From Candidatus Saccharimonadota bacterium (GTDB taxonomy: Bacteria; Patescibacteriota; Saccharimonadia; Saccharimonadales; Saccharimonadaceae), in NCBI GenBank assembly GCA_016866755.1, contig VGLK01000001.1:62001-126000 (forward strand): a stretch of 64,000 nt of DNA. The letters run 5' to 3'. Below the pieces are notes generated by a model. It was given only the letters and a program-made list of their open reading frames with translations, did no database searches and was not told where the DNA came from. A program made the position numbers and the translations under genes. Within the stretch, counting starts at the first letter, position 1. Each line of letters opens with the position of its first letter. Below are positions 1 through 64,000 of this stretch, one piece after another.

Positions 1-620
1 TCATCGGGCAGACTGCGAAGTAACTTGTGGAACGTGTGCGGTGTCCAGAAGACTTCTTCCAGTTGCAGCATCATGTACATTGCGATGCGTAGCGCTGTGC
101 CGTGGTGACCACGCAGCGACTCGGAGTCGTTGCCGAATTCACACAGCGTTTGCGCCATTTCTACCATGCCGATGGCATGTACACGGTCATCGTCACCTAT
201 GAACAACCGCTTCTCGAGCGGATTGACCTGCATGCGTGCCATCTCGAAAACGGTACTGTGCATGACTCGCGACAGCGCGCCATATTCGCTTTCCGCCCCT
301 TCGGGCTTGTAGTCATTAGTGGCAACTCGTGCAGACTCGTAGCCTGCCGACAACAGCATCAGTCGCAGAGCTACCATTTTCATGGTAGCCGACTTGCCGG
401 CGTCTTTGTGGCCGAGCACCAAACCGAAGGTGGAATGAATAATCCCCATCTCCTTAAGGAGCCACGGATCGAAGAAGAACGGCCGCCGCGAAAAGATATC
501 CACGCCGAGTGGTATACCGCCAAAACGAGTTCGCGCCGGTACATGGAACGGGTGTCCCATAACCATGTCACGGGTAGTGTTGGCGAACACCGAAGCATTG
601 ATGGGGGTAGTGATACCCAT
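1..620 (-). CDS. VirB4/TraC-like type IV secretion ATPase (N-terminal part, cut by window edge)
   Basis: An open frame runs from an ATG at 620 on the minus strand to the window edge, giving about 206 residues. A Shine-Dalgarno-like AAGGTGAGA precedes the ATG. A P-loop GHKDAGKSAT lies near residue 75, in a context (short beta strand, P-loop, long helix) typical of VirB4/TraC-like ATPases that power type IV secretion. The gene is last in a minus-strand series after an SCO6880-like gene, a pairing familiar from actinobacterial and saccharibacterial conjugation-like clusters. It probably acts at the inner face of the membrane. The Walker B part lies outside the window, so an FtsK/TraD-type coupling ATPase cannot be excluded. 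What is seen is the P-loop and the context; the VirB4 assignment is inference. Confidence 0.75.
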   Translation of the reverse strand, partial: MGITTPINASVFANTTRDMVMGHPFHVPARTRFGGIPLGVDIFSRRPFFFDPWLLKEMGIIHSTFGLVLGHKDAGKSATMKMVALRLMLLSAGYESARVATNDYKPEGAESEYGALSRVMHSTVFEMARMQVNPLEKRLFIGDDDRVHAIGMVEMAQTLCEFGNDSESLRGHHGTALRIAMYMMLQLEEVFWTPHTFHKLLRSLPD

Positions 621-759
621 GGTTCTCACCTTGCTTTCATTTATGATAACGGATGTTAAATTGCAGGGTGCGGATACGCCGCATAGTAGGGCGTTTATCT
701 ACGACACCCCAGATAAAACTACAGGTATAATAGGTTTAGCTGGAATGTAGTGTGCTTTT

Positions 760-799
760 CTCTCTGGGTGCGTAGCCGTACGGCCTTGCACCCAGAGAG
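760..799 (-). terminator. 12-bp stem hairpin between the SCO6880-like and VirB4-like genes
   Basis: Perfect inverted arms CTCTCTGGGTGC (760-771) and GCACCCAGAGAG (788-799) enclose a 16-nt loop that itself contains the palindrome GCCGTACGGC. The hairpin lies in the 208-nt gap between two secretion genes read on the minus strand. Only a short A-rich stretch follows it, so it may be an attenuator or mRNA-stabilising hairpin and not a strong terminator. Confidence 0.6.
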
Positions 800-828
800 A
801 GTTAGCATCACCTCCTATCTCAACAATT

Positions 829-2478
829 CTAGAGACGATTGATACCGAGACAACCCGAAATTGCTGCAGCAATTTGACGGCTCCCTCCCGTGATGACTTC
901 GGCATGAAAGCCGGCGCCAATAAGGGAGGCTCGAAGCTGCTTGCGCTGCCGGAGCAGGATACTCTCAGCTTCGGTGATATCGCCCCGTAGCGGGACGACG
1001 ACCGTGTGCAGTTGATTGTAGTGCTGGCCGATCGTTTGTCGTGAGACGAGATCGGTTCGCTCTGCAAGGTCTCGTTCGCGTCGCTGGCGCTTCGGGTTGT
1101 GAACGCGAGCACTGCCGTAAAACGCATCGTTGAAGTTCGCCATCATTCCTTGGGCAAACAGCAACTGGTGTGTTTCGGCGTTGCCAGACACCGCTTGACC
1201 AACCATGGCTTGACGTGTCCATACGCCGGGCTTAGGAAGATCGTGCAGTAGCCGGTAGTGCTCTGCGCTAACTGTCTCCGGTAGCTGGACAATTCGCATC
1301 ACGGAGATCAGGTTGTTGTCGAGCTGCACGTAGTGGTGCTCGGTGTTAACCTTGATGATTCGCTCTGGCCACGTTTTGAGCGCGGCGTCTAATCCATCGG
1401 CACCTGTTTCCTTCCAGATGGCATCAAGTTCCTCGTTGGAGCGAGGAATGATACCTTCGGCCTGTCTGGTGTAGTAATCTTGAATGCCAGCGACATCCCA
1501 GCCAGTGCGACACACTGTTGAATGCTCTGCCAGGCTGAGACTGCGAACGTTGCGCATGTCGAGCGTGCCACTGGAAGAAAGTTCTTCTACCAGCGTGCGT
1601 CCCAGTTCGGCAATCGGCAGCTCATGTAGCTGCTTGTCGCTGAGTTGACCATTTATCGCCCGCCGCCAGGCGGAGGAGCGTTTGATGGTGAGGATGATGA
1701 GGTACCACGGTGAAGCGGCACCAGCATTGTCCAGCATGGGTTGCAATTGCTCGGCGTATCTAGCCAACCACTTGGCCCGTTCGTAGCTTTCCGCCGATCC
1801 AACGAAAAGATCGGGGTGAAGCACGATTGGGTCGATATTTTTCCGCAAGTAGCCGTTCAGTTCCGCCAGATTGTTTGGTCCGGTGACACGAATAAGCGAC
1901 AGGCCTACGGAAAGGTTGGTCGTCTGAGCGATGATCCGGTCAAGGATTTCACCCAGCGTGTTAACGACGTCGTGCTGGCTTGCTCCCTTGTTGAAGAACG
2001 AGCCGCCATCTGCCGTGATGAATAGGTGGTCGTACGGACGGTCTAGCTCGTGAAGAAGGCTGAACACCTCTTCTTGTCCGCGAATTTCCGCCCGAACCTG
2101 CGTAAGGCTAAGCGGAAAAGGGCTACGACGCGATTTCGGCTTGAACAGCTTTCGTCGCATCCAGCGCTGGAACTTCGGACTCGTGTCGTCCTCTTCGCGT
2201 ACCCACACCACACCCTTTAAAACCCCCATGATGGTGAGTTCCATAAAGATGTCCGCAAATTCGCGGTAAAGCCGACCAAACCACTTGCGCGGCCGGTACA
2301 GCCAGGGGAGTAGAAAGAGCACTACGGCTACGCCAAAAATCTCGCGTGTCCATACGCCCACCGCGATGCCGAGCAGCACGATGAGTAGAAGCACGGTGAG
2401 ATCGAGCCGAGTCCAGTTGGTGAGGGACTTGCCCTGCAACCGGTTATTCGGTACTTTTTGCCAACCAATATCGGACAT
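829..2478 (-). CDS. SCO6880-like type IV secretion membrane protein
   Basis: A 549-residue protein with two close N-terminal membrane segments (about residues 28-62) followed by a long soluble domain. This layout matches the SCO6880/PrgI-associated family of actinobacterial conjugation systems, where the protein sits at the inner membrane next to the VirB4-like ATPase. The ATG at 2478 overlaps the stop codon of the upstream membrane-protein gene (TAATG), which implies translational coupling. Base composition is clearly richer in G+C than in the chromosomal genes after 5800. The long cytoplasmic part carries no catalytic motif that I recognise. The family call rests on topology, size and neighbours and is a moderate-confidence inference. 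Confidence 0.6.
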   Translation of the reverse strand: MSDIGWQKVPNNRLQGKSLTNWTRLDLTVLLLIVLLGIAVGVWTREIFGVAVVLFLLPWLYRPRKWFGRLYREFADIFMELTIMGVLKGVVWVREEDDTSPKFQRWMRRKLFKPKSRRSPFPLSLTQVRAEIRGQEEVFSLLHELDRPYDHLFITADGGSFFNKGASQHDVVNTLGEILDRIIAQTTNLSVGLSLIRVTGPNNLAELNGYLRKNIDPIVLHPDLFVGSAESYERAKWLARYAEQLQPMLDNAGAASPWYLIILTIKRSSAWRRAINGQLSDKQLHELPIAELGRTLVEELSSSGTLDMRNVRSLSLAEHSTVCRTGWDVAGIQDYYTRQAEGIIPRSNEELDAIWKETGADGLDAALKTWPERIIKVNTEHHYVQLDNNLISVMRIVQLPETVSAEHYRLLHDLPKPGVWTRQAMVGQAVSGNAETHQLLFAQGMMANFNDAFYGSARVHNPKRQRRERDLAERTDLVSRQTIGQHYNQLHTVVVPLRGDITEAESILLRQRKQLRASLIGAGFHAEVITGGSRQIAAAISGCLGINRL

Positions 2479-3599
2479 TATTCTGTCACCTCACTCTGTT
2501 TGTTCTTGCGGGCTTGCTGAAGCTTGTCGGCCCCCTTGATGGCCGCCCCGATGTAGGGGTGGCCGGTGGCCGCTGTAGCTGCCGTAGCGGAATCGATGGC
2601 GATGCGTGACAACTTCTTACGGAAGTCGCTCCCGTCATCTTCCTTGCTGGCTTTGCTCAGCGCGAGGCTAGCCGCTTCCGCGGCAGCCATCTTGCTGAAC
2701 GTCGAGACAACGCCACCCCTCCCGTCGGTTTCGGCGCCAATAGAGGCGTTGACAGAAACAGGTGATGAGCTGAACGTCTCGATTTTGTTACCAATGGTGG
2801 CAGTAACGCGTCCGGTGATCTCCGAAGACCCCCAGAGCGCCAACAGCCACAGCACTAGCGGTACCGCGAAAGCCATAAGCGCCGATGCAGCCATAGCGAT
2901 TGCTCGCCACAAGCTATTGTCGGAGCCCGGAAGGGCAGAAGGCAGGACGTAGATGAAAATCATCACCGGTCCAACGAAAACCGCCATGATGATGGTCGCG
3001 TTGCACATATCGATGATCCTGCGCCCCCACTTCGACCCCGCGAATGCCGCAGCAAGCGGGTAAAAAATGAGAGCGACCACTACTAAAATGTGGATTGCCC
3101 ACGCCACAGCTGCCGAAAACAAGACGAAAAGTGCCGAAAACCCTGCACTGAGCAGCTTGCCCGCAAAATGATCCGGGAATCTGCCGTGCAGCATCTCTGC
3201 AAGTTCCGGCGTGCCGGCCTCTGGGTTACCGGTGGAAAGGGCGGCAATGACCTGTATCAGCACGTCTGACAGCATCGAAAGCGCCACATAGATCGGAATG
3301 ACGAGCACGCCGAAAAACATGAGGACGATGATGCCGTACGAGAGGCCGCCGATCCACTGACTGTGTGAGCGGGTAGGGCGGAACATGGCGTAGAGCCCTA
3401 GCACGATAACGACGGCCATAACTAGTCGAATTGCTAAACCGAGTGTGCCACCGACCGTAGTCAAAAACCAGTCGTCTTGAAACAGTGTTGCAGACGGCAT
3501 GGCGTTCTGACCAAGAACCAACACCAAAGCGCTGAGAAGCGTGTTGTACCACTCAGCGAGGTTATCGGCCCAGTCGGTGAAATTAAAAGGGTTGAACAC
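2478..3599 (-). CDS. TrbL/VirB6-like polytopic membrane protein
   Basis: A 373-residue hydrophobic protein with about seven or eight membrane segments between residues 20 and 270, then a polar, Ser/Ala/Lys-rich cytoplasmic tail. This is the usual shape of TrbL/VirB6 inner-membrane channel proteins. It lies between the pilin-like gene and the SCO6880-like gene in the same direction. A good ribosome site (rc AAGGAGGTGAATCC) lies just before the ATG at 3599. It probably forms part of the secretion channel. The N-terminal segment NPFNFTDWADNLAEWYN resembles the opening of several saccharibacterial TrbL-like proteins only in style; no residue-level proof is available here. Confidence 0.6.
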   Translation of the reverse strand: MFNPFNFTDWADNLAEWYNTLLSALVLVLGQNAMPSATLFQDDWFLTTVGGTLGLAIRLVMAVVIVLGLYAMFRPTRSHSQWIGGLSYGIIVLMFFGVLVIPIYVALSMLSDVLIQVIAALSTGNPEAGTPELAEMLHGRFPDHFAGKLLSAGFSALFVLFSAAVAWAIHILVVVALIFYPLAAAFAGSKWGRRIIDMCNATIIMAVFVGPVMIFIYVLPSALPGSDNSLWRAIAMAASALMAFAVPLVLWLLALWGSSEITGRVTATIGNKIETFSSSPVSVNASIGAETDGRGGVVSTFSKMAAAEAASLALSKASKEDDGSDFRKKLSRIAIDSATAATAATGHPYIGAAIKGADKLQQARKNKQSEVTE

Positions 3600-3630
3600 G
3601 AGGATTCACCTCCTTAGTTGTCGTAAGCAG

Positions 3631-3672
3631 ACGGTGGGCGAGCGGCCTATAGGAGCGCTGCTCGCCCACCGT
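3631..3672 (-). terminator. Strong hairpin just downstream of the pilin-like gene
   Basis: Perfect 13-bp arms ACGGTGGGCGAGC (3631-3643) and GCTCGCCCACCGT (3660-3672) with a 16-nt loop sit between the pilin-like gene (stop at 3703) and the next gene of the operon (start 3599). There is no U-tract. A hairpin here could protect the 3' end of the pilin message or partly attenuate readthrough, so that the pilin is made in excess. Confidence 0.7.
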
Positions 3673-3702
3673 ACTTGAGATGCGGCCACAGGTGGCTGGT
3701 TC

Positions 3703-4131
3703 TTACCACGTCCACATGCCCTCGGGGCAGATGAGCGCGCTTCCCCACTGAATGGCCACCCAGACGAGACCGAGTACGATCGGCAAGCCGACGACGATCG
3801 CGATGATCATCGCCAGCCGCGTCATCCACTCGGCACCCTTCTTGCGAGCGGCACTGAGCATCAGCAGGACTCCGAACAGCACGACCAAGGCCAGGGCGAC
3901 CGGCACCATCAGGGCACCGACGGCACCGATGGCATCCACCATCGGATCCCGGATCTGATCCAGGATGAGGTTGTTGGTGGGAATGCAGCCGGTGACATCC
4001 GTCTCGACTCCGGGGTTGTCCGGGTTCGGGGCGGGCGGTGCGGCCAAGGCGGCCGGCATGGTCATCATGCTGAGCACGAATGCCAACACGATGACGTAGA
4101 GGCCGCGGGTGCGGCGCTGAGCAGTGTTCAT
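3703..4131 (-). CDS. VirB2/TrbC-like pilin or small secreted-membrane protein
   Basis: From the ATG at 4131 the product is 142 residues: a basic N-terminus, a hydrophobic signal segment ending MPAALAAPP (cleavage likely after ALA), a short mature region with two cysteines far apart, and two membrane segments (about residues 65-90 and 100-125). This is the layout of VirB2/TrbC-type pilins. AAGGAG lies 6 nt before this ATG. A second in-frame ATG at 4203 also has AAGGAG 8 nt upstream and would add 24 residues, so the start is uncertain. It lies between the ParA-like gene and the TrbL-like gene, and a strong hairpin follows it, fitting a product made in larger amounts. Family membership is inferred from topology and context. 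Confidence 0.6.
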   Translation of the reverse strand: MNTAQRRTRGLYVIVLAFVLSMMTMPAALAAPPAPNPDNPGVETDVTGCIPTNNLILDQIRDPMVDAIGAVGALMVPVALALVVLFGVLLMLSAARKKGAEWMTRLAMIIAIVVGLPIVLGLVWVAIQWGSALICPEGMWTW

Positions 4132-4218
4132 GACGAACTCCTTCTTGGTAGTGGGCAGCGCGCTGGTGCGGTTGCCGCGGGGGGTGAAAGGGGTGTTACT
4201 CATGATGGAAACTCCTTT

Positions 4219-5484
4219 TTATGATCGAGCGGCAGGCGCAGGAACGTCGGTTGTCTCGGGTTCGAACGGGTTTTGATCCGCGGTGTCGTCTGTCGGTGTC
4301 TCGTCGAAGGACTTGACGATGGACAGGCGAGCGACGTTGCGGATTTCGCTCTCGCCCTTGAGCTCATCGCGCGGGTTCGCCACGTTGTAGCTCATGAGGG
4401 CGTCCGCCACCACGCGGAGCAACCAAGTCCACGCGTAGTGAACCTTGGCCGGCACCTTGGTGGAATCGACGCGCTGGCTGTCGTGCAGCCGCTGGTTGTA
4501 GGGAATCAGCACCACGTGCTCCGGCTCCAGCCCAAACTTCTCGGCCATCTCGTACTGAGTGCGGCGGTTGAAGTGTTTGGGAGTGACGGAGTTGAGCATC
4601 ACGATGGTCGTGTGGCCGTCCGTGCGCTGGCGCAGCTTGTACGGCCCGTACTTGAGTGCCTCGGTGATGCCGTGGATGTCGTCCTCGGCATTGAGATGGG
4701 CGGACAGAATCGTCACCCCCGAAGCCTTGACGGCTCCAATGGTGTTCTGCTCCTTGATGCCCGGCGCTGCATCGATGATGAGGGTGTCGGTCGGCTTCTT
4801 CAGCGTTCTTACTACCTTCTCCATCTGCTCGTCGTTGATCTCGACGCCCTCGGCGTTGGGCAGTACGTAGGCTTTCGACAGGGAGTCGATCGCCACGAGT
4901 TGCATCAGCTGATCCTTCGTCGGCTCGAACTCGTGGTTCAATATCAGCTCCATCATCTGCTTTGCGAGCAGTGCGTCGGAGCCGTCGAGTTCGATGCCGT
5001 GACGACGACCGAGCGACGTGTTGCTGGTGTCGTCGTCGAGGCCCAGGCTCACCAAGTCGATGAACCACGCGAAGTAGAAGTTGAGCCAGCTCGCCGCTGT
5101 GGACTTGCCGGTACCACCCTTGAGGGCGGCCGAGACGATGATGCCTCGCACCCACTTGCGAATGGAGTTGACGTACTTGATGTTGAGCACGGCCTCGCGC
5201 ATGTAGTTGCCCACAAAGCGCGGCGCTGGCCACTTGATCCACTTGCGGTTGTACAGCCGCAGTGCGGTGTAGAAGAACCAGTAGAGGCTGGCCCAACCGA
5301 ACGTCTTGGGGCAGGAAGCCATCACCCATGGGGGTGTGGGCTCCTTCTGCTTCTTCTGACGCTGGGCCTTGGGCGGCTTCGACTGCTTCGTCTTCGTCTT
5401 GTTGACCGTAGAATTGCTCTCGTCGCCAGTGGCGATGGAGCTGCTTCCGCGGACCATGTTGGTGTTTCCAGCTGGTGAAGACAT
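4219..5484 (-). CDS. ParA/MinD-family ATPase of the secretion cluster
   Basis: A 421-residue protein. After a Lys/Gln-rich N-terminus comes a deviant Walker A KGGTGKST near residue 135, followed by DDDTSNTS and a Walker B-like TLIIDAAPG near residue 240, which define a ParA/MinD-type P-loop ATPase. These proteins bind ATP as dimers and position DNA, plasmids or machines in the cell. Here it heads the secretion operon, so it may place the apparatus or act in DNA handling. The ATG at 5484 is preferred to an upstream TTG at 5538 because the extra 18 residues look non-coding. GC content is high, as in the rest of the operon. No ParB partner is seen in the window. Confidence 0.8.
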   Translation of the reverse strand: MSSPAGNTNMVRGSSSIATGDESNSTVNKTKTKQSKPPKAQRQKKQKEPTPPWVMASCPKTFGWASLYWFFYTALRLYNRKWIKWPAPRFVGNYMREAVLNIKYVNSIRKWVRGIIVSAALKGGTGKSTAASWLNFYFAWFIDLVSLGLDDDTSNTSLGRRHGIELDGSDALLAKQMMELILNHEFEPTKDQLMQLVAIDSLSKAYVLPNAEGVEINDEQMEKVVRTLKKPTDTLIIDAAPGIKEQNTIGAVKASGVTILSAHLNAEDDIHGITEALKYGPYKLRQRTDGHTTIVMLNSVTPKHFNRRTQYEMAEKFGLEPEHVVLIPYNQRLHDSQRVDSTKVPAKVHYAWTWLLRVVADALMSYNVANPRDELKGESEIRNVARLSIVKSFDETPTDDTADQNPFEPETTDVPAPAARS

Positions 5485-5817
5485 GTCAATATCTTTCTCT
5501 AGAATCGGATTGTAAAGGTGATGCCACAGTAAACTCAAGCCGCATACACAAGGCTTTGCAGCGAATTTACTGTCCGGATTTTTGTCCGGTCATAAGATTG
5601 CCTAAAGCACACAGCAAGGCGGTGGCAATCTTTAAATCGAACAAAAAATACTGCGACGTGAGTTGTGTTAATAGGTACTGATTTTTGTTTTATATTATAT
5701 CATTTTTTGATTATCAATGCAATAAATTTGCCTAATAATATATTATTTATGTCAAGTAAGATTTACATCACCATAAAACACGTCTTCTGCTATTAAAAAA
5801 CGGTATACTTATAACAG
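5485..5817. other. AT-rich spacer between GC-rich secretion operon and uvrC
   Basis: No convincing gene. Composition falls abruptly from GC-rich to very AT-rich after about 5540, marking the compositional edge of the secretion module. It should hold the divergent promoters of the ParA-like gene and uvrC; only the uvrC -10 box is clear. Confidence 0.6.
5804..5809 (+). promoter_or_regulatory. -10 box of uvrC, leaderless arrangement
   Basis: TATACT ends 8 nt before the uvrC ATG and no Shine-Dalgarno sequence is present. Transcription would start at or within a base or two of the start codon. The same spacing recurs at many genes in this window. Confidence 0.6.
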
Positions 5818-7344
5818 ATGAATGCTCAATTAGCCGACAAACTAAAGCAATTACCGCGCAGCCCGGGTGTCTATTTTCATAAAGATATTAGCGGTGAAAT
5901 TATTTATGTTGGCAAAGCGGCCGTGTTAAAAAATAGAGTGCGACAATATTTTCAGTCATCGCGTGATATGGACACGAAAACTAGAGCACTTGTTGCAGAA
6001 ATTGTTGATACCGATTGGGTTGAAACAGAGAGTGAAATTGATGCGCTGTTTTTGGAAAGCGAAATGGTTAAGCGGTATATGCCGCGCTACAATATTTTGC
6101 TGCGTGACGACAAAAGCTCGCTATTTGTACGTATAGACATGCAGTCTCAGTGGCCGCATGTAAGTTTTACGCGGAATCCGAGTGATGACGGTGCTGATTA
6201 TTACGGGCCATTTTACAATGGGTATGCCGTAAGAAAGGCGCTGCGTTATTTGCGTAAAACTTATCCGTATTACACGGCGCCTCCACGCCCTAATGCTCGA
6301 CCAAGTTTAGATTCGCATCTTGGCTTAGCTCCCAGTCCAAACACAACCAGCGAAGAGTATAAATACTCATTACGGCAACTGGTGCGTTACATTAAAGGCG
6401 ACAGAGTTGCTTTAGTGCGTGAGTTAGAGCGCGAAATGAAAAAAGCCGCAAGTGAAGAACGATTTGAAGAAGCTGCCACCTTGCGTAATCGCATGCGTAA
6501 CTTAGCTGAACTAAAGCGCCGAATAATGTTTGGCGATAAAGAATTTCTTGATCTATCAAAAGATGCCGCGCTTGGCGATCTTGTAGAGTTATTAAATTTA
6601 AACGCAACACCAAAGCGGATAGAAGGCTACGACATTAGTCATATGGGTGGTACTAATGTGGTGGCGAGTATGGTGGTGTTTTCTAATGGCGTGAGCGATC
6701 GTTCGCAGTACCGTAAGTTTAAAACAAAAATTGAACATAACAACGATTTTTATAATATGAACGAAACTATTCTCAGGCGTTTTAGTCCTAAAAACCTCCA
6801 GTCGTGGGGAGCGCCTAATCTTGTAGTAATTGATGGCGGTAAAGGGCAGCTAGATGCCGCATTAAAAGCGCGTAACGAACGCGAAAATGTCGTGCCGTTT
6901 ATTGGTCTTGCTAAGCGCGAAGAGCAAATTGTAGTGCATCATGCGTGGTCGAACGTAGAAATTAATCGCCAAAAAGTTGAAGCGCTTGGTGGCTATATAA
7001 CGGCTTCGGCTGAATTTTCGTTAATTAATCTGCCACATACTTCGCATATTGTAAAATTGCTTCAGCGTATACGCGATGAATCACACCGATTTGCCGTAAG
7101 TTATCATTCAGTATTAAAGCGAAAAAAACAAACCGAAAGCAGCCTAGAGCAAATACCAGGTGTTGGTCCGGCCACACGAAAAAAGCTTATTAAATATTTT
7201 GGAAGCATGCGGGGACTTGCACAGGCCTCTGAAAGTGATATTGCCGAGCTTATTGGTGAAAGTAAGGCAAAAATGATAATAAAATATGTTGATAAAGCGC
7301 CTCATCAAGCGAATAGGGCAAAAGAAACGAGTGGAGATGCATAA
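5818..7344 (+). CDS. uvrC: UvrC, excinuclease ABC nuclease subunit, cysteine-free
   Basis: A 508-residue UvrC, shorter than the usual 600 or so. The N-terminal GIY-YIG nuclease is visible (PGVYFHKD, then IIYVGKA), followed by the UvrB-binding UVR segment (EEAATLRNRM), the RNase H-like domain (IEGYDISH, VVIDGGKGQLDAA) and a C-terminal helix-hairpin-helix (IPGVGPATRKKLIKYFG). It makes the dual incisions of nucleotide excision repair with UvrB. The loop that carries four Fe-S ligand cysteines in most UvrC proteins reads RPSLDSHLGLAPSP here, and the whole protein contains no cysteine. The gene is first in a run with the downstream aminopeptidase, which overlaps its stop codon. Confidence 0.95.
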   Translation: MNAQLADKLKQLPRSPGVYFHKDISGEIIYVGKAAVLKNRVRQYFQSSRDMDTKTRALVAEIVDTDWVETESEIDALFLESEMVKRYMPRYNILLRDDKSSLFVRIDMQSQWPHVSFTRNPSDDGADYYGPFYNGYAVRKALRYLRKTYPYYTAPPRPNARPSLDSHLGLAPSPNTTSEEYKYSLRQLVRYIKGDRVALVRELEREMKKAASEERFEEAATLRNRMRNLAELKRRIMFGDKEFLDLSKDAALGDLVELLNLNATPKRIEGYDISHMGGTNVVASMVVFSNGVSDRSQYRKFKTKIEHNNDFYNMNETILRRFSPKNLQSWGAPNLVVIDGGKGQLDAALKARNERENVVPFIGLAKREEQIVVHHAWSNVEINRQKVEALGGYITASAEFSLINLPHTSHIVKLLQRIRDESHRFAVSYHSVLKRKKQTESSLEQIPGVGPATRKKLIKYFGSMRGLAQASESDIAELIGESKAKMIIKYVDKAPHQANRAKETSGDA

Positions 7345-8527
7345 AGACTTTTTTACAGAAAATAGACTACGGCTAAAGGGTGCCTTGCAGGGAGGTATTG
7401 CGGTAGTGGCTGCTTACGATAAGATGCAGTCAAAAGCCGATATGGCTGCGCCCTACAGGCAAGAATCAACGTTCTGGTGGCTGACCGGCATTAACTTTCC
7501 TGGTTGGATTTTAGTGTTAGATGGTGAGTCTGGAAGTGAGTTTTTAGTTCGACCCGCACTGTCAAGAACAGAAAAACTATTTGAGTCGTGGTTGGACGAT
7601 ACTGCGGCAACCGAGATTAGTGGTATTGCAACTATACTATCTCGGGTCGAGTATGTAGCTCGACTTAAGCTGCAATCTGCAAAAACTTTTTTTGCACCAA
7701 AAGCTTTTACTTACGCAGATATTGGCGCGCAGCCAAACCCTGCTACTGCGCACATTCGTACTGAGCTAGAGAGATTTAGTGTGAAAGACTTAGAGCCGGT
7801 GGTTTTACCTTTGCGCGCTATTAAATCATCCGCTGAAATTAATGCAATTCAGCATTCAATAGATTTAACAACCAAGGCCTTTAATAAAATTTATCAATCC
7901 TTAAGTGCGCAAAAAAATGAAGCGCAAATATCGGCAGAGTTGAGTTATGAATTTTTGTGTCGGGGTGCAAAGCATGCCTACGACCCAATTGTAGCGGCTG
8001 GCAAAAACGCCTGTACGCTGCACTACACTTCAACTAATCTCGCACCAATAAAAAATGGCTTAGTGCTGATTGATGTAGGTGCTGAATACAATGGCTACGC
8101 CGCAGACATTACTCGCACGTACGCGATTGGTAGCCTTTCGCACAGAGAGCGGGCGGTTCACCAAGAGGTGGCACATGCGCATGCTGATATTATTGCCATG
8201 ATTGCACCGGGGGTTGGACTGACCGACTATCTTGCGCAGGTAGATACGCGCATGAAGTTAGCGTTAAAAAATCTTGGTTTACTTACAAACGATAATAGTG
8301 AAGAGGCGTATCGACGCTATTTTCCGCATGCTATTTCGCACGGGTTAGGCGTAGATGTACACGATTCGCTTGGCGGCTATAAGGAATTTATACCGGGCAT
8401 GGTGTTAACGGTAGAGCCGGGAATTTATGTGCCAGAATGGTCACTGGGTGTGCGGATTGAAGATGACATTGCGGTAACAGGCGACGGGCAGCACAATTTA
8501 TCATGCGCGCTATCGACAGATTTTTAA
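7337..8527 (+). CDS. pepP: Xaa-Pro aminopeptidase, M24B family (PepP-like)
   Basis: The chosen ATG at 7337 overlaps the uvrC stop codon, giving a 396-residue protein. An N-terminal creatinase-type domain (FWWLTGINFPGW) is followed by the pita-bread metallopeptidase fold. The five metal ligands can be read: Asp in LIDVGAEYNGYAADITRTY (two), His in HAISHGLGVDVHD, Glu in TVEPGIY and Glu in GVRIEDD. It removes N-terminal residues before proline, probably in the cytoplasm, which suits a peptide-scavenging epibiont. Translation is likely coupled to uvrC. Confidence 0.9.
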   Translation: MHKDFFTENRLRLKGALQGGIAVVAAYDKMQSKADMAAPYRQESTFWWLTGINFPGWILVLDGESGSEFLVRPALSRTEKLFESWLDDTAATEISGIATILSRVEYVARLKLQSAKTFFAPKAFTYADIGAQPNPATAHIRTELERFSVKDLEPVVLPLRAIKSSAEINAIQHSIDLTTKAFNKIYQSLSAQKNEAQISAELSYEFLCRGAKHAYDPIVAAGKNACTLHYTSTNLAPIKNGLVLIDVGAEYNGYAADITRTYAIGSLSHRERAVHQEVAHAHADIIAMIAPGVGLTDYLAQVDTRMKLALKNLGLLTNDNSEEAYRRYFPHAISHGLGVDVHDSLGGYKEFIPGMVLTVEPGIYVPEWSLGVRIEDDIAVTGDGQHNLSCALSTDF

Positions 8528-8553
8528 GCTGTTTGCTATACTTACAAGAGATT

Positions 8554-8958
8554 ATGGAACGCACAATAACCATTTTTGGTATTCGTTTAATTTTAAATGC
8601 GCTTGGGTTATGGGTGGCAATTCGATTATTTGGTACCGGCATTCCGGCTGAACAAATTACCGCCGGAATTGGTGGTTTTATATTGGCTGGTCTTATATTT
8701 TCGGTAGTTAATAGCTTGGTGCGGCCGGTTGCAATGATTATTTCGCTGCCAGCACTTTTATTAACAATGGGGTTGTTTACGCTGGTTATTAATGGTGCCA
8801 TGGTGTGGCTGGCGCTTATTATTACGCCTGGCTTTAGTATGTCGTTTCCGCACTCAATACTAGCCGGAATCGTGCTAAGTCTGGTAAACTATATAGTGAA
8901 TAGCGCGCTAGAACTTGACTATATGAGTAATAGTCGCCGTAATCAGGAGAGAAGATAA
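8554..8958 (+). CDS. Phage holin family 4 / YvlD-like small membrane protein
   Basis: A 134-residue protein with four membrane segments and the motif SVVNSLVRPVAMIISLP followed by TMGLFTLVINGAMVWLA, characteristic of the YvlD/phage-holin-4 superfamily (N-S-x-x-R-P core). Members are small inner-membrane proteins linked to envelope stress; they are not proven holins. The ATG at 8554 is chosen over an upstream in-frame ATG because a -10 box TATACT (8537-8542) lies 11 nt before it. It is followed 6 nt later by secG. Confidence 0.85.
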   Translation: MERTITIFGIRLILNALGLWVAIRLFGTGIPAEQITAGIGGFILAGLIFSVVNSLVRPVAMIISLPALLLTMGLFTLVINGAMVWLALIITPGFSMSFPHSILAGIVLSLVNYIVNSALELDYMSNSRRNQERR

Positions 8959-8964
8959 ATTATA

Positions 8965-9189
8965 ATGCTTGCAACAATTTTACCGTATATTACTCTAGCG
9001 ACTGCAATTTTAATGATTGTATCTATTTTGCTACAACAACGAGGTTCGGGCCTTGGTGCAGGATTTGGTAGCAGCGGCGAATTTTATACTACGCGTCGTG
9101 GCTTTGATAAAAACTTATTCGACGTAACAATTATTTTTGCGGTAATTTTTGTGTTGTCAATTTTGGCTGCGCTATTTTTACCCAGTTAA
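8965..9189 (+). CDS. secG: SecG, preprotein translocase subunit
   Basis: A 74-residue protein with two membrane segments (about 5-23 and 52-70) separated by the conserved SecG loop: LLQQRGSGLGAGFGSSGEFYTTRRG contains the typical Q-x-G-x-G-L-G pattern. SecG assists protein export through SecYE. It follows the YvlD-like gene by 6 nt with GGAGAGAAG upstream and is followed by a substrate-binding protein, so the three probably form one envelope-related transcription unit. (Only short motif pieces matter: residues about 24-48.). Confidence 0.9.
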   Translation: MLATILPYITLATAILMIVSILLQQRGSGLGAGFGSSGEFYTTRRGFDKNLFDVTIIFAVIFVLSILAALFLPS

Positions 9190-9225
9190 TTATGAACAGT
9201 AATAGCAGGCAAAGGAGTGTGCTTG

Positions 9226-11019
9226 ATGGCACGGCGTAAGCTACCAAGCTGGAAAGAATTTCAGCGGACTCATTTTACTACTGAAGGTATTACAAAGCGG
9301 GCTCAAAATGTGGAAAGAGCTACCGTTATTCATGCCCGTAAATTTATTTTTGGCCGACTAAATAATATTCGTAGTGTTCAGCATCACGTTGTAGGGTGGG
9401 TACTTTTAATTGGCGTCTTAATTGGGCTTACTGCGCTTCAAATGGTGGTTTTTCGCACAAACTACACCGAGGCCGCGCCTACGAATGGAGGTACTTACGC
9501 CGAGGCGGCACTTGGCCCACTAGAGACGCTTAACCCAGTTTATGCGCGCACTAGTGCGGAACGATCAGTTAGTCAGCTGGTGTTTTCGCGACTTTACACC
9601 TACGACAATACTGGTCAAATTTCGGGTGATATTGCAACCAAATTGGAGAGAGAAGATGATGAAAAGCGTTACATAATTTCGCTACGCGACGATGTAGAGT
9701 GGAGCGATGGTGAAAAGCTAACAGCGGAAGATGTAGTGTTTACAATAGATTTACTTGGTAATCCGGCAGCACGCGCAGCCGAAAGCGGTTGGCAGGGGAT
9801 ATCGGCTCGAGCCATAAATGATTCAACTGTAGAAATCTCTTTACCTACTGCTTACGCACCATTTCAGCACGCATTAACGTTTGCTATTTTACCTGAGCAC
9901 ATATTAGGCGAGGCCGATCCGGCTCGCCTAAGAGAACATGACTTCTCAAAAGAACCTGTGGGAAGCGGTCCGTTTGCTGTGCGTTATGTACAATCGGTAA
10001 ATATGGCCGAGAACCGTCGGGTTGTGCATCTTATTGCAAACGAGAGATACCATAAAGGAGCGCCTCGTCTTGAAAAGTTTCAGCTTCATACCTATGGTAC
10101 GCGCGAAGCAATTGTAGATGCGCTTAAATTAAACGAAGTGAACGCAACAGGAGATATTGCAGCTAGTGCTGTTGGTGAGCTTGAAAAATCTACTAATTTT
10201 AATGCTACTAACTATTCGGTGCAAAATGGAGTGTATGCATTGTTTAATACCGACGCCCCAATTGCGAAAGATGCGGCGGTTCGTCAGGCTTTACAGCTTG
10301 CAACAAATACGGCTGCAATTCGCGATGCTCAGCCGAGTGGCGGTAAAGAGCTTCATTTGCCGTTTATTGCATATTTTAAAGATCGATATCCAGCTGCGCC
10401 AGAGTACAATACTGAGCGTGCAGCACAGGTGCTCGATGAGGCTGGTTGGGTGCGTCGCGGTAGTACGGTACGCGAAAAAGATGGTCAGCCGTTAGCTCTA
10501 AGGTTGGTGGTACTTGAAGATAGCGGCAATGAATCGGCAGCTAGTGAGTTGCAGTCGCAGTGGGCTGAATTGGGGGTAAAGTTAGAAATTAATGTTATTT
10601 CCTCGACCGCTGGGCAAGATACGCTACAAACAGTGCTGCAACCCCGAAATTACGATGTATTACTTTACGAATTAAGCTTTGGTGGTGATATCGATCCGTA
10701 TGCGTACTGGCACTCTTCACAGGCGGTGGCCACTGGACTTAACTTTTCTAATTACAAAAATGCTATTTCCGATGATGCTCTTGCAAGCGCCCGATCGCGT
10801 GTTGACCCCGAATCTCGTACTGCAAAGTACGTAACATTTGCACGCAAATGGCTTGAAGACGTACCGGCAATTGGTCTGTACCAATCCGAGTATAGCTATG
10901 TCTCAACCGATTCGCTGTCTACACTACAAAATGATACTCAGTTAGTGTCTAGTGTTGATCGCTACAATAATATTCGCTACTGGTCGGTGCGGCAAGACAG
11001 TGTTTACAAGACTCCGTAA
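9226..11019 (+). CDS. Family 5 extracellular solute-binding protein (peptide/oligopeptide type)
   Basis: A 597-residue protein starting at ATG 9226 with AAAGGAG 8 nt upstream. After a basic cytoplasmic stretch of about 50 residues there is one membrane segment (VVGWVLLIGVLIGLTAL), then a periplasm-like domain of the SBP_bac_5 (OppA/DppA) type: AALGPLETLNPVYART, ISLRDDVEWSDGEKLTAEDV and EPVGSGPFAVRY are family hallmarks. It would capture peptides outside the cell. It is membrane-anchored by an uncleaved N-terminal helix and not by a lipobox. No permease or ATPase genes lie beside it. Confidence 0.85.
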   Translation: MARRKLPSWKEFQRTHFTTEGITKRAQNVERATVIHARKFIFGRLNNIRSVQHHVVGWVLLIGVLIGLTALQMVVFRTNYTEAAPTNGGTYAEAALGPLETLNPVYARTSAERSVSQLVFSRLYTYDNTGQISGDIATKLEREDDEKRYIISLRDDVEWSDGEKLTAEDVVFTIDLLGNPAARAAESGWQGISARAINDSTVEISLPTAYAPFQHALTFAILPEHILGEADPARLREHDFSKEPVGSGPFAVRYVQSVNMAENRRVVHLIANERYHKGAPRLEKFQLHTYGTREAIVDALKLNEVNATGDIAASAVGELEKSTNFNATNYSVQNGVYALFNTDAPIAKDAAVRQALQLATNTAAIRDAQPSGGKELHLPFIAYFKDRYPAAPEYNTERAAQVLDEAGWVRRGSTVREKDGQPLALRLVVLEDSGNESAASELQSQWAELGVKLEINVISSTAGQDTLQTVLQPRNYDVLLYELSFGGDIDPYAYWHSSQAVATGLNFSNYKNAISDDALASARSRVDPESRTAKYVTFARKWLEDVPAIGLYQSEYSYVSTDSLSTLQNDTQLVSSVDRYNNIRYWSVRQDSVYKTP

Positions 11020-11048
11020 CCTGCGCTATACTAAGGATGATAATTTTT

Positions 11049-11136
11049 GCGCGAGTGGCGGAATTGGTAGACGCGCCAGCTTGAGGGGCTGGTGAGTATT
11101 GCACTCGTGGAGGTTCAAGTCCTCTCTCGCGCACCA
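11049..11136 (+). tRNA. tRNA-Leu (anticodon GAG), CCA encoded
   Basis: Acceptor GCGCGAG pairs with CTCGCGC (11126-11132), followed by A and an encoded CCA. Anticodon stem CCAGC/GCTGG with loop TTGAGGG gives GAG. A long variable arm, as expected for class II tRNA-Leu, and a normal TTCAAGT T-loop are present. A TATACT -10 box lies about 18 nt upstream. Confidence 0.95.
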
Positions 11137-11150
11137 AACAAGACCTTACA

Positions 11151-11184
11151 TTCTCTGCGTAAACACGCAGAGAATTTTGTTTTA
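11151..11184 (+). terminator. Rho-independent terminator after tRNA-Leu
   Basis: Arms TTCTCTGCGT (11151-11160) and ACGCAGAGAA (11165-11174) form a 10-bp stem with a 4-nt loop, followed by TTTTGTTTT. Confidence 0.9.
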
Positions 11185-12075
11185 CTATAGACTTAATGAT
11201 TTTTCGAGTTGCTGCTTAAGCGCCAACACCTCATCAATCGCTGCCGTAGGAACTGTTGTGTCATGCAGGGTTAAATCAATACATTCGTCGAGACTGTGCT
11301 GTGCAAACAGATACTCCTCGGGGGTTAACGGTCGAGTGTGATGGTATTTAAGTGTTGCTTGTGCCGCCTTAGCTGTACTTTTGTGGTCAGTTTCGCAATC
11401 GGCCGTATAGCTAAATAAGGTCTGATTCTCCCTGTTGATAATTGATAATTCAGATCCGTAGCCCTTATGGATAAAATCTTCTACAGTGTGCGGAAGGTTA
11501 TAAACTGTAGTATCGTGTGCGCTAGGTAAGGTGTATCGTCCCACGCCATAAATTTTACGCTCCTTAAGATAGCGACCCAGCACACCTACCCGACTAATAA
11601 GCGGATGAACCGCGAGTACTTGAGCGCGAACAGCGTAGTTGTGTTTTCGATATTTCTCAGCCGTATTCTCTACAGAGTTTGTGTCGCGAAAGGTACCTTC
11701 AAGAACCACGTGGCAACCGGTTTCATACGAGCGCTGAATTAAACGGCTTGTAAACCGAGCGTTATCTGGATTGATTTTAATTGCTGCCGTAATGTCGTCG
11801 TCGTGTTGTAGCTGTAAAAAAAGTGGATGATATTGGCGCATATCATCACAGTTAATAGATATAGCAGTGTGTGGTTCGTGCGCGTTTAATGCGTCGGTAT
11901 AGTGTTGTTCTCGGGTGCTTTTACCGCTACCTGGCTGTCCGGCAATGTATATTAATTGTGGTTGAGAAGATGGTGCGGTTATACCACTAAAGTAGCGTGG
12001 ATAAATTTCACGCTCTAAAATAGTGTCAATTTCAGCATCCGAAAGCAGCCGATTGTGTTGGTAAAGTTTTTCCAT
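11185..12075 (-). CDS. Zeta-toxin-like P-loop kinase
   Basis: A 296-residue protein with a Walker A motif IAGQPGSGKST near residue 50, the zeta-type segment SINCDDMRQYHP, then VVLEGTFRDTNSVE and a basic lid region (ISRVGVLGRYLKERK). This is the pattern of zeta toxins, which phosphorylate UDP-N-acetylglucosamine, and of related PezT/AAA_33 kinases. No epsilon/PezA antitoxin gene is visible on either side: the next gene upstream is a divergent HAD hydrolase. It may be a solitary zeta-like kinase with a housekeeping or defence role. A TATAGT -10 box lies 20 nt before the start, without a clear ribosome site. It converges on the tRNA-Leu terminator. Confidence 0.8.
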   Translation of the reverse strand: MEKLYQHNRLLSDAEIDTILEREIYPRYFSGITAPSSQPQLIYIAGQPGSGKSTREQHYTDALNAHEPHTAISINCDDMRQYHPLFLQLQHDDDITAAIKINPDNARFTSRLIQRSYETGCHVVLEGTFRDTNSVENTAEKYRKHNYAVRAQVLAVHPLISRVGVLGRYLKERKIYGVGRYTLPSAHDTTVYNLPHTVEDFIHKGYGSELSIINRENQTLFSYTADCETDHKSTAKAAQATLKYHHTRPLTPEEYLFAQHSLDECIDLTLHDTTVPTAAIDEVLALKQQLEKSLSL

Positions 12076-12161
12076 AATTACAGATAAGTTTTACTACTAT
12101 AGGTTCATTTTAGTGAGGTGTCAAGGTCGAATTTTAAGCACGATCAGCGTATAGTAACAGT

Positions 12162-12758
12162 ATGATTAAAGCAGTGTTTTTTGACTGGGGTGGTGTGATA
12201 GCTGATGATCCTGGTGACGATTTCTTAGCGTCGTTACTGTACAATGCTGGGGCATCACAAGCTCAAATTAAAGAAATTCACTCTCTGTATATGCGTCCAT
12301 TTATGCGCGGGCAAATATCCGAATCGGAATATTGGCTACTGCTGAAAAATAATTACAACATTGAGCCGCCTCACTCAACTAAAAGCGTGTTTTTGGCGTG
12401 GCAAGGGCTAGTGGTAAATCCTGATATGATGCGCCTTGTGCGTGATGTTCAGTTGTCGGGGCGAAACGCAGTGGTGTTGTCGAACGTTATTGAGCCGACA
12501 TATCGGGCGCTTAAAGAGGGAGGTGCCTACAATCCTTTTGACAATGTTGTGGCGTCGTGCGTAATAGGTTGTGCTAAACCGGAGAGGGATATATATGAAT
12601 ATGCGCTTAAGCAAGCTGGTGTTAGCGCAAGCGAAAGTTTATTTATTGATGATAAGTTGTCTAATATATCAGCCGCCAGTCAACTAGGGTTTGCAACCGT
12701 TTTAGCGCAAAATCCCCATCAAATTATTGCAGATACGCGTGCTCAATTGCAGCTATAG
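12162..12758 (+). CDS. HAD-family hydrolase (subfamily IA, YihX-like)
   Basis: A 198-residue HAD phosphatase-like protein. Motif I is FFDWGGV near the N-terminus: the nucleophilic Asp is present and the D-x-G-G-V form is usual in the YihX/soluble-epoxide-hydrolase-like subgroup, where the second Asp is absent. Motif II is VVLSN, motif III the Lys in GCAKPERDIYEYAL, and motif IV LFIDDKLSN. It probably dephosphorylates small metabolites. A TATAGT -10 box ends 6 nt before the ATG with no ribosome site, suggesting leaderless expression. It stands between the zeta-like kinase and typA. Confidence 0.85.
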   Translation: MIKAVFFDWGGVIADDPGDDFLASLLYNAGASQAQIKEIHSLYMRPFMRGQISESEYWLLLKNNYNIEPPHSTKSVFLAWQGLVVNPDMMRLVRDVQLSGRNAVVLSNVIEPTYRALKEGGAYNPFDNVVASCVIGCAKPERDIYEYALKQAGVSASESLFIDDKLSNISAASQLGFATVLAQNPHQIIADTRAQLQL

Positions 12759-12836
12759 TCAATCTCTAGCGCTGCTATCTAATTTATGCTAAAATAACCG
12801 TAAGGACGCTCCAGTTTAACGATGGAGCTTTATTTT

Positions 12837-14660
12837 ATGAACGACGCAAGCAAAATTCGAAATATTGCTATTATTGCGCACGTAGACCACGGTAAAACTA
12901 CGATGGTTGACGGGCTTTTAAAGCAATCAAACACTTTCCGAGACAATCAGGCCGAAATGAGTCAAGATCTAATTATGGACTCTGGCGATCAAGAGCACGA
13001 GCGCGGCATTACTATTACCGCTAAACAAACGTCAATTTACCACGATGACTATAAAATTAACATTATCGACACTCCAGGGCATGCCGATTTCTCTGGTGAG
13101 GTTGAACGTACTCTTAACATGGCCGACGGTGTATTGCTGGTGGTAGACGCCCAAGAAGGTCCGATGCCACAAACTAAGTTTGTGCTTTCTAAAGCGCTTG
13201 AGCTTGGCCTTAAGCCTGTCGTAATTATTAACAAGATTGATAAGCCGTCACGCCGCATTGACGAAGTAATTGATGAAGTGTCTGATCTCTTTTTGGAGTT
13301 AGCTATCGATGACAGTCAGCTACATTATCCGGTGTACTATGCAATTGGTCGCGATGGAAAAGCATGGTCGAAACTTCCAGATAATCCCGAAGAACAGGCA
13401 GATTTAACTCCAATTTTCGATGCAATTATTAATGACATACCAGCACCTACTGTAGATAGCGAAGGTTCGTTTCAGCTACTTGTTACGTCTTTGCAGTACG
13501 ATTCGTTTCTTGGTAAATATGCAATTGGCCGTATTTCGCGCGGCAGTGTAAAACAGGCTCAGCAGGCAGCACTAATTAAGCGAGATGGGCAAACTGTTAA
13601 CTGTAAGATTGATAAAATTTTTGGGTATCGTGGTCTTAACCGCGAAGAAGTTAGCGAAGCAATTGCTGGTGACATTGTGGCGCTTACTGGTATTGCCGAC
13701 GCGCACATTGGCGAGACTATTGCTGATAAAGAAAACCCAGAGGCCTTGCCGGTAATTGACATTGAAGCACCAACGCTTAGCATGTACCTCGGCCCTAACA
13801 CCAGTCCAATGAAAGGTAAAGAGGCTGAATATGGCACTAGCCGTCAAATTGGCGATCGGCTTAAAAAAGAGCTTGAGACGAACGTAAGCCTTCGTGTTGA
13901 AGAAGAGGGAATTGGCTTTGTGGTAAGCGGACGTGGTGAGCTACACCTGTCAGTGTTAATCGAAACCCTGCGCCGTGAAGGTTATGAATTTGAAGTAGGT
14001 CGCCCGCAAGTGGTAACAATCGAAAAGGATGGCGAAGTTCAAGAACCAGTTGAAGAACTTCTAATTGAAGTTGGTCCGGAATTTTTAGGTGCGGTGAGCC
14101 AAGAGTTGGGAGCGCGACGAGCGGCACTTGTGAAACAAGAGCAAACTAGTAGCGGAACTTCACGTTCAACCTACATTTTACCAACTCGTGCTATGATTGG
14201 TCTTCGCAACCTACTACTTACTGCTACAAAAGGTACCGTTATTATGAATAGTCTACCGCACGGCTATCAGCCACTTGGCGCAAAACTTCAGCAAACTCGC
14301 AATGGCGCACTTGTTGCTACTGAAGCCGGTACTACAACAGCGTACGCACTTGATCTTGCGGCGGCACGTGGCGAGCTGTACGTAGGGCCAGGAACTACGG
14401 TATATCAAGGTATGGTTGTTGGTTTGTATAATCGTCAGGGTGATCTTGATATTAATGTGTGCCGTGGTAAGCAGCTAACCAACATGCGCTCTTCTGGTAG
14501 TGATGGTGCGGTTCAGCTTACGCCGTTCACCGACTTGAGCCTAGAGCAAAGCATTGATTTTATTGAAGACGATGAGTTACTAGAGGTAACGCCAAAGGCA
14601 GTTCGAATTCGCAAACGACACCTCGATCCAAACCAGCGAAAACGCGCTGCAAAAAACTAA
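12837..14660 (+). CDS. typA: TypA/BipA ribosome-associated translational GTPase
   Basis: A 607-residue translational GTPase. G1 AHVDHGKTT, the switch region [13 protein letters not shown]3 DTPGHADF, G4 NKIDKP and the TypA/BipA-specific C-terminal domain ([21 protein letters not shown] in the last third) are all visible. TypA binds the 70S ribosome and helps assembly and translation under stress. Start at 12837 is preferred because GGAG lies 8 nt upstream and the protein then begins with the family-typical [10 protein letters not shown]; an ATG at 12822 is an alternative that adds five residues. Confidence 0.95.
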
Positions 14661-14710
14661 AACATAATTATTTTGCGCCAACGGTTGTAACGTCGTATAC
14701 TAAATAGAGT

Positions 14711-16306
14711 ATGGCAAAACAAAATAAACCTGTATCGCATAAAGTGAAGACGGCTCTTGTGAAAACAACGGGTCAGCTTCTTTTTGTGGCAAAAAGCCCC
14801 GATGAGCAACTGGGTGATTTATTTTCGCAAGTGCAAGCTCGTCGCGTGTACGACGACGGGAAAACATTTGTCGATCTAGTGCCAAAAAAGCGCGTTCGAC
14901 AGATTGTAAAAGAGTACAACCTTGTAAAGCAAGATCCAAATTTCGATCTTGGTGACTTTGTAAGCCGACATTTTTATGAATTTGCCCCGCACAAAGAAAA
15001 TGAAGGTTTTATTATGTCGCCAGCACAAAACCCGCGTGAACATGTGCGCCAATTATGGATGCAGCTTGAGCGACGTAATCGCAAAGATCGTGGCTCGCTT
15101 GTTGCGGTTCCGCACGAATATGTAGTACCGGGTGGTCGTTTTTCAGAACAATTTTATTGGGATAGCTATTTTATTATGCTTGGGCTAGCGGCAGATGGCT
15201 ACTGGCATATGATAGATGGTATGGTGCGCAATTATGCCTACATGATTAGAAAATTTGGGTTTATTCCTACTGCTAATCGCACCTACTTTTTAAGTCGTTC
15301 GCAGCCGCCGTTTTTTTCACATATGGTAAAACTGCTTGGTACGCACCGCGGCAGCAAGCGTACAATGGTGGAATATCTACCAGCAATGCTAAGCGAATAT
15401 CGCTTTTGGATGCGTGGATCTCGTACGTTAACTGATAGCGTTAGCATGCCGGCGCGCGATCGTGTGGTACGTATGCCTAACGGTGCTATTTTAAATCGCT
15501 ACTACGACAACAAAACGACGCCTCGACCAGAATCGCAGTTAGAAGATATCGAAACGGCAGAACGAGCTCGAAACGCAAACAAGCAAAAAATATTTCTTGA
15601 TTTACGAGCTGCTGCCGAAAGTGGCTGGGATTTTAGTTCTCGTTGGTTTAAAAATGCGCAAAGCATTGAGTCAATCTACACTACCGACATAGTGCCGGTA
15701 GATCTTAACTGTTTACTTTACGAGCTTGAAAAAACTATTGGTGACACGTACGCCATTATGAAGCAATCAATGCTTGCTAAAAAGTTTCATAAGTTTGCTG
15801 AACGTCGCGCCGAGGCGATTCGCACCTACTGTTGGGACGAAAATGAACGATTCTTTATGGATTATGATTTTAGAGAAGGTAGAAGTACGGCACACGTAAC
15901 GCTGGCTGGAGTATTTCCGTTGTATTCAGGTGTTGCCTCGTCTGAACAGGCGCGACTTGTTGCCGAGCGACTTGAACGAGATTTTCTAAAACCAGGTGGT
16001 TTAGTAATGACTCTAATTGATAATGGCCAGCAGTGGGATGCGCCTAATGGCTGGGCTCCATTGCAGTGGGTAGCGATTGTAGGGCTGCGTAACTATGGCT
16101 ATCACGAACTGGCTGAAGAGATTAAGCAGCGCTGGATTAAAACAACTGAGTATGTATTTTCAACCCGTCACAAGATGATTGAAAAATATGATGTAGTAGA
16201 TGAAAGTCGAGTTGGCGGTGGCGGTGAATATCCATTACAAGATGGTTTTGGCTGGACAAATGGCGTGTACGCAGCGCTAAAAGATGAAGATACGCCTATT
16301 TCTTAG
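14711..16306 (+). CDS. Trehalase, glycoside hydrolase family 37
   Basis: A 531-residue enzyme with both trehalase signatures: PGGRFSEQFYWDSY near residue 139 (signature 1) and QQWDAPNGWAP near residue 440 (signature 2), plus the C-terminal GGGGEYPLQDGFGWTNGV. It would split alpha,alpha-trehalose into two glucose molecules. No signal peptide is seen, so it should act in the cytoplasm (TreF-like). A TATACT box ends 9 nt upstream of the ATG, with TTGCGC at -35. Its 3' end overlaps the convergent glycosyltransferase gene by 11 nt. With the GT4 and GH13 genes it makes a small alpha-glucan/trehalose cluster. Confidence 0.9.
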   Translation: MAKQNKPVSHKVKTALVKTTGQLLFVAKSPDEQLGDLFSQVQARRVYDDGKTFVDLVPKKRVRQIVKEYNLVKQDPNFDLGDFVSRHFYEFAPHKENEGFIMSPAQNPREHVRQLWMQLERRNRKDRGSLVAVPHEYVVPGGRFSEQFYWDSYFIMLGLAADGYWHMIDGMVRNYAYMIRKFGFIPTANRTYFLSRSQPPFFSHMVKLLGTHRGSKRTMVEYLPAMLSEYRFWMRGSRTLTDSVSMPARDRVVRMPNGAILNRYYDNKTTPRPESQLEDIETAERARNANKQKIFLDLRAAAESGWDFSSRWFKNAQSIESIYTTDIVPVDLNCLLYELEKTIGDTYAIMKQSMLAKKFHKFAERRAEAIRTYCWDENERFFMDYDFREGRSTAHVTLAGVFPLYSGVASSEQARLVAERLERDFLKPGGLVMTLIDNGQQWDAPNGWAPLQWVAIVGLRNYGYHELAEEIKQRWIKTTEYVFSTRHKMIEKYDVVDESRVGGGGEYPLQDGFGWTNGVYAALKDEDTPIS

Positions 16307-17495
16307 GTGATCGGAATGAGTCTTTACGAAGTAATTTAGAAATTCTAGTAATTGATTTGGCGTAATTTTGGGCTCGAGTTGATGACGTACTTACGCCAGG
16401 CATGCCGCTGCCGGTGTGCTGCGCCACAATTTTCTGTAGCACTTGAATATAATTCTCTACCATAATTTCTTTTGTAAAATTCTCGAACACTCGTTTGTTG
16501 CAGGCACGTCGATCAATTAAGTCTACCTTGGCGATTGCCTCAACCATCTCTGCTGAATTATCAACAATAAAGCCGGTTTTACCGTCTTCAACCACTTCTG
16601 GTACCGCACCACGCTTAAAAGCAATAACTGGCGTACCGCAAGCATTAGCTTCAGCTGCTGTTAACCCAAACGGCTCTTCCCATTGAGTCGGCATTAATAC
16701 CGCCTTAGCTTTTTGGTAGTATTTTACCAGTTGTTCGCGGCCAAGCATACTTAGGAATAAAATTTTGTCATCAAGATAGGGTTTAACATGTTCGTCAAAG
16801 TACCACATATCTTGTTTGGACAGGTTTCCGGCAATAAGCAACCGATGGTTAGATTGAATTGCCGCCTGTACGGCCTCTTTAACACCTTTATTTGGTGTAA
16901 TTCGCCCAGAGAAAAGTAAGTAATCTTCTGGCTCTTCGCTAAGGGTAAAAAGGTTTGTGTCGATACCGTTGTATACGGTGGCTGCGTACTGAAGGTCGGG
17001 GGCATCGCGACGCTGATTATTAGAGATTGAAATAAAATATTGATTGGGCGAACTGTGCTGATTGATAGTCTCGACGCGTGGACCATCCATGAAATCGTGC
17101 AAAATGTAGGCAATAGGTACTGTAGGGTAGCGCGGCGCCAGCGCGAGTGCAGACTCGAAATGATTAAAAACTACAATATCAAACTCACCGGCTTGCGCGC
17201 GGTCAAGAATATTTCCTGCCATAGCAGAGTCGGCAAGGCTAAAACGATAATCCGTAAAAAGATCGGTGGCCGAAACCATGGCATCGAAGTCCGACATAGT
17301 GCTAAAGAAGGGCCGCATACTGCAGGTTTCTACGTGCGTGGCTAGTGATGTGCCTTCAGGACCAAAGAAAGTTACCTCATGTCCTGCGGCATGGAGTCCT
17401 TCGGCCACAACTTTTGCAACTGTGGCTGGAGAATACGCAATATCATTTGGTACGGGGGTCTCTAAAAACGATCGCACCATCATAGCAATTTTCAT
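16296..17495 (-). CDS. GT4-family glycosyltransferase
   Basis: A 399-residue GT-B fold enzyme. The C-terminal donor-binding half contains LLFSGRITPNKGVKEAV and the E-x7-E motif EEPFGLTAAEANACGTPVIAF, with GAVPEVVEDGKTGFIVD after it, as in GT4 enzymes. It transfers a sugar from a nucleotide donor to an unknown acceptor. It lies between a trehalase and an alpha-glucosidase-type enzyme, so a role in trehalose or alpha-glucan chemistry is possible, although a cell-envelope role is equally open. A TATAGT box ends 10 nt before the ATG. Confidence 0.85.
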   Translation of the reverse strand: MKIAMMVRSFLETPVPNDIAYSPATVAKVVAEGLHAAGHEVTFFGPEGTSLATHVETCSMRPFFSTMSDFDAMVSATDLFTDYRFSLADSAMAGNILDRAQAGEFDIVVFNHFESALALAPRYPTVPIAYILHDFMDGPRVETINQHSSPNQYFISISNNQRRDAPDLQYAATVYNGIDTNLFTLSEEPEDYLLFSGRITPNKGVKEAVQAAIQSNHRLLIAGNLSKQDMWYFDEHVKPYLDDKILFLSMLGREQLVKYYQKAKAVLMPTQWEEPFGLTAAEANACGTPVIAFKRGAVPEVVEDGKTGFIVDNSAEMVEAIAKVDLIDRRACNKRVFENFTKEIMVENYIQVLQKIVAQHTGSGMPGVSTSSTRAQNYAKSITRISKLLRKDSFRSPKK

Positions 17496-17536
17496 ACTGC
17501 TAGCTACTATAGCATAAAAAGTGTTAAAGTAAAACT

Positions 17537-19156
17537 ATGGACAACTGGAGGGACGTAAACGGCATTATGCAGATATACCCGCGCAGCTACCAGGATAGTA
17601 GCGCGAGTAACGACGGCGTAGGCGATTTAAGAGGTATAATATCGCGACTTGGTTATTTAAAGGGCGAAAAAGATTCGTTGGGAATTGATGCCATATGGTT
17701 ATCACCGATTTTTACCTCGCCAATGCACGATTTTGGTTACGATGTGAGCGACTACAAGGAAATTGACCCTCTGTTTGGTACTATGCAAGATTTTGACGAT
17801 CTTTTGCGCGAGGCACATGCTCGGGATATTCGGGTAATGCTAGACTTTGTGCCAAACCACACTTCAAGTGAACACCAGTGGTTTATCGAAGCGTGTAAAT
17901 CTCGCACTAACCCTTACAGAGATTATTATATTTTTAGAGATGCCAGACCAGATGGCTCGCCGCCAAATAACTGGCTGAGCGTATTCGGCGGTTCGGCATG
18001 GCAATGGCACGAGCAAACTAAGCAATACTACTTGCACAGTTTTTTAAGTCAGCAGCCAGATTTAAATTGGCAAAACACCGCGGTGCAACAGGCTATGGCC
18101 GACGTATTGCGGTTTTGGTTTGGTAAAGGGGTTGATGGTATTCGCGCCGATGCAATTCGCTGGATGGGTAAAAACATTGATCTGCTTGACGATCCAATAA
18201 ACAGTGCTTTTACGGCCGGTCAAGACCCGTATCATGCGGTTGAGCATAGATATAGTAGATTTAGCCCTGAACTTAATGGGTATTTAAAAATTATGACCGA
18301 TGTGGCGCGCGAGCATGATGATAAAATATTAATTTTTGAAGACCACTTAGATTCTCTCTCGCCGGTTGAATCGCAAATACGACGTATAAATTCAATTGAC
18401 CCCGAGGTAGCTGGTGCATTCAATTTTGAGGCTATGCACCGACAATTTTCAGCTCGCAGCTTTTCAGAGATGATTAATCGCTACCAAGCGTATTTGCCTG
18501 CGCAGGCAAGGGCATTTTATTGCTTTAGTAACCACGATGAATCACGCCTTGCTAGTCGTTTTGGCGAAAAACAGGCACGCATGCTAGCTGTGCTGCAACT
18601 TACACTCCCGGGTACGCCAGTGCTATATTATGGTCAAGAAATTGGTATGCGCGACGGTGTCATATCGCCAGAAGAGGTACAGGATCCGTTTGAGAAGCGG
18701 GTGCCAAACAAAGGGCTAGGGCGTGATCCGGCACGTACGCCTATGCAATGGTCGGATGAGCCAATGGCTGGATTTACCAAGCTTAATCGCAGCTGGCTGC
18801 CGGTAAATAGTGATTATGTCGCAAATAATGTAAGGTTACAGCAGCACAGTAATAACTCTCTGTTATCGCTACATAAAACGTTATTTAACCTGCGAAAACA
18901 GCACCACGTATTGCTGCACGGAGAGTTCAAGCATTTACAAACTACTAGTGATATTTTTATGTTTGAAAGAAAAGGCGAGGAGCGCTTTATTGTTGTGTGT
19001 AATTTTTCTGAACAGACCGCACACGTGCTGTTGCCGCATAATTTAGACTGTGAGGCTCACGTAGTGGCGGCCGCCCATAATGCAGCCATGGTGGGAGAAA
19101 AAGTGCGAGACAGTGTTACGCTTGAAGCGCTTGAGGCACTGGTTTTGGCGTGCTAA
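17537..19156 (+). CDS. GH13 alpha-glucosidase-family enzyme (oligo-1,6-glucosidase / trehalose hydrolase type)
   Basis: A 539-residue (alpha/beta)8-barrel enzyme of family GH13. Conserved regions in order: DFVPNHTS (region I), GIRADAI with the nucleophilic Asp near residue 204 (region II), LIFEDH with the acid/base Glu near residue 267 (region III) and FSNHDESR (region IV). The opening WRDVNGIMQIYPRSYQDS and the segment LPGTPVLYYGQEIGM match the GH13 oligo-1,6-glucosidase / trehalose-6-phosphate hydrolase group. Exact substrate cannot be read from sequence. A TAAAGT box ends 6 nt before the ATG. Its stop codon abuts the stop of rarA. Confidence 0.9.
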   Translation: MDNWRDVNGIMQIYPRSYQDSSASNDGVGDLRGIISRLGYLKGEKDSLGIDAIWLSPIFTSPMHDFGYDVSDYKEIDPLFGTMQDFDDLLREAHARDIRVMLDFVPNHTSSEHQWFIEACKSRTNPYRDYYIFRDARPDGSPPNNWLSVFGGSAWQWHEQTKQYYLHSFLSQQPDLNWQNTAVQQAMADVLRFWFGKGVDGIRADAIRWMGKNIDLLDDPINSAFTAGQDPYHAVEHRYSRFSPELNGYLKIMTDVAREHDDKILIFEDHLDSLSPVESQIRRINSIDPEVAGAFNFEAMHRQFSARSFSEMINRYQAYLPAQARAFYCFSNHDESRLASRFGEKQARMLAVLQLTLPGTPVLYYGQEIGMRDGVISPEEVQDPFEKRVPNKGLGRDPARTPMQWSDEPMAGFTKLNRSWLPVNSDYVANNVRLQQHSNNSLLSLHKTLFNLRKQHHVLLHGEFKHLQTTSDIFMFERKGEERFIVVCNFSEQTAHVLLPHNLDCEAHVVAAAHNAAMVGEKVRDSVTLEALEALVLAC

Positions 19157-20338
19157 CTATTTACGTTGATCAATCTCTCTTGCGACTTCTTCTGGTAAAA
19201 AGCCTTTTGGGTGTTTAAAATTGGCTTGCCACGAGTAATCTTTGGCGTAACCTAAATTTTTCATAAGTGAAGTTGGTGCGTTACGTACGTGTAATGGAAC
19301 TTGGGATGTGCTGTATTTGCGTGCCAAAGCTTGAGATTCATACATAGCACTGGTGGTGGCGCGAGATTTTTTACTTTTTGCAAGCGCCGACGCTACATGA
19401 AACAGTACGTAAGTGCTTTCCGGCATGCCTATTCGTTCTACCGCTTCAAAGGCTGTTGTTGCTAAGCTAAGCGCGCCGTTTCCGGCAAGACCAATATCTT
19501 CAGAGGCAAAAATAATCATACGCCGAGCAATAAACTTTGGATCTTCACCGGCCTCTAGCATTCTTGCTAGGTAATACAGTGTAGCGTCAATGTCGCTGCC
19601 ACGCATACTTTTAATAAATGCCGAAATAATGTCATAATGCATTTCGCCTTTTTTGTCGTAGCCGGGCAGTTTGGTTTGGGCAGCAGTTTTAATGGTTTCG
19701 CTCGTAATGTGTTTGCGCTCTAGCTTTGTGGCGAGTTCAAGTGTACCAAGTGCCGAACGGGCATCGCCAGCAGATAACCGCGCTAAGTATTCAACTGCCT
19801 CATCGTCAATCGTAGGCGTCGATTTTATTAGCGTTAAAGCGCGAGTAATAATTTGCACAATATCGTTTTTTGAAAGCGGCTGCAGCACCAATACGCGCGT
19901 TCGCGAAAGAAGCGGATTGATTACTTCAAAACTAGGATTTTCGGTAGTAGCGCCAATAAGGGTAATTAAACCAGATTCTACGTGCGGCAAAAAAGCATCT
20001 TGCTGAGCCTTATTAAACCGATGAATTTCGTCTACAAATAAAATAGTACGTAAATTTAAGTTCCAATTTTGTCGGGCATGCTCAATTACGCGCTCAACGT
20101 CTTTTTTGCCGCTTGTAACGGCGGAAAGTTCAATAAATTCAGCCTTAACCTCTGTAGCTATAATGCGGGCTAATGTTGTCTTACCGGTTCCTGGTGGCCC
20201 CCATAATATTAGGCTTGTTGGGTGTTTAGCGGCAACAATTTGACGTAGTATTCCTTTTTCGCCAACTAGGTGTGGCTGGCCAATCACTTCATCAAGGTTG
20301 GACGGACGCATTTGTTCGGCTAAAGGCTGTTGAGGCAT
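19157..20338 (-). CDS. rarA: RarA/MgsA, replication-associated AAA+ ATPase
   Basis: A 393-residue protein starting at ATG 20338 ([21 protein letters not shown], the usual RarA opening). Walker [11 protein letters not shown], Walker [20 protein letters not shown], sensor 1 [10 protein letters not shown] and the C-terminal MgsA domain ([26 protein letters not shown]) are all present. RarA acts at stalled replication forks and is related to clamp-loader ATPases. A TATAAT box (20345-20350) ends 6 nt before the ATG, a leaderless layout; a longer upstream extension is therefore rejected. Confidence 0.95.
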
Positions 20339-20426
20339 ATAGTAATTATAGCGCACCTTGGTGCGGGTGCGGTGTGCTATTTTGCGTGCTACAATAATAT
20401 TAATTACCACCAAAAGGAGAAAAGCT

Positions 20427-21197
20427 ATGGAATGGTTTATTGGAATTGTACTACTTGTGCTGGTGCTAGCATCAATCAAGGTGATTGATCAGTATGAGCG
20501 CGGGGTAATGTTAACGCTAGGAAAATACACTGGTACTAAACAGCCGGGACTTCGCATTATTGTGCCGGTGATTCAACGAATAATTAAGGTTGACGTTCGC
20601 TCTACGCCAATTGATGTGCCGAAACAAGAAATTATTACAAAAGATAACGTAACAGCCGCAGTAGACGCCGTAGTGTATATTCGTGCGGTTAATGCCGAAA
20701 AAGCTGTGCTCGAGACTACAAATTACGTATTAGCGACCAGTCAGTTTGCACAGGCGGCACTACGCGATGTAACTGGTAACGTAGATTTGGACGACCTACT
20801 TTCAAAGCGCGAAGAAATTTCTCAGCAAATTAAAAAAATTGTCGATTCTCAGACCGATCAATGGGGTGTAGATGTAGAGACGGTTCGTATTCAGAATATT
20901 GAGCTGCCGCAAGAATTAAAGCGCGCCATGGCAAAGCAGGCCGAGGCAGAGCGAGATCGACGTGCCACGATTATTAATGCCGAAGGCGAGAAAGTCGCTG
21001 CTCAAAACTTAGCCGATGCCGCTGCTACGTTTTCTCGAACTCCGGGCGCACTTAACCTTAGAACGCTGGCGACACTAGAGCGTATTAGTACCGAGCCGAG
21101 TCAAAAAACTATGATGCTATTTCCGGTAGAACTAATTGATGCACTGCGCGGCACGACCAATGTGATTGCCGCCGACGGAAAAGATATAAAAAAATAA
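20427..21197 (+). CDS. SPFH/stomatin-like membrane protein
   Basis: A 256-residue protein starting at ATG 20427 with AAAGGAG 8 nt upstream. One N-terminal membrane segment (residues 2-18) is followed by the SPFH/prohibitin domain: QYERGVMLTLGKYTG, PGLRIIVPVIQRIIKVDVR and DNVTAAVDAVVYIR, then a helical coiled-coil segment (AMAKQAEAERDRRATIINAEGE). Such proteins scaffold membrane microdomains and often regulate proteases. No NfeD partner is next to it. It diverges from rarA. Confidence 0.9.
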   Translation: MEWFIGIVLLVLVLASIKVIDQYERGVMLTLGKYTGTKQPGLRIIVPVIQRIIKVDVRSTPIDVPKQEIITKDNVTAAVDAVVYIRAVNAEKAVLETTNYVLATSQFAQAALRDVTGNVDLDDLLSKREEISQQIKKIVDSQTDQWGVDVETVRIQNIELPQELKRAMAKQAEAERDRRATIINAEGEKVAAQNLADAAATFSRTPGALNLRTLATLERISTEPSQKTMMLFPVELIDALRGTTNVIAADGKDIKK

Positions 21198-21211
21198 CAG
21201 CCGGTTGCAAA

Positions 21212-21260
21212 AAAGAGCCGCTACCGGTAAAATATATGAAGTACCAAAGAGCGGCTCTTT
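21212..21260 (+). repeat. 11-bp inverted repeat overlapping the 5' end of tRNA-Phe
   Basis: AAAGAGCCGCT (21212-21222) is the exact reverse complement of AGCGGCTCTTT (21250-21260), whose last 8 bases are the first bases of tRNA-Phe. The upstream arm could pair with the tRNA acceptor strand in the precursor, or the hairpin may end the SPFH transcript. Confidence 0.75.
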
Positions 21261-21328
21261 AGCTCAGTTGGTAGAGCAGAGGCCTGAAGAGCCTTGTGTC
21301 CCCAGTTCGAGTCTGGGAGGAGCCACCA
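21253..21328 (+). tRNA. tRNA-Phe (anticodon GAA), CCA encoded
   Basis: Acceptor GGCTCTT pairs with AGGAGCC (one G-U pair), followed by A and CCA. Anticodon stem GAGGC/GCCTT with loop CTGAAGA gives GAA. D-loop AGTTGGTA and T-loop TTCGAGT are normal. Confidence 0.95.
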
Positions 21329-21331
21329 TAG

Positions 21332-21362
21332 AAAAACCCCGACTTTAACGTCGGGTTTTTTC
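21332..21362 (+). terminator. Rho-independent terminator after tRNA-Phe
   Basis: AAAAACCCCGAC and GTCGGGTTTTTT flank a TTTAAC loop, giving a CCCGAC/GTCGGG stem with A/T extension and a T-run. Confidence 0.9.
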
Positions 21363-21433
21363 TTTAGTAATATATTTAACTTCGCCTAGCGACTTAAAAT
21401 TGTAAATTATTAGTACTAATATGGAGGGTAACT

Positions 21434-21643
21434 ATGAATGAATTTAAAAAAGGTGATGCGGTTGAATGGAATACACCTCAAGGAACTACAAAAGGTAAAA
21501 TAGTTAAAAAGCATACGCAGCCTACTAAAATAAAAAACCACAAAGTAGCTGCGAGTAAAGACAGTCCTGAATATGAAGTAAAAAGTGAGTCTACTGGAAA
21601 TGTGGCGGCGCATAAACCGGAGAGCTTAAAGAAAGATTCTTAG
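21434..21643 (+). CDS. DUF2945 / hypervirulence-associated Tudor-domain small protein
   Basis: A 69-residue basic protein. The whole length matches the DUF2945 (HVA1, Tudor-like) pattern: FKKGDAVEWNTPQGTTKGKIVKK, SPEYEVKSESTGNVAAHKPESLKK, where a short barrel binds an unknown ligand. GGAGGG lies 7 nt before the ATG. Function is unknown in bacteria. It ends 4 nt inside the end of the convergent small membrane gene. Confidence 0.8.
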   Translation: MNEFKKGDAVEWNTPQGTTKGKIVKKHTQPTKIKNHKVAASKDSPEYEVKSESTGNVAAHKPESLKKDS

Positions 21644-21840
21644 CGATCGAATACTTTATTTCTCCCAGCTAAGTAGCTTGGAAGCGCTACAGTAACTAAA
21701 ATTACTAGGCTTAATAAAAAGAGGGCTGTACCATTACCTTGAAGTTTGTAATAAGAAGAAACTAGCAATATGTTTAGCGTGAAGAAACTTAATAAAAAAA
21801 CAAATAATATTACTTTAAAAATTCTAATTTTCTTTGGCAT
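21640..21840 (-). CDS. Small two-TM membrane protein, unknown
   Basis: A 66-residue protein with two hydrophobic segments (about residues 8-30 and 39-58) and a basic C-terminus. I do not recognise a family. It overlaps the end of the DUF2945 gene by 4 nt in the opposite direction. No strong ribosome site is seen. The clear membrane topology supports a real gene, but small AT-rich frames of this kind can arise by chance. Confidence 0.45.
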   Translation of the reverse strand: MPKKIRIFKVILFVFLLSFFTLNILLVSSYYKLQGNGTALFLLSLVILVTVALPSYLAGRNKVFDR

Positions 21841-21931
21841 AGTTTATGTCCGTTTAGGTACGTATAGCCGAGGCTATGTCTAGCGTATTTCGCCAGTCCA
21901 TAGCCTACGGCTTAGTTAGTCATGTGTGTAA

Positions 21932-22303
21932 CTAGTACACACGCTTCCTACATTTCCAGTCCCAGACGCTCTTGCCTGTAAGCACTGCAGTCGAGCCCTT
22001 ATACTTTGCCTTACACCAACCATTGATGTCGAGGCCGCCAGCGAACGTAACGCCAAATGGGAACGATACATCGTAGCAGTACCAAGATCGGGGGTTCCAC
22101 GGGTTGTAGAACGATGCCCCGAAGTGGCCCTGGCGCTTACATACCTGGTAATGATACACCGGGTAGTTGTAGGTAAGAGAACCCTTGGCCTGAACGACAG
22201 GTGCTACCTGAACGGTAGTCACCTGTGAAGCAGCGCTCGCAGAAGGGGAAATACCCAGCATGGCGAACGCCAACACGATAACGAGGGAAACGCGACGAAA
22301 CAT
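21932..22303 (-). CDS. Small secreted protein with four cysteines, unknown
   Basis: A 123-residue protein with a clear signal peptide (basic start, hydrophobic core, cleavage after ASA) and a mature part of about 100 residues rich in Tyr, Trp and Gly. The four cysteines in the mature part (about 54, 76, 97 and 118) could make two disulfides. AAGGTG lies before the ATG. Base composition is more GC-rich than the flanks, suggesting transfer. Small exported cysteine-bonded proteins can be bacteriocins, inhibitors or surface proteins; I see no family signature to choose among these. Confidence 0.65.
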   Translation of the reverse strand: MFRRVSLVIVLAFAMLGISPSASAASQVTTVQVAPVVQAKGSLTYNYPVYHYQVCKRQGHFGASFYNPWNPRSWYCYDVSFPFGVTFAGGLDINGWCKAKYKGSTAVLTGKSVWDWKCRKRVY

Positions 22304-22628
22304 GTCGCACGCACCTTTCGGTAGTGTTTTTTTGGTGTGTCAATCTCACCACATGACAATAGAAGTATACCTGCAATAGTATGCGTAGTAAATATTAATT
22401 TGAGTAAATAATTAGTAATGAAGCAGTTGAATAAATTAGTTAGTTATAAAGCAAAAACCGAATCATTGATTCGGTTGATAAATTCTTGGTGCAGGTCGTG
22501 GGTAAATGTTTACACGAAATCGAAGCTGAAATCAGTAGATGGAGGGATATTCTAGCAGTTGAGTATGCTCAATTCTTGAGGGGAGAATTGATACTGCATC
22601 CAATAGTAGACTTACACTAGACACTGAC
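22304..22628. other. Non-coding spacer with terminator hairpins
   Basis: No gene seen. It holds the minus-strand terminator at 22453-22475 and further short inverted repeats (CAATTCT 22570-22576 with AGAATTG 22584-22590) near the end of the NACHT gene. Confidence 0.6.
22453..22475 (-). terminator. Terminator for the minus-strand NACHT gene
   Basis: On the minus strand CCGAATC and GATTCGG form a stem with a 3-nt loop, followed by TTTTT. It lies about 150 nt beyond the NACHT stop codon. Confidence 0.75.
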
Positions 22629-25600
22629 TTATTCGGTCAACAACTTACACAGGGCTAGATACCTATTAAATAGATTGATTGTCATCTCTCGGTCGTTTAA
22701 ATGAGCGTAGGTTTTAATAAGATTACCAAAACCGCCATGTCCTCCATTAAGGTATAGATAATCTAAAGTCTCTTGCTTATAATTAGGGTTTTCAAGTGTG
22801 TACGCAAGACCCAGATGAGCATATTTTCCATCTGAAGAATAATAATCCGAATGAGGATAGCTAATGCTCTCCAGGTACTCTATAAATAAGTTAATATTTC
22901 CAAACAACTCGTATGTCTTATCGATAAGTACTTCCCACGACTTAGCATCCTTGAGAGATATTTCATTCTTGTAGTTTCTGAGCCTCTTGTATGCACCTCG
23001 TATTTTCTGTTTAGTCTTTGCGTCTTTTAGCTCATCCCGAAATCTCTGCTCATTACTAGAGGAGTATTTCCTTGTGGGTATTGAGTCACGTTTTTGCCCT
23101 AGCTTAATATTAGGTTTGATATTGAACTTTTTACACAGTTCTAAAAAATCTTGTACTTCTTCTTTATAATAAGTGTCAGAGAGGTAATATGTCAGCCCCT
23201 GGCCCTGCATAGATGCAATCTGCTCATTGGCTTTATTGAGTACCTCGACTTTCTCTTCGTCAGAGTATAGCTCCGATTTAGAGATTTCGAGATATACAAC
23301 AAATTTTTGCTCGTAATATTCAGCGCAGGGCTTTCCCTCATAATCGTAATCCATTTGGAATTCATCAAAACCCTCCTCGACAGACTCAACAGACAAACCC
23401 GCACGCACCCTAGATAGTAGAATTGGGGTATATAAAGAATTCGAGACACTGTACCTGCCTTCTTTCTTTACATACCTGTCCTTATATCGAATTGCTATGT
23501 CTCTATCAAATTTTGCTACGGTCTCAATAAAGCGGTATGGGCCGCGAGAGGTTCCACTCCCATCTGATATTTCATACGCCCTAAGTACAAGATTCCATAC
23601 TTCATCGAGAGCAGAGTTCAACTCACCATCCCTCAGCCACTGCTTCTCGAGTAGTACTCCCAAAGCACTGACAAGGTCATAGTGAACAATTGAGTCTTTT
23701 CTCCAGCCATGCCGCAGAGTGCCGTCTACGATGGCCTTAATGAATAGTTCGGATGCTCTTTGTGGGTTGACTCCCTTATACATCCGACTAAGGTCTAGGT
23801 ATCGGTCTACCTTGGATTGAAAATCGTCTGTCCAAGCATCTAGGTCAGTCTCGAACGATGCGATTTCAGATTCGCTTACAATGCTGCTAAATAAGGACGG
23901 AAAATGTGTATTAAGATTGAGGTAAAAACTGTATTTATTTATATGAAGCTCTTCAACAAGTCTTTTTGTAAGTAGTTTCTTTGTTGAATTATCTACGGTG
24001 CTGTGACCATAAATATAAGCCCAAAGCACAGTAATTGGAAATAGCAGAGCTTTGGAGTTGTAGCGAGTATCGTCTTTCAACTCACAATATTTTGCATATT
24101 GACGATATATGTACTCAAAACTAGCGTCACCCTTAATCATAGAAATATATGCCACATAGAGAGTTGCATATACTACACGTTCACTATATAGGTCGAGTCC
24201 ATGTATGCTTTTTGCCTGTGCAATCTCTTGCTCTAGAGAATAGTCGCCAATAACGTATGCGATTAACGCAAATTCGGTTTCATAACCATGTGTTCGCCAG
24301 TCAATATCTCGCTGATTTACTATTTTCTCTTTTCTTTTGTCCAGGTATTCATATTCATCTTTGGTAATATTTAGTGAAAAGTATTTCTTGAAAAACAGAA
24401 TATGATAGCTATTCTCGTTTAGCTCGAAGTCATAAGTATCGACAAATCTTCTCACACTTTCGTGAATTTCTGTGTATTCAATAAATAGCTTTAGGTTAGG
24501 TACTCTTGTTAATATTTTAAGAAGCTCCAAAAGCACTGGCTGTGGTAACTTATCAATAACGCTAGCCAGTTGAGATGGTTGACTATCAACAAGAACAGAT
24601 AGATAGGATTTTATAGCCTCGGCAACTCCACGCTTTGACTCAAAGCCGTCCTCGCTATCGTTCATCATAGGTAAGATTTTTTCATTGAGTATCTTTTCGG
24701 CACTATCTCCAAGGATGTTCATGAGGTAAAAAATCCAAGATTTATATGTATCGTGAGACGAGCCAACAATATGCTGTCGTTGTTGCTTGTCTAGCAACTC
24801 AAAAAATTTATTCTTTTTATAGAGTGTTTGAATTTCTCGTATATTGTTTATGATTTCATTTGCAATATCTTTTCGACCAGCTTGCCAGAAGTCCACAACA
24901 AGATTCATTAAACGTGAACGCCCCTCCTGCCATCCGCCAACCAACACTTGCTCGGCTCGATAATGAGTCAGACTATCGGTATCTTGCTTCCACTCCTGGA
25001 ATTTATCTTTTAGTAATTTGGTATCGACAAAAACTTTACTTCTAATGTCCAGATTGTCATCTTCAAATAGTACGTTAAAGACGGCGTCCTGCTGGTCTAC
25101 GAGAGTCTTTATAAAGTCAGATGAATTGAGATAGTAAGGGCTATCTACACCCCAGCCAGAATGGTTCCCTAGATAAACGTCTAGAAGGCTCAAGTCAAGA
25201 CAACCAATCAGATTATTCTCTTCGATATACTTCTTGCGTAAGCCCTTTATAAAGAATGTCTGGAATAGCTCAAGATTAGATAAAATCGATAGTTTTCTTA
25301 GAATACTCGGATTTGCCGTATATTGTTTTTGGAGCAAGGTAATAAAGAAGTACTCCTGGTAGCGTCGATGCTTATAGACATAGTATGCTTCTTGAGGATT
25401 TGTAGAGGAGGTGTCAAAAAATAGACTGGCTATATAGTTAATAATAGAATTGATTGCATTGTAATCAATCTTTGGGTAAGCCGTACCGACCACTTCCTGT
25501 AAATCGTGTATCGGAAGTAAAAATTGAAACTTTTCGTGAAACTTATAGGATATAGCTTCGTTTAATAGAAGAATAGCCTCGTCTTTCGGATTTGGCAGAT

Positions 25601-25949
25601 TTAACCCTGGCAGGTCCTTGTAGTGATTCGGGTCATACAAAACACGTTTCACCTTTAACTCATATAAGTCCAGTACCGTACTATCGCTATTAAGCTGCTC
25701 AATTGAATCCCAAAGTAGCAGTAATCCTAGTACGTCAGTTATAGAGGATACTAGCTTTGGATTTGATAATTTTAGTGAGTCATAGGCCAATTGTTTATCG
25801 GCGTTACCTTTCGCCTTAAAATAGCTATCAACATCCTTTATAACTAATTGTCCGACTTTGAATTCAATGCAATTCTTGAAATAGTTTTTGAGCTGAATTT
25901 TATTAAAATTTCCGCTTCTACAAGTTACGATAATTTTATGATGTTTTTC
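22629..25949 (-). CDS. C-terminal part of NACHT/STAND protein in the -1 frame (sensor region)
   Basis: This frame is open from the slippery site at 25949 to a stop at 22629, 1106 residues. It begins with residues that directly continue the NTPase (KHHKIIVTCRSGNF, a sensor-1-like strand) and carries on through the region before 25790 that has no ATG, so it is not an independent gene. The rest is long, charged and mostly helical, like the repeat-type sensor of STAND proteins; no named domain is recognised. Read together with the upstream frame by a -1 shift it would give one 1412-residue nuclease-NTPase-sensor protein. Whether the shift is programmed, a homopolymer error or a mutation is not settled by the sequence. 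Confidence 0.7.
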   Translation of the reverse strand, partial: EKHHKIIVTCRSGNFNKIQLKNYFKNCIEFKVGQLVIKDVDSYFKAKGNADKQLAYDSLKLSNPKLVSSITDVLGLLLLWDSIEQLNSDSTVLDLYELKVKRVLYDPNHYKDLPGLNLPNPKDEAILLLNEAISYKFHEKFQFLLPIHDLQEVVGTAYPKIDYNAINSIINYIASLFFDTSSTNPQEAYYVYKHRRYQEYFFITLLQKQYTANPSILRKLSILSNLELFQTFFIKGLRKKYIEENNLIGCLDLSLLDVYLGNHSGWGVDSPYYLNSSDFIKTLVDQQDAVFNVLFEDDNLDIRSKVFVDTKLLKDKFQEWKQDTDSLTHYRAEQVLVGGWQEGRSRLMNLVVDFWQAGRKDIANEIINNIREIQTLYKKNKFFELLDKQQRQHIVGSSHDTYKSWIFYLMNILGDSAEKILNEKILPMMNDSEDGFESKRGVAEAIKSYLSVLVDSQPSQLASVIDKLPQPVLLELLKILTRVPNLKLFIEYTEIHESVRRFVDTYDFELNENSYHILFFKKYFSLNITKDEYEYLDKRKEKIVNQRDIDWRTHGYETEFALIAYVIGDYSLEQEIAQAKSIHGLDLYSERVVYATLYVAYISMIKGDASFEYIYRQYAKYCELKDDTRYNSKALLFPITVLWAYIYGHSTVDNSTKKLLTKRLVEELHINKYSFYLNLNTHFPSLFSSIVSESEIASFETDLDAWTDDFQSKVDRYLDLSRMYKGVNPQRASELFIKAIVDGTLRHGWRKDSIVHYDLVSALGVLLEKQWLRDGELNSALDEVWNLVLRAYEISDGSGTSRGPYRFIETVAKFDRDIAIRYKDRYVKKEGRYSVSNSLYTPILLSRVRAGLSVESVEEGFDEFQMDYDYEGKPCAEYYEQKFVVYLEISKSELYSDEEKVEVLNKANEQIASMQGQGLTYYLSDTYYKEEVQDFLELCKKFNIKPNIKLGQKRDSIPTRKYSSSNEQRFRDELKDAKTKQKIRGAYKRLRNYKNEISLKDAKSWEVLIDKTYELFGNINLFIEYLESISYPHSDYYSSDGKYAHLGLAYTLENPNYKQETLDYLYLNGGHGGFGNLIKTYAHLNDREMTINLFNRYLALCKLLTE

Positions 25950-26866
25950 TTTTTTGACAATTCGAGCATCTGAAGCAATATAAGGTCAGCCCTGTCTTCG
26001 CTAATCTCATCCAATCCATCAAGCAAATAGATAATTTTTAGTTCGGCACCTTGGATAGCGTAAGCACTTTGTCGAGTCCGTATTATATTTTCCAGACTGT
26101 CTGTTGCACAAAGTTTAAGATTTATAACTTGAGGCACTGCACCAGTTGAGATTATCTTATTTACCATTTTCGTCTGACTCGCTTCGCCCATTCCCGAATA
26201 CGAAGAGAAGAGCCGATGAACTAAGGTACTTTTACCAGAAGCTGGGTCTCCTGATATGAGTACTAGTTTTTCCGAAAGTTTTAAAATGGTCTCTTCCAGA
26301 TTTTGAACACGCTTATTTTTCGAGTCCAAAAAATGCAACTTTAAAAATTGTTTTGATTTCACCAGTGTTAGTTTAGTATGGTCTGCACTATCTTCTATAA
26401 ACTTAAACTCAGAGCCGTATCCAAAGTAGAAAAATGATAAATCTAGATTCTGAGGCTTTGTTAAGGCTACTTCAAAATTACTGCGAGTATACCATTGTAT
26501 TTTGACGCCATATTTTGCAGCTTCCTTAGCAATTTCCTTGCCGCTCTCTGACCTGTTTGGTTGAGCGTTAAGATTAATGAATATACATATCTCATCAAGC
26601 GAGCTTCCGTATTTTTGCAAAGCCGTAATGACAGATTTCTTTATTTGCGAGTAGCCAACGCTATCATCAAAATACTTTGACTGAAATCCATACGTCTTTT
26701 TGCCAACTTTGACAGGTTCTGTTTCAAGGCCAGCTTGGTTGAAATCACCTGACACACCTTCTGATAATTTGTGCTTACGGCAGAATAAATGTAAGCAAAG
26801 CTCTTCAAAAGAGTCTTGTTTGCTTGCTCCAGTTACTCCAAATTTATTCCAGTCAATCGCAGGCAT
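25925..26866 (-). CDS. N-terminal part of NACHT/STAND protein: restriction-type nuclease plus NACHT NTPase start (zero frame)
   Basis: A 313-residue frame. The N-terminus has a PD-(D/E)xK-type nuclease pattern: Asp41 in SGDFN, then Gln62-Ser-Lys64 in GFQSKYF, close to the Mrr-like D...QxK arrangement. It is followed by a P-loop NTPase with Walker A SGDPASGKST (about 205-214) and the NACHT-type Walker B YLLDGLDE (about 280-287). The frame stops 9 codons after a slippery A AAA AAG heptamer. Such nuclease-NACHT proteins are antiphage sensors in known STAND defence systems. A TATACT box ends 6 nt before the ATG (leaderless layout). Neighbouring accessory genes support a defence role, which remains inference. 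Confidence 0.8.
   Translation of the reverse strand: MPAIDWNKFGVTGASKQDSFEELCLHLFCRKHKLSEGVSGDFNQAGLETEPVKVGKKTYGFQSKYFDDSVGYSQIKKSVITALQKYGSSLDEICIFINLNAQPNRSESGKEIAKEAAKYGVKIQWYTRSNFEVALTKPQNLDLSFFYFGYGSEFKFIEDSADHTKLTLVKSKQFLKLHFLDSKNKRVQNLEETILKLSEKLVLISGDPASGKSTLVHRLFSSYSGMGEASQTKMVNKIISTGAVPQVINLKLCATDSLENIIRTRQSAYAIQGAELKIIYLLDGLDEISEDRADLILLQMLELSKKKNIIKLS
25949..25955 (-). promoter_or_regulatory. Putative -1 ribosomal frameshift heptamer A AAA AAG
   Basis: On the minus strand the zero frame reads TCA AAA AAG AAA AAC, so the last A of TCA plus AAA AAG is a canonical X XXY YYZ heptamer identical to the dnaX slippery site and in the correct phase. A -1 slip enters the long downstream frame. 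No strong downstream stem-loop or upstream ribosome site was recognised. Confidence 0.6.
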
Positions 26867-26872
26867 AGTCCT

Positions 26873-26878
26873 AGTATA
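26873..26878 (-). promoter_or_regulatory. -10 box of the NACHT gene
   Basis: On the minus strand TATACT ends 6 nt before the ATG at 26866, with no Shine-Dalgarno sequence. Transcription would begin at about the start codon. Confidence 0.55.
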
Positions 26879-26974
26879 CTACCCTTTACGCTAGATATTT
26901 GACAGCTATCTAGATTGAGTTCTGAATAATGCTTCGAGAGATACCAAAAGGTTCTTAGGTGTGACTAAATGCGG

Positions 26975-26980
26975 TATAAT
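26975..26980 (+). promoter_or_regulatory. Consensus -10 box of the rod-shaped ncRNA
   Basis: TATAAT is followed after 7 nt by G26988, the first base of the long closing stem. A poor -35 (TTCTTA, 17-nt spacer) precedes it. Confidence 0.65.
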
Positions 26981-26986
26981 CATAAT

Positions 26987-27126
26987 TGTTCTAGGTTTTA
27001 CCACATTTAAGCAATGCGATTTTTTTCGCACGATAGAGTTCTGAAAAGGACATCGTGTGAAACATTTTGAGCTTTATCGCTTGAATGTGGATAAAAGGCC
27101 TAGAACACCTGCACGGTGTCCTTTTT
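26987..27126 (+). ncRNA. Candidate rod-shaped structured RNA (6S-like shape or leader)
   Basis: Arms 26988-27012 and 27079-27106 pair over about 25 bp with only small bulges. Inside, 27025-27034 pairs with 27052-27061 (10 bp, one G-U), capped by GTTC/GGAC. Between the two stems is an unpaired or weakly paired bubble of about 12 and 17 nt. The predicted transcription start coincides with the stem base, and a short ACACC/GGTGT hairpin followed by TTTTT (27122-27126) ends it. The overall shape, a long rod with a central bubble, recalls 6S RNA, but no conserved sequence is recognised. It could also be a leader attenuating the operon that starts at 27156. Confidence 0.55.
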
Positions 27127-27155
27127 ATTTTCTGGACACAGAAAGGAATAACACA

Positions 27156-27704
27156 GTGGAAGTAACCTCGATAATCGCCCTCGTTATCATACTAGGTCTT
27201 GGCTTTTGGGTGTCCGAGAGAAGTAAAGACAAGGCCAATGCTGAAGCAATCCAGAAGGCACGGGACGGATTTATGTCGCTCGTGAATGAGCTTGAGGTTG
27301 ATGGTATTTCTGACGAGTTAGTGCAGTGGCTTGAAGCAAGAGTGCGAATGCAGACAGGCAAAAGCCTTTCAGTATTAACGGACGAATTGAAAGATATGCT
27401 AAACGAGGAGGACGGTAAGAAGCAGGTTATCGTGCAACTTATGTTATTGCAGCAGCACTACCTAGAGGAACAGCAAAATACCGAGGAGCGTATGCAGTGG
27501 CATAAGTATGTAGAAACTTTCCGACAAATGAACAAAGCCCAGCAAAAACACGAGATTGAGCGACTTAAAAAAGTTGCTAGAGATGGCTCTTCGGACGACA
27601 GTGAAAAACTGAACTCGCTAGAGCTGATTTACCTCGGTAGTGATAGCAAGACAATCGATGTAATGGTGGGAGGCGTAAAGTTATTTACGCTGAAAGAAAA
27701 GTAA
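27156..27704 (+). CDS. Membrane-anchored coiled-coil protein of the recombinase element, unknown
   Basis: A 182-residue protein starting at GTG 27156 with AAAGGAA 8 nt upstream. One N-terminal membrane segment (residues 4-18) is followed by a mostly helical, charged, coiled-coil-prone body and a small beta-rich end (SKTIDVMVGGVKLFTLKEK). I do not recognise a family. Its last bases overlap the ATG of the next gene (TAATG), so the two are coupled. It opens the cargo operon of the element with the serine recombinase. Confidence 0.65.
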   Translation: MEVTSIIALVIILGLGFWVSERSKDKANAEAIQKARDGFMSLVNELEVDGISDELVQWLEARVRMQTGKSLSVLTDELKDMLNEEDGKKQVIVQLMLLQQHYLEEQQNTEERMQWHKYVETFRQMNKAQQKHEIERLKKVARDGSSDDSEKLNSLELIYLGSDSKTIDVMVGGVKLFTLKEK

Positions 27705-28339
27705 TGCAGATAAAGAAAACAAAGAAGCCATCGAATATTCTTTTTGATGATGATTTTGCCTCAGGGTTTGAAGATAGCAGATTTGAAAAGTTCAAGCCAA
27801 TTGTAAAGATATTGGTTACAGCCATCGTTATCGTAGGCATTGCTTGTACCTACTTCCTCTTTTTTCATCGTAGTGGTGACACCAAAAATCTCAACGACAC
27901 TTATACGTCTAACCCATCGCAGACAAGTGCTGATGATAAAGCCGCTCAAGATGGCCCAGAAGCCATCGAAACCACACCAGAGCAATCACCGCAAAACTCT
28001 AGCTCAGCATCGCCTAGCAGCAATACTCATCACTCAAGTGGCAATAGCTCCACCCCAACTACAAAGCCGTATGACCCAAGCAAATGCGAGCCGCTCAACA
28101 ATGAAGCTACAAGACTACGCCAAGTCGCAGACCAAAAGAAGACGACATACGATAATGCTTTTGCGGCACGCAAGAACTATGGATACTTCTATGATAAATA
28201 TGGCAACAGCACTGATGCACAGCAGACATACGACAATCAAGAAGCCCAGCTTAATTTGCTACAAACAGATTGGCAGGACGCACTCAATAAGGGAAACGTG
28301 GCATACGCCAAGTACCAAGAGTGTCGAGCAAGCTTGTAA
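27704..28339 (+). CDS. Single-pass membrane protein with Ser/Pro linker and exported helical domain
   Basis: A 211-residue protein: a cytoplasmic head of about 38 residues, one membrane segment (VKILVTAIVIVGIACTYFLFF), a low-complexity Ser/Thr/Pro/Gln linker (about 65-120) and an extracellular helical domain with one cysteine at each end (YDPSKCEPL and YQECRASL), which could be joined by a disulfide. The start overlaps the stop of the preceding gene. It looks like a surface-exposed protein of the mobile element. No family is recognised. Confidence 0.65.
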   Translation: MQIKKTKKPSNILFDDDFASGFEDSRFEKFKPIVKILVTAIVIVGIACTYFLFFHRSGDTKNLNDTYTSNPSQTSADDKAAQDGPEAIETTPEQSPQNSSSASPSSNTHHSSGNSSTPTTKPYDPSKCEPLNNEATRLRQVADQKKTTYDNAFAARKNYGYFYDKYGNSTDAQQTYDNQEAQLNLLQTDWQDALNKGNVAYAKYQECRASL

Positions 28340-28381
28340 AACGCACAGCCCTTTAGCTCGCACTAACGATAAAATGGTAGT

Positions 28382-28876
28382 ATGAGCAACGAGATGGACA
28401 GTACAGGAGTAGATACCGCTACAAAGCAAGCGGTAAATGGTCGTGATGAACGTGGCAGATTTGCCACAGGCAACACTCCTACTACAGGCTTTCACACTAA
28501 CCCAGAGCGTCGTAATAATGGTAAATGGGATAAAGACGAGTCGATTAGCTACTGGTACAATAAATTACTCCGTATGCCGAACGACGAGTTCGATAGCTTT
28601 AAGCCAGCAAATAGTTCTCAGCGTATTGCCTACATTCGCATTGTAACGGCTTGTGGCACTGGGGAACTGGCACTAAGAGTCACTAAAGAGATTACAGACC
28701 GCACCGAGGGACGACCACGGCAGGATATTGATATGAGCCTGGAGCAAGATGAGGCTGTACCGATTATTAAGGGATTTGTCATACCGACAATGCCAGAGCA
28801 TTTTTTTGATAAGGATATTATCGAGCAGCTTGGCGAAGAAAAAGCGGCCGAAGTCCTCGGTAGGCATAATTACTAG
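28382..28876 (+). CDS. DUF5681-like phage/mobile-element protein
   Basis: A 164-residue protein. The N-terminal RDERGRFATGNTPTTGFHTNPERRNNG resembles the DUF5681-type opening (R-G-R-F-x-x-G-N), seen in proteins encoded next to phage packaging and mobile-element genes. The remainder is acidic and helical. TAAAAT ends 6 nt before the ATG with no ribosome site. The assignment is tentative; a small terminase-like DNA-binding role is possible. Confidence 0.55.
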   Translation: MSNEMDSTGVDTATKQAVNGRDERGRFATGNTPTTGFHTNPERRNNGKWDKDESISYWYNKLLRMPNDEFDSFKPANSSQRIAYIRIVTACGTGELALRVTKEITDRTEGRPRQDIDMSLEQDEAVPIIKGFVIPTMPEHFFDKDIIEQLGEEKAAEVLGRHNY

Positions 28877-28908
28877 GCCAGTTTGCTATCGTCTATAATT
28901 GGACATAG

Positions 28909-29532
28909 ATGGCAAAACGCTCACGAGATATTTACAGCCCCATCACCGCTCGTGATTGGTTCTTATATCACTTGTTTAATGACAAGGACTTTGTAGAGAT
29001 ACGAAAACAATGGCAATTAGAAATTAATGATGTTGACCAAGAGCCAGGACTAGAAGATAAACAGCGTGCAGAGATAGAGGAAATAACAGCACGATACGTC
29101 GAGTCGCTACGTCAAAAGTTCGGTATCAATGAAGTGACTGCACGCAAAGGCCTCACATACAAGAAGCATAACAGGACGCTCAATGCCGATAGAGTGCCCG
29201 TAGCAGAAATACGAGGCAACCGCGTCATTATCAGTATTGGTGCTAATACAAAGCTCGAAGACATTGAAGACTTATGGACACCTTGGATTAGCCTACTGCA
29301 AAGCAAGCTCCCTAACTATAGCTCGCAGCGTGAAACGCCAACAGACGAGCCACTGCTGGCCTACACGGTATACAAGGAACTACGAAACGGCCGTAAAATG
29401 ACGGAGATACACGAGGCATATTCACAGGGTACGTTACATAGCGAGATGCCAGAGGGCAATAAGTGGCCAGATGTAAGTGATTTTAGAAAATACTATAAAG
29501 GTATTGTAAAGGGTTATGTAGACCGCCCTTAG
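28909..29532 (+). CDS. Hypothetical protein of the recombinase element
   Basis: A 207-residue, charged, soluble protein without a recognised family. The N-terminal part (SPITARDWFLYHLFNDKDFVEIRK) and the central helical region look compact; the C-terminal part ends WPDVSDFRKYYKGIVKGYVDRP. TATAAT (28894-28899) ends 9 nt before the ATG. It lies between the DUF5681-like gene and the small frame that precedes the serine recombinase, and is probably cargo or a helper of the element. Confidence 0.65.
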   Translation: MAKRSRDIYSPITARDWFLYHLFNDKDFVEIRKQWQLEINDVDQEPGLEDKQRAEIEEITARYVESLRQKFGINEVTARKGLTYKKHNRTLNADRVPVAEIRGNRVIISIGANTKLEDIEDLWTPWISLLQSKLPNYSSQRETPTDEPLLAYTVYKELRNGRKMTEIHEAYSQGTLHSEMPEGNKWPDVSDFRKYYKGIVKGYVDRP

Positions 29533-29573
29533 CTACTCTCTTCATACCCTGGTGTTTTTCCTATGCTTGAAAT

Positions 29574-29714
29574 ATGCCAAGCAGTCAAAGCGAAGAGATG
29601 AAAGAGGCCATATACGAATATGCATCTTTTCTCTATGACCTCTATATGGACAGCATTGATGATGGTATAATTGACGGTGGACAAAACAATGCACAACAAA
29701 ACCTCAGTAACTGA
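29574..29714 (+). CDS. Small acidic protein before the recombinase, unknown
   Basis: A 46-residue frame (starts MPSSQSEEMKEAIYEYASF, ends QQNLSN) with an amphipathic helical first half. It lies in the gap between the 207-residue gene and the recombinase hairpin, too short for routine gene callers. No clear ribosome site. Position just before a serine recombinase suggests a control or directionality peptide, but that is speculation. Confidence 0.4.
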   Translation: MPSSQSEEMKEAIYEYASFLYDLYMDSIDDGIIDGGQNNAQQNLSN

Positions 29715-29730
29715 TTTTATTGATATTAGT

Positions 29731-29775
29731 GGGAGCTTCTTTAGGCCGTGCATTGGCCTTGTCCGAGAAGCTCCC
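29731..29775 (+). promoter_or_regulatory. Long hairpin upstream of the first serine recombinase
   Basis: GGGAGCTTCT (29731-29740) pairs exactly with AGAAGCTCCC (29766-29775); an inner AGGCC/GGCCT stem with a 7-nt loop stacks inside. It ends 24 nt before the recombinase ATG and could be a terminator, translational control element or part of an attachment site. Confidence 0.6.
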
Positions 29776-29798
29776 TCTAATGTTTGTAAGGAGTTGTT

Positions 29799-31370
29799 AT
29801 GCCTACTAAAGCATTGGCAATCGCAAACTTTCGCGTATCGAGTGATGAACAGCTAGAAAACGGCAGTATTTCTCGTCAAGAAAAATCGGTTTTAAAAGCC
29901 TCAAAAATACTTGAAGCTGATATTGTTCGTACTTGGTCGGGTAGTGTATCCAGCAAGAAGTGGAACAACATAGAGCGTAAAGACCTAGAAGAAATGATTG
30001 CAGAGTGCAAGAAAAATAAGCATATAAAATATGCTATTTTCGATGAGGTTGACCGCTTTATGCGTTCGATGCTTGAAATTGGTTACTTTATCGTGGAGTT
30101 CAAAAAGCTAGGTGTCGAAGTAAAGTTTGCTTCACAACCAGACTTAAAAACAGACACTGCGGTGGACACACTAATGCTGATGCTGGAGGCATTCAAGGCT
30201 GAGGGTAGCAATGAAGAACGACAACGAAAATCAATCAAGGGACTTACCGAAGCCGTCGCTAATGGCAAATGGCCGTTTCAACCAAAGGCTGGATATAGAA
30301 AAGGGTATGTAAACGGCGTGCCAGAGATTGACCCAGTGCGGGGCTTCCCTTTACAAGAAGCTATGTTATCAATGGTTGAATATCGAGCAACTCCAACCGA
30401 GGCACTTGCACAACTAAACAAATCCGACTTCGTAAAAGGCCGTGCAAAATACAAAATGGACAAGTTTAGGGCTATCTGCACGCATTCTTTCTATGCAGGC
30501 GTCGTGGAGATGAATAAGCAAGTAAAGTATCGTAATGAGAATGGCTTACATAAGCCCCTTATAACGATGGAGCAGCACTTGAAGCTCGTGGAGATATTTG
30601 CAAAAAAGAAGAAGACGCAAAGTGGTCCGCGAAAAAACGGTAATCCAGAGTACCCTCTGTCTAATATCGTGCATTGTCAAAAGTGCGAACAAGAGAAGTA
30701 CGGACGGTATGTAGGATTTCCAGTAAACAATGGCAAAAATAAGGAGCGTATTTATCATAAATATCGTTGCAGGAGTTGTGGCGAATATTTTACTCGTGAC
30801 GATTTACATCGGAATATAAGTGGCTATATTGGTGAGTACCAAATAACAGAATACGGACGCACTAAGCTCCTAAAAGCACTAAATGCAGTATGGAAAGCAC
30901 GCAGTAAAACGGCCGAAGTAGAAAAGTTGCGTATCGCTCGTGATATAGCCTCATTACGACAGCTAATAGATAATCGAGTAGATGCAGCCATACAGCCCGA
31001 AAATCAATCTATCAAAAGCGATATTATGCGAAAGATTGAAGACGATAAGCTAAGACTCAAGGAACTAGAGCAGCAGTACGAAAACTACGATAAAGACGAC
31101 CTTGCGGAGAAAGAGCGTTTTATTGCGTTTGCACTAGAGTATGCCGAAAATATGGAGCAACACTTTATCAAACTACCAAAGCCTCGTCTCTTGCAGTGTA
31201 AACAAATGCTATTTCCTGCTGGATTTTGGATAGACGCTGATAGAAAAGTTTACACCCCAGAATTAAGCATTCTCACCAGATTAGCGAGCAACAAAAAAGA
31301 CCTTCCAGAAACCGAAAAGTCTTTTATGGTGCGGAGCTACAGAATCTACTCAAACTTTTTGAAAGTATGA
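29799..31370 (+). CDS. Large serine recombinase/integrase
   Basis: A 523-residue large serine recombinase. The N-terminal resolvase domain begins ALAIANFRVSSDEQ with the nucleophilic Ser near residue 14 and continues with the conserved YAIFDEVDRFMRSMLE. A recombinase domain follows, then a zinc ribbon (CQKCEQEKYG and CRSCGEYF) and a coiled-coil region. It would catalyse integration and excision of the element. AAGGAG lies 7 nt before the ATG; the stop is TGA. It differs in sequence from the second recombinase at 59510, so the two accessory blocks are likely independent elements. Confidence 0.9.
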   Translation: MPTKALAIANFRVSSDEQLENGSISRQEKSVLKASKILEADIVRTWSGSVSSKKWNNIERKDLEEMIAECKKNKHIKYAIFDEVDRFMRSMLEIGYFIVEFKKLGVEVKFASQPDLKTDTAVDTLMLMLEAFKAEGSNEERQRKSIKGLTEAVANGKWPFQPKAGYRKGYVNGVPEIDPVRGFPLQEAMLSMVEYRATPTEALAQLNKSDFVKGRAKYKMDKFRAICTHSFYAGVVEMNKQVKYRNENGLHKPLITMEQHLKLVEIFAKKKKTQSGPRKNGNPEYPLSNIVHCQKCEQEKYGRYVGFPVNNGKNKERIYHKYRCRSCGEYFTRDDLHRNISGYIGEYQITEYGRTKLLKALNAVWKARSKTAEVEKLRIARDIASLRQLIDNRVDAAIQPENQSIKSDIMRKIEDDKLRLKELEQQYENYDKDDLAEKERFIAFALEYAENMEQHFIKLPKPRLLQCKQMLFPAGFWIDADRKVYTPELSILTRLASNKKDLPETEKSFMVRSYRIYSNFLKV

Positions 31371-31473
31371 TTGATGGCAAAGTTGTACGGCCTCCCGCAC
31401 TAAATATGCCTTTTACTAACAAAGATAAAATTATTTATTAGAATGTAATAAAGGAAGCTAGTATAGTAAGAAC

Positions 31474-31515
31474 ATGATAGTTGAGCAGACAAAAATTCAA
31501 AGGTATAGAGGATAA
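31474..31515 (+). CDS. 13-codon leaderless upstream frame before the AraC-type gene
   Basis: ATG 31474 is preceded by TATAGT (31462-31467) with a 6-nt gap, the same layout as the leaderless genes. The frame encodes MIVEQTKIQRYRG and stops 2 nt before the TTG start of the AraC-type gene; its last codons contain AGAGG, which could serve as ribosome site for that gene. It may couple the two. Confidence 0.35.
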   Translation: MIVEQTKIQRYRG

Positions 31516-31517
31516 AC

Positions 31518-32300
31518 TTGGACTCAGCTAGCTACAGACCCATACAAAACGGCATCAAGCGTGAAGTGGCCAAATTCATAGAATACCGTGAGGTCAAGCC
31601 AGGCCACGAATACAGCAACCTAGTCCACTGCTTCTGGTCGCTTAATAACAAGGAGCTGCTTGACACTAACTTTCAATACGTTGTTTTACCAGACGCATGT
31701 ATAGACATAGTTTTTGACATAAAAAATAATCTCAAACCAATAATAATGACTCCTATGATAAAAGCCGAGACTTTAAATTTAGGAAAAAAATTCCACTATA
31801 TCGGTATTAGGTTTAAACCGGGAGTGTTCTCTAAGCAACTAGATTTATCGAGTGTCATAGGCAAACAGCAAAACCTTAACGACGTGATAAGACTAGCAGT
31901 GTCAGCTTTGAAGCATAATTCGCTCCTACGTCACGATGAATGCTTGTTTGATGATCTGCAAGATACAGTTCAGATACTCTTAGATGCGCATATCATAATG
32001 CGTAATATTTACATTGAAAATACAGTAGGAGGTTTACAATATGGATTGTCCGTTGGCGCTATCGCAGAAAAACTTGGAGTTAGTGAACGTCAACTACATC
32101 GAAGCGTGTTGCGGCAGACAGGCTTTTCGCCGGTACAGTTACGCCGTGTCATACGTCTTCAGTCAGTACTCTCTAGTGGCGAGCCACTACTCAGGTTTGC
32201 CGATCAATCTCATTTGATTAAAGAATTTAAGTCTGTTACAGGAGTATCTTATAAGTCTTACGTTTCTTCGTATACAAATGTCCGAAAAGTACAATCTTAA
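31518..32300 (+). CDS. AraC-family transcriptional regulator (DUF6597-type N-terminus)
   Basis: A 260-residue regulator starting at TTG 31518, preceded by AGAGG. The N-terminal sensor domain (FIEYREVKPGHEYSNLVHCFWS, VLPDACIDIVFD, YIGIRFKPGVF) has the DUF6597 pattern. The C-terminal half carries two helix-turn-helix segments (SVGAIAEKLGVSERQLHR and FADQSHLIKEFKSVTG), as in AraC/XylS regulators. It is followed by a VOC-family gene 42 nt later; regulator-VOC pairs of this type are common and usually respond to a small molecule. Probably imported cargo. Confidence 0.85.
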   Translation: MDSASYRPIQNGIKREVAKFIEYREVKPGHEYSNLVHCFWSLNNKELLDTNFQYVVLPDACIDIVFDIKNNLKPIIMTPMIKAETLNLGKKFHYIGIRFKPGVFSKQLDLSSVIGKQQNLNDVIRLAVSALKHNSLLRHDECLFDDLQDTVQILLDAHIIMRNIYIENTVGGLQYGLSVGAIAEKLGVSERQLHRSVLRQTGFSPVQLRRVIRLQSVLSSGEPLLRFADQSHLIKEFKSVTGVSYKSYVSSYTNVRKVQS

Positions 32301-32342
32301 TACGCAGTTAATGCTTATTCTAAATATTGAAAGGAATTATAT

Positions 32343-32714
32343 ATGATAAATAAATTACACCCGCTAACAATAACGGAAAAACTCACAGAAACTTCCGAGT
32401 TTTATAAAACATACTTCGACTTTGAAGATGTATTTATCTCTGACTGGTATATTCAGCTTGCGCATAAAAATGGCGCAGAGATTGCTTTGATGTCTCCAAA
32501 CCTCCCGAATCAGCCAGCTTTCTTGCACGGGGTTTATGAAGGAAAAGGAATGGTTTTTACGCTGGAAACGGATGACGCTAAAGAAATATTCAATAAGCTG
32601 AAAATAAAAGGGGCTACATTTGAAGTTGAGTTACGAGATGAAGAGTGGGGTCAAAGACACTTTATTCTAGAAGACCCAAGCGGTGTCTTTGTAGACATCG
32701 TTCAGTATATTTAG
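32343..32714 (+). CDS. VOC-family (glyoxalase/bleomycin-resistance-like) protein
   Basis: A 123-residue VOC-fold protein: LTITEKLTETSEFYKTYFDFE is the typical paired-beta opening and FILEDPSGVFVDIVQYI the closing strand. The metal ligand positions are only partly conserved, so it may bind a ligand and not catalyse. AAAGGAA lies 8 nt before the ATG. It is probably controlled by the AraC-type regulator directly upstream, perhaps for detoxification or antibiotic binding. Confidence 0.85.
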   Translation: MINKLHPLTITEKLTETSEFYKTYFDFEDVFISDWYIQLAHKNGAEIALMSPNLPNQPAFLHGVYEGKGMVFTLETDDAKEIFNKLKIKGATFEVELRDEEWGQRHFILEDPSGVFVDIVQYI

Positions 32715-32730
32715 ACAAATTTGTGTATAT

Positions 32731-32757
32731 AAAATCACCTCTGTAATAGAGGTGATT
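32731..32757. terminator. Bidirectional terminator between VOC gene and tRNA-Gly
   Basis: AAATCACCTCT and AGAGGTGATTT form an 11-bp stem with a GTAAT loop. It separates the plus-strand VOC gene from the minus-strand tRNA-Gly. Confidence 0.85.
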
Positions 32758-32772
32758 TACATTCAAAAATAC

Positions 32773-32848
32773 TGGTGCGGGTTAGGAGACTCTAACTCCT
32801 GGCCTCGTCCTTGGCAAGGACGCGCTCTAACAACTGAGCTAAACCCGC
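32773..32848 (-). tRNA. tRNA-Gly (anticodon GCC) with altered elbow (U19, A56)
   Basis: A complete 76-nt cloverleaf with encoded CCA: acceptor GCGGGTT/AACCCGC, anticodon loop TTGCCAA (GCC). The D-loop is AGTTGTTA, so G19 is replaced by U, and the T-loop is TTAGAGT, so C56 is replaced by A. The two changes compensate: the usual G19:C56 tertiary pair becomes U19:A56. It stands at the edge of the accessory block. Confidence 0.93.
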
Positions 32849-32948
32849 ATAATGTTTGTAATTATACTGGATAATTTTAACTGACGCAATATTTATTTAC
32901 CTAATGTGTATGTTATTATAAGGCTATAAAATATAAGGATTATAAAAA

Positions 32949-34232
32949 ATGAAACATACTAAAACAAAAAAAGCTCGTGCGAATCGATTATTTGAATGGC
33001 CGATCTTATTGGGCTTAGCGGTGTTATTTATAACTATTGCAATTGTTGCCGTTGTGCAGTCGGTAAATGCTTCGAATGTGGTTGCCACTGGCGAAATACG
33101 CGGTCTTGCTAGTAAATGTCTTGATAATAACGCTAACCGCTTACAAAATAGCAATAAAATTCAGCTATACGGGTGTAATTCTACAGCTGCGCAGCGTTGG
33201 GCATTGCATGATGATGGCTCGCTGCGTTTAGGTGGCAACTTTTGCCTTGATGTACGTGGAGCATCAAAAGTTTCGGGTGCAATAGTACAGCTTTATCGCT
33301 GTAACGGCACGCCGGCTCAAAAGTGGCAGGCAAGGACAGATGGCAGTGTAGTAAACCCAAATTCTGGTATGTGCTTAGATGTACGGAGCGGACAGAGTGC
33401 AAATGGAACGCAAATTCAGATTTATCGCTGTAACGGTACAGCAGCTCAAAAGTGGACACTACCAAAAGCAGCAACACCTCCGCCGGTAGCAAATACCTGT
33501 TTATCGAATGGTAAAGGCGGAGCATTTAGCGACCGAACTTATCAATCGCACAGTGGTGCCGGTAAGTCTGGTCAGTACCATGTGTATGCCGGCGGAATGC
33601 CAACAAATAAGCCGGTTGGTATAATTGTACAGCTTCATGGCGATGCCGCCTGGGAATTTAGTAGGCCAACAAGTGGAAAGCTTGCCTCTATGGCAGCCCA
33701 TGCTGATACATATGATATGATTCTGGTGTCTGTAAAAGCACCCGACACCAGTGGTGTGGTTACTTGGTGGGAAGAGGGTGCAAGTAATGCTGCCTGGTTG
33801 CAAACCTTACTTAATGAACAGGTATATGCTAGGTACAATATTGATAAATCGAAAGTGTGGTTTGCTGGGTATTCCGGTGGAGCGCAATTTATCACCCAGT
33901 ACTACACGCCAAAATATAACTCAACATTTTGCGGCGGTGGAGCAGTTATTGCCGGTGGTGGTGGAGCGAACTCGCGCCTGCCTGGTACAATTTCTGCCTC
34001 AAGCAATTTTAAAAAGAATTTTAAAATGCACTGGTACACCGGACAAGAAGATACCGCCGCCAATGCAGAAGATAAGTTTTGTGGAATTTGTGCAGCACGA
34101 ACCGGGGCTGAATACTATAAAAATCAAGGATTTACCGCTACTTCTACTCAGTTTCCAGCGGGTGTAAATCATTATCAGCTTGATGAGCCGGGCGTGTTAA
34201 GGGCGCAGCTTTCTAGGGCGTACGGATTTTAA
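32949..34232 (+). CDS. Secreted ricin-B-lectin / esterase fusion protein
   Basis: A 427-residue exported protein. One N-terminal hydrophobic segment (about 20-38) ends near VNAS and may be a signal peptide. A ricin-type beta-trefoil (CBM13) follows with three Q-x-W repeats (AAQRWAL, PAQKWQA, AAQKWTL) at about 78, 125 and 168, then a Pro-rich linker and an alpha/beta-hydrolase domain with LHGDAAW, the nucleophile elbow GYSGGAQ and the catalytic His in GVNHYQLD. This is the layout of secreted esterases that bind polysaccharide. For an epibiont it may act on host cell-wall glycans or their acyl groups. A leader AAAATATAAGGATTATAAAAA contains AAGGA 13 nt before the ATG. Confidence 0.85.
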   Translation: MKHTKTKKARANRLFEWPILLGLAVLFITIAIVAVVQSVNASNVVATGEIRGLASKCLDNNANRLQNSNKIQLYGCNSTAAQRWALHDDGSLRLGGNFCLDVRGASKVSGAIVQLYRCNGTPAQKWQARTDGSVVNPNSGMCLDVRSGQSANGTQIQIYRCNGTAAQKWTLPKAATPPPVANTCLSNGKGGAFSDRTYQSHSGAGKSGQYHVYAGGMPTNKPVGIIVQLHGDAAWEFSRPTSGKLASMAAHADTYDMILVSVKAPDTSGVVTWWEEGASNAAWLQTLLNEQVYARYNIDKSKVWFAGYSGGAQFITQYYTPKYNSTFCGGGAVIAGGGGANSRLPGTISASSNFKKNFKMHWYTGQEDTAANAEDKFCGICAARTGAEYYKNQGFTATSTQFPAGVNHYQLDEPGVLRAQLSRAYGF

Positions 34233-34332
34233 GGTTAATTGCCATCATTGTGCCGCTTTATATAAATAATAGGGCGGCGCAATGAAAAAAACTCTACCAT
34301 GCGGATAAAGTTTGGTATACTTAAAAACGTAC

Positions 34333-34406
34333 GGCGCCTTGGCGGAGCGGTTACGCAGCGGTCTGCAAAACCGCGTAGACGGGTTCGACTCCCGTAGGTG
34401 CCTCCA
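34333..34406 (+). tRNA. tRNA-Cys (anticodon GCA), CCA encoded
   Basis: Acceptor GGCGCCT pairs with AGGTGCC (one G-U), discriminator T, then CCA. Anticodon stem GCGGT/ACCGC with loop CTGCAAA gives GCA. T-loop TTCGACT is normal. Twenty-one nt before tRNA-Leu. Confidence 0.95.
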
Positions 34407-34427
34407 GTACAAACAGTGTCACATTTT

Positions 34428-34516
34428 GCGCGGGTGGTGGAATTGGTAGACACGAGGGACTTAAAATCCCTTGCCCATTAAACGGCGTGCGAGTTCGATT
34501 CTCGCTCCGCGCACCA
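34428..34516 (+). tRNA. tRNA-Leu (anticodon TAA), CCA encoded
   Basis: Acceptor GCGCGGG pairs with TCCGCGC (one G-U). Anticodon stem AGGGA/TCCCT with loop CTTAAAA gives TAA. A class II long variable arm and a normal TTCGATT T-loop are present, with encoded CCA. Confidence 0.95.
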
Positions 34517-34605
34517 CACATAAAGCCTCTAAATAACTCTGTATATTACGGGGTTATTTTGCTATAATAATAGTGGTAGAACAATACACATAAGGAGACC
34601 AACGC

Positions 34606-35175
34606 ATGTCAACCGGAGTCATCATTTTAATTGTAATTATTGCAGTACTGGCTATTGTAGGAATCTTTCTATGGGTAACCTATAACGGTCTTGTTACCTT
34701 GCGTAACCGCGTAGAGGAGGCTTGGAGTGACATTACTGTGCAACTTAAGCGTCGCGCAGATTTAATTCCCAACCTTATTAACACTGTAAAAGGATATGCG
34801 GCACACGAAAGCGGTGTATTTGATTCTGTTACGGCAGCCCGTTCAGCTGTAATGAATGCAAATGGTGTTCAAGAGACGGCCGAAGCTGAAAATATGCTTG
34901 AAGGTACGTTAAAAAGCCTATTTGCGGTGGCAGAGGCCTACCCAGATCTTAAAGCTTCGCAAAACTTTGTAGAACTACAGCGTGAACTTGTGGACACTGA
35001 AGATAAAATTCAGGCGTCTCGCCGCTTTTACAACGGTGGTGTACGCGATTTAAATATTAAAATTGAACAATTTCCTAATAACATTTTTGCACGTTCACTT
35101 GGTTTCGAGAAAAAAGAGTTCTTTGAAGTTGATGATATGGCAAAGGTTGAAAATCCAGTAGAGGTGGCATTTTAA
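34606..35175 (+). CDS. lemA: LemA family protein
   Basis: A 189-residue LemA protein: one N-terminal membrane segment (residues 4-24), then the family core [43 protein letters not shown] and [26 protein letters not shown] good AAGGAG lies 11 nt before the ATG. It is directly followed by htpX, an arrangement very frequent in bacteria; LemA and HtpX are thought to work together at the membrane in protein quality control. The exact function of LemA is unknown. Confidence 0.93.
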
Positions 35176-35178
35176 TCA

Positions 35179-36051
35179 ATGTACAAAGCAATTTCTGCCA
35201 ACAAACGTAACACCGTTATAATTATGGCGGTGTTTGTTGGGCTGATTGGCGCAATTGGTTGGGTTATAAGCCAAATGTACAATACAGGTAGTCATTTTGC
35301 GCTAGGCGTAATTGTAGTTGCTGCAATATATGCACTTATTCAGTACTTTATTGCCTCTCGACTAGCTATGGCTATGACCGGTGCCCGAGAAATTTCAAGA
35401 GATGAAGCACCCGAATATTATCGAATTGTTGAGAATCTTTCGATTGCTAGCGGCTTGCCAATGCCAAAAGTAACTCTAATAGATGATCCGGCGCCAAACG
35501 CATTTGCAACCGGACGCGATCCTAAACATGCTATTGTAGGTGCTACTACTGGCTTGCTAAATATTATGGATAAACGTGAGCTTGAAGCGGTAATGGCGCA
35601 CGAAATGAGTCACGTGCAAAATTACGACATAAGAGTAAGCATGATTGCATTTGGCTTAGTAAGTGCAATTGGAATTTTGGCTGATTTATCGCTAAATATG
35701 ATATTTTACCGCGACGATCGTAGTTCAAACCCAATCATCTTTATTATTGGTATAGTGTTTATTTTGTTAACGCCGCTAATATCGAGTATTATTCAAATGG
35801 CTATTAGCCGCCAGCGCGAATATCTTGCCGATGCTAGTGGGGCGCTTTTAACTCGCGATAGCGAAGGTATGGCGAGTGCATTATCTAAGCTTCAATCGTA
35901 CGGTCAGCCAATGAAACGGCAAAGTACCACAACCAGTAATCTATTTTTATCAAACCCGCTCTCGGCGTCATCTCTATCAAAGTTGTTTAGTTCGCATCCG
36001 CCCCTCGAAGAGCGTATTGCGCGTTTACGCGGAAATGCCGACAGGTTTTAA
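35179..36051 (+). CDS. htpX: HtpX, membrane zinc metalloprotease (M48B)
   Basis: A 290-residue membrane protease with four membrane segments. The zinc motif HEMSH (in VMAHEMSHVQNYD) and the third ligand in REYLADASGALLTRD are intact, as is the family opening NKRNTVIIM. HtpX degrades misfolded membrane proteins. It starts 3 nt after the lemA stop and is likely co-translated. The following membrane gene and ligA are in the same direction. Confidence 0.95.
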   Translation: MYKAISANKRNTVIIMAVFVGLIGAIGWVISQMYNTGSHFALGVIVVAAIYALIQYFIASRLAMAMTGAREISRDEAPEYYRIVENLSIASGLPMPKVTLIDDPAPNAFATGRDPKHAIVGATTGLLNIMDKRELEAVMAHEMSHVQNYDIRVSMIAFGLVSAIGILADLSLNMIFYRDDRSSNPIIFIIGIVFILLTPLISSIIQMAISRQREYLADASGALLTRDSEGMASALSKLQSYGQPMKRQSTTTSNLFLSNPLSASSLSKLFSSHPPLEERIARLRGNADRF

Positions 36052-36081
36052 TAATTACTTTTCGTATCACTTTATATCATT

Positions 36082-39130
<3,049 letters not shown>

Positions 39131-39209
39131 GGTAAGAAACTTTAATTAATATAAATAAAATCGCCCCATACTATAATAGCTGGAGCGATTTTGCTCTGGT
39201 AGCTAGATA

Positions 39210-39554
39210 CTACCAGCTGCGCTGACGGAATGAACCGCCGCCATTGCCACCACGGTCACCGCCGCGGTCGTTGTTGCCGCCGAAGTCGCGACGAGGTCGG
39301 TCTTCTTTAGGGCGTGCAAGACCAACGTTAATGGTGCGGCCGTCAAGCTCTTTGCCGTCTAGTTGGTCGATAGCTTTTTGGTTGTCAGCTTCGTTTTCAA
39401 ATTCTACGAATCCGAAACCTTTTGAGCGACCACTTTCGCGGTCGGTGATTACACGTGCACTGGCAACTGGGCCAATTTGTGCAAAATGTGCGTTTAGTGT
39501 GTCATCGGTGGTTGCGTATGCAAGACTACCGATAAATAGGTTGATTTTAGCCAT
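39210..39554 (-). CDS. RRM-type RNA-binding protein with Gly/Arg-rich tail
   Basis: A 114-residue protein: one RNA-recognition motif with RNP2 LFIGSL and RNP1 KGFGFVEF, then a short Arg/Gly/Asn-rich tail. Small RRM proteins of this kind act as RNA chaperones, often cold-induced, in cyanobacteria and CPR bacteria. GAGGTATC lies just before the ATG. A leader of roughly 110 nt lies upstream, with a possible -10 CATAAT near 39673; a long leader would suit thermal or autogenous control. Confidence 0.92.
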   Translation of the reverse strand: MAKINLFIGSLAYATTDDTLNAHFAQIGPVASARVITDRESGRSKGFGFVEFENEADNQKAIDQLDGKELDGRTINVGLARPKEDRPRRDFGGNNDRGGDRGGNGGGSFRQRSW

Positions 39555-39784
39555 GGGGTTGATACCTCGTTACTTTTGTTGCTTGTCAGTTGACATCCTT
39601 TGTACGAACAACTTGGTACCTTCATCAACCGAAGGGCTGCGCCGTGTGGGTCTGCTTCTCTAACATATTTATTATGGCATAAGCTCTCTTAAATTACTAG
39701 AGGTAGGCGAGTTAATATAGGATTTACTAAAAAGGCTATGGCATAAGGCTTGCGCTTTTAATTACCTTAGTGCATAATGATCGT
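39555..39784. other. Leader and divergent promoter region
   Basis: No gene. Two imperfect copies of TATGGCATAAG (near 39673 and 39738), each followed by a TTAAATTAC/TTTAATTAC stretch, lie between the RRM gene leader and the ncRNA promoter; they may be a shared control site or a chance repeat. Confidence 0.4.
39750..39778 (+). promoter_or_regulatory. Promoter of the second candidate ncRNA
   Basis: -35 TTGCGC (39750-39755), 17-nt spacer, -10 CATAAT (39773-39778). Predicted start near 39785, at the base of the ncRNA closing stem. Confidence 0.55.
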
Positions 39785-39930
39785 ATAGCTGGTACGCATT
39801 GGGGTTCCGATGACGTGACGAAAGTTTAAAATAAAAACAATCTAAAACAAACACCGCGTGCCCCGGGTGGGCGCGTAGCAGCTTAACCATATGAACAGTT
39901 CGGCCACTAGAATTATTGGTGGCCGTTTGT
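39785..39930 (+). ncRNA. Candidate structured ncRNA upstream of tRNA-Ala
   Basis: About 145 nt between a promoter and a terminator, with no reading frame. AGCTGGTACGC (39787-39797) pairs with GCGTAGCAGCT (39873-39883) at 10 of 11 positions to close the structure at its 5' end. Inside, a stem GCGTGCCC/GGGCGCGT can form, or GGGG (39801-39804) can pair with CCCC (39861-39864), giving alternative or pseudoknotted folds joined by an A-rich single strand (about 39821-39850). A terminator CGGCCAC/GTGGCCG plus TTTGTT (39901-39930) follows. I do not recognise a known RNA class. Confidence 0.55.
39901..39930 (+). terminator. Terminator of the candidate ncRNA
   Basis: CGGCCAC (39901-39907) and GTGGCCG (39919-39925) with an 11-nt loop and a TTTGTT tail. 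Confidence 0.8.
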
Positions 39931-39950
39931 TATAGTGATACACATAATTT

Positions 39951-40027
39951 GGGGCATTGGCGCAGTTGGCTAGCGCGCTTCCATGGCATGGAAGAGGTCA
40001 TCGGTTCGAATCCGATATGCTCCACCA
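39951..40027 (+). tRNA. tRNA-Ala (anticodon GGC), CCA encoded
   Basis: Acceptor GGGGCAT pairs with ATGCTCC (one G-U pair at position 3), followed by A and CCA. Anticodon stem CTTCC/GGAAG with loop ATGGCAT gives GGC. D-loop and TTCGAAT T-loop are normal. TATAGT (39931-39936) is a -10 box about 15 nt upstream. Confidence 0.95.
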
Positions 40028-40039
40028 AGGAATGATTAG

Positions 40040-40086
40040 GTGCCTTTACCGTGTGCAGCAGCTGCTCGGTAAGGGTACTTTTGTTT
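40040..40086 (+). terminator. Terminator after tRNA-Ala
   Basis: GTGCCTTTACCG (40040-40051) pairs with CGGTAAGGGTAC (40067-40078) with two G-U pairs; an inner AGCAGCTGCT palindrome extends it; TTTTGTTTT follows. Confidence 0.85.
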
Positions 40087-40117
40087 TAGCCGTACAAAGG
40101 GTATTATTAAGATACTT

Positions 40118-41413
40118 ATGTTTAAACGATATCTCCTACGAAAACTAAGTCGCTACGTTCGGCTTTATTTTGAAAAACACCCTGACGTAATTTTAGTTGC
40201 GGTAACGGGAAGCGTGGGTAAGGCAAGTGCAAAACATGCCATTGCCACCGTGGTGTCGCATTCGTATCGAGTTGCAATGCATGATCTTTCGCCGCCGCGT
40301 TCACGAATTGATACGCTTCTTCAAATTCTTGGTATTCACTATCCAGGCGACAAAAAAAGTTACGCTGCTTGGTTTAAGATATTGCGAGCAGCTAAGAAGC
40401 GCACTATTGAGCCGTCAGATGCTGAAGTAATTATTCAAGAATTCAGCCCGTATTCTTCCGGGAGTATGGAATGGTTTAGAGGTGTTGTGCGGCCAAATAT
40501 ATGTGTCGTCACATCAATTCAATCCGATCATCTTAAGGCGTTTGGCTCGATTGAAAAATTAGCGAGTGAAATATTAAGTCTTGCAAACAATAGTCGCTAC
40601 AGTATTATTAACCGCGATGATACAGAGGGGCGTTTTGCATCGTTTATTACCACAGCCTCGTTCACTACTTACGGAACACTACAGGCGGCTGAGTACGCAT
40701 TTGAGCCGCGTAGTTATAGTTTTGATTCTGGCACAACTGGAGAGTTTGCCACGCCGCAGCTGCCGACTGGCTGGTCGGTAACGCTGCCTGCGGTTGGAGA
40801 AACTAGTCTTCACCCCCTTGTGGCCGCGTTAACAGTTGGTATTACTCTTGGAATGCAGCCTCAATTACTTACCGAGTCAATAAGACGCGTACAACCATTA
40901 CCTGGTCGCATGCAAGTACTAAAAGGCGCACGTGGTAGCTGGCTGATAGATAACACATCAAGGTCGACGGCAGCTACGGCACTGGCATCCCTACAGACAC
41001 TATATAATTTAGAGGCACCATCGAAGGTTGTGGTAATTGGCGACATAGATAATGGTAACGGCGTGCGCGAACAAGAGTTGCAATCTATTGGCAGCCAGTG
41101 TAACCCGAACGAACTAGCATGGGTAGTTACTGTTGGCAAAATGGCAAGTCAACATGCTGCACCGCAAGCACGACTTCGCGGAAACCAAGTAAAAGAGTTT
41201 TACAACGCTCTTGATGCGGGCGCGTTTATACGTTCACTGTTAGAGCCGGGTGGTGTAGTGCTTGTTGAATCTACAGAGAGCGATGGCTACGTAGAGGAGG
41301 TAGTTAAACTATTGCTCCACTCTAGCTCGGATCACACGCGGCTTATTCGCCAGTCGCCAGCCGATTTAATGGCTAAAACGCAGTACTTTAATGCAATTTC
41401 ATCTACCAAATAA
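40118..41413 (+). CDS. Mur-ligase-like protein with altered P-loop
   Basis: A 431-residue protein with the three-part layout of Mur ligases (MurF/CapB-like): a central ATPase domain opening VAVTGSVGKASAKHAIA, a NICVVTSIQSDHLKAFGSIE segment equivalent to the conserved ITNIxxDHLD..GS region, then the C-terminal domain with LIDNTSRSTAATALASL and KVVVIGDIDNGN. The P-loop reads GKAS in place of the usual GKTT, so ATP binding may be weakened or differently arranged. No other peptidoglycan genes are near. It may ligate an amino acid or peptide to a cell-wall or polymer substrate. A TAAGAT box ends 4 nt before the ATG. Confidence 0.75.
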   Translation: MFKRYLLRKLSRYVRLYFEKHPDVILVAVTGSVGKASAKHAIATVVSHSYRVAMHDLSPPRSRIDTLLQILGIHYPGDKKSYAAWFKILRAAKKRTIEPSDAEVIIQEFSPYSSGSMEWFRGVVRPNICVVTSIQSDHLKAFGSIEKLASEILSLANNSRYSIINRDDTEGRFASFITTASFTTYGTLQAAEYAFEPRSYSFDSGTTGEFATPQLPTGWSVTLPAVGETSLHPLVAALTVGITLGMQPQLLTESIRRVQPLPGRMQVLKGARGSWLIDNTSRSTAATALASLQTLYNLEAPSKVVVIGDIDNGNGVREQELQSIGSQCNPNELAWVVTVGKMASQHAAPQARLRGNQVKEFYNALDAGAFIRSLLEPGGVVLVESTESDGYVEEVVKLLLHSSSDHTRLIRQSPADLMAKTQYFNAISSTK

Positions 41414-41477
41414 CACTTAGGGTACCGCACCCGAACCTATTCGCGATGATGGGCGACTTTTGCTATACTACAGCTAT

Positions 41478-43937
41478 ATGAAGCGCTATAATCCTTCCGA
41501 AATAGAACCAAAGTGGCAGAAAATCTGGCAAAATGATGGTCGATACGTTGCCGATGATGCCGACACGGACAAAGATAAGTTTTACATTTCACCCATGTTC
41601 CCATACCCAAGTGGTGCGGGTATGCATGTTGGGCACGCGTTTGAGCATGCCATAGTAGATGCAACCGCGCGCTTTCAGCGTGCACATGGCAAAAATGTTC
41701 TTAACCCTATGGGGTGGGACGCATTTGGGCTTCCGGCCGAAAATTATGCGATTAAAACTGGCACGCCTCCGCAGGTGGCTACGCAACAAAACATTGCTAA
41801 TTTTAAACAGCAACTTGCGCGCATGGGCTCGAGTATTGATTGGTCAAGAGAGATTAACACTACCGATCCTGAATATTACAAGTGGACACAATGGATTTTT
41901 ACTAAACTGTTTGAACGAGGCTTGGCGTATCAAAAAGAGAGCGCGCAGTGGTGGTGCCCCGTAGACAAGACGGTGCTAGCAAACGAGCAGGTAGAAGGTG
42001 GGAAATGCTGGCGATGCGATAGTGTAGTTGTAAAAAAATCGATGAAACAATGGTTTTTTAAAATTACTGAGTACGCGGATGAGCTACTTGAGGGATTAGA
42101 CGAAATAGATTGGCCAGAGCATATTAAAACTGCACAAAGAAATTGGATTGGCAAATCTATGGGTGCGACAATTCAATTTGACGTTAATGAACATGACGAA
42201 TTTATTACCGTGTTCTCAACTCGTCCGGATACAATCTTTGGTGCCACTTTTCTTGTTCTTGCCCCTGAACACCCATTGGTAGATAGTATCGCCACTAAAG
42301 ATCGTCGTGATGTTGTTAAAGACTATGTTTTAGCGGCAACGCGCAAGTCTGAAATTGAACGCATGAGCGAGGCTAAGGAAAAAACCGGCGTGTTTACTGG
42401 CGCCTACGCACACAATCCAGCAACTGGCGAACCTATGGAGGTATGGGTAGCTGATTATGTACTGTGGGGTTATGGTACGGGTGCAATTATGGCGGTTCCA
42501 GCACACGACGAGCGTGATTATGAGTTTGCAACGGCCTTTGATTTGCCGATAAAATCGGTTATCGAAAAGCCGGATGATAACCCAAGCAGTAATTATGTAT
42601 ACAGTGGCGAAGGAATTTTGGTAAATAGTGGCGCATTTGACGGAGAGTCTTCTAGTGACGCACGGGAAAATATTGTGGCGTGGCTTGAAGAAAATGACCG
42701 CGGCACACAAACAACTACGTACAAAATGCGCGATTGGCTTGTGAGTCGCCAGCGTTACTGGGGGGCACCTATTCCAATCATTCATTGTGCAAGCCATGGC
42801 GCAGTAGCTGTTCCGGAGGCCGACTTACCTGTTGTATTACCACAAGTAGACGACTATGCGCCAAAAGGCGAGGGTGGTTCGGTGTTGGCCGATGAAAAAA
42901 CTTGGGTCTCGACGACATGTCCCACCTGTGGCGAGCCGGCGCTTCGCGAAACCGATACTATGGATGGCTATGCCTGCAGTAGTTGGTATCTCTTGCGCTA
43001 CACCGATCCAAACAATACGGAGCAAGCGTTTAGTAGCGAGCGTGTAAATGCGTGGGCGCCTGTAGATATGTACATAGGTGGCGATCATGCGGTTGCCCAT
43101 TTGCTATATGTACGCTTTTGGACACGTGCATTAAATGACATGGGGCTTGTAGACTTTAAAGAGCCTGTGTCGCGCTTGGTATATCATGGCTACGTGAATG
43201 CAAATGATGGAACGAAAATGAGTAAGAGCAAAGGCAATGTAGTCGATCCGCTGGAAATAATCGACCAAGGTTATGGTGCCGATGCCCTAAAAACTTATTT
43301 GCTGTTTATGGGACCTGTAGATGATGATTCGGCTTGGGACTCAAATGGTGTTGCTGGTGTGTATAGATTTTTAAACCGGGTTTGGACATTAACTCAGGAA
43401 TTTCACAACGCAATTAAACTAGATGAACTGCCGACAGACAGCGAGCTTCGCCGACTGACACATAAAACCATTAAGCGCGTTACTTTAGATATTCACCGAC
43501 TTTCGTTTAATACGGCTATTGCTGCGCTTATGGAGCTAACAAACGATTTGTACAAGCTAAAAACCGACGGCTTTTCGGAGGAATGGCGCGATACATTAAA
43601 GATAGTTTCTCAGCTACTCCAGCCGGTTGCCCCGCACATAAGCGCCGAAATGTGGCAACAACTGCATAACGGAGACATAGGCGAGACCGATGCTATTACC
43701 ATGCTTGATTTTACGCAGTGGCCAACATGGGAAGAATCATTAATTCAAGACGAAGAGATGACAATAATTGTACAGGTAAATGGTAAGCTTAGGGCAAAAC
43801 TACGTACGCCTGTGGCAACTCCAGCAGATGTTATTTTGCAAATGGCACGCGAAGATGTGGCGGTAGCGAAACACCTTACAGGCGAGATAAAAAAAGAGAT
43901 ATATATTCCTGGTAAGCTTGTAAATATTGTTTGTTAA
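41478..43937 (+). CDS. leuS: Leucyl-tRNA synthetase
   Basis: An 819-residue class I synthetase. The HIGH motif is HVGH (PYPSGAGMHVGH), the KMSKS motif is intact (KMSKSKGNVVDP), the zinc domain keeps WWCPVDKTVLANEQVEGG and CWRCD, and the CP1 editing domain contains FSTRPDTIFGATF. It charges tRNA-Leu and removes wrongly charged amino acids. ATG 41478 is chosen because the -10 box TATACT (41464-41469) ends 8 nt upstream and no ribosome site exists; the in-frame extension to 41460 would lie inside the promoter. Confidence 0.97.
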   Translation: MKRYNPSEIEPKWQKIWQNDGRYVADDADTDKDKFYISPMFPYPSGAGMHVGHAFEHAIVDATARFQRAHGKNVLNPMGWDAFGLPAENYAIKTGTPPQVATQQNIANFKQQLARMGSSIDWSREINTTDPEYYKWTQWIFTKLFERGLAYQKESAQWWCPVDKTVLANEQVEGGKCWRCDSVVVKKSMKQWFFKITEYADELLEGLDEIDWPEHIKTAQRNWIGKSMGATIQFDVNEHDEFITVFSTRPDTIFGATFLVLAPEHPLVDSIATKDRRDVVKDYVLAATRKSEIERMSEAKEKTGVFTGAYAHNPATGEPMEVWVADYVLWGYGTGAIMAVPAHDERDYEFATAFDLPIKSVIEKPDDNPSSNYVYSGEGILVNSGAFDGESSSDARENIVAWLEENDRGTQTTTYKMRDWLVSRQRYWGAPIPIIHCASHGAVAVPEADLPVVLPQVDDYAPKGEGGSVLADEKTWVSTTCPTCGEPALRETDTMDGYACSSWYLLRYTDPNNTEQAFSSERVNAWAPVDMYIGGDHAVAHLLYVRFWTRALNDMGLVDFKEPVSRLVYHGYVNANDGTKMSKSKGNVVDPLEIIDQGYGADALKTYLLFMGPVDDDSAWDSNGVAGVYRFLNRVWTLTQEFHNAIKLDELPTDSELRRLTHKTIKRVTLDIHRLSFNTAIAALMELTNDLYKLKTDGFSEEWRDTLKIVSQLLQPVAPHISAEMWQQLHNGDIGETDAITMLDFTQWPTWEESLIQDEEMTIIVQVNGKLRAKLRTPVATPADVILQMAREDVAVAKHLTGEIKKEIYIPGKLVNIVC

Positions 43938-44015
43938 GTAATCTGGGCTTGAGAATTAGTTCAAAAAAAGGTACAATATAGTAAAGTTTTATTAACAAAT
44001 CTAAGGAGAGTCTAT

Positions 44016-44165
44016 ATGGGACAGCCAAAGAAACAAACCAGTCCACGTAAAACTGGTCTGCGTCGTAGCCACCTCGTGCTAAAGCTTGCGCGTCGAGTTA
44101 ACGCCGTATCGCCAGTTAAAGTTCGTACCACAAAACGCGAAACTGGTAAAAAAATCGCACAATAA
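44016..44165 (+). CDS. rpmF: Ribosomal protein bL32, cysteine-free
   Basis: A 49-residue basic protein, MGQPKKQTSPRKTGLRRSH then LVLKLARRVNAVSPVKV, matching bL32 (PKK-T-S-R...RRSH). The zinc-binding C-x-x-C pairs found in many bL32 proteins are absent, as in other cysteine-minus L32 forms. AAGGAG lies 8 nt before the ATG. Too short for routine frame tracks. It sits between leuS and nusB. Confidence 0.85.
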   Translation: MGQPKKQTSPRKTGLRRSHLVLKLARRVNAVSPVKVRTTKRETGKKIAQ

Positions 44166-44238
44166 TTTAAGAATACTGCCCCGCCACCTGGTGTGTGGCA
44201 GTATTTTAGTACATTAAACATAGAAAGAATCATACGAT

Positions 44239-44694
44239 ATGGCATCAAATCGTCATTTAGGGCGAATAATCGCATTACAAAGTTTATACGAATTTGAATT
44301 TCGAACGCAGGCTGGAGATACATCAGTGACACTTACTGAGGTAGTGGCTCGCAATTTAGAGCGGTATAAATCGGAAGTCGGCGATAGTCAATTTATTCAT
44401 ACAATTACTAGTGGCGTGGTTGCCCATCAAGATGAACTTGATGCGACGCTTCGACCTATAGCTCCTGAATGGCCACTTGAACAGATAGCGCGTATCGACC
44501 GCTCAATTTTAAGAATAGGTTTATATGAGCTACTGCACTGCCAAGACATTGTGCCGCCAAAAGTGGTAATCAATGAGGCAGTTGAACTTGCTAAATCGTT
44601 TGGTTCAGATAACTCAAGTAAATTCATAAACGGCGTACTAGGTACCGCGTTTAGAACACTTGTTGAGGATACGAGCCATGCCGTCGACGCCTAA
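44239..44694 (+). CDS. nusB: NusB, transcription antitermination factor
   Basis: A 151-residue all-helical protein: [20 protein letters not shown] at the start and [22 protein letters not shown] plus [26 protein letters not shown] at the end are the NusB signatures. It binds boxA RNA with NusE (S10) in rRNA antitermination. The last 17 nt overlap the Nudix gene start, so the two are translationally coupled. Confidence 0.95.
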
Positions 44695-45172
44695 TTTCGA
44701 TAAATTTAAAAAATACTTTAAACGAAAGCCATCTATTCAAGAGGTAGTGCGTGAGCCTACTGCTGGAGGGATAGTGTTTCGCCGTAATGAGAAAAAAGAA
44801 GTAGAAATTCTGCTTATTCAAGACGCTAAAAACCGCTGGACTATTCCAAAAGGGCACATTGAAGATGGCGAAACAGCACAGCAAACTGCCTTACGTGAAA
44901 TTGGCGAAGAGGCTGGGCTTCATGAGACTGAGGCACTTGGGTGGCTTGGTAAAATTCATTTTCGATACCGTAGGATTGATAAATTAGTGCTAATGACCAC
45001 ACAAATTTATTTGGTGCGCGCTAAAGGTGATACAAACGCAATACAAAAAGAAGAGTGGATGAACGGAATTAAATGGTTTTCGTTTAACGATGCACTTGAA
45101 GAGATTGAGTACGAAGATATTGGGAAATTGATGTTGCTAGCCATGAAGCGTATTCGGCAGGAGAATTTATAA
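44678..45172 (+). CDS. Nudix hydrolase
   Basis: A 164-residue Nudix protein from ATG 44678 (GAGG about 9 nt upstream). The Nudix box [23 protein letters not shown] (residues about 66-88) is complete, with the R-E-x-x-E-E core. The preceding strand [32 protein letters not shown] is typical of diadenosine-polyphosphate or NTP hydrolases. It removes damaged or signal nucleotides. It lies between nusB and rnc with overlaps or no gap, in one operon. Confidence 0.92.
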
Positions 45173-45913
45173 ATGAGTGGTATGCAAGTGGCGCCTTATC
45201 AAGAATGGGCGCGTGAAAAACTCGGCTTTGAATTTAGCAATATTCAACTTCTAGTCACGGCTCTTACGCACCGCAGTTATGTGAACGAACACAAAAAAAG
45301 TGTATCTGAACATAACGAGCGCCTAGAATTTTTAGGCGATGCGGTATTAGAACTTGTTGTTACAGAGTATTTATACGCAAACTTTAGCGAACCTGAAGGT
45401 ACGCTTACTAGTTGGCGTGCTGCTCTTGTGCGCACCGAAAGTATTGGTGAAGCAGGAGACAGGCTTGGCTATGAACCGCTCGTTCGCATGAGTAGGGGCG
45501 AAAAAAACGGCAGTACGCGCGCACGTATGCAAATTCTTGCTAATGCCTTTGAGGCGGTAACTGGTGCTGTATATTTGGAACGAGGATATGAAGACGCAAA
45601 AGTATTTTTAGAAAAAACAATTATATCCAAACTTGATGAAATTTTAAAAACAGGTTCGTGGCGCGATCCTAAATCACATCTTCAAGAAATTTCGCAGCGT
45701 ATTGATAATCTTACGCCTGTATATAAGGTGCTTGATGAAATAGGGCCAGACCACGATAAGGTGTTTACACTCGGTGTGTTTGTGGGTGATACGCTAATGG
45801 GCAAGGGAATTGGTCCGAGCAAACAGCATGCCCAGCAAGATGCGGCACGGGCGGCAATTGCAGCTTACGCGGCTCGATCTAGTGCCGGTACCAACGTAAA
45901 ACAGATTGACTAA
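45173..45913 (+). CDS. rnc: Ribonuclease III
   Basis: A 246-residue RNase III. The catalytic signature HNERLEFLGDAVLEL, the metal-binding DAVTGAVYLERGYE-like segment (ANAFEAVTGAVYLE) and a C-terminal double-stranded-RNA-binding domain (DPKSHLQEISQ ... KQHAQQDAARAAIAAY) are intact. It processes rRNA precursors and other duplex RNA. The ATG follows the Nudix stop directly, with AGGAG upstream. Confidence 0.96.
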   Translation: MSGMQVAPYQEWAREKLGFEFSNIQLLVTALTHRSYVNEHKKSVSEHNERLEFLGDAVLELVVTEYLYANFSEPEGTLTSWRAALVRTESIGEAGDRLGYEPLVRMSRGEKNGSTRARMQILANAFEAVTGAVYLERGYEDAKVFLEKTIISKLDEILKTGSWRDPKSHLQEISQRIDNLTPVYKVLDEIGPDHDKVFTLGVFVGDTLMGKGIGPSKQHAQQDAARAAIAAYAARSSAGTNVKQID

Positions 45914-45983
45914 ACGTTAATAACAGTGTAAACTTTATAAGAATACTTAAAATACATTAACGTGAAATAAGGACATAATATTT

Positions 45984-46316
45984 ATGCTCGCAATTCGTTT
46001 GCAACGCCTGGGACGTAAAGGTTACCCAGTTTACCGCCTAGCGGTTCAAGAATCTCAACGCCACCCATCTAGCGGTCGCGTGGTAGCGTATGTTGGTAGT
46101 TACAACCCACATACCAAAGAGGCTAACATTCAGGTTGAAGAGGCACAAAAGTTTCTTTCAAATGGTGCTCAGCCAACTCCTCGTGTCGCTAAGTTACTAC
46201 AAAATAACGGCGTAACATTACCATCGTGGGTAAAGCAGCCTTCAGCTGACAAGCAAAAAACTGTTAAAAACTCAGAAAAGCTTCGAAAAAATCAAGCTGC
46301 TCCAGCCGAAGCCTAA
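45984..46316 (+). CDS. rpsP: Ribosomal protein bS16
   Basis: A 110-residue bS16: AIRLQRLGRKGYPVYRLAVQESQR, VVAYVGSYNPHTKE and GAQPTPRVAKLLQ are diagnostic. The C-terminus carries a Lys-rich extension of about 30 residues. It is followed by a terminator, a KH protein and trmD, the usual bacterial rpsP-khpA-(rimM)-trmD order with rimM missing here. Confidence 0.97.
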   Translation: MLAIRLQRLGRKGYPVYRLAVQESQRHPSSGRVVAYVGSYNPHTKEANIQVEEAQKFLSNGAQPTPRVAKLLQNNGVTLPSWVKQPSADKQKTVKNSEKLRKNQAAPAEA

Positions 46317-46332
46317 ATTGCTACAATTATAA

Positions 46333-46361
46333 AACAGTCTCCTTGGTGAGGCTGTTTTTTG
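46333..46361 (+). terminator. Terminator after rpsP
   Basis: AACAGTCTC and GAGGCTGTT pair around a short CTTGGT loop, followed by TTTTTT. Confidence 0.85.
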
Positions 46362-46437
46362 TTATTGCTGCCGGTGCTGCATGGTACAATAATGATACGA
46401 TACATACCATAAGACCGAAGACATGGAGGGCCATTAG

Positions 46438-46827
46438 ATGTCGACAATAGATCAGCAATTTGTAGAGTATATCGTAAAATCACTTGTAAATAATCCTGAT
46501 GACGTTCAGGTGGAGCGGACGATTGATGAGAAGGGTGTGCTTTTATCATTAACGGTAAACCCAGAAGATTTAGGGCGAGTGATTGGTAAGCGAGGCACGA
46601 CCGCTCAGAGTATCCGCACAATGTTACGCGCGCTTGGTACTAAAAACGATGCTCGCTATAATTTAAAAATTGTAAATAACGATAATGACGAGCAATATAC
46701 TAGCTCAGAAAATACGCCAAAAAACGAGGCTGTGAATAACTCATCAGATAGCGCTGTGGAAAACTCATCATCATACGCTGCATCTGCGCGTAAAGAGCTT
46801 GCAGAACTAGACGATCTCGATATATAA
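46438..46827 (+). CDS. khpA: KhpA-like KH-domain RNA-binding protein with acidic tail
   Basis: A 129-residue protein. The first 75 residues match KhpA/YlqC: VEYIVKSLVNNPDDVQVE, then the KH motif DLGRVIGKRGTTAQSIRTML. The remaining 50 residues are a Ser/Asn/Glu-rich, probably disordered tail, longer than usual. GGAGGG lies 8 nt before the ATG. KhpA binds RNA with KhpB and affects cell division and translation; it is in its usual place between rpsP and trmD. Confidence 0.9.
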   Translation: MSTIDQQFVEYIVKSLVNNPDDVQVERTIDEKGVLLSLTVNPEDLGRVIGKRGTTAQSIRTMLRALGTKNDARYNLKIVNNDNDEQYTSSENTPKNEAVNNSSDSAVENSSSYAASARKELAELDDLDI

Positions 46828-46918
46828 TCATAAACAGTTCAAGCAGAACCTATGCGAGAACAAAAAGCTCTATGCGAGCAGTAAACATAGTAAGTTTACT
46901 GGGAGCCTTATTTGTGCC

Positions 46919-46950
46919 AAAAAACCACCCAAAAATTCGGGTGGTTTTTT
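46919..46950 (+). terminator. Terminator after the KH-protein gene
   Basis: AAAAAACCACCC and GGGTGGTTTTTT flank an AAAAATTC loop; a strong stem with a T-run, usable in both directions. Confidence 0.92.
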
Positions 46951-46989
46951 GGTTATTAGGCTCGTCGCGTCTATGGTATAGTAATAAAG

Positions 46990-47646
46990 ATGAAAAAGTT
47001 CCAAGTTATTACGTTATTTCCTGAAATGTTTAAGGGTGTATTCGAGTCTTCTATGATGTGGAAAGCGCAAAAAGAAGGTTACGTAGAGCTTTCAACTATC
47101 GACTTGCGTGAATTTGGGTTAGGCTTACGCCGGCAAGTTGATGACATGCCATATGGCGGTGGCGACGGCATGCTGCTTATGATTGAGCCGCTCTGGAAAG
47201 CTGTTAAGGCGGCAAAGCAGAACGATCCGACCGCAAAGGTGCTACTTATGACGCCACGTGGTGTGCGCTGGAAGCAATCTTTGGCGCAGGAGTACTCTGA
47301 GACAGAAAATGGTTATATTTTCATTTGCGGCCGCTATGAAGGCTACGATGAGCGAATTTTGGAGCTGGTTGATGGAGAAGTGTCAGTTGGAGATTTTGTG
47401 CTTACGGGTGGTGAGCTACCGGCAATGACGATTATAGATAGTGTGGTACGACTACTACCTGGTGTGCTTGGCGGCGCGGAAAGTGCGCTAATTGAAAGCT
47501 TTTCGGATGGCGAAACGCTTGAGTACCCTCAGTACACTCGACCAGCTGATTTCAATGGCAGAACAGTACCTAGCGTGCTTTTGAGCGGTAATCACGCACA
47601 AATTGCTGCGTGGCGCGCAGAGCACTCGTTAAAAACAAGTGAGTAA
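46990..47646 (+). CDS. trmD: tRNA (guanine-37-N1)-methyltransferase TrmD
   Basis: A 218-residue TrmD of the SPOUT class. FQVITLFPEMFKGVFESSM, RQVDDMPYGGGDGMLLMIEPL, FICGRYEGYDERI and SVGDFVLTGGELPAMTIIDSV (trefoil knot) are diagnostic. It methylates G37 of several tRNAs with S-adenosylmethionine. TATAGT (46977-46982) ends 7 nt before the ATG, without a ribosome site. It lies directly before the second accessory island. Confidence 0.97.
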   Translation: MKKFQVITLFPEMFKGVFESSMMWKAQKEGYVELSTIDLREFGLGLRRQVDDMPYGGGDGMLLMIEPLWKAVKAAKQNDPTAKVLLMTPRGVRWKQSLAQEYSETENGYIFICGRYEGYDERILELVDGEVSVGDFVLTGGELPAMTIIDSVVRLLPGVLGGAESALIESFSDGETLEYPQYTRPADFNGRTVPSVLLSGNHAQIAAWRAEHSLKTSE

Positions 47647-47666
47647 TATTTTTTTGCAGGGGATTG

Positions 47667-47719
47667 CCCCTTAACGTGTAGTGACACTGATTTTGTATCA
47701 GATCATTTGCGCTAAGGGG
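47667..47719. repeat. Structured hairpin after trmD
   Basis: CCCCTTAACG (47667-47676) pairs with CGCTAAGGGG (47710-47719) with one wobble; an inner CTGAT/ATCAG stem adds to it. No T-run follows. Possible processing site, control RNA or element end. Confidence 0.5.
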
Positions 47720-47765
47720 CCGTCCGGCTTGGGTTACTGTAGAAATTTTAGCTTATGGCGGTGTG

Positions 47766-47909
47766 TTATCGCCGCCTGATGGCGTGTTCGGGTGAGGTGT
47801 TGCCGCGCTTCAACTCCTGCAACTTGGCGGCAGACTTGGTCTGCTGAGGGGTCGTTGCGATAGTGCTGGCAGGCTCGGGCAGGGTGATGTCTCCGCGTAC
47901 GGTAGGCAT
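47766..47909 (-). CDS. Small GC-rich hypothetical protein
   Basis: A 47-residue frame, MPTVRGDITLPEPASTIA then TPQQTKSAAKLQELKRG, ending AIRRR. AGGAG lies 6 nt before the ATG. The codons are strongly GC-rich at third positions, unlike the AT-rich flanks, which favours a real transferred gene. It is hydrophilic, basic at the end and probably disordered. No family is recognised. Confidence 0.5.
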   Translation of the reverse strand: MPTVRGDITLPEPASTIATTPQQTKSAAKLQELKRGNTSPEHAIRRR

Positions 47910-48161
47910 TGCTACTCCTCTATTGAATATTAACTACAAGTTGCCCATACGGACAACGTTATATTAAAACATTTGTATAAAAAAGTCAAATACCCCGACT
48001 AGCGGGGTAAATGGAGTTGTGGTGGATGTCGTAGAGCGATCAGTCACAACATGTTTACTTTTGGGAGTGTTTGTTTTTGTAACTTTCGCTTTCTATATAA
48101 TAGCGAGAATAAGACTTAAACACAAGCAGTTATTGCAGTAAAAAATACTGCGAAATTGTGT

Positions 48162-49070
48162 TTAAAGCTTTACAACTGTTGCGGTAATTTTTTTAAACAG
48201 TAGTCGAACATTTTCTTCGCTGACCATTTGCTTTAAATCTTTGTCTCCTATAACATGATACGACTTAGCGTATAAGCTTTTTTGATTAAAATATGGAAAC
48301 GGGTTAGATAAATCTTTTTCTATGTAAGAACGGGTTTTTGTAATAAAATTGTCATCTATTGTAGTTTGCAAAAATTTATCAAGAAGTTTCTGAAAATCTT
48401 TTTGGCTAAAATTACGCGCTTTACGGGCGGTAATGATGTGCGGATAGCCAGCTAAGCTCTGGTATTCTGCCCACTGATCGCCTGCGTCGTAGCAATATTT
48501 AAAATCTATATAAATTTTGTCGATAAAATTTAATCCAATAATTTGTAGGCAATACACACCGAGCGTTTTTAGCTCAAAGGGGCAATCGGTAATAGTGTAG
48601 GTAACGTCGAAATGGTCAAAACTTTGCGGAATTCTCCGCCTAAATCTGCCTAACTGCGTGGTTAAAGTACGCGCCTCGTCGCTAACTGGCTGGCTAATGG
48701 TAAAATCTTCACGTTTAGTCCACGGGCTTTTGTGTAAGCTTTTAACAGTATCAGATAATTTAGTTATGTCGATATCACTGGAGCGCTCGTATTCACACTG
48801 AATTTGCTCAACGGCAATTTCTATTTCTGTAAGTGGTATATAGGGCGTTAAAATTATTTTATTAAATACGTTCACAAGGTGTGCTGAATCTGTCGTAATC
48901 CGTAACACGATAATTCCATCGTAAGTATCGGCGTTTAACTCATAATCAATCAGCTGATAATTTTTGTGCCCTAATAGCTGACGCGTAATGTGGTTGGCAA
49001 TCACATGTTCATAAACGTGAGCTACTGCACTGTTATTTGACTGCTTGATGTAGGTTATTGTTTTTTGCAT
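48162..49070 (-). CDS. M16-like (HxxEH) zinc metallopeptidase-like protein
   Basis: A 302-residue protein from ATG 49070. Near the N-terminus, SAVAHVYEHVIANHI contains the inverted zinc motif H-x-x-E-H of family M16 (insulinase/pitrilysin), and TEIEIAVEQIQCEYE about 75 residues later supplies a plausible third Glu ligand. The size fits one M16 half (alpha/beta unit plus part of a second). M16 enzymes degrade short peptides in a closed chamber. No signal peptide, so cytoplasmic. No partner subunit gene is adjacent. An upstream in-frame extension to 49211 is Pro/Ala-rich and likely not translated. Confidence 0.65.
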   Translation of the reverse strand: MQKTITYIKQSNNSAVAHVYEHVIANHITRQLLGHKNYQLIDYELNADTYDGIIVLRITTDSAHLVNVFNKIILTPYIPLTEIEIAVEQIQCEYERSSDIDITKLSDTVKSLHKSPWTKREDFTISQPVSDEARTLTTQLGRFRRRIPQSFDHFDVTYTITDCPFELKTLGVYCLQIIGLNFIDKIYIDFKYCYDAGDQWAEYQSLAGYPHIITARKARNFSQKDFQKLLDKFLQTTIDDNFITKTRSYIEKDLSNPFPYFNQKSLYAKSYHVIGDKDLKQMVSEENVRLLFKKITATVVKL

Positions 49071-49094
49071 AGCTTTGTTGGTTGAGTTGGTGTG

Positions 49095-49126
49095 CCTCGC
49101 ACCATGCTTGGTGGCACGGTGCGGGG
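49095..49126. repeat. GC-rich inverted repeat
   Basis: CCTCGCACCATGC (49095-49107) pairs with GGCACGGTGCGGGG (49113-49126) with two wobble positions. It lies between the M16-like gene start and the GC-rich patch. Confidence 0.45.
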
Positions 49127-49167
49127 CGGGTAGGAGTGGTAAATGATTGTACGAGGTGATCGTTAAG

Positions 49168-49356
49168 ATGCTAGCCCCGCTTGGGCTGGCCGCTTTGTCC
49201 CTTGGAGGCACCGTTGTGCTTGTTGCTTCCGTTCTTGAACTTGTTCGATCCCCTCGCAGCCTGCGCCGCCTTACGGGCGGCGCTCTGCTTCTTGCCTATT
49301 ACGGGGCTTCTTCCTCTCTTGCGAGATTGTTGCGGCTACCTTATATTAGGGTATAG
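49168..49356 (+). CDS. Doubtful small hydrophobic protein in GC-rich patch
   Basis: A 62-residue frame with one hydrophobic stretch at its start and an Arg-rich middle. An ATG at 49153 (SD TAGGAG) opens a 7-codon frame ending directly before the ATG at 49168. The opposite strand is open between 49171 and 49335 and encodes a Lys/Ala/Gly/Asn-rich basic peptide with GC-rich third positions, but it lacks a normal start codon. Only one strand, or neither, can be real. Confidence 0.25.
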   Translation: MLAPLGLAALSLGGTVVLVASVLELVRSPRSLRRLTGGALLLAYYGASSSLARLLRLPYIRV

Positions 49357-49507
49357 GTACGGTATGCCTTAAGTGCATACTATTGCACTTAACTAATGAT
49401 GTAAATGTTAGGCTTTTCTTCTACATTAATTATTATATTTATTAAATAACAAACATGCCCTTTGTGAGAGATGTTAAAATTTGCTTTATATCTTATAAAA
49501 TAAAACT

Positions 49508-49529
49508 AGACGGAGTATATACTCCGTCT
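49508..49529. terminator. 22-bp perfect palindrome, bidirectional terminator
   Basis: AGACGGAGTAT is followed directly by its reverse complement, with T-rich sequence on both sides (GATTTTAT on plus, AGTTTTATTTT on minus). It marks the left side of the CBASS-containing block. Confidence 0.8.
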
Positions 49530-49642
49530 GATTTTATGGCTGTGGTTATGGGTCTGGTACAAAATGAGACAAATGAGACACAGTATAGCCCTTTTGTGTA
49601 TCAATGGACAAAATACATATATTCTTGTATAGTTTATATTCA

Positions 49643-49945
49643 ATGTACAGGTTGTTGAGTAAAATTAGTCTTATAGTCCGATTTATTATTTGCTATTTCA
49701 CTATAGAGGCTGTTCCTATATTTCAGAGTGAGCTCTGGACAGTAATACTTGCTCAAGCCGTACCAGTCTACAGCATCTTACTGGCTATTTCATATGCCAT
49801 AGTGGGTTCAGTCTTCAAATACGAGAGAGGTTCATTTCCTAAACTTGGAGTCTTGCTCTACTTCGTCGTATATATCCCACTTGTTCTGCTACTATGGGGC
49901 GTTCTCACACTGCTGACTGCGCTAGGCGTACTTCCTATAGCCTAA
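49643..49945 (+). CDS. Small membrane protein, unknown
   Basis: A 100-residue protein from ATG 49643 (an ATG at 49604 would add 13 residues) with three hydrophobic segments (about 6-22, 30-55 and 68-95). No family recognised. It converges on the zinc-ribbon gene and overlaps its end by 4 nt. No ribosome site. The consistent membrane topology supports a gene; small membrane proteins often accompany defence loci. Confidence 0.45.
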   Translation: MYRLLSKISLIVRFIICYFTIEAVPIFQSELWTVILAQAVPVYSILLAISYAIVGSVFKYERGSFPKLGVLLYFVVYIPLVLLLWGVLTLLTALGVLPIA

Positions 49946-51114
49946 AGAATGATCTTTCCGCCGTTCGGGTCTTCCGTCATTCTGTCATTCTTGCTTGGTT
50001 TGACGGCTTGTCGCTTAGGCTTCAACTTTTTGTCCTTCATAACTAACTGCTTCAGGTCTTCCTCACGTTCGTATGCACGGACGCGACCATTGAGATAACC
50101 GAGCCGATAATGAATGCCGTCGGTCATCAGACGCCAGTTGGTGTCAGCAAGTGCTTTCTTCACTAGCTTTTCGAGTATCCTCCTACTCTCATAATCGTTT
50201 CGGTCGGACTCCGTGTCGAGACAATTAAAGCCGACAAAGACGTCCTTGCCAATCTCGGGCTTATCCAGGCTAAATTCAATATAGCCAGCTTTTTCTAGCA
50301 CCGGCTGCAGGAGCGGAGTAAGCTCGGCTATCTTTGGCTTCTTCATCTCTTTCATGGCGTCGTAGATGTGTTTGTTGTCTTCCTTTTCTTTATGCTCTTT
50401 GGCAAAGCGAATTAGACCTTCAAAACGGACTTTGGCATCTTGATGTTCTTTGCGAATTGTTTCGTCCTGAAGGCAGTAAATGCGACGATCTTCTTCGTAC
50501 TCAGGATCTTCTGGCTCTTCTTTGCGGTTCAGGTCGAGCTTATCTTTGTAGGTGTGCGAACAGTTTGGACAAGTGTATGTGGTGGCAATAACTTTGCCGC
50601 GTCGACTACTCGTTTCCTTCATAATCGACTGACATTTCGGGCACTTGGTGTGGCGACGCTCCCAAAGTGAACCATCTTCCCATATTGCTGTATTCTTCTC
50701 GCAGTGCGAACAGCGTAGCATAAATAGAACGTCATCGTCATCGTGGCCTTCACGGTGCATGAGTGTCTTATCTGTGATGCGTAGACCAGTTTTGCTGCAA
50801 TGTTCGCAATGAGGCTCAACTGTCAGTCGTGCAGACGATAGACGGGCGTCACGCGCCTCGTCTTCCGCCATCATAGTGCGAATGGCCTGATCGCGCTCAT
50901 TGTAACGGTCGACTAACTTGTTGCCTACCATCATCATATAGAAGTTATTAAGGTGCCAGGAGTTACGGAACTGGTTTTCTTCATTATCCGGTGACTGCTC
51001 ATGCCATTTGTCGCGAAAGTTAAGGAACGACTTCATATCGAGGCGGGCAAGATAAACTATCGTATGGTCGTAGCGTTCTTCGTAGTATTGGTGCTCTTTA
51101 AGGTGTTGGTACAA
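49942..51114 (-). CDS. Zinc-ribbon protein, third gene of the CBASS-like operon
   Basis: A 390-residue acidic/basic soluble protein starting at TTG 51114 with AGGAAG upstream, 1 nt after the stop of the effector gene. Two zinc ribbons are visible: CEHC (about residue 103) with CSHC (about 135), and CPKC (about 157) with CPNC (about 179). The C-terminal half is helical and ends in a Lys-rich tail. I do not recognise the family. It is not one of the ubiquitin-like or TRIP13/HORMA accessory proteins known in CBASS types II and III. Its tight coupling to the CD-NTase and SLATT genes suggests a co-factor or second effector. Confidence 0.7.
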   Translation of the reverse strand: MYQHLKEHQYYEERYDHTIVYLARLDMKSFLNFRDKWHEQSPDNEENQFRNSWHLNNFYMMMVGNKLVDRYNERDQAIRTMMAEDEARDARLSSARLTVEPHCEHCSKTGLRITDKTLMHREGHDDDDVLFMLRCSHCEKNTAIWEDGSLWERRHTKCPKCQSIMKETSSRRGKVIATTYTCPNCSHTYKDKLDLNRKEEPEDPEYEEDRRIYCLQDETIRKEHQDAKVRFEGLIRFAKEHKEKEDNKHIYDAMKEMKKPKIAELTPLLQPVLEKAGYIEFSLDKPEIGKDVFVGFNCLDTESDRNDYESRRILEKLVKKALADTNWRLMTDGIHYRLGYLNGRVRAYEREEDLKQLVMKDKKLKPKRQAVKPSKNDRMTEDPNGGKIIL

Positions 51115-51115
51115 G

Positions 51116-51670
51116 CTATTTCTTCCTGAGCTCGACTGGCAACAAATGATCGATCTGATCGTCAGACCAAATATTCTGGTCGTCCTCGATTAGCTTTAGA
51201 CGCTCCATAGCCTTAGGGTAATCACTATCCTCAGTAGGTAACGAGAGTCTGCTTATCAATTGATACTCATTCAGCAACATATCACGCTGCTTCGTAATTT
51301 CTTCATCTGAAATAGCGCCTCTAATTATATCTGCTATAAGAGATTTATACTTATCTCTTAACATCATGTAAGCGGACGCGGCATTCTTATGTGACATGAC
51401 ATCTTCATCAAAATGATAGGTCTGACGCATCACTAGTAGTAATATCTCGCCAACAGTTAGGCCGGCCGCAACATAACTAAAAATAGGGTTGTCTGTCATT
51501 TGCGATTGGATTACAAGAAGTATCAATACAAGTCCTACGACACCAATTTCAGATCTTTTAAAAAAATTAGCGCCTTTATTCTTCCGACTAGCGGCAACTT
51601 CCTGGATCTTGTGCCCCAGTGCTGCATTCGCAAATGATTGCCTAATAGCTGCTAAGTTTTCCTTATCCAT
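51116..51670 (-). CDS. SLATT-type two-TM effector of CBASS-like operon
   Basis: A 184-residue protein from ATG 51670 (AGGAGAG 5 nt upstream). A helical N-terminus leads to two membrane segments (about 41-55 and 63-80) and a long helical C-terminus. This is the layout of SLATT proteins (SMODS- and SLOG-associating 2TM effectors), which are thought to form pores that kill infected cells when a nucleotide signal is bound. It starts 2 nt after the CD-NTase stop codon. The family call is by topology and by context with the CD-NTase. Confidence 0.75.
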   Translation of the reverse strand: MDKENLAAIRQSFANAALGHKIQEVAASRKNKGANFFKRSEIGVVGLVLILLVIQSQMTDNPIFSYVAAGLTVGEILLLVMRQTYHFDEDVMSHKNAASAYMMLRDKYKSLIADIIRGAISDEEITKQRDMLLNEYQLISRLSLPTEDSDYPKAMERLKLIEDDQNIWSDDQIDHLLPVELRKK

Positions 51671-51672
51671 AA

Positions 51673-52938
51673 CTACTCTCCTCTTCCGATCGGCACTAGT
51701 TGCATAGTCCTCGCTACGCATATACCATTTTTAATAACATAGCATTCAACACAATGAAGACCCTCATACGAAGTTCCTTCTTGGCGGGTCATACCATGTC
51801 CGTTATAAATTTTGCCCCTCAAATCCTTAGCTCTCTCTGCTTCGACGCCAAAGTTACGAATTTTCCACTTAATAGTGAATCCCTCTATGTCACTGACAGA
51901 AGCGGTAAAAAGGATGCTTTTTCGCTTAGGCAACGGGCTGCGCCCCCTGATGAATGCCGCGAATGGATGTGCCGGTGCGCTTGGGCCAACAAAGTCAGCA
52001 GTAACGGCGACGTGAACCGTATCATCAATCTTGACTGGCACCTCGTCCTCGATGAACATCTCCTCGCCAGAAGGTTGAGCCGCTCGCAATTCGAAGGCCT
52101 GCTCAAGCATTGCACTCGCCACCGGAAAGACCCGTTTGCCAAAGACTTTTATCCACTCGTTGCAGGCATCATCAGTTTTCCCGCCGGACTCTAACTCGAC
52201 AGCTTTAGACGCCCGCGACAGAGCAGTTGCAATTTGACTCTTATTCACAGTCACGTCGTCGTCCTGCTCATCGGCGAGCCATCCAAAAAAGTCCCTGACT
52301 AAACTTGACCACTGCATATCCGCCAAGTCATATTGTTCAAGAAACGAGACGACTAATTCCTCTATGCGATAAGACTTAATCGTAACCGTCTTCGTATATT
52401 TACTCCAGCGTTTGAGAATTTTTATTAACTTACGAGTGACGCCATCTGTGGCGGTATTCGAATCTTTTACCGCCTTCATTTCAGTACGCACATCGAACGA
52501 CTCCCAAGAACCATCACCCTCGGTATTTGGAATCATAAAAACGCCTTCTATGTCGAAGGCAGGCAAAAGCTCTATATTATGGGTACCGTCCGCAAACTTG
52601 ACGAGTACAACCTTACCCCAGGCGCGAATCTCTTCAGTCGTAGTGTAGGTTTCGCCGAGTACTTTTCTGATGCGCTGCAGCAGAGCGCTGGGTGAATTTT
52701 CATACTGCAGATACATCTCTTCAGTGATTTTGAATAAAAGGTCAACGTCCTCTGGAGGGCGAATATTGGTTCGCTTGCCATATGAGCCGATTAATAATTT
52801 TGTTGACCCATCGTACTCGTTATCGTAAAACTCAGCATGGAGAGTTTTTGCGACCCTTGTATACTTTGCTTTAGCATCATCTTTCTGTCGTTTTGTTAAC
52901 TTGAGGCGCCTCAGCATCTCATCGAAATATGCATCCAT
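51673..52938 (-). CDS. CD-NTase (cGAS/DncV-like nucleotidyltransferase) of CBASS
   Basis: A 421-residue SMODS-type nucleotidyltransferase. The active site reads LLIGSYGKRTNIRPPEDVDLLF: Gly51-Ser52 and the metal ligands Asp64 and Asp66, with a third acidic ligand likely Glu123 in IELLPAF. An alpha-helical (OAS1-C-like) domain follows. The C-terminal region after about residue 300 (KIDDTVHVAVTADFVG, GFTIKWKIRNFG) is beta-rich like an adenylyl/guanylyl CD-NTase-associated (SAVED/AGS-C-like) domain. It should make a cyclic or linear oligonucleotide on phage infection to activate the downstream SLATT protein. No exact clade can be assigned by eye. Confidence 0.88.
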   Translation of the reverse strand: MDAYFDEMLRRLKLTKRQKDDAKAKYTRVAKTLHAEFYDNEYDGSTKLLIGSYGKRTNIRPPEDVDLLFKITEEMYLQYENSPSALLQRIRKVLGETYTTTEEIRAWGKVVLVKFADGTHNIELLPAFDIEGVFMIPNTEGDGSWESFDVRTEMKAVKDSNTATDGVTRKLIKILKRWSKYTKTVTIKSYRIEELVVSFLEQYDLADMQWSSLVRDFFGWLADEQDDDVTVNKSQIATALSRASKAVELESGGKTDDACNEWIKVFGKRVFPVASAMLEQAFELRAAQPSGEEMFIEDEVPVKIDDTVHVAVTADFVGPSAPAHPFAAFIRGRSPLPKRKSILFTASVSDIEGFTIKWKIRNFGVEAERAKDLRGKIYNGHGMTRQEGTSYEGLHCVECYVIKNGICVARTMQLVPIGRGE

Positions 52939-52959
52939 AACCTTATAATTCCTATTCTA

Positions 52960-52986
52960 TGCTCGCAATCTACCTCCGAGCGAGCA
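52960..52986. repeat. Hairpin between repressor and CD-NTase genes
   Basis: TGCTCGC (52960-52966) and GCGAGCA (52980-52986) form a 7-bp stem; on the plus strand it is followed by ATTTTGTT, and on the minus strand the loop holds GGAGGT. It may attenuate readthrough from the repressor gene into the CBASS operon. Confidence 0.5.
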
Positions 52987-53013
52987 ATTTTGTTAGTTTA
53001 ATCTCGTTTTTAT

Positions 53014-53685
53014 TTATAGGTATTTTGGTTTTTCGATCACTTGGATGACTGTCCCACCAATCAAGCTATCACTCTGATCTTCGAAAGTAACAAATATTGG
53101 ATCGTAATTCTCGGTCGATTCAGAAGCAAGGACGATCCGGTCCTGCTCTTGGTAGAAGCGCTTTATATTAGCCAGCCCGTCAACGATAGCAACAACACAG
53201 TCACCATTCCTAGGCGAAACCTTGCTTCGGTCGACAACTACGTAGTCACCATCATTGATTGGCCTACCCTTGATTGATGTACTGTTCATCGATTCGCCGG
53301 AAGCCTGGATAGCATAAAGCGTGTCGTATTTCTTCGTATCTAGGAGCTGAGTGGAAATTGTAATCTTACCCAGGTCGCTTTCATCTGCCACCTTGGTAGC
53401 GGGGCCACAATCCGCAACACCCAGCACAGGAATTGACACTAACTGATTTCCGCTAGGAAGTATCGCATCGCTAAGGGCGCTTGATTGAGCCCTCTGAACG
53501 CTGCCATCATAGAGATAGGACACCTCATCATCTTCAAAAAGCTTCTTCCAGTGGTACTTAACGGTTTCGGGGTGGACTTCTTTACCATCCACCTCAAGCA
53601 TTCGTCCAACTTTACGAATACTAGCACCTCGCAGGTCTCTGTTAGCAATAAGCTCTTTAAGTTGTTGACGGATGTCGTTCTTCAT
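53014..53685 (-). CDS. LexA/CI-like self-cleaving repressor (S24 peptidase)
   Basis: A 223-residue protein from ATG 53685. The N-terminal 60 residues form a DNA-binding region (GASIRKVGRMLEVDGKEVHPETVKYHW). The C-terminal S24 domain has a Cys93-Gly94 cleavage site (VADCGPA, like UmuD), the nucleophile Ser132 in ASGESM and the general base Lys175 in ANIKRF. It should repress until RecA-type DNA damage signalling triggers self-cleavage. A -10 TATAAT ends 7 nt before the ATG, with TTGCCA 17 nt further up. The terminase genes diverge from it and the CBASS operon follows 75 nt downstream on the same strand, so it may control both. Confidence 0.88.
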   Translation of the reverse strand: MKNDIRQQLKELIANRDLRGASIRKVGRMLEVDGKEVHPETVKYHWKKLFEDDEVSYLYDGSVQRAQSSALSDAILPSGNQLVSIPVLGVADCGPATKVADESDLGKITISTQLLDTKKYDTLYAIQASGESMNSTSIKGRPINDGDYVVVDRSKVSPRNGDCVVAIVDGLANIKRFYQEQDRIVLASESTENYDPIFVTFEDQSDSLIGGTVIQVIEKPKYL

Positions 53686-53862
53686 GTGTCTAATTATAAC
53701 GGAAGTGATTGACAGTGGCAATACTTTGTCAATGGATTTTATTGACACTAACCTTGGACCACTGTAATATGGATAGTAAGTAGAGTAACTACGGCGACAA
53801 AACAAACATTTTTTACCAACCAGTACCCGGGCGATTCGGGTTGTCACTTACATGGAGGGGTT
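53686..53862. promoter_or_regulatory. Divergent promoter-operator region of repressor and terminase genes
   Basis: Plus-strand promoter: TTGACA (53742-53747), 17-nt spacer, TAATAT (53765-53770). Minus-strand promoter: TTGCCA and TATAAT (53693-53698 on plus coordinates). Three copies of ATTGACA occur: at about 53708, 53741 and, inverted as TGTCAAT, at about 53727. Two of them form an inverted pair. They overlap the promoters and are good candidates for repressor half-sites. Confidence 0.7.
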
Positions 53863-54276
53863 ATGGAGGAAAGTATAGTTGGCCGTAATAGAGCCGAAGA
53901 AAAACAGCGTGTAGTCGCCATCTTACGGGAGATGCCTATCGTTGAGGTAGCGTGTCAAAAAGCTTGTATAGCTAGAGCTACATATTACCGCTGGCTAAAG
54001 AAGGATCCAGTATTTGCCCAACAGTGTAGAGAAGCGCTCGAGCAAAGTACTGACGCCGTCTCTGATGTAGCTGAGGCGAAACTCGTTAGCGCCATACGCG
54101 AAGGTAATATGCAGGCTATATCGTTTTGGCTTAGGCACCACCGTGCGGTATACGGAAACAAACTTAGTGTCAGCGGTACAATTCGTCACGAATCAGCTAC
54201 GTTGTCGCCGGAGCAAGAAGAGCTCGTTAGTCGTGCCCTGCGTGTAGCTGGACTTATGGAGGACGGCGATGCTTAG
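53863..54276 (+). CDS. Small terminase-like DNA-binding protein
   Basis: A 137-residue protein with GGAGGGG just before the ATG. The N-terminal half holds a helix-turn-helix (VEVACQKACIARATYYRWLKKDPVFAQQ), the pattern of phage small-terminase (TerS) DNA-binding domains and helix-turn-helix phage proteins; the middle NMQAISFWLRHHRAVYG is typical of TerS-like proteins (A-x-x-F-x-L...). It overlaps the large terminase gene by 8 nt, which supports the TerS call. It should recognise the packaging site. Confidence 0.8.
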   Translation: MEESIVGRNRAEEKQRVVAILREMPIVEVACQKACIARATYYRWLKKDPVFAQQCREALEQSTDAVSDVAEAKLVSAIREGNMQAISFWLRHHRAVYGNKLSVSGTIRHESATLSPEQEELVSRALRVAGLMEDGDA

Positions 54277-55741
54277 CGCTGAAGACTGGGATAAACTAAA
54301 AACCGATCGGAATGCCCGGATATCTTTGACCTCTCAGAGCTTTGAATGGTTTTTTAGCCTGTACTTCGCTAACTACATAAAATATGCGACAGCACCGTTT
54401 CAAAAAGAAATGATGAAGATGGCGAGCGACCCAACAGTTGAACAGATGGGGGTTATGGCATTTCGTGAATCTGGTAAGTCTAGCATTCTTACGACAGCGT
54501 TTCCTATCTGGGCAGTGACTGGCACACTACAGAAGAAGTTTGTCGTTATTGTTGGTCGCACACAAGAACTTGCAGCCATGCATCTTCGCAGTATTGCCGA
54601 TGCGTTGGGAGATGATCTAGTGAAAAAAGACTTTTGGCCATACGAAGTCGAACAGAACGTCGCTAATGCCGGCACCATCACTCTACCAAAGTACGGTGCT
54701 CGTATTGTTGCCTTTGGGCGCGAGCAAGCCATGCGAGGCCTCCGTCATGGCGCATATCGCCCTGACCTAATCATCATGGACGATATTGAAGATACGACAT
54801 CGGTAAAGAACCCAGACACACGTGACGCAAATCATAAATGGTTTACTAGCGAGCTTATTCCACTAGGGTCTGATGATGCCAAATATATTTTTATCGGAAA
54901 CCTTGTCCACGAGGACTCCTTGCTATCACGAATTCGAAATGAGATGCGAGACGGTACGCGTGAGGGCGTATTTCTTGAATACCCAATAGTAATCGATGAC
55001 ACTCCCTTATGGAAAGCTCGCTTTCCAGACATGGACGCTATTAATAAGCTAGAGAGAAAAGTTGGCAATCCAGTGACCTGGAATCGCGAGTATATGCTTC
55101 GGCTGGTGCCGGACGACACTCAACTCATAAAGCACGAAATGATTCATTACTTCAGTAAATTTCCCGAACCACTGCGTGGAGAGCATAGGCAAATGATCAT
55201 CGGTGTTGATCCGGCCATTTCGAAAAAGAACTACCGCGATAAAACTGCCATGGTGCGTATTACTGTTATTGGACGTGGTAGCAAGAAAAAGCTTTATATA
55301 CATGGTAATCCAGTTAATCAGCAACTCGATATTGTTGAGACTGTAAGACGAATACTGCTTTTTAATAAGTACTTCAAGCGCCCTAGGTTTTATGTTGAGC
55401 AAATCGCTTATCAGCAGTCACTCGTACAGCTACTGGAGCAGTCTGGCGAAATCATTTCAGTAAAAGGAGTGCGACCATCTGGAGATAAACGAGAGAGGGT
55501 CGCTATGATTGCCTATAAAATAACAACCGGCGATATACTTTTCGAGGACAGCGGGTGCAAGGACCTAGTTACTCAGCTGGTCAATCTCGGCGTTGCTGCA
55601 CATGACGATCTGGTTGACGCATTGACACTTGCCGTAATTGCGTACGAAGACGATGAGCCAAAGCACGGAGGTGGTATGAGTTGGGGGTCTTATCACATTG
55701 GCCCCAACGGAGGAATTCAGTTTGGTCGGCCAAGATGGTGA
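54269..55741 (+). CDS. Large terminase (TerL) ATPase-nuclease
   Basis: A 490-residue TerL. The ATPase shows MAFRESGKSS (Walker A variant, about 64-73) and DLIIMDDIED (Walker B, about 166-175); the RNase H-like nuclease shows IIGVDPAISK (about 310) and HDDLVDALTLA near the C-terminus. It would drive packaging of DNA into a phage head. No portal, protease, capsid or tail gene follows: the next genes are restriction-modification. The block therefore looks like a phage satellite or degraded prophage and not a full prophage. Confidence 0.92.
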   Translation: MLSAEDWDKLKTDRNARISLTSQSFEWFFSLYFANYIKYATAPFQKEMMKMASDPTVEQMGVMAFRESGKSSILTTAFPIWAVTGTLQKKFVVIVGRTQELAAMHLRSIADALGDDLVKKDFWPYEVEQNVANAGTITLPKYGARIVAFGREQAMRGLRHGAYRPDLIIMDDIEDTTSVKNPDTRDANHKWFTSELIPLGSDDAKYIFIGNLVHEDSLLSRIRNEMRDGTREGVFLEYPIVIDDTPLWKARFPDMDAINKLERKVGNPVTWNREYMLRLVPDDTQLIKHEMIHYFSKFPEPLRGEHRQMIIGVDPAISKKNYRDKTAMVRITVIGRGSKKKLYIHGNPVNQQLDIVETVRRILLFNKYFKRPRFYVEQIAYQQSLVQLLEQSGEIISVKGVRPSGDKRERVAMIAYKITTGDILFEDSGCKDLVTQLVNLGVAAHDDLVDALTLAVIAYEDDEPKHGGGMSWGSYHIGPNGGIQFGRPRW

Positions 55742-55869
55742 CGTTAACTAAAGCGTTGCAGAAAATGTCAAAAATAATCAGCCTACAGGAAGTTCGCGAG
55801 TATGTGCCCATATGCCGATAGACTATAGTGCGTTGTATTAAAGTTCATAAAACACTAGACTATACTTAT

Positions 55870-57273
55870 ATGAGTAAAAATATCTGGCTACTCACAGAAG
55901 AGCGCCCAAAAACTTCAGTAGTAAAAACAATCTTAATAAACTTCATGGCAGAAGGTGGTATGTCCTATTCGGCAGACAGTATGAAGATTGTACCGATAAT
56001 GAAAGATGGTAAATTTACTTTTTGCTATGAGGTGCTTGGTTTTAACTCTGATAGTATCAAGCGTGTTTTTGTCCTGCCGGTCAGTGGAAAGTCTAGTTTT
56101 GTCGATTTCATGCTGTTTCACAAAGATGACCGACCAGATGATAAAGACATACCCGACCTTATTATTGAAGAGACGAAAACCGATGACGGAGAGAGCAGGA
56201 ATACGGGTGCCTACCAAAGAGCCTCTAAGTTCGTATTTACTGAATTCTTCTATCCAGGTGTTCGCAAACTCATGCTTTACAACCTTCAAATCCCCCAGAA
56301 AGAAACACCAACCGCTACGTCGGTCTTCGGTACGAGAATGCTATTAACTATAGGCGTAGAGATTGTAGGCAAAAAAGCTGTAGATCCAGAGATATTTAAG
56401 CCATTCGAAAATATCGATGAACTTATGGATTTAAAGAATGCTATGCCAGACCCCGCTTACGGGGTCGCCGTTAAGTTTACAAAAACAGACGATACGATTT
56501 ACTTATCAGCTAAGCTCGAGAAGAGTGGACAGCTAGCCCACGACCCTAATATTGGCATGACAGCCATAATGGCCGCATGCTTACGAAAGCTCGGCTGGAA
56601 GGGTCGTATAGTAATAACAAAGCATGGCCTGCCTCAGTCGTTTTCAGTCGGAAAAAGAAACAAATTTAACTATATCGCCCATATGCACGGCATTGAACTT
56701 GAAGGAATTAGCCTTCCAGATGATATTGTATTGCCTAAAACATACTGGCAGAAAGAAACCGAAAAGGAAAAAACCGGAACGATCTTTGTTCATGTAATTT
56801 GCGAAAACTTGGTTAACGGCGTTTCGATATATGAGAATCACGGTGGTTGCGAAAGAGGTTACTTCTTAGACTACAGCCAAGGAAAGTTGAATCCTGTTAC
56901 AATACCTAAATATCGTGATCGTGAACTTTACAAGGCAGGCGATAAAACATACATAATCTATATACCAGATCTAGTATTGTTCGACAAAGAAAGCAACCAG
57001 GTTATAAATATTGAGGGTAAGAAATACTCAACAAGGGAAAAAGGAGTTGAAGAACTTAATAATTTTGACTTTTTTGAGAGTGAATACATAAATACCTACT
57101 ATAAAGGCTCCTCTATTGTGCGTGGCCTTGTTCTAGCCGGTAGCGGAAATGTGTCGCAGGCAAAGCAGATGAGCGAATTAACATTGTACTTAGCTAGCGA
57201 CGGCACAATCGTAACGGGAGCAAGTACGCCACCTCTCATACTAAGTGCGGTAGAAGCGCTAAAACGGCTTTAG
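55870..57273 (+). CDS. Type II restriction endonuclease candidate
   Basis: A 467-residue protein from ATG 55870. A PD-(D/E)xK-type active site is seen as Pro366-Asp367 in YIPDLVLFD and Glu382-Gly-Lys384 in INIEGKKY; a second similar stretch, DIPDLIIEETK near residue 97, could be the true site or a structural repeat. It converges on two DNA-adenine methyltransferase genes, overlapping the first by 15 nt, the usual layout of an R-M system. The cut sequence cannot be inferred. A TATACT lies 3 nt before the ATG, and another -10 (TATAGT 55823-55828) further up; no ribosome site. Confidence 0.75.
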   Translation: MSKNIWLLTEERPKTSVVKTILINFMAEGGMSYSADSMKIVPIMKDGKFTFCYEVLGFNSDSIKRVFVLPVSGKSSFVDFMLFHKDDRPDDKDIPDLIIEETKTDDGESRNTGAYQRASKFVFTEFFYPGVRKLMLYNLQIPQKETPTATSVFGTRMLLTIGVEIVGKKAVDPEIFKPFENIDELMDLKNAMPDPAYGVAVKFTKTDDTIYLSAKLEKSGQLAHDPNIGMTAIMAACLRKLGWKGRIVITKHGLPQSFSVGKRNKFNYIAHMHGIELEGISLPDDIVLPKTYWQKETEKEKTGTIFVHVICENLVNGVSIYENHGGCERGYFLDYSQGKLNPVTIPKYRDRELYKAGDKTYIIYIPDLVLFDKESNQVINIEGKKYSTREKGVEELNNFDFFESEYINTYYKGSSIVRGLVLAGSGNVSQAKQMSELTLYLASDGTIVTGASTPPLILSAVEALKRL

Positions 57274-58326
57274 TATATATAATTGCTCTTTAATGTGGGT
57301 CTTCTTCTCCGAGTTGCCATTACTGTTACTCTTGAATCGTCGATAGTCGACTTCATAGACTTGCGCTTCGCCGTACTGTGAAAGGGTCTTAAGTATATCC
57401 TGCTGAGCCATAATACCCTCAGTATTGTAGCTGAGGGCTAGAATTTTATATTTTGCAGTTTTAGCAATGTTATCCAATGCGACAATAGCCGTTGCTTTAT
57501 TGCAAAATTCAGACTTCTGATCAGCATAGGGCCTTATCCCCGCAACACCTTTAATAGTAGGGTTGTCGTAACGCGCAATTGTTTCCAGTAGGTGGTAGTT
57601 TGGCGCATATTGTCTGGCATTGTATGGTGGATCTAGGTAGAGAATGTCGGTATCTATATCATCAATAATTTCCATACTATTGACGTTAAATGCCTCACCG
57701 ACTGGACCCGTACTTGAAAGGTCTATAGGCCTGAGCATCAAGTCTTTCTTGGCGCGTGGATCATAGGATTTTAGGAATGCTGCGTAAACTCCAGATATAT
57801 TCGCATAAAAAGGCACAGATTCAACTATGGTCGCTAGTAGCACATAATATTCATCTTCGTTTATAAATGCATTTATGTGCCACTCCTCGATAGTTCTCCT
57901 GACGGCATCTATCTTTTTTCCATTATCTCCTTTGAAAAACATCCTTTTTTGAGGCGAGTCTTTTGTGCCTTCTTCTGTATAGTTTTGGTAGATAAATCCT
58001 TGTTCTCCAGGAATATCATTTAAGTATTCGAGGACAAGCTCATAATTAGAGGAAATCAATTTATTTGACCCTATCTCAGGTAGGACATTCAACAGCTCCT
58101 TGAACTCCGGCTGGCCAGTGTTTCCTATGTATGCACGCTGAAGAACATAAGAGAAATACAATATATCCGAAGAGGAAACAATATAGCCTTTTTTCTTGAA
58201 ATACTTTCCTACGCTTGCAGTTCCTGCGAAAAAGTCAAAAAAATGACTACCTGGTAAAGCATCGTGCTTTGAAAGTATATCGTTTATATACGATAAGAGT
58301 TTTGTTTTGTTGCCAATAAATCTCAT
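57259..58326 (-). CDS. DNA adenine-N6 methyltransferase (D12 class)
   Basis: A 355-residue methyltransferase. MRFIGNKTKLLSYINDIL opens the D12/Dam-type fold; FDFFAGTASVGKYF is the AdoMet-binding FxGxG-like motif and LYLDPPYNARQY the catalytic D-P-P-Y motif. It methylates adenine in the strand or half-site of a recognition sequence. It starts 2 nt after the stop of the HTH-methyltransferase gene and is co-transcribed with it. Two methyltransferases beside one nuclease suggest an asymmetric site or a DpnII-like arrangement. Confidence 0.9.
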   Translation of the reverse strand: MRFIGNKTKLLSYINDILSKHDALPGSHFFDFFAGTASVGKYFKKKGYIVSSSDILYFSYVLQRAYIGNTGQPEFKELLNVLPEIGSNKLISSNYELVLEYLNDIPGEQGFIYQNYTEEGTKDSPQKRMFFKGDNGKKIDAVRRTIEEWHINAFINEDEYYVLLATIVESVPFYANISGVYAAFLKSYDPRAKKDLMLRPIDLSSTGPVGEAFNVNSMEIIDDIDTDILYLDPPYNARQYAPNYHLLETIARYDNPTIKGVAGIRPYADQKSEFCNKATAIVALDNIAKTAKYKILALSYNTEGIMAQQDILKTLSQYGEAQVYEVDYRRFKSNSNGNSEKKTHIKEQLYILKPF

Positions 58327-58328
58327 AG

Positions 58329-59435
58329 TTAATAATTTGTCACCAAAAGTTCGATGACCCTTCCTCTTCTGTCGCTCTTACTATTTAAATTTCTGCCAGA
58401 ATAAACCTCAAGTATGTTGAAGTCAGAATACAATTCGCGAATAAATGCAGCATTTGAGTTCGAAAGCATAACATAACAACCTTTTTCGTGTAGGCGTTTA
58501 AATATTTCAGCCAATCTTACTTGATCGTGTTTATAAAACTTCTCTTTAGTGTATCTAGTAAAATCTGAGTATTCTGAGATTGGCTCATATGGCGGATCGA
58601 GATATATAAAATCACCCTTACTAGCTTCTTCTATGTGCTTTTCAAAATCTTCGCTTTTTATCGTAGCCTTTCGCAGGAGTTCGCTAGCCTTGCGAATAGC
58701 AATAGGATCACATATTACCCTATTTAGAGAGCTGCCTATCGGTACATTAAACTGGCCCAGCTTGTTGACTCTATACACACCATTGAAACAGGTTTGATTT
58801 AGGTATATCATTCTAGCTGCCACTTCATAGTCACTAAAGTCATTTAGTATATTCACTTTACGGTCGATAGAACGGATAGCCATATACAGCTCTTTGGAGT
58901 GCTTTCTGCGTAACTGTTGCAGCAAGTCAATAACCTTTTCCGGGTTATCTCTAACGCCTTCATACGTTTTAATGAGCTCTGGATTTATATCATTGACTAT
59001 TGCCTCAGCGGGATTGAGGTGAAAAAACAATGCTCCGCCCCCAAGAAAAGGCTCCCAATATCTACTGTAACTCTCAGGAAAGTATGCCTCGTATTGAGGT
59101 ATCATCTCTCTTTTGCCACCGACCCACTGTAGGAATGGCTTCGGTCTATCGTTGACCTTAGATTTTGGCACTCTTTGTACGTTTTCAGTTTCAGGGAAAT
59201 CTCGTAGAATATAGGCTATGTATCCCTCGGAATTACCTTCTAAGGACAAAACCTCATCAACTCTACAGTTTAAATAAGTACACAGCTTCTCTAGAACCTC
59301 AAAGCTGATAGACTTGGTTCGCTTCTTCACGATGTCCGAACCTTGCTGATAGCTTATATCAGCAACTTTGCAAAATTCATATAAGGTAACACCTCTGTCC
59401 TTAAGTAGTGTTTCAAGCTCAACCGTTATATGCAT
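58329..59435 (-). CDS. HTH-fused DNA adenine-N6 methyltransferase (Dam/DpnM-like)
   Basis: A 368-residue fusion from ATG 59435. Residues 1-62 form an XRE/Cro-type helix-turn-helix (VTLYEFCKVADISYQQGSDIVKK, then LEKLCTYLNCRVDEVLSL). The rest is a Dam-class methyltransferase: FLQWVGGKREMIPQY, PFLGGGALFF (AdoMet motif) and FIYLDPPYEP (catalytic D-P-P-Y). HTH-bearing methyltransferases often repress their own operon. A perfect palindrome overlaps its -10 box TATATT (59444-59449), which ends 8 nt before the ATG, so self-regulation is likely. The recombinase gene diverges from it. Confidence 0.9.
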   Translation of the reverse strand: MHITVELETLLKDRGVTLYEFCKVADISYQQGSDIVKKRTKSISFEVLEKLCTYLNCRVDEVLSLEGNSEGYIAYILRDFPETENVQRVPKSKVNDRPKPFLQWVGGKREMIPQYEAYFPESYSRYWEPFLGGGALFFHLNPAEAIVNDINPELIKTYEGVRDNPEKVIDLLQQLRRKHSKELYMAIRSIDRKVNILNDFSDYEVAARMIYLNQTCFNGVYRVNKLGQFNVPIGSSLNRVICDPIAIRKASELLRKATIKSEDFEKHIEEASKGDFIYLDPPYEPISEYSDFTRYTKEKFYKHDQVRLAEIFKRLHEKGCYVMLSNSNAAFIRELYSDFNILEVYSGRNLNSKSDRRGRVIELLVTNY

Positions 59436-59446
59436 ACGTCCATAAT

Positions 59447-59466
59447 ATATCAACTGGAGTTGATAT
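59447..59466. promoter_or_regulatory. Palindromic operator ATATCAACTGGAGTTGATAT
   Basis: Nine-base arms ATATCAACT/AGTTGATAT around GG, exactly symmetric, overlapping the -10 box of the HTH-methyltransferase and lying 43 nt before the recombinase ATG. A likely binding site for the HTH domain of that methyltransferase. Confidence 0.75.
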
Positions 59467-59509
59467 AAAAGACTAGACTTAATTCAATATTCGAGTAGTC
59501 TTGTTCTTG

Positions 59510-60793
59510 ATGAACCTAAAATACTGCCTCTACGCACGCAAATCAACGGAGTCGGATGAACGACAGGCCATGAGCATTGGCTCACAAATAAAGGAAATGA
59601 CGACCCTCGCTGAACGCGAGGGTCTTTCTATTGCCGAGGTGAAGCAGGAGAGCTTCTCGGCTAAGCAATCAGGCTATCGGCCAGTCTTCAATGAAATGCT
59701 CCATGGGCTCAGAAACGGCCAGTTCGACGCGATACTAACCTGGGCGCCAGATCGCTTAGCGAGAAATGCTGGAGACCTCGGGTCGCTAGTTGATCTGATG
59801 GACATGAATAAGCTTCAGCATATCCGCACTTTTGGCCAAACATTCAGCAATACGCCGAACGAGAAATTTCTGCTCATGATTCTTGGCTCACAGGCAAAAC
59901 TCGAAAATGACAATCGAAGCATCAACGTGAAGCGTGGCATACGTGCAAAGTGCGAAATGGGTTGGCGACCAGGTGCAGCACCAATCGGCTACATAAACCG
60001 CTCGTACGCAGGCGTGAAAGAGGTTGTACTAGACGAAGAGCGTGCACCTATCATTAAGGAGATGTTTGAGCGGTCGGGGCTCCTCGGGCAAAGCGGACGA
60101 ACCATCAAAGACTGGCTAGACTCTTCGGGCTTCAAGACGAAAGCCGGAGCGCAATTATCCTTAAGTCAGATATATCGAATACTTATGAATCCATTCTATT
60201 ACGGCTACTTTAAATACCCACAGGACGGGCCACTCTATAAAGGTCTACATCAGCCAATCATTACGAAAGAACTCTACGATAATGTGCGTTCGCGAATCGA
60301 TGATATCGTACCAGACAATAAAGCTGCGTGGGGCTCAAAGAAATTCCCGTTCAAGCACTTATTCTACTGCGGTAGTTGCGGATCGAAACTTACGGTCGAG
60401 GAGCACTTTAAGCCTCTCAAGGACGGAACGAAGCGAAGACACGTTTACTATCGATGTACGAAATCTACCAAAGACCCTGACTGTAAAGAGCCGTCAATCA
60501 AAGCAAGTGATATTACAGAGCAAATACTAAGTATGGTTGACGCTGGCGAATTTGATGATATCGAACCGACTGAGCAACTCTTCAGGAAAATAGAGCAATA
60601 CAAGCGCGTAACAAGCCAGCTTATCAAAGACCATGGCATCGTAGCCACCGAACGGCAACATTTCAAGAATTATGCGAGCTATATCTTAAAACAAGGCAGT
60701 TTAAGTGAGAAGGATGGGTTTATACGAGGACTAAATACCCCAATGTTCGTCAGCGCACGACAAATATACAGACGCAATTCTAAATCACAGTAA
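59510..60793 (+). CDS. Second large serine recombinase
   Basis: A 427-residue recombinase. The resolvase domain begins KYCLYARKSTESDERQ with the nucleophilic Ser near residue 12 and contains ILTWAPDRLARN; a recombinase domain (GYINRSYAGVKEVVLDEER) and a zinc ribbon (YCGSCGSKL with a later CTKS...CKEPS) follow. It would integrate or excise the second island. It is about 100 residues shorter than the recombinase at 29799 and clearly different. ATG 59510 is chosen; an in-frame TTG lies 9 nt upstream. No strong ribosome site. Confidence 0.9.
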   Translation: MNLKYCLYARKSTESDERQAMSIGSQIKEMTTLAEREGLSIAEVKQESFSAKQSGYRPVFNEMLHGLRNGQFDAILTWAPDRLARNAGDLGSLVDLMDMNKLQHIRTFGQTFSNTPNEKFLLMILGSQAKLENDNRSINVKRGIRAKCEMGWRPGAAPIGYINRSYAGVKEVVLDEERAPIIKEMFERSGLLGQSGRTIKDWLDSSGFKTKAGAQLSLSQIYRILMNPFYYGYFKYPQDGPLYKGLHQPIITKELYDNVRSRIDDIVPDNKAAWGSKKFPFKHLFYCGSCGSKLTVEEHFKPLKDGTKRRHVYYRCTKSTKDPDCKEPSIKASDITEQILSMVDAGEFDDIEPTEQLFRKIEQYKRVTSQLIKDHGIVATERQHFKNYASYILKQGSLSEKDGFIRGLNTPMFVSARQIYRRNSKSQ

Positions 60794-60824
60794 TGCGTCG
60801 TCATCTCTAGTCTATAATAAACAC

Positions 60825-61853
60825 ATGAATCCTCTTGATGCTGAGATTGTAGAAAAGCTTATCGACTTAAACCCACAGGGCTATCTCTTTCATCGTGAGA
60901 AAAGTGATCTTGAATTCAAAGAACAGTTTAATTTTGCCGGTTTAGCCGAGTATATGAAAGACTTTGCCGCTTTTGCGAATAACTCTGGCGGGTACTTGGT
61001 ATTTGGAGTTAAAGACTCGCCCAGACTGCCAAACGGAATGAGCAACAGCTCGGTGGAAATGTTTGAACGAATTGATGAAGAAACAATATCTGGTGCGATT
61101 AACGAGCTCTTTTCTCCTTCTATTGATTGGGAGAAGACTACACTAGAGAGATACGGTAAGAAATTTGGTATTCTCTACGTATATGAATCGAGGCTCAAGC
61201 CTATCATTGCAAAGAGGGATGAAGGCAGAAATCAGCTCATAAAGAATGGTGAAATCTATTATCGATATGCCGGAAGAACACAGAAGATCGAGTACGCGGA
61301 ACTAGAAGCAATAATCAACAGCAGAATTGGATCAACAAACAGAGAGTGGATGGATCTAATGACAAAAGTAGCCAAGATAGGACCAGCGAACGCCGCAATC
61401 CTTGACACTGAACGAGGTATAATCGAGCGTGACAAGAATAATGTGCTGGTTGTCGATGAAGGATTGGTCGGCAAGATTAAGTTCATACGCGAAGGTGACT
61501 TCAGTCGCAAAAAAGGTGCAACTACACTGCGACTTGTCGGTGACGTACAGCCGATAGATCAAGTCGAGGTAACTAAAGTATTGCGAGAGAACATTACAGA
61601 CAGATACCCATACTCCTACAGAGAAATGACGGAAGTTATTAAATCAAACATAGACGGTGTTAGATTGCACGAAATCGATGCAATCATTAAAGACAGCAAG
61701 ATGAAAGACAACCAGGACTACAGTGCCTATAACTTCAGAAACAAGCAGCAAGAAGAGTCTTATAAGACCACAGGGGCATTACCTTCTGTTACTCCATCCA
61801 TTTATAATGAAACGGCTATCGAATTTATAATCTCTAAGTTAGGCAAGAGATAG
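60825..61853 (+). CDS. AlbA_2/Schlafen-domain protein
   Basis: A 342-residue protein. Its N-terminal third has the Schlafen AlbA_2 pattern: ESDLEFKEQFNF-like (SDLEFKEQF), DFAAFANNSGGYLVFGVKD and EIYYRYAGRTQKIEYAEL. Such domains bind nucleic acid or ATP and occur in regulators and in defence proteins. The C-terminal part is helical and contains a winged-helix-like stretch (PYSYREMTEVIKSNIDGV). TATAAT (60813-60818) ends 6 nt before the ATG, without a ribosome site. It is the last gene of the second island. Confidence 0.8.
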   Translation: MNPLDAEIVEKLIDLNPQGYLFHREKSDLEFKEQFNFAGLAEYMKDFAAFANNSGGYLVFGVKDSPRLPNGMSNSSVEMFERIDEETISGAINELFSPSIDWEKTTLERYGKKFGILYVYESRLKPIIAKRDEGRNQLIKNGEIYYRYAGRTQKIEYAELEAIINSRIGSTNREWMDLMTKVAKIGPANAAILDTERGIIERDKNNVLVVDEGLVGKIKFIREGDFSRKKGATTLRLVGDVQPIDQVEVTKVLRENITDRYPYSYREMTEVIKSNIDGVRLHEIDAIIKDSKMKDNQDYSAYNFRNKQQEESYKTTGALPSVTPSIYNETAIEFIISKLGKR

Positions 61854-61867
61854 TTACTCACAAAAAT

Positions 61868-61894
61868 AAATGAGACCCATATGGGTCTCATTTC
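61868..61894. terminator. Bidirectional terminator at the right edge of the second island
   Basis: AAATGAGACCCAT is followed directly by its reverse complement ATGGGTCTCATTT, a perfect hairpin with A/T-rich ends, between the AlbA_2 gene and the convergent tRNA-Gln. Confidence 0.88.
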
Positions 61895-61907
61895 AAACTG
61901 TCGCATC

Positions 61908-61982
61908 TGGCTGGGATGGAGGGATTCGAACCCCCGAATGCCAGGACCAAAACCTGGTGCCTTACCACTTGGCCACATCCCA
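61908..61982 (-). tRNA. tRNA-Gln (anticodon TTG), CCA encoded
   Basis: On the minus strand, acceptor TGGGATG pairs with CATCCCA, discriminator G, then CCA. Anticodon stem CCAGG/CCTGG with loop TTTTGGT gives TTG. Weak first pair U1-A72 is typical for tRNA-Gln. T-loop TTCGAAT is normal. Confidence 0.95.
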
Positions 61983-62060
61983 ATGTTTGCAACCGTGTTT
62001 AATTTTATCATTATAGTTGCAAAGGCTCAAGCTAAAGTGCGTGTATGGTACAATATCGGT

Positions 62061-63434
62061 ATGTATCAGGCTTATGTTTATGCAGTGGCGCTTTTAGCGC
62101 TTGCAGTTTTAGTGGGTTTTGCAGTTGTGCGCTTGCCGCTTTTACGAAAAATATTTTTACCTACCGCAGTAGCCGCAGGAATATTTTTACTGCTTATGGG
62201 GCCAGAGGTGGTAGGGAAGCATTTACCAGAATGGTCATTCCCGCGCGAGGTGTACGCGGTGTGGTCGGAGCTGCCGCATTTACTTATTAACATTGTGTTT
62301 GCAACGCTATTTTTAGGTAAACCATTAATAAAAATAAAAGACATGTGGCAGCTTGCAGGCCCGCAAGTTGCATTTGGACAAATGATAGCATGGGGACAAT
62401 ACGCACTGGGTGGACTGCTCGTTCTTCTTTTTCTTGGGCCGCTATTCCAGTTTCCGGCCATTGGTGCAGCGCTGCTAGAAATAAGCTTTGAAGGCGGTCA
62501 TGGTACTGTTGCAGGGCTTTCGCGCGTTTTTGATGAACTTGAGTTTAGTGAAGGTCGCGATATTGCCGTAGGGCTTGCTACTGCGAGTTTAGTGTCTGCG
62601 CTACTGCTAGGTATAGTAATAATAAATGTGGGGCGTAAATTAGGACTACTTCATGAATCTGTAGGCGTGGTTTCTACAGTGCGTAACAAGGTTTATACGC
62701 AGCATATCTTGCACGAAATAAGAGAAAAAGGTGTTCGCGTAAGGCAATACATTACGCCGTGGAACTTAGCCCACCATGGTTTACTTATTGGTGTTGGTGT
62801 AGCGACTGGATGGTTAATTCATAGAATTCTTCTTATGATTGAAATGGCCACATGGGCTAATTCTGGTGTGATTATTATGGGTTATCTGCCAATTTTTCCA
62901 ATTTGTATGTTTGGTGGTATGTTGGCGCAAATTTTATGGCATCGAATGGGTTTTACTATCTCGCGCGAAATTGTAAATCTCTATAGTTCATCTGCGCTAC
63001 TTGTGTTAATTGCTACGGCAATTGGAACAATGTCGCTTGAGTTTTTAACCAATAGCGCCGTAGTATTCGCTACACTGTATTTGGCTGGCGTTCTGTGGAT
63101 TATATTTGCGTTTGTGTTTTTAGCGAAGCGAATGTTTACGCAGTACTGGTTTGAGAATGCAATTGTAAGTTTTGGTCAAGGCATGGGCATGACTGCTACC
63201 GGTCTATTGTTCGCTCAAATGACTGATCCTAAAAATAAAACTGGTGCTGTTGAAGGTTTTGGGTATAAGCAACTTATGTTCGAGCCATTTATGGGAGGCG
63301 GTATTGTAACTGCACTTTCTATGCCGATAATTTTAGCCATTGGTTTGCCATTATTTACGTTTATATGCGGTTCGCTATGTTTAGGTTGGATGATATTTGG
63401 ACTGCATCAATTTAGGCCAGTTAAGCGTTTATAA
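62061..63434 (+). CDS. gltS: GltS-like sodium/glutamate symporter
   Basis: A 457-residue transporter with about twelve membrane segments. The repeated GltS features are visible: GHGTVAGLSRVFDELEFSEG (glycine-rich re-entrant region) in the first half and GQGMGMTATGLLFAQMTDPKN in the second. It would import glutamate with sodium. TACAAT (62049-62054) ends 6 nt before ATG 62061, so the upstream in-frame extension across the tRNA is rejected. An auxotrophic epibiont would need amino-acid import. Confidence 0.85.
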   Translation: MYQAYVYAVALLALAVLVGFAVVRLPLLRKIFLPTAVAAGIFLLLMGPEVVGKHLPEWSFPREVYAVWSELPHLLINIVFATLFLGKPLIKIKDMWQLAGPQVAFGQMIAWGQYALGGLLVLLFLGPLFQFPAIGAALLEISFEGGHGTVAGLSRVFDELEFSEGRDIAVGLATASLVSALLLGIVIINVGRKLGLLHESVGVVSTVRNKVYTQHILHEIREKGVRVRQYITPWNLAHHGLLIGVGVATGWLIHRILLMIEMATWANSGVIIMGYLPIFPICMFGGMLAQILWHRMGFTISREIVNLYSSSALLVLIATAIGTMSLEFLTNSAVVFATLYLAGVLWIIFAFVFLAKRMFTQYWFENAIVSFGQGMGMTATGLLFAQMTDPKNKTGAVEGFGYKQLMFEPFMGGGIVTALSMPIILAIGLPLFTFICGSLCLGWMIFGLHQFRPVKRL

Positions 63435-63534
63435 TGTGTCAAATCTGCGTTGCAAAAACTACTTTCTTTTCACGGCTGTAGGCAAGATATACTTATAGTA
63501 TAAGCACTATAACGCTTATAAAGGGGGCAAGTTT

Positions 63535-63861
63535 ATGAAATTAGCAACCAAAACAATTGCATCGCTCTATAGCACTATTGCGTCGGCATTAAAGCCTGGA
63601 GTAGAGCTTCACAAAACTACGTGGCAACGATGTAAAAAAATTATTCACAAACACGACCGCAAAGCAGAGCTACGCGCCAGTTTGCTTGGTGTTAAACCAG
63701 AAGATTTTCGAGAACAAGAGCGCAAAGGTAGACTCGCAAACTACCTTGAAAAATTTGGCTTTAAAAACGAGCAAAGTTTTTATGTAGCCCTACTGGGTAA
63801 ATTACGCCATGAATTACGGCAACGCGGCTGGAGCGCTCATAAAATTGCTGCTATCGCGTAA
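63535..63861 (+). CDS. Small basic helical protein, unknown
   Basis: A 108-residue protein with AAAGGGGG 9 nt before the ATG. It is basic and helical; the second half (SLLGVKPEDFREQERKGRLANYLEKFGF, KLRHELRQRGWSAHKI) looks like a small folded domain. I do not recognise a family. A -10-like TATAGTATAA lies 35-40 nt upstream. Confidence 0.6.
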   Translation: MKLATKTIASLYSTIASALKPGVELHKTTWQRCKKIIHKHDRKAELRASLLGVKPEDFREQERKGRLANYLEKFGFKNEQSFYVALLGKLRHELRQRGWSAHKIAAIA

Positions 63862-63949
63862 TGTTTTGTAATAGTTTTGCAAATTTCACAATAATGCGGT
63901 AAAATACTGCTAGATACGTTTTCTAGTTAATTAACCGGAGTTTTGAGTT

Positions 63950-64000
63950 ATGCAGAACGATAATAAAAATCAGCCATCAAGCCCTATTGCGCCACCGCCA
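63950..64000 (+). CDS. Start of a protein with a Pro/Ser/Asn-rich N-terminus (cut by window edge)
   Basis: ATG 63950 with CCGGAG 10 nt upstream opens a frame of 17 codons to the window end (MQNDNKNQPSSPIAPPP). Low-complexity polar N-termini of this kind are common on saccharibacterial membrane proteins; nothing more can be said. Confidence 0.55.
   Translation, partial: MQNDNKNQPSSPIAPPP

Follow-up and report, generated by a model that had tools for sequence, protein, structure and literature searches.

An Avs4-related nuclease-NACHT gene of a Candidatus Saccharimonadota bacterium, probably interrupted by the loss of one base in an A-rich tract

The interrupted gene

The window, i.e., the whole stretch of 64,000 nucleotides analysed here, carries on its minus strand (26866-22629) one long gene interrupted by a change of reading frame. 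The 5' part (25949..26866) encodes an Avs4-like nuclease (residues ~1-170) and the first half of a NACHT domain; it comprises 306 codons to the break and 313 to the stop of the 0 frame, a TAA at 25925..25927 (minus strand). The 3' part (22629..25949), in the -1 frame, contributes 1106 codons for the rest of NACHT, a linker, and a long helical-repeat region, the putative sensor. The minus-strand codons at the break read GAA TTG TCA AAA AAG AAA AAC ATC ATA AAA TTA TCG TAA and include, within an A6-G-A5 tract, the in-phase heptamer A AAA AAG (25955-25949). The heptamer and the 313-residue frame had been reported in a preliminary description of the locus, and both proved correct when the codons and coordinates were re-read. 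The uninterrupted 1412-residue protein that it proposed for a -1 shift was likewise reproduced (306 + 1106 residues, no internal stops). The earliest ATG, GTG, or TTG of the downstream frame is the TTG at 25790, about 135 nt beyond the first stop; as had been noted, it lies 3' of the codons for KIIVTCRSGNF, and the -1 frame stays open across the gap between the upstream stop and this TTG. No second lesion is present across the 1106 downstream codons.

The host genome comprises 0.85 Mb in 7 contigs. The gene has a G+C content of 38%, compared with 44.5% for the window, and is adjoined by a large serine recombinase/integrase (29799..31370, plus strand; Pfam Resolvase 7.5e-16, PHROG integrase 1.6e-40), which together suggest that it lies in a horizontally acquired island. 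The flanks of the island were searched for direct repeats that could serve as attachment sites, and none was found. Its divergently transcribed genes (27057-31370, plus strand) encode four small proteins of no recognised family, followed by the recombinase.

The encoded protein

Residues 5-224 match Avs4 (NCBIfam NF041815, 1e-36; PADLOC Avs4 profile, 6.3e-35). The gene was rejected as Avs4 proper, as the NF041815 score, which covers residues 5-224 alone, is 125.7 bits against a family cut-off of 1500 bits. Four nuclease residues (N43, E48, Q62, and K64) are invariant in the eight aligned sequences, as are the NACHT positions G206, G211, K212, DGLDE 283-287, and R317. The P-loop (GDPASGKST) and the Walker B motif (LLDGLDE) belong to the 5' part, and the sensor-1 strand (KIIVTCR) to the 3' part. 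With the Pfam NACHT profile (PF05729, cut-off 26.7 bits), the rejoined protein scores 21.5 bits, while two homologs, L012 and L014, reach 28.8 and 33.3 bits. In the PDB, the best match to a structural model of the 700 N-terminal residues of the homolog L009 (mean pLDDT 78) is the Avs4-phage portal complex (8dgf, E 2e-15), followed by NLRC4 and NLRP3. The C-terminal model (mean pLDDT 80) is all-helical save for the NACHT remainder, and its best PDB match is Avs3 (8dgc, E 5e-7). Judged from these profiles and motifs, the product is a protein with a nuclease, a real NACHT domain, and helical repeats, a divergent relative of Avs4. By analogy, it probably acts as an antiphage sensor, in agreement with the earlier assignment to the nuclease-NACHT proteins.

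The protein shares with Avs4 (AVAST type 4; 8dgf, NF041815) the homologous N-terminal nuclease and P-loop (residues 5-224) and the domain order nuclease-STAND NTPase-helical repeat; Avs4 is also the best fold match. It differs in its Walker B, which is DGLDE as in NACHT proteins and not the DSAE motif of Avs4, in a C-terminal part lacking sequence match to Avs4, and in length (~1410 vs. ~1590 residues). Bacterial NACHT proteins (bNACHT, NLR-related; PF05729) have the P-loop, LLDGLDE, and IIVTCR motifs in common with it; homologs L012 and L014 exceed the Pfam cut-off for the domain and the model resembles NLRC4 and NLRP3, whereas the effector is an Avs4-like nuclease and the window protein itself stays below that cut-off. 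The family, combining an Avs4-like nuclease, a true NACHT, and a distinct helical sensor, links the Avs and NACHT defence proteins. In a different Patescibacterium (L006 in genome G111, 2418-7301), an Avs4-like gene is unbroken and full-length, with an open frame of 1628 codons; DNA methyltransferase-like genes adjoin it.

The intact members would function as ligand-triggered nucleases, as their relatives suggest. The C-terminal repeats would bind a phage protein, NACHT would oligomerise, and the N-terminal nuclease, of the PD-(D/E)XK type and Avs4-like, would then cut DNA.

Homologs across the frame break

Profile-guided (alignment-based) scans retrieved seven homologs from other phyla: L009 (Oligoflexia), L010 (Acidobacteria), L011 (partial, covering residues 1-524), L012 (Lacibacter), L013 (Flavobacterium), L014 (a Methanomassiliicoccales archaeon), and L100 (an IMG/VR contig). 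All but L011 are complete and collinear along the entire 1412 residues, with identities of 26-36%. All seven possess a single open frame and align through the junction ungapped (LELSKK/EKHHKIIVTCRSGN in the window versus, e.g., QELSRA/NTTQKIVMTCRLGN in a homolog). As no homolog is gapped at the break and the complete ones are collinear throughout, the two halves are, by this alignment, parts of one ancestral gene, single-framed at this point. The earlier proposal that one nuclease-NACHT gene is split by a frame break is thereby confirmed.

The heptamer A AAA AAG occurs at the aligned junction in none of the seven homologs. L013 and L100 contain A AAA AAT in phase within the same lysine/asparagine-rich NACHT linker; both genes are in frame and leave the motif unused. 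This variant is not among the motifs chosen as shift-prone in a study of E. coli (PMC4066793). Probably it reflects mere composition in L013 and L100, yet marks an A-rich indel hot spot for the family. The longest A-run at the aligned linker varies from 2 to 8 across homologs.

The family extends over Patescibacteria, Bacteroidota, Acidobacteriota, Oligoflexia, and one archaeon. No close relative carrying the gene was detected among 101 genomes of relatives or among genomes of the phylum (380), order (295), family (394), and class (393), nor by single-sequence scans of the viral_contigs and genome_contigs collections. The downstream part is absent from 393 other genomes of the family. The phage collection yielded no match to the gene; in the plasmid collection, the Avs4 nuclease part alone was matched and the downstream part had no match. 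Genes of AbiE or Gabija adjoin two of the homologs.

Origin of the frame break

The most probable event is the loss of a single base at the A-tract, through mutation or sequencing error. The locus is very likely a horizontally acquired gene for a single-protein antiphage sensor, whose frame was broken by a one-base loss in an A-run of the lysine-rich NACHT linker. The loss might be a recent inactivating mutation in the sequenced strain or a sequence error, and the A AAA AAG heptamer would be its residue; one-base slips would be expected in a lysine/asparagine-rich linker whose A-runs reach 8 in homologs. With no second lesion over 1106 codons, the loss is either recent or not real. Some observations fit base loss less readily. 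The downstream codons are entirely undamaged, no close relative is at hand to date the loss, and the heptamer, in phase, is exactly A AAA AAG, the best-known bacterial slippery site.

The last of these amounts to a modest coincidence, as the break of an A-run often creates a slippery heptamer unaided. When one base was deleted from runs of at least six in the genes of the window, an in-phase slippery heptamer was left in 9 of 68 cases (A AAA AAG in 2), and the same operation on L012-L014 left one in 19 of 69 (A AAA AAG in 4). The heptamer by itself is unremarkable, as four other genes of the window, all intact, also contain A AAA AAG in phase.

Across 163 kb of the genome (the window and five other stretches), no other gene is clearly broken, and the frame is kept at 51 A/T runs of at least 7 inside ORFs. 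The idea of an assembly full of indels was rejected on these numbers, which also weigh against the error branch of the base-loss explanation; general sequencing error is unlikely and a single error possible. In a survey of frame transitions in 1106 prokaryotic genomes, recoding accounted for 146 clusters and pseudogenes for 4010; unclustered frameshifts backed by homology were regarded as mostly sequencing errors (PMC3711429). Gene callers would split such a gene, thereby hiding an antiphage sensor whose family is intact.

Programmed frameshifting and other explanations

According to the preliminary description, programmed -1 frameshifting at A AAA AAG might allow a single gene to yield both a short nuclease-NTPase and the full-length sensor. 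The canonical heptamer is in phase, the new frame is open for 1106 codons, and, in the presence of stimulators, this motif ranks with the most efficient ones in E. coli (PMC4066793). At the window site, however, neither type of stimulator is found: the 30 nt upstream of the heptamer contain no Shine-Dalgarno-like element, and no downstream RNA structure rises above chance (fold z = 0.32; of random positions in the gene, 80% fold equally well or better). In E. coli, heptamers lacking stimulators exceed the 0.055% background by a factor (motif:no-motif ratio) of no more than ~10 (PMC4066793). Strong slippage in this bacterium has been attributed to its sole tRNA-Lys, which pairs weakly with AAG, and Thermus thermophilus, which has two tRNA-Lys, uses another mechanism (PMC5009743). 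The host genome encodes both tRNA-Lys(UUU) and tRNA-Lys(CUU), the latter (CTT anticodon, G000:C4:7348-7421) reading AAG, so the reason for the strong slippage of the heptamer in E. coli is removed.

The resemblance to dnaX is limited to the identical, in-phase heptamer. The window site differs in lacking stimulators and conservation and in its host having two lysine tRNAs. Moreover, dnaX is truncated after a domain, whereas the short product of the window ends inside NACHT, in the loop ahead of the sensor-1 strand (residues 304-307 in L009), so its NTPase, unlike that of the gamma subunit from dnaX, would be incomplete. A dnaX-like arrangement in the host organism itself was rejected, as its own dnaX is unshifted, a single open frame of 495 codons without in-phase A AAA AAG. 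Literature searches combining Avs4 and frameshift returned nothing. The comparison with homologs, put forward in the preliminary description as a check on the slippery site, goes against its proposal in substance, with all seven in frame and none containing A AAA AAG. Given also the absence of stimulators, the presence of tRNA-Lys(CUU), a short product cut within NACHT, and a tract of just A6, the production of two proteins by programmed slippage appears very unlikely. An A AAA AAG heptamer at a frame break is therefore weak evidence of recoding unless accompanied by conservation, stimulators, and the right set of tRNAs.

Phase variation, in which changes of A-tract length within the population would switch the defence gene on and off, was also suggested earlier. 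The tract sits at the break, such switching could plausibly act on a costly defence gene, and the gene bears no further lesion, but the A6-G-A5 tract is no longer than many others (in the 163 kb, A/T runs of 6, 7, and 8 number 211, 63, and 3, respectively) and is not kept in homologs, so this switch is hard to credit. We give an equally low probability to a lineage-specific form of recoding, whereby, once the base had been lost, spontaneous slippage at the A AAA AAG heptamer would keep a little full-length protein and so limit self-toxicity in a Patescibacterium with a reduced genome.

A pair of genes, one for a nuclease on its own and one for a separate downstream protein, would accord with two ORFs in different frames, but this arrangement is refuted by the homologs, every one a single protein through the junction, and is extremely improbable in that the downstream frame offers no start codon before TTG 25790 while remaining open across the gap and NACHT would be halved.

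Other genes of the window

A CBASS-like pair is encoded elsewhere in the window (51116-52938, minus strand), comprising an SMODS/AGS_C oligonucleotide cyclase (51673-52938) and a SLATT_4 effector with two TM segments (51116-51721). An S24 peptidase-like protein is located upstream of the pair (53014-53847), and a protein of 390 aa without a recognised family follows it (49942-51114). On the plus strand, the gene at 32949-34232 encodes ricin-type beta-trefoil lectin repeats, followed by an apparent esterase/depolymerase domain.
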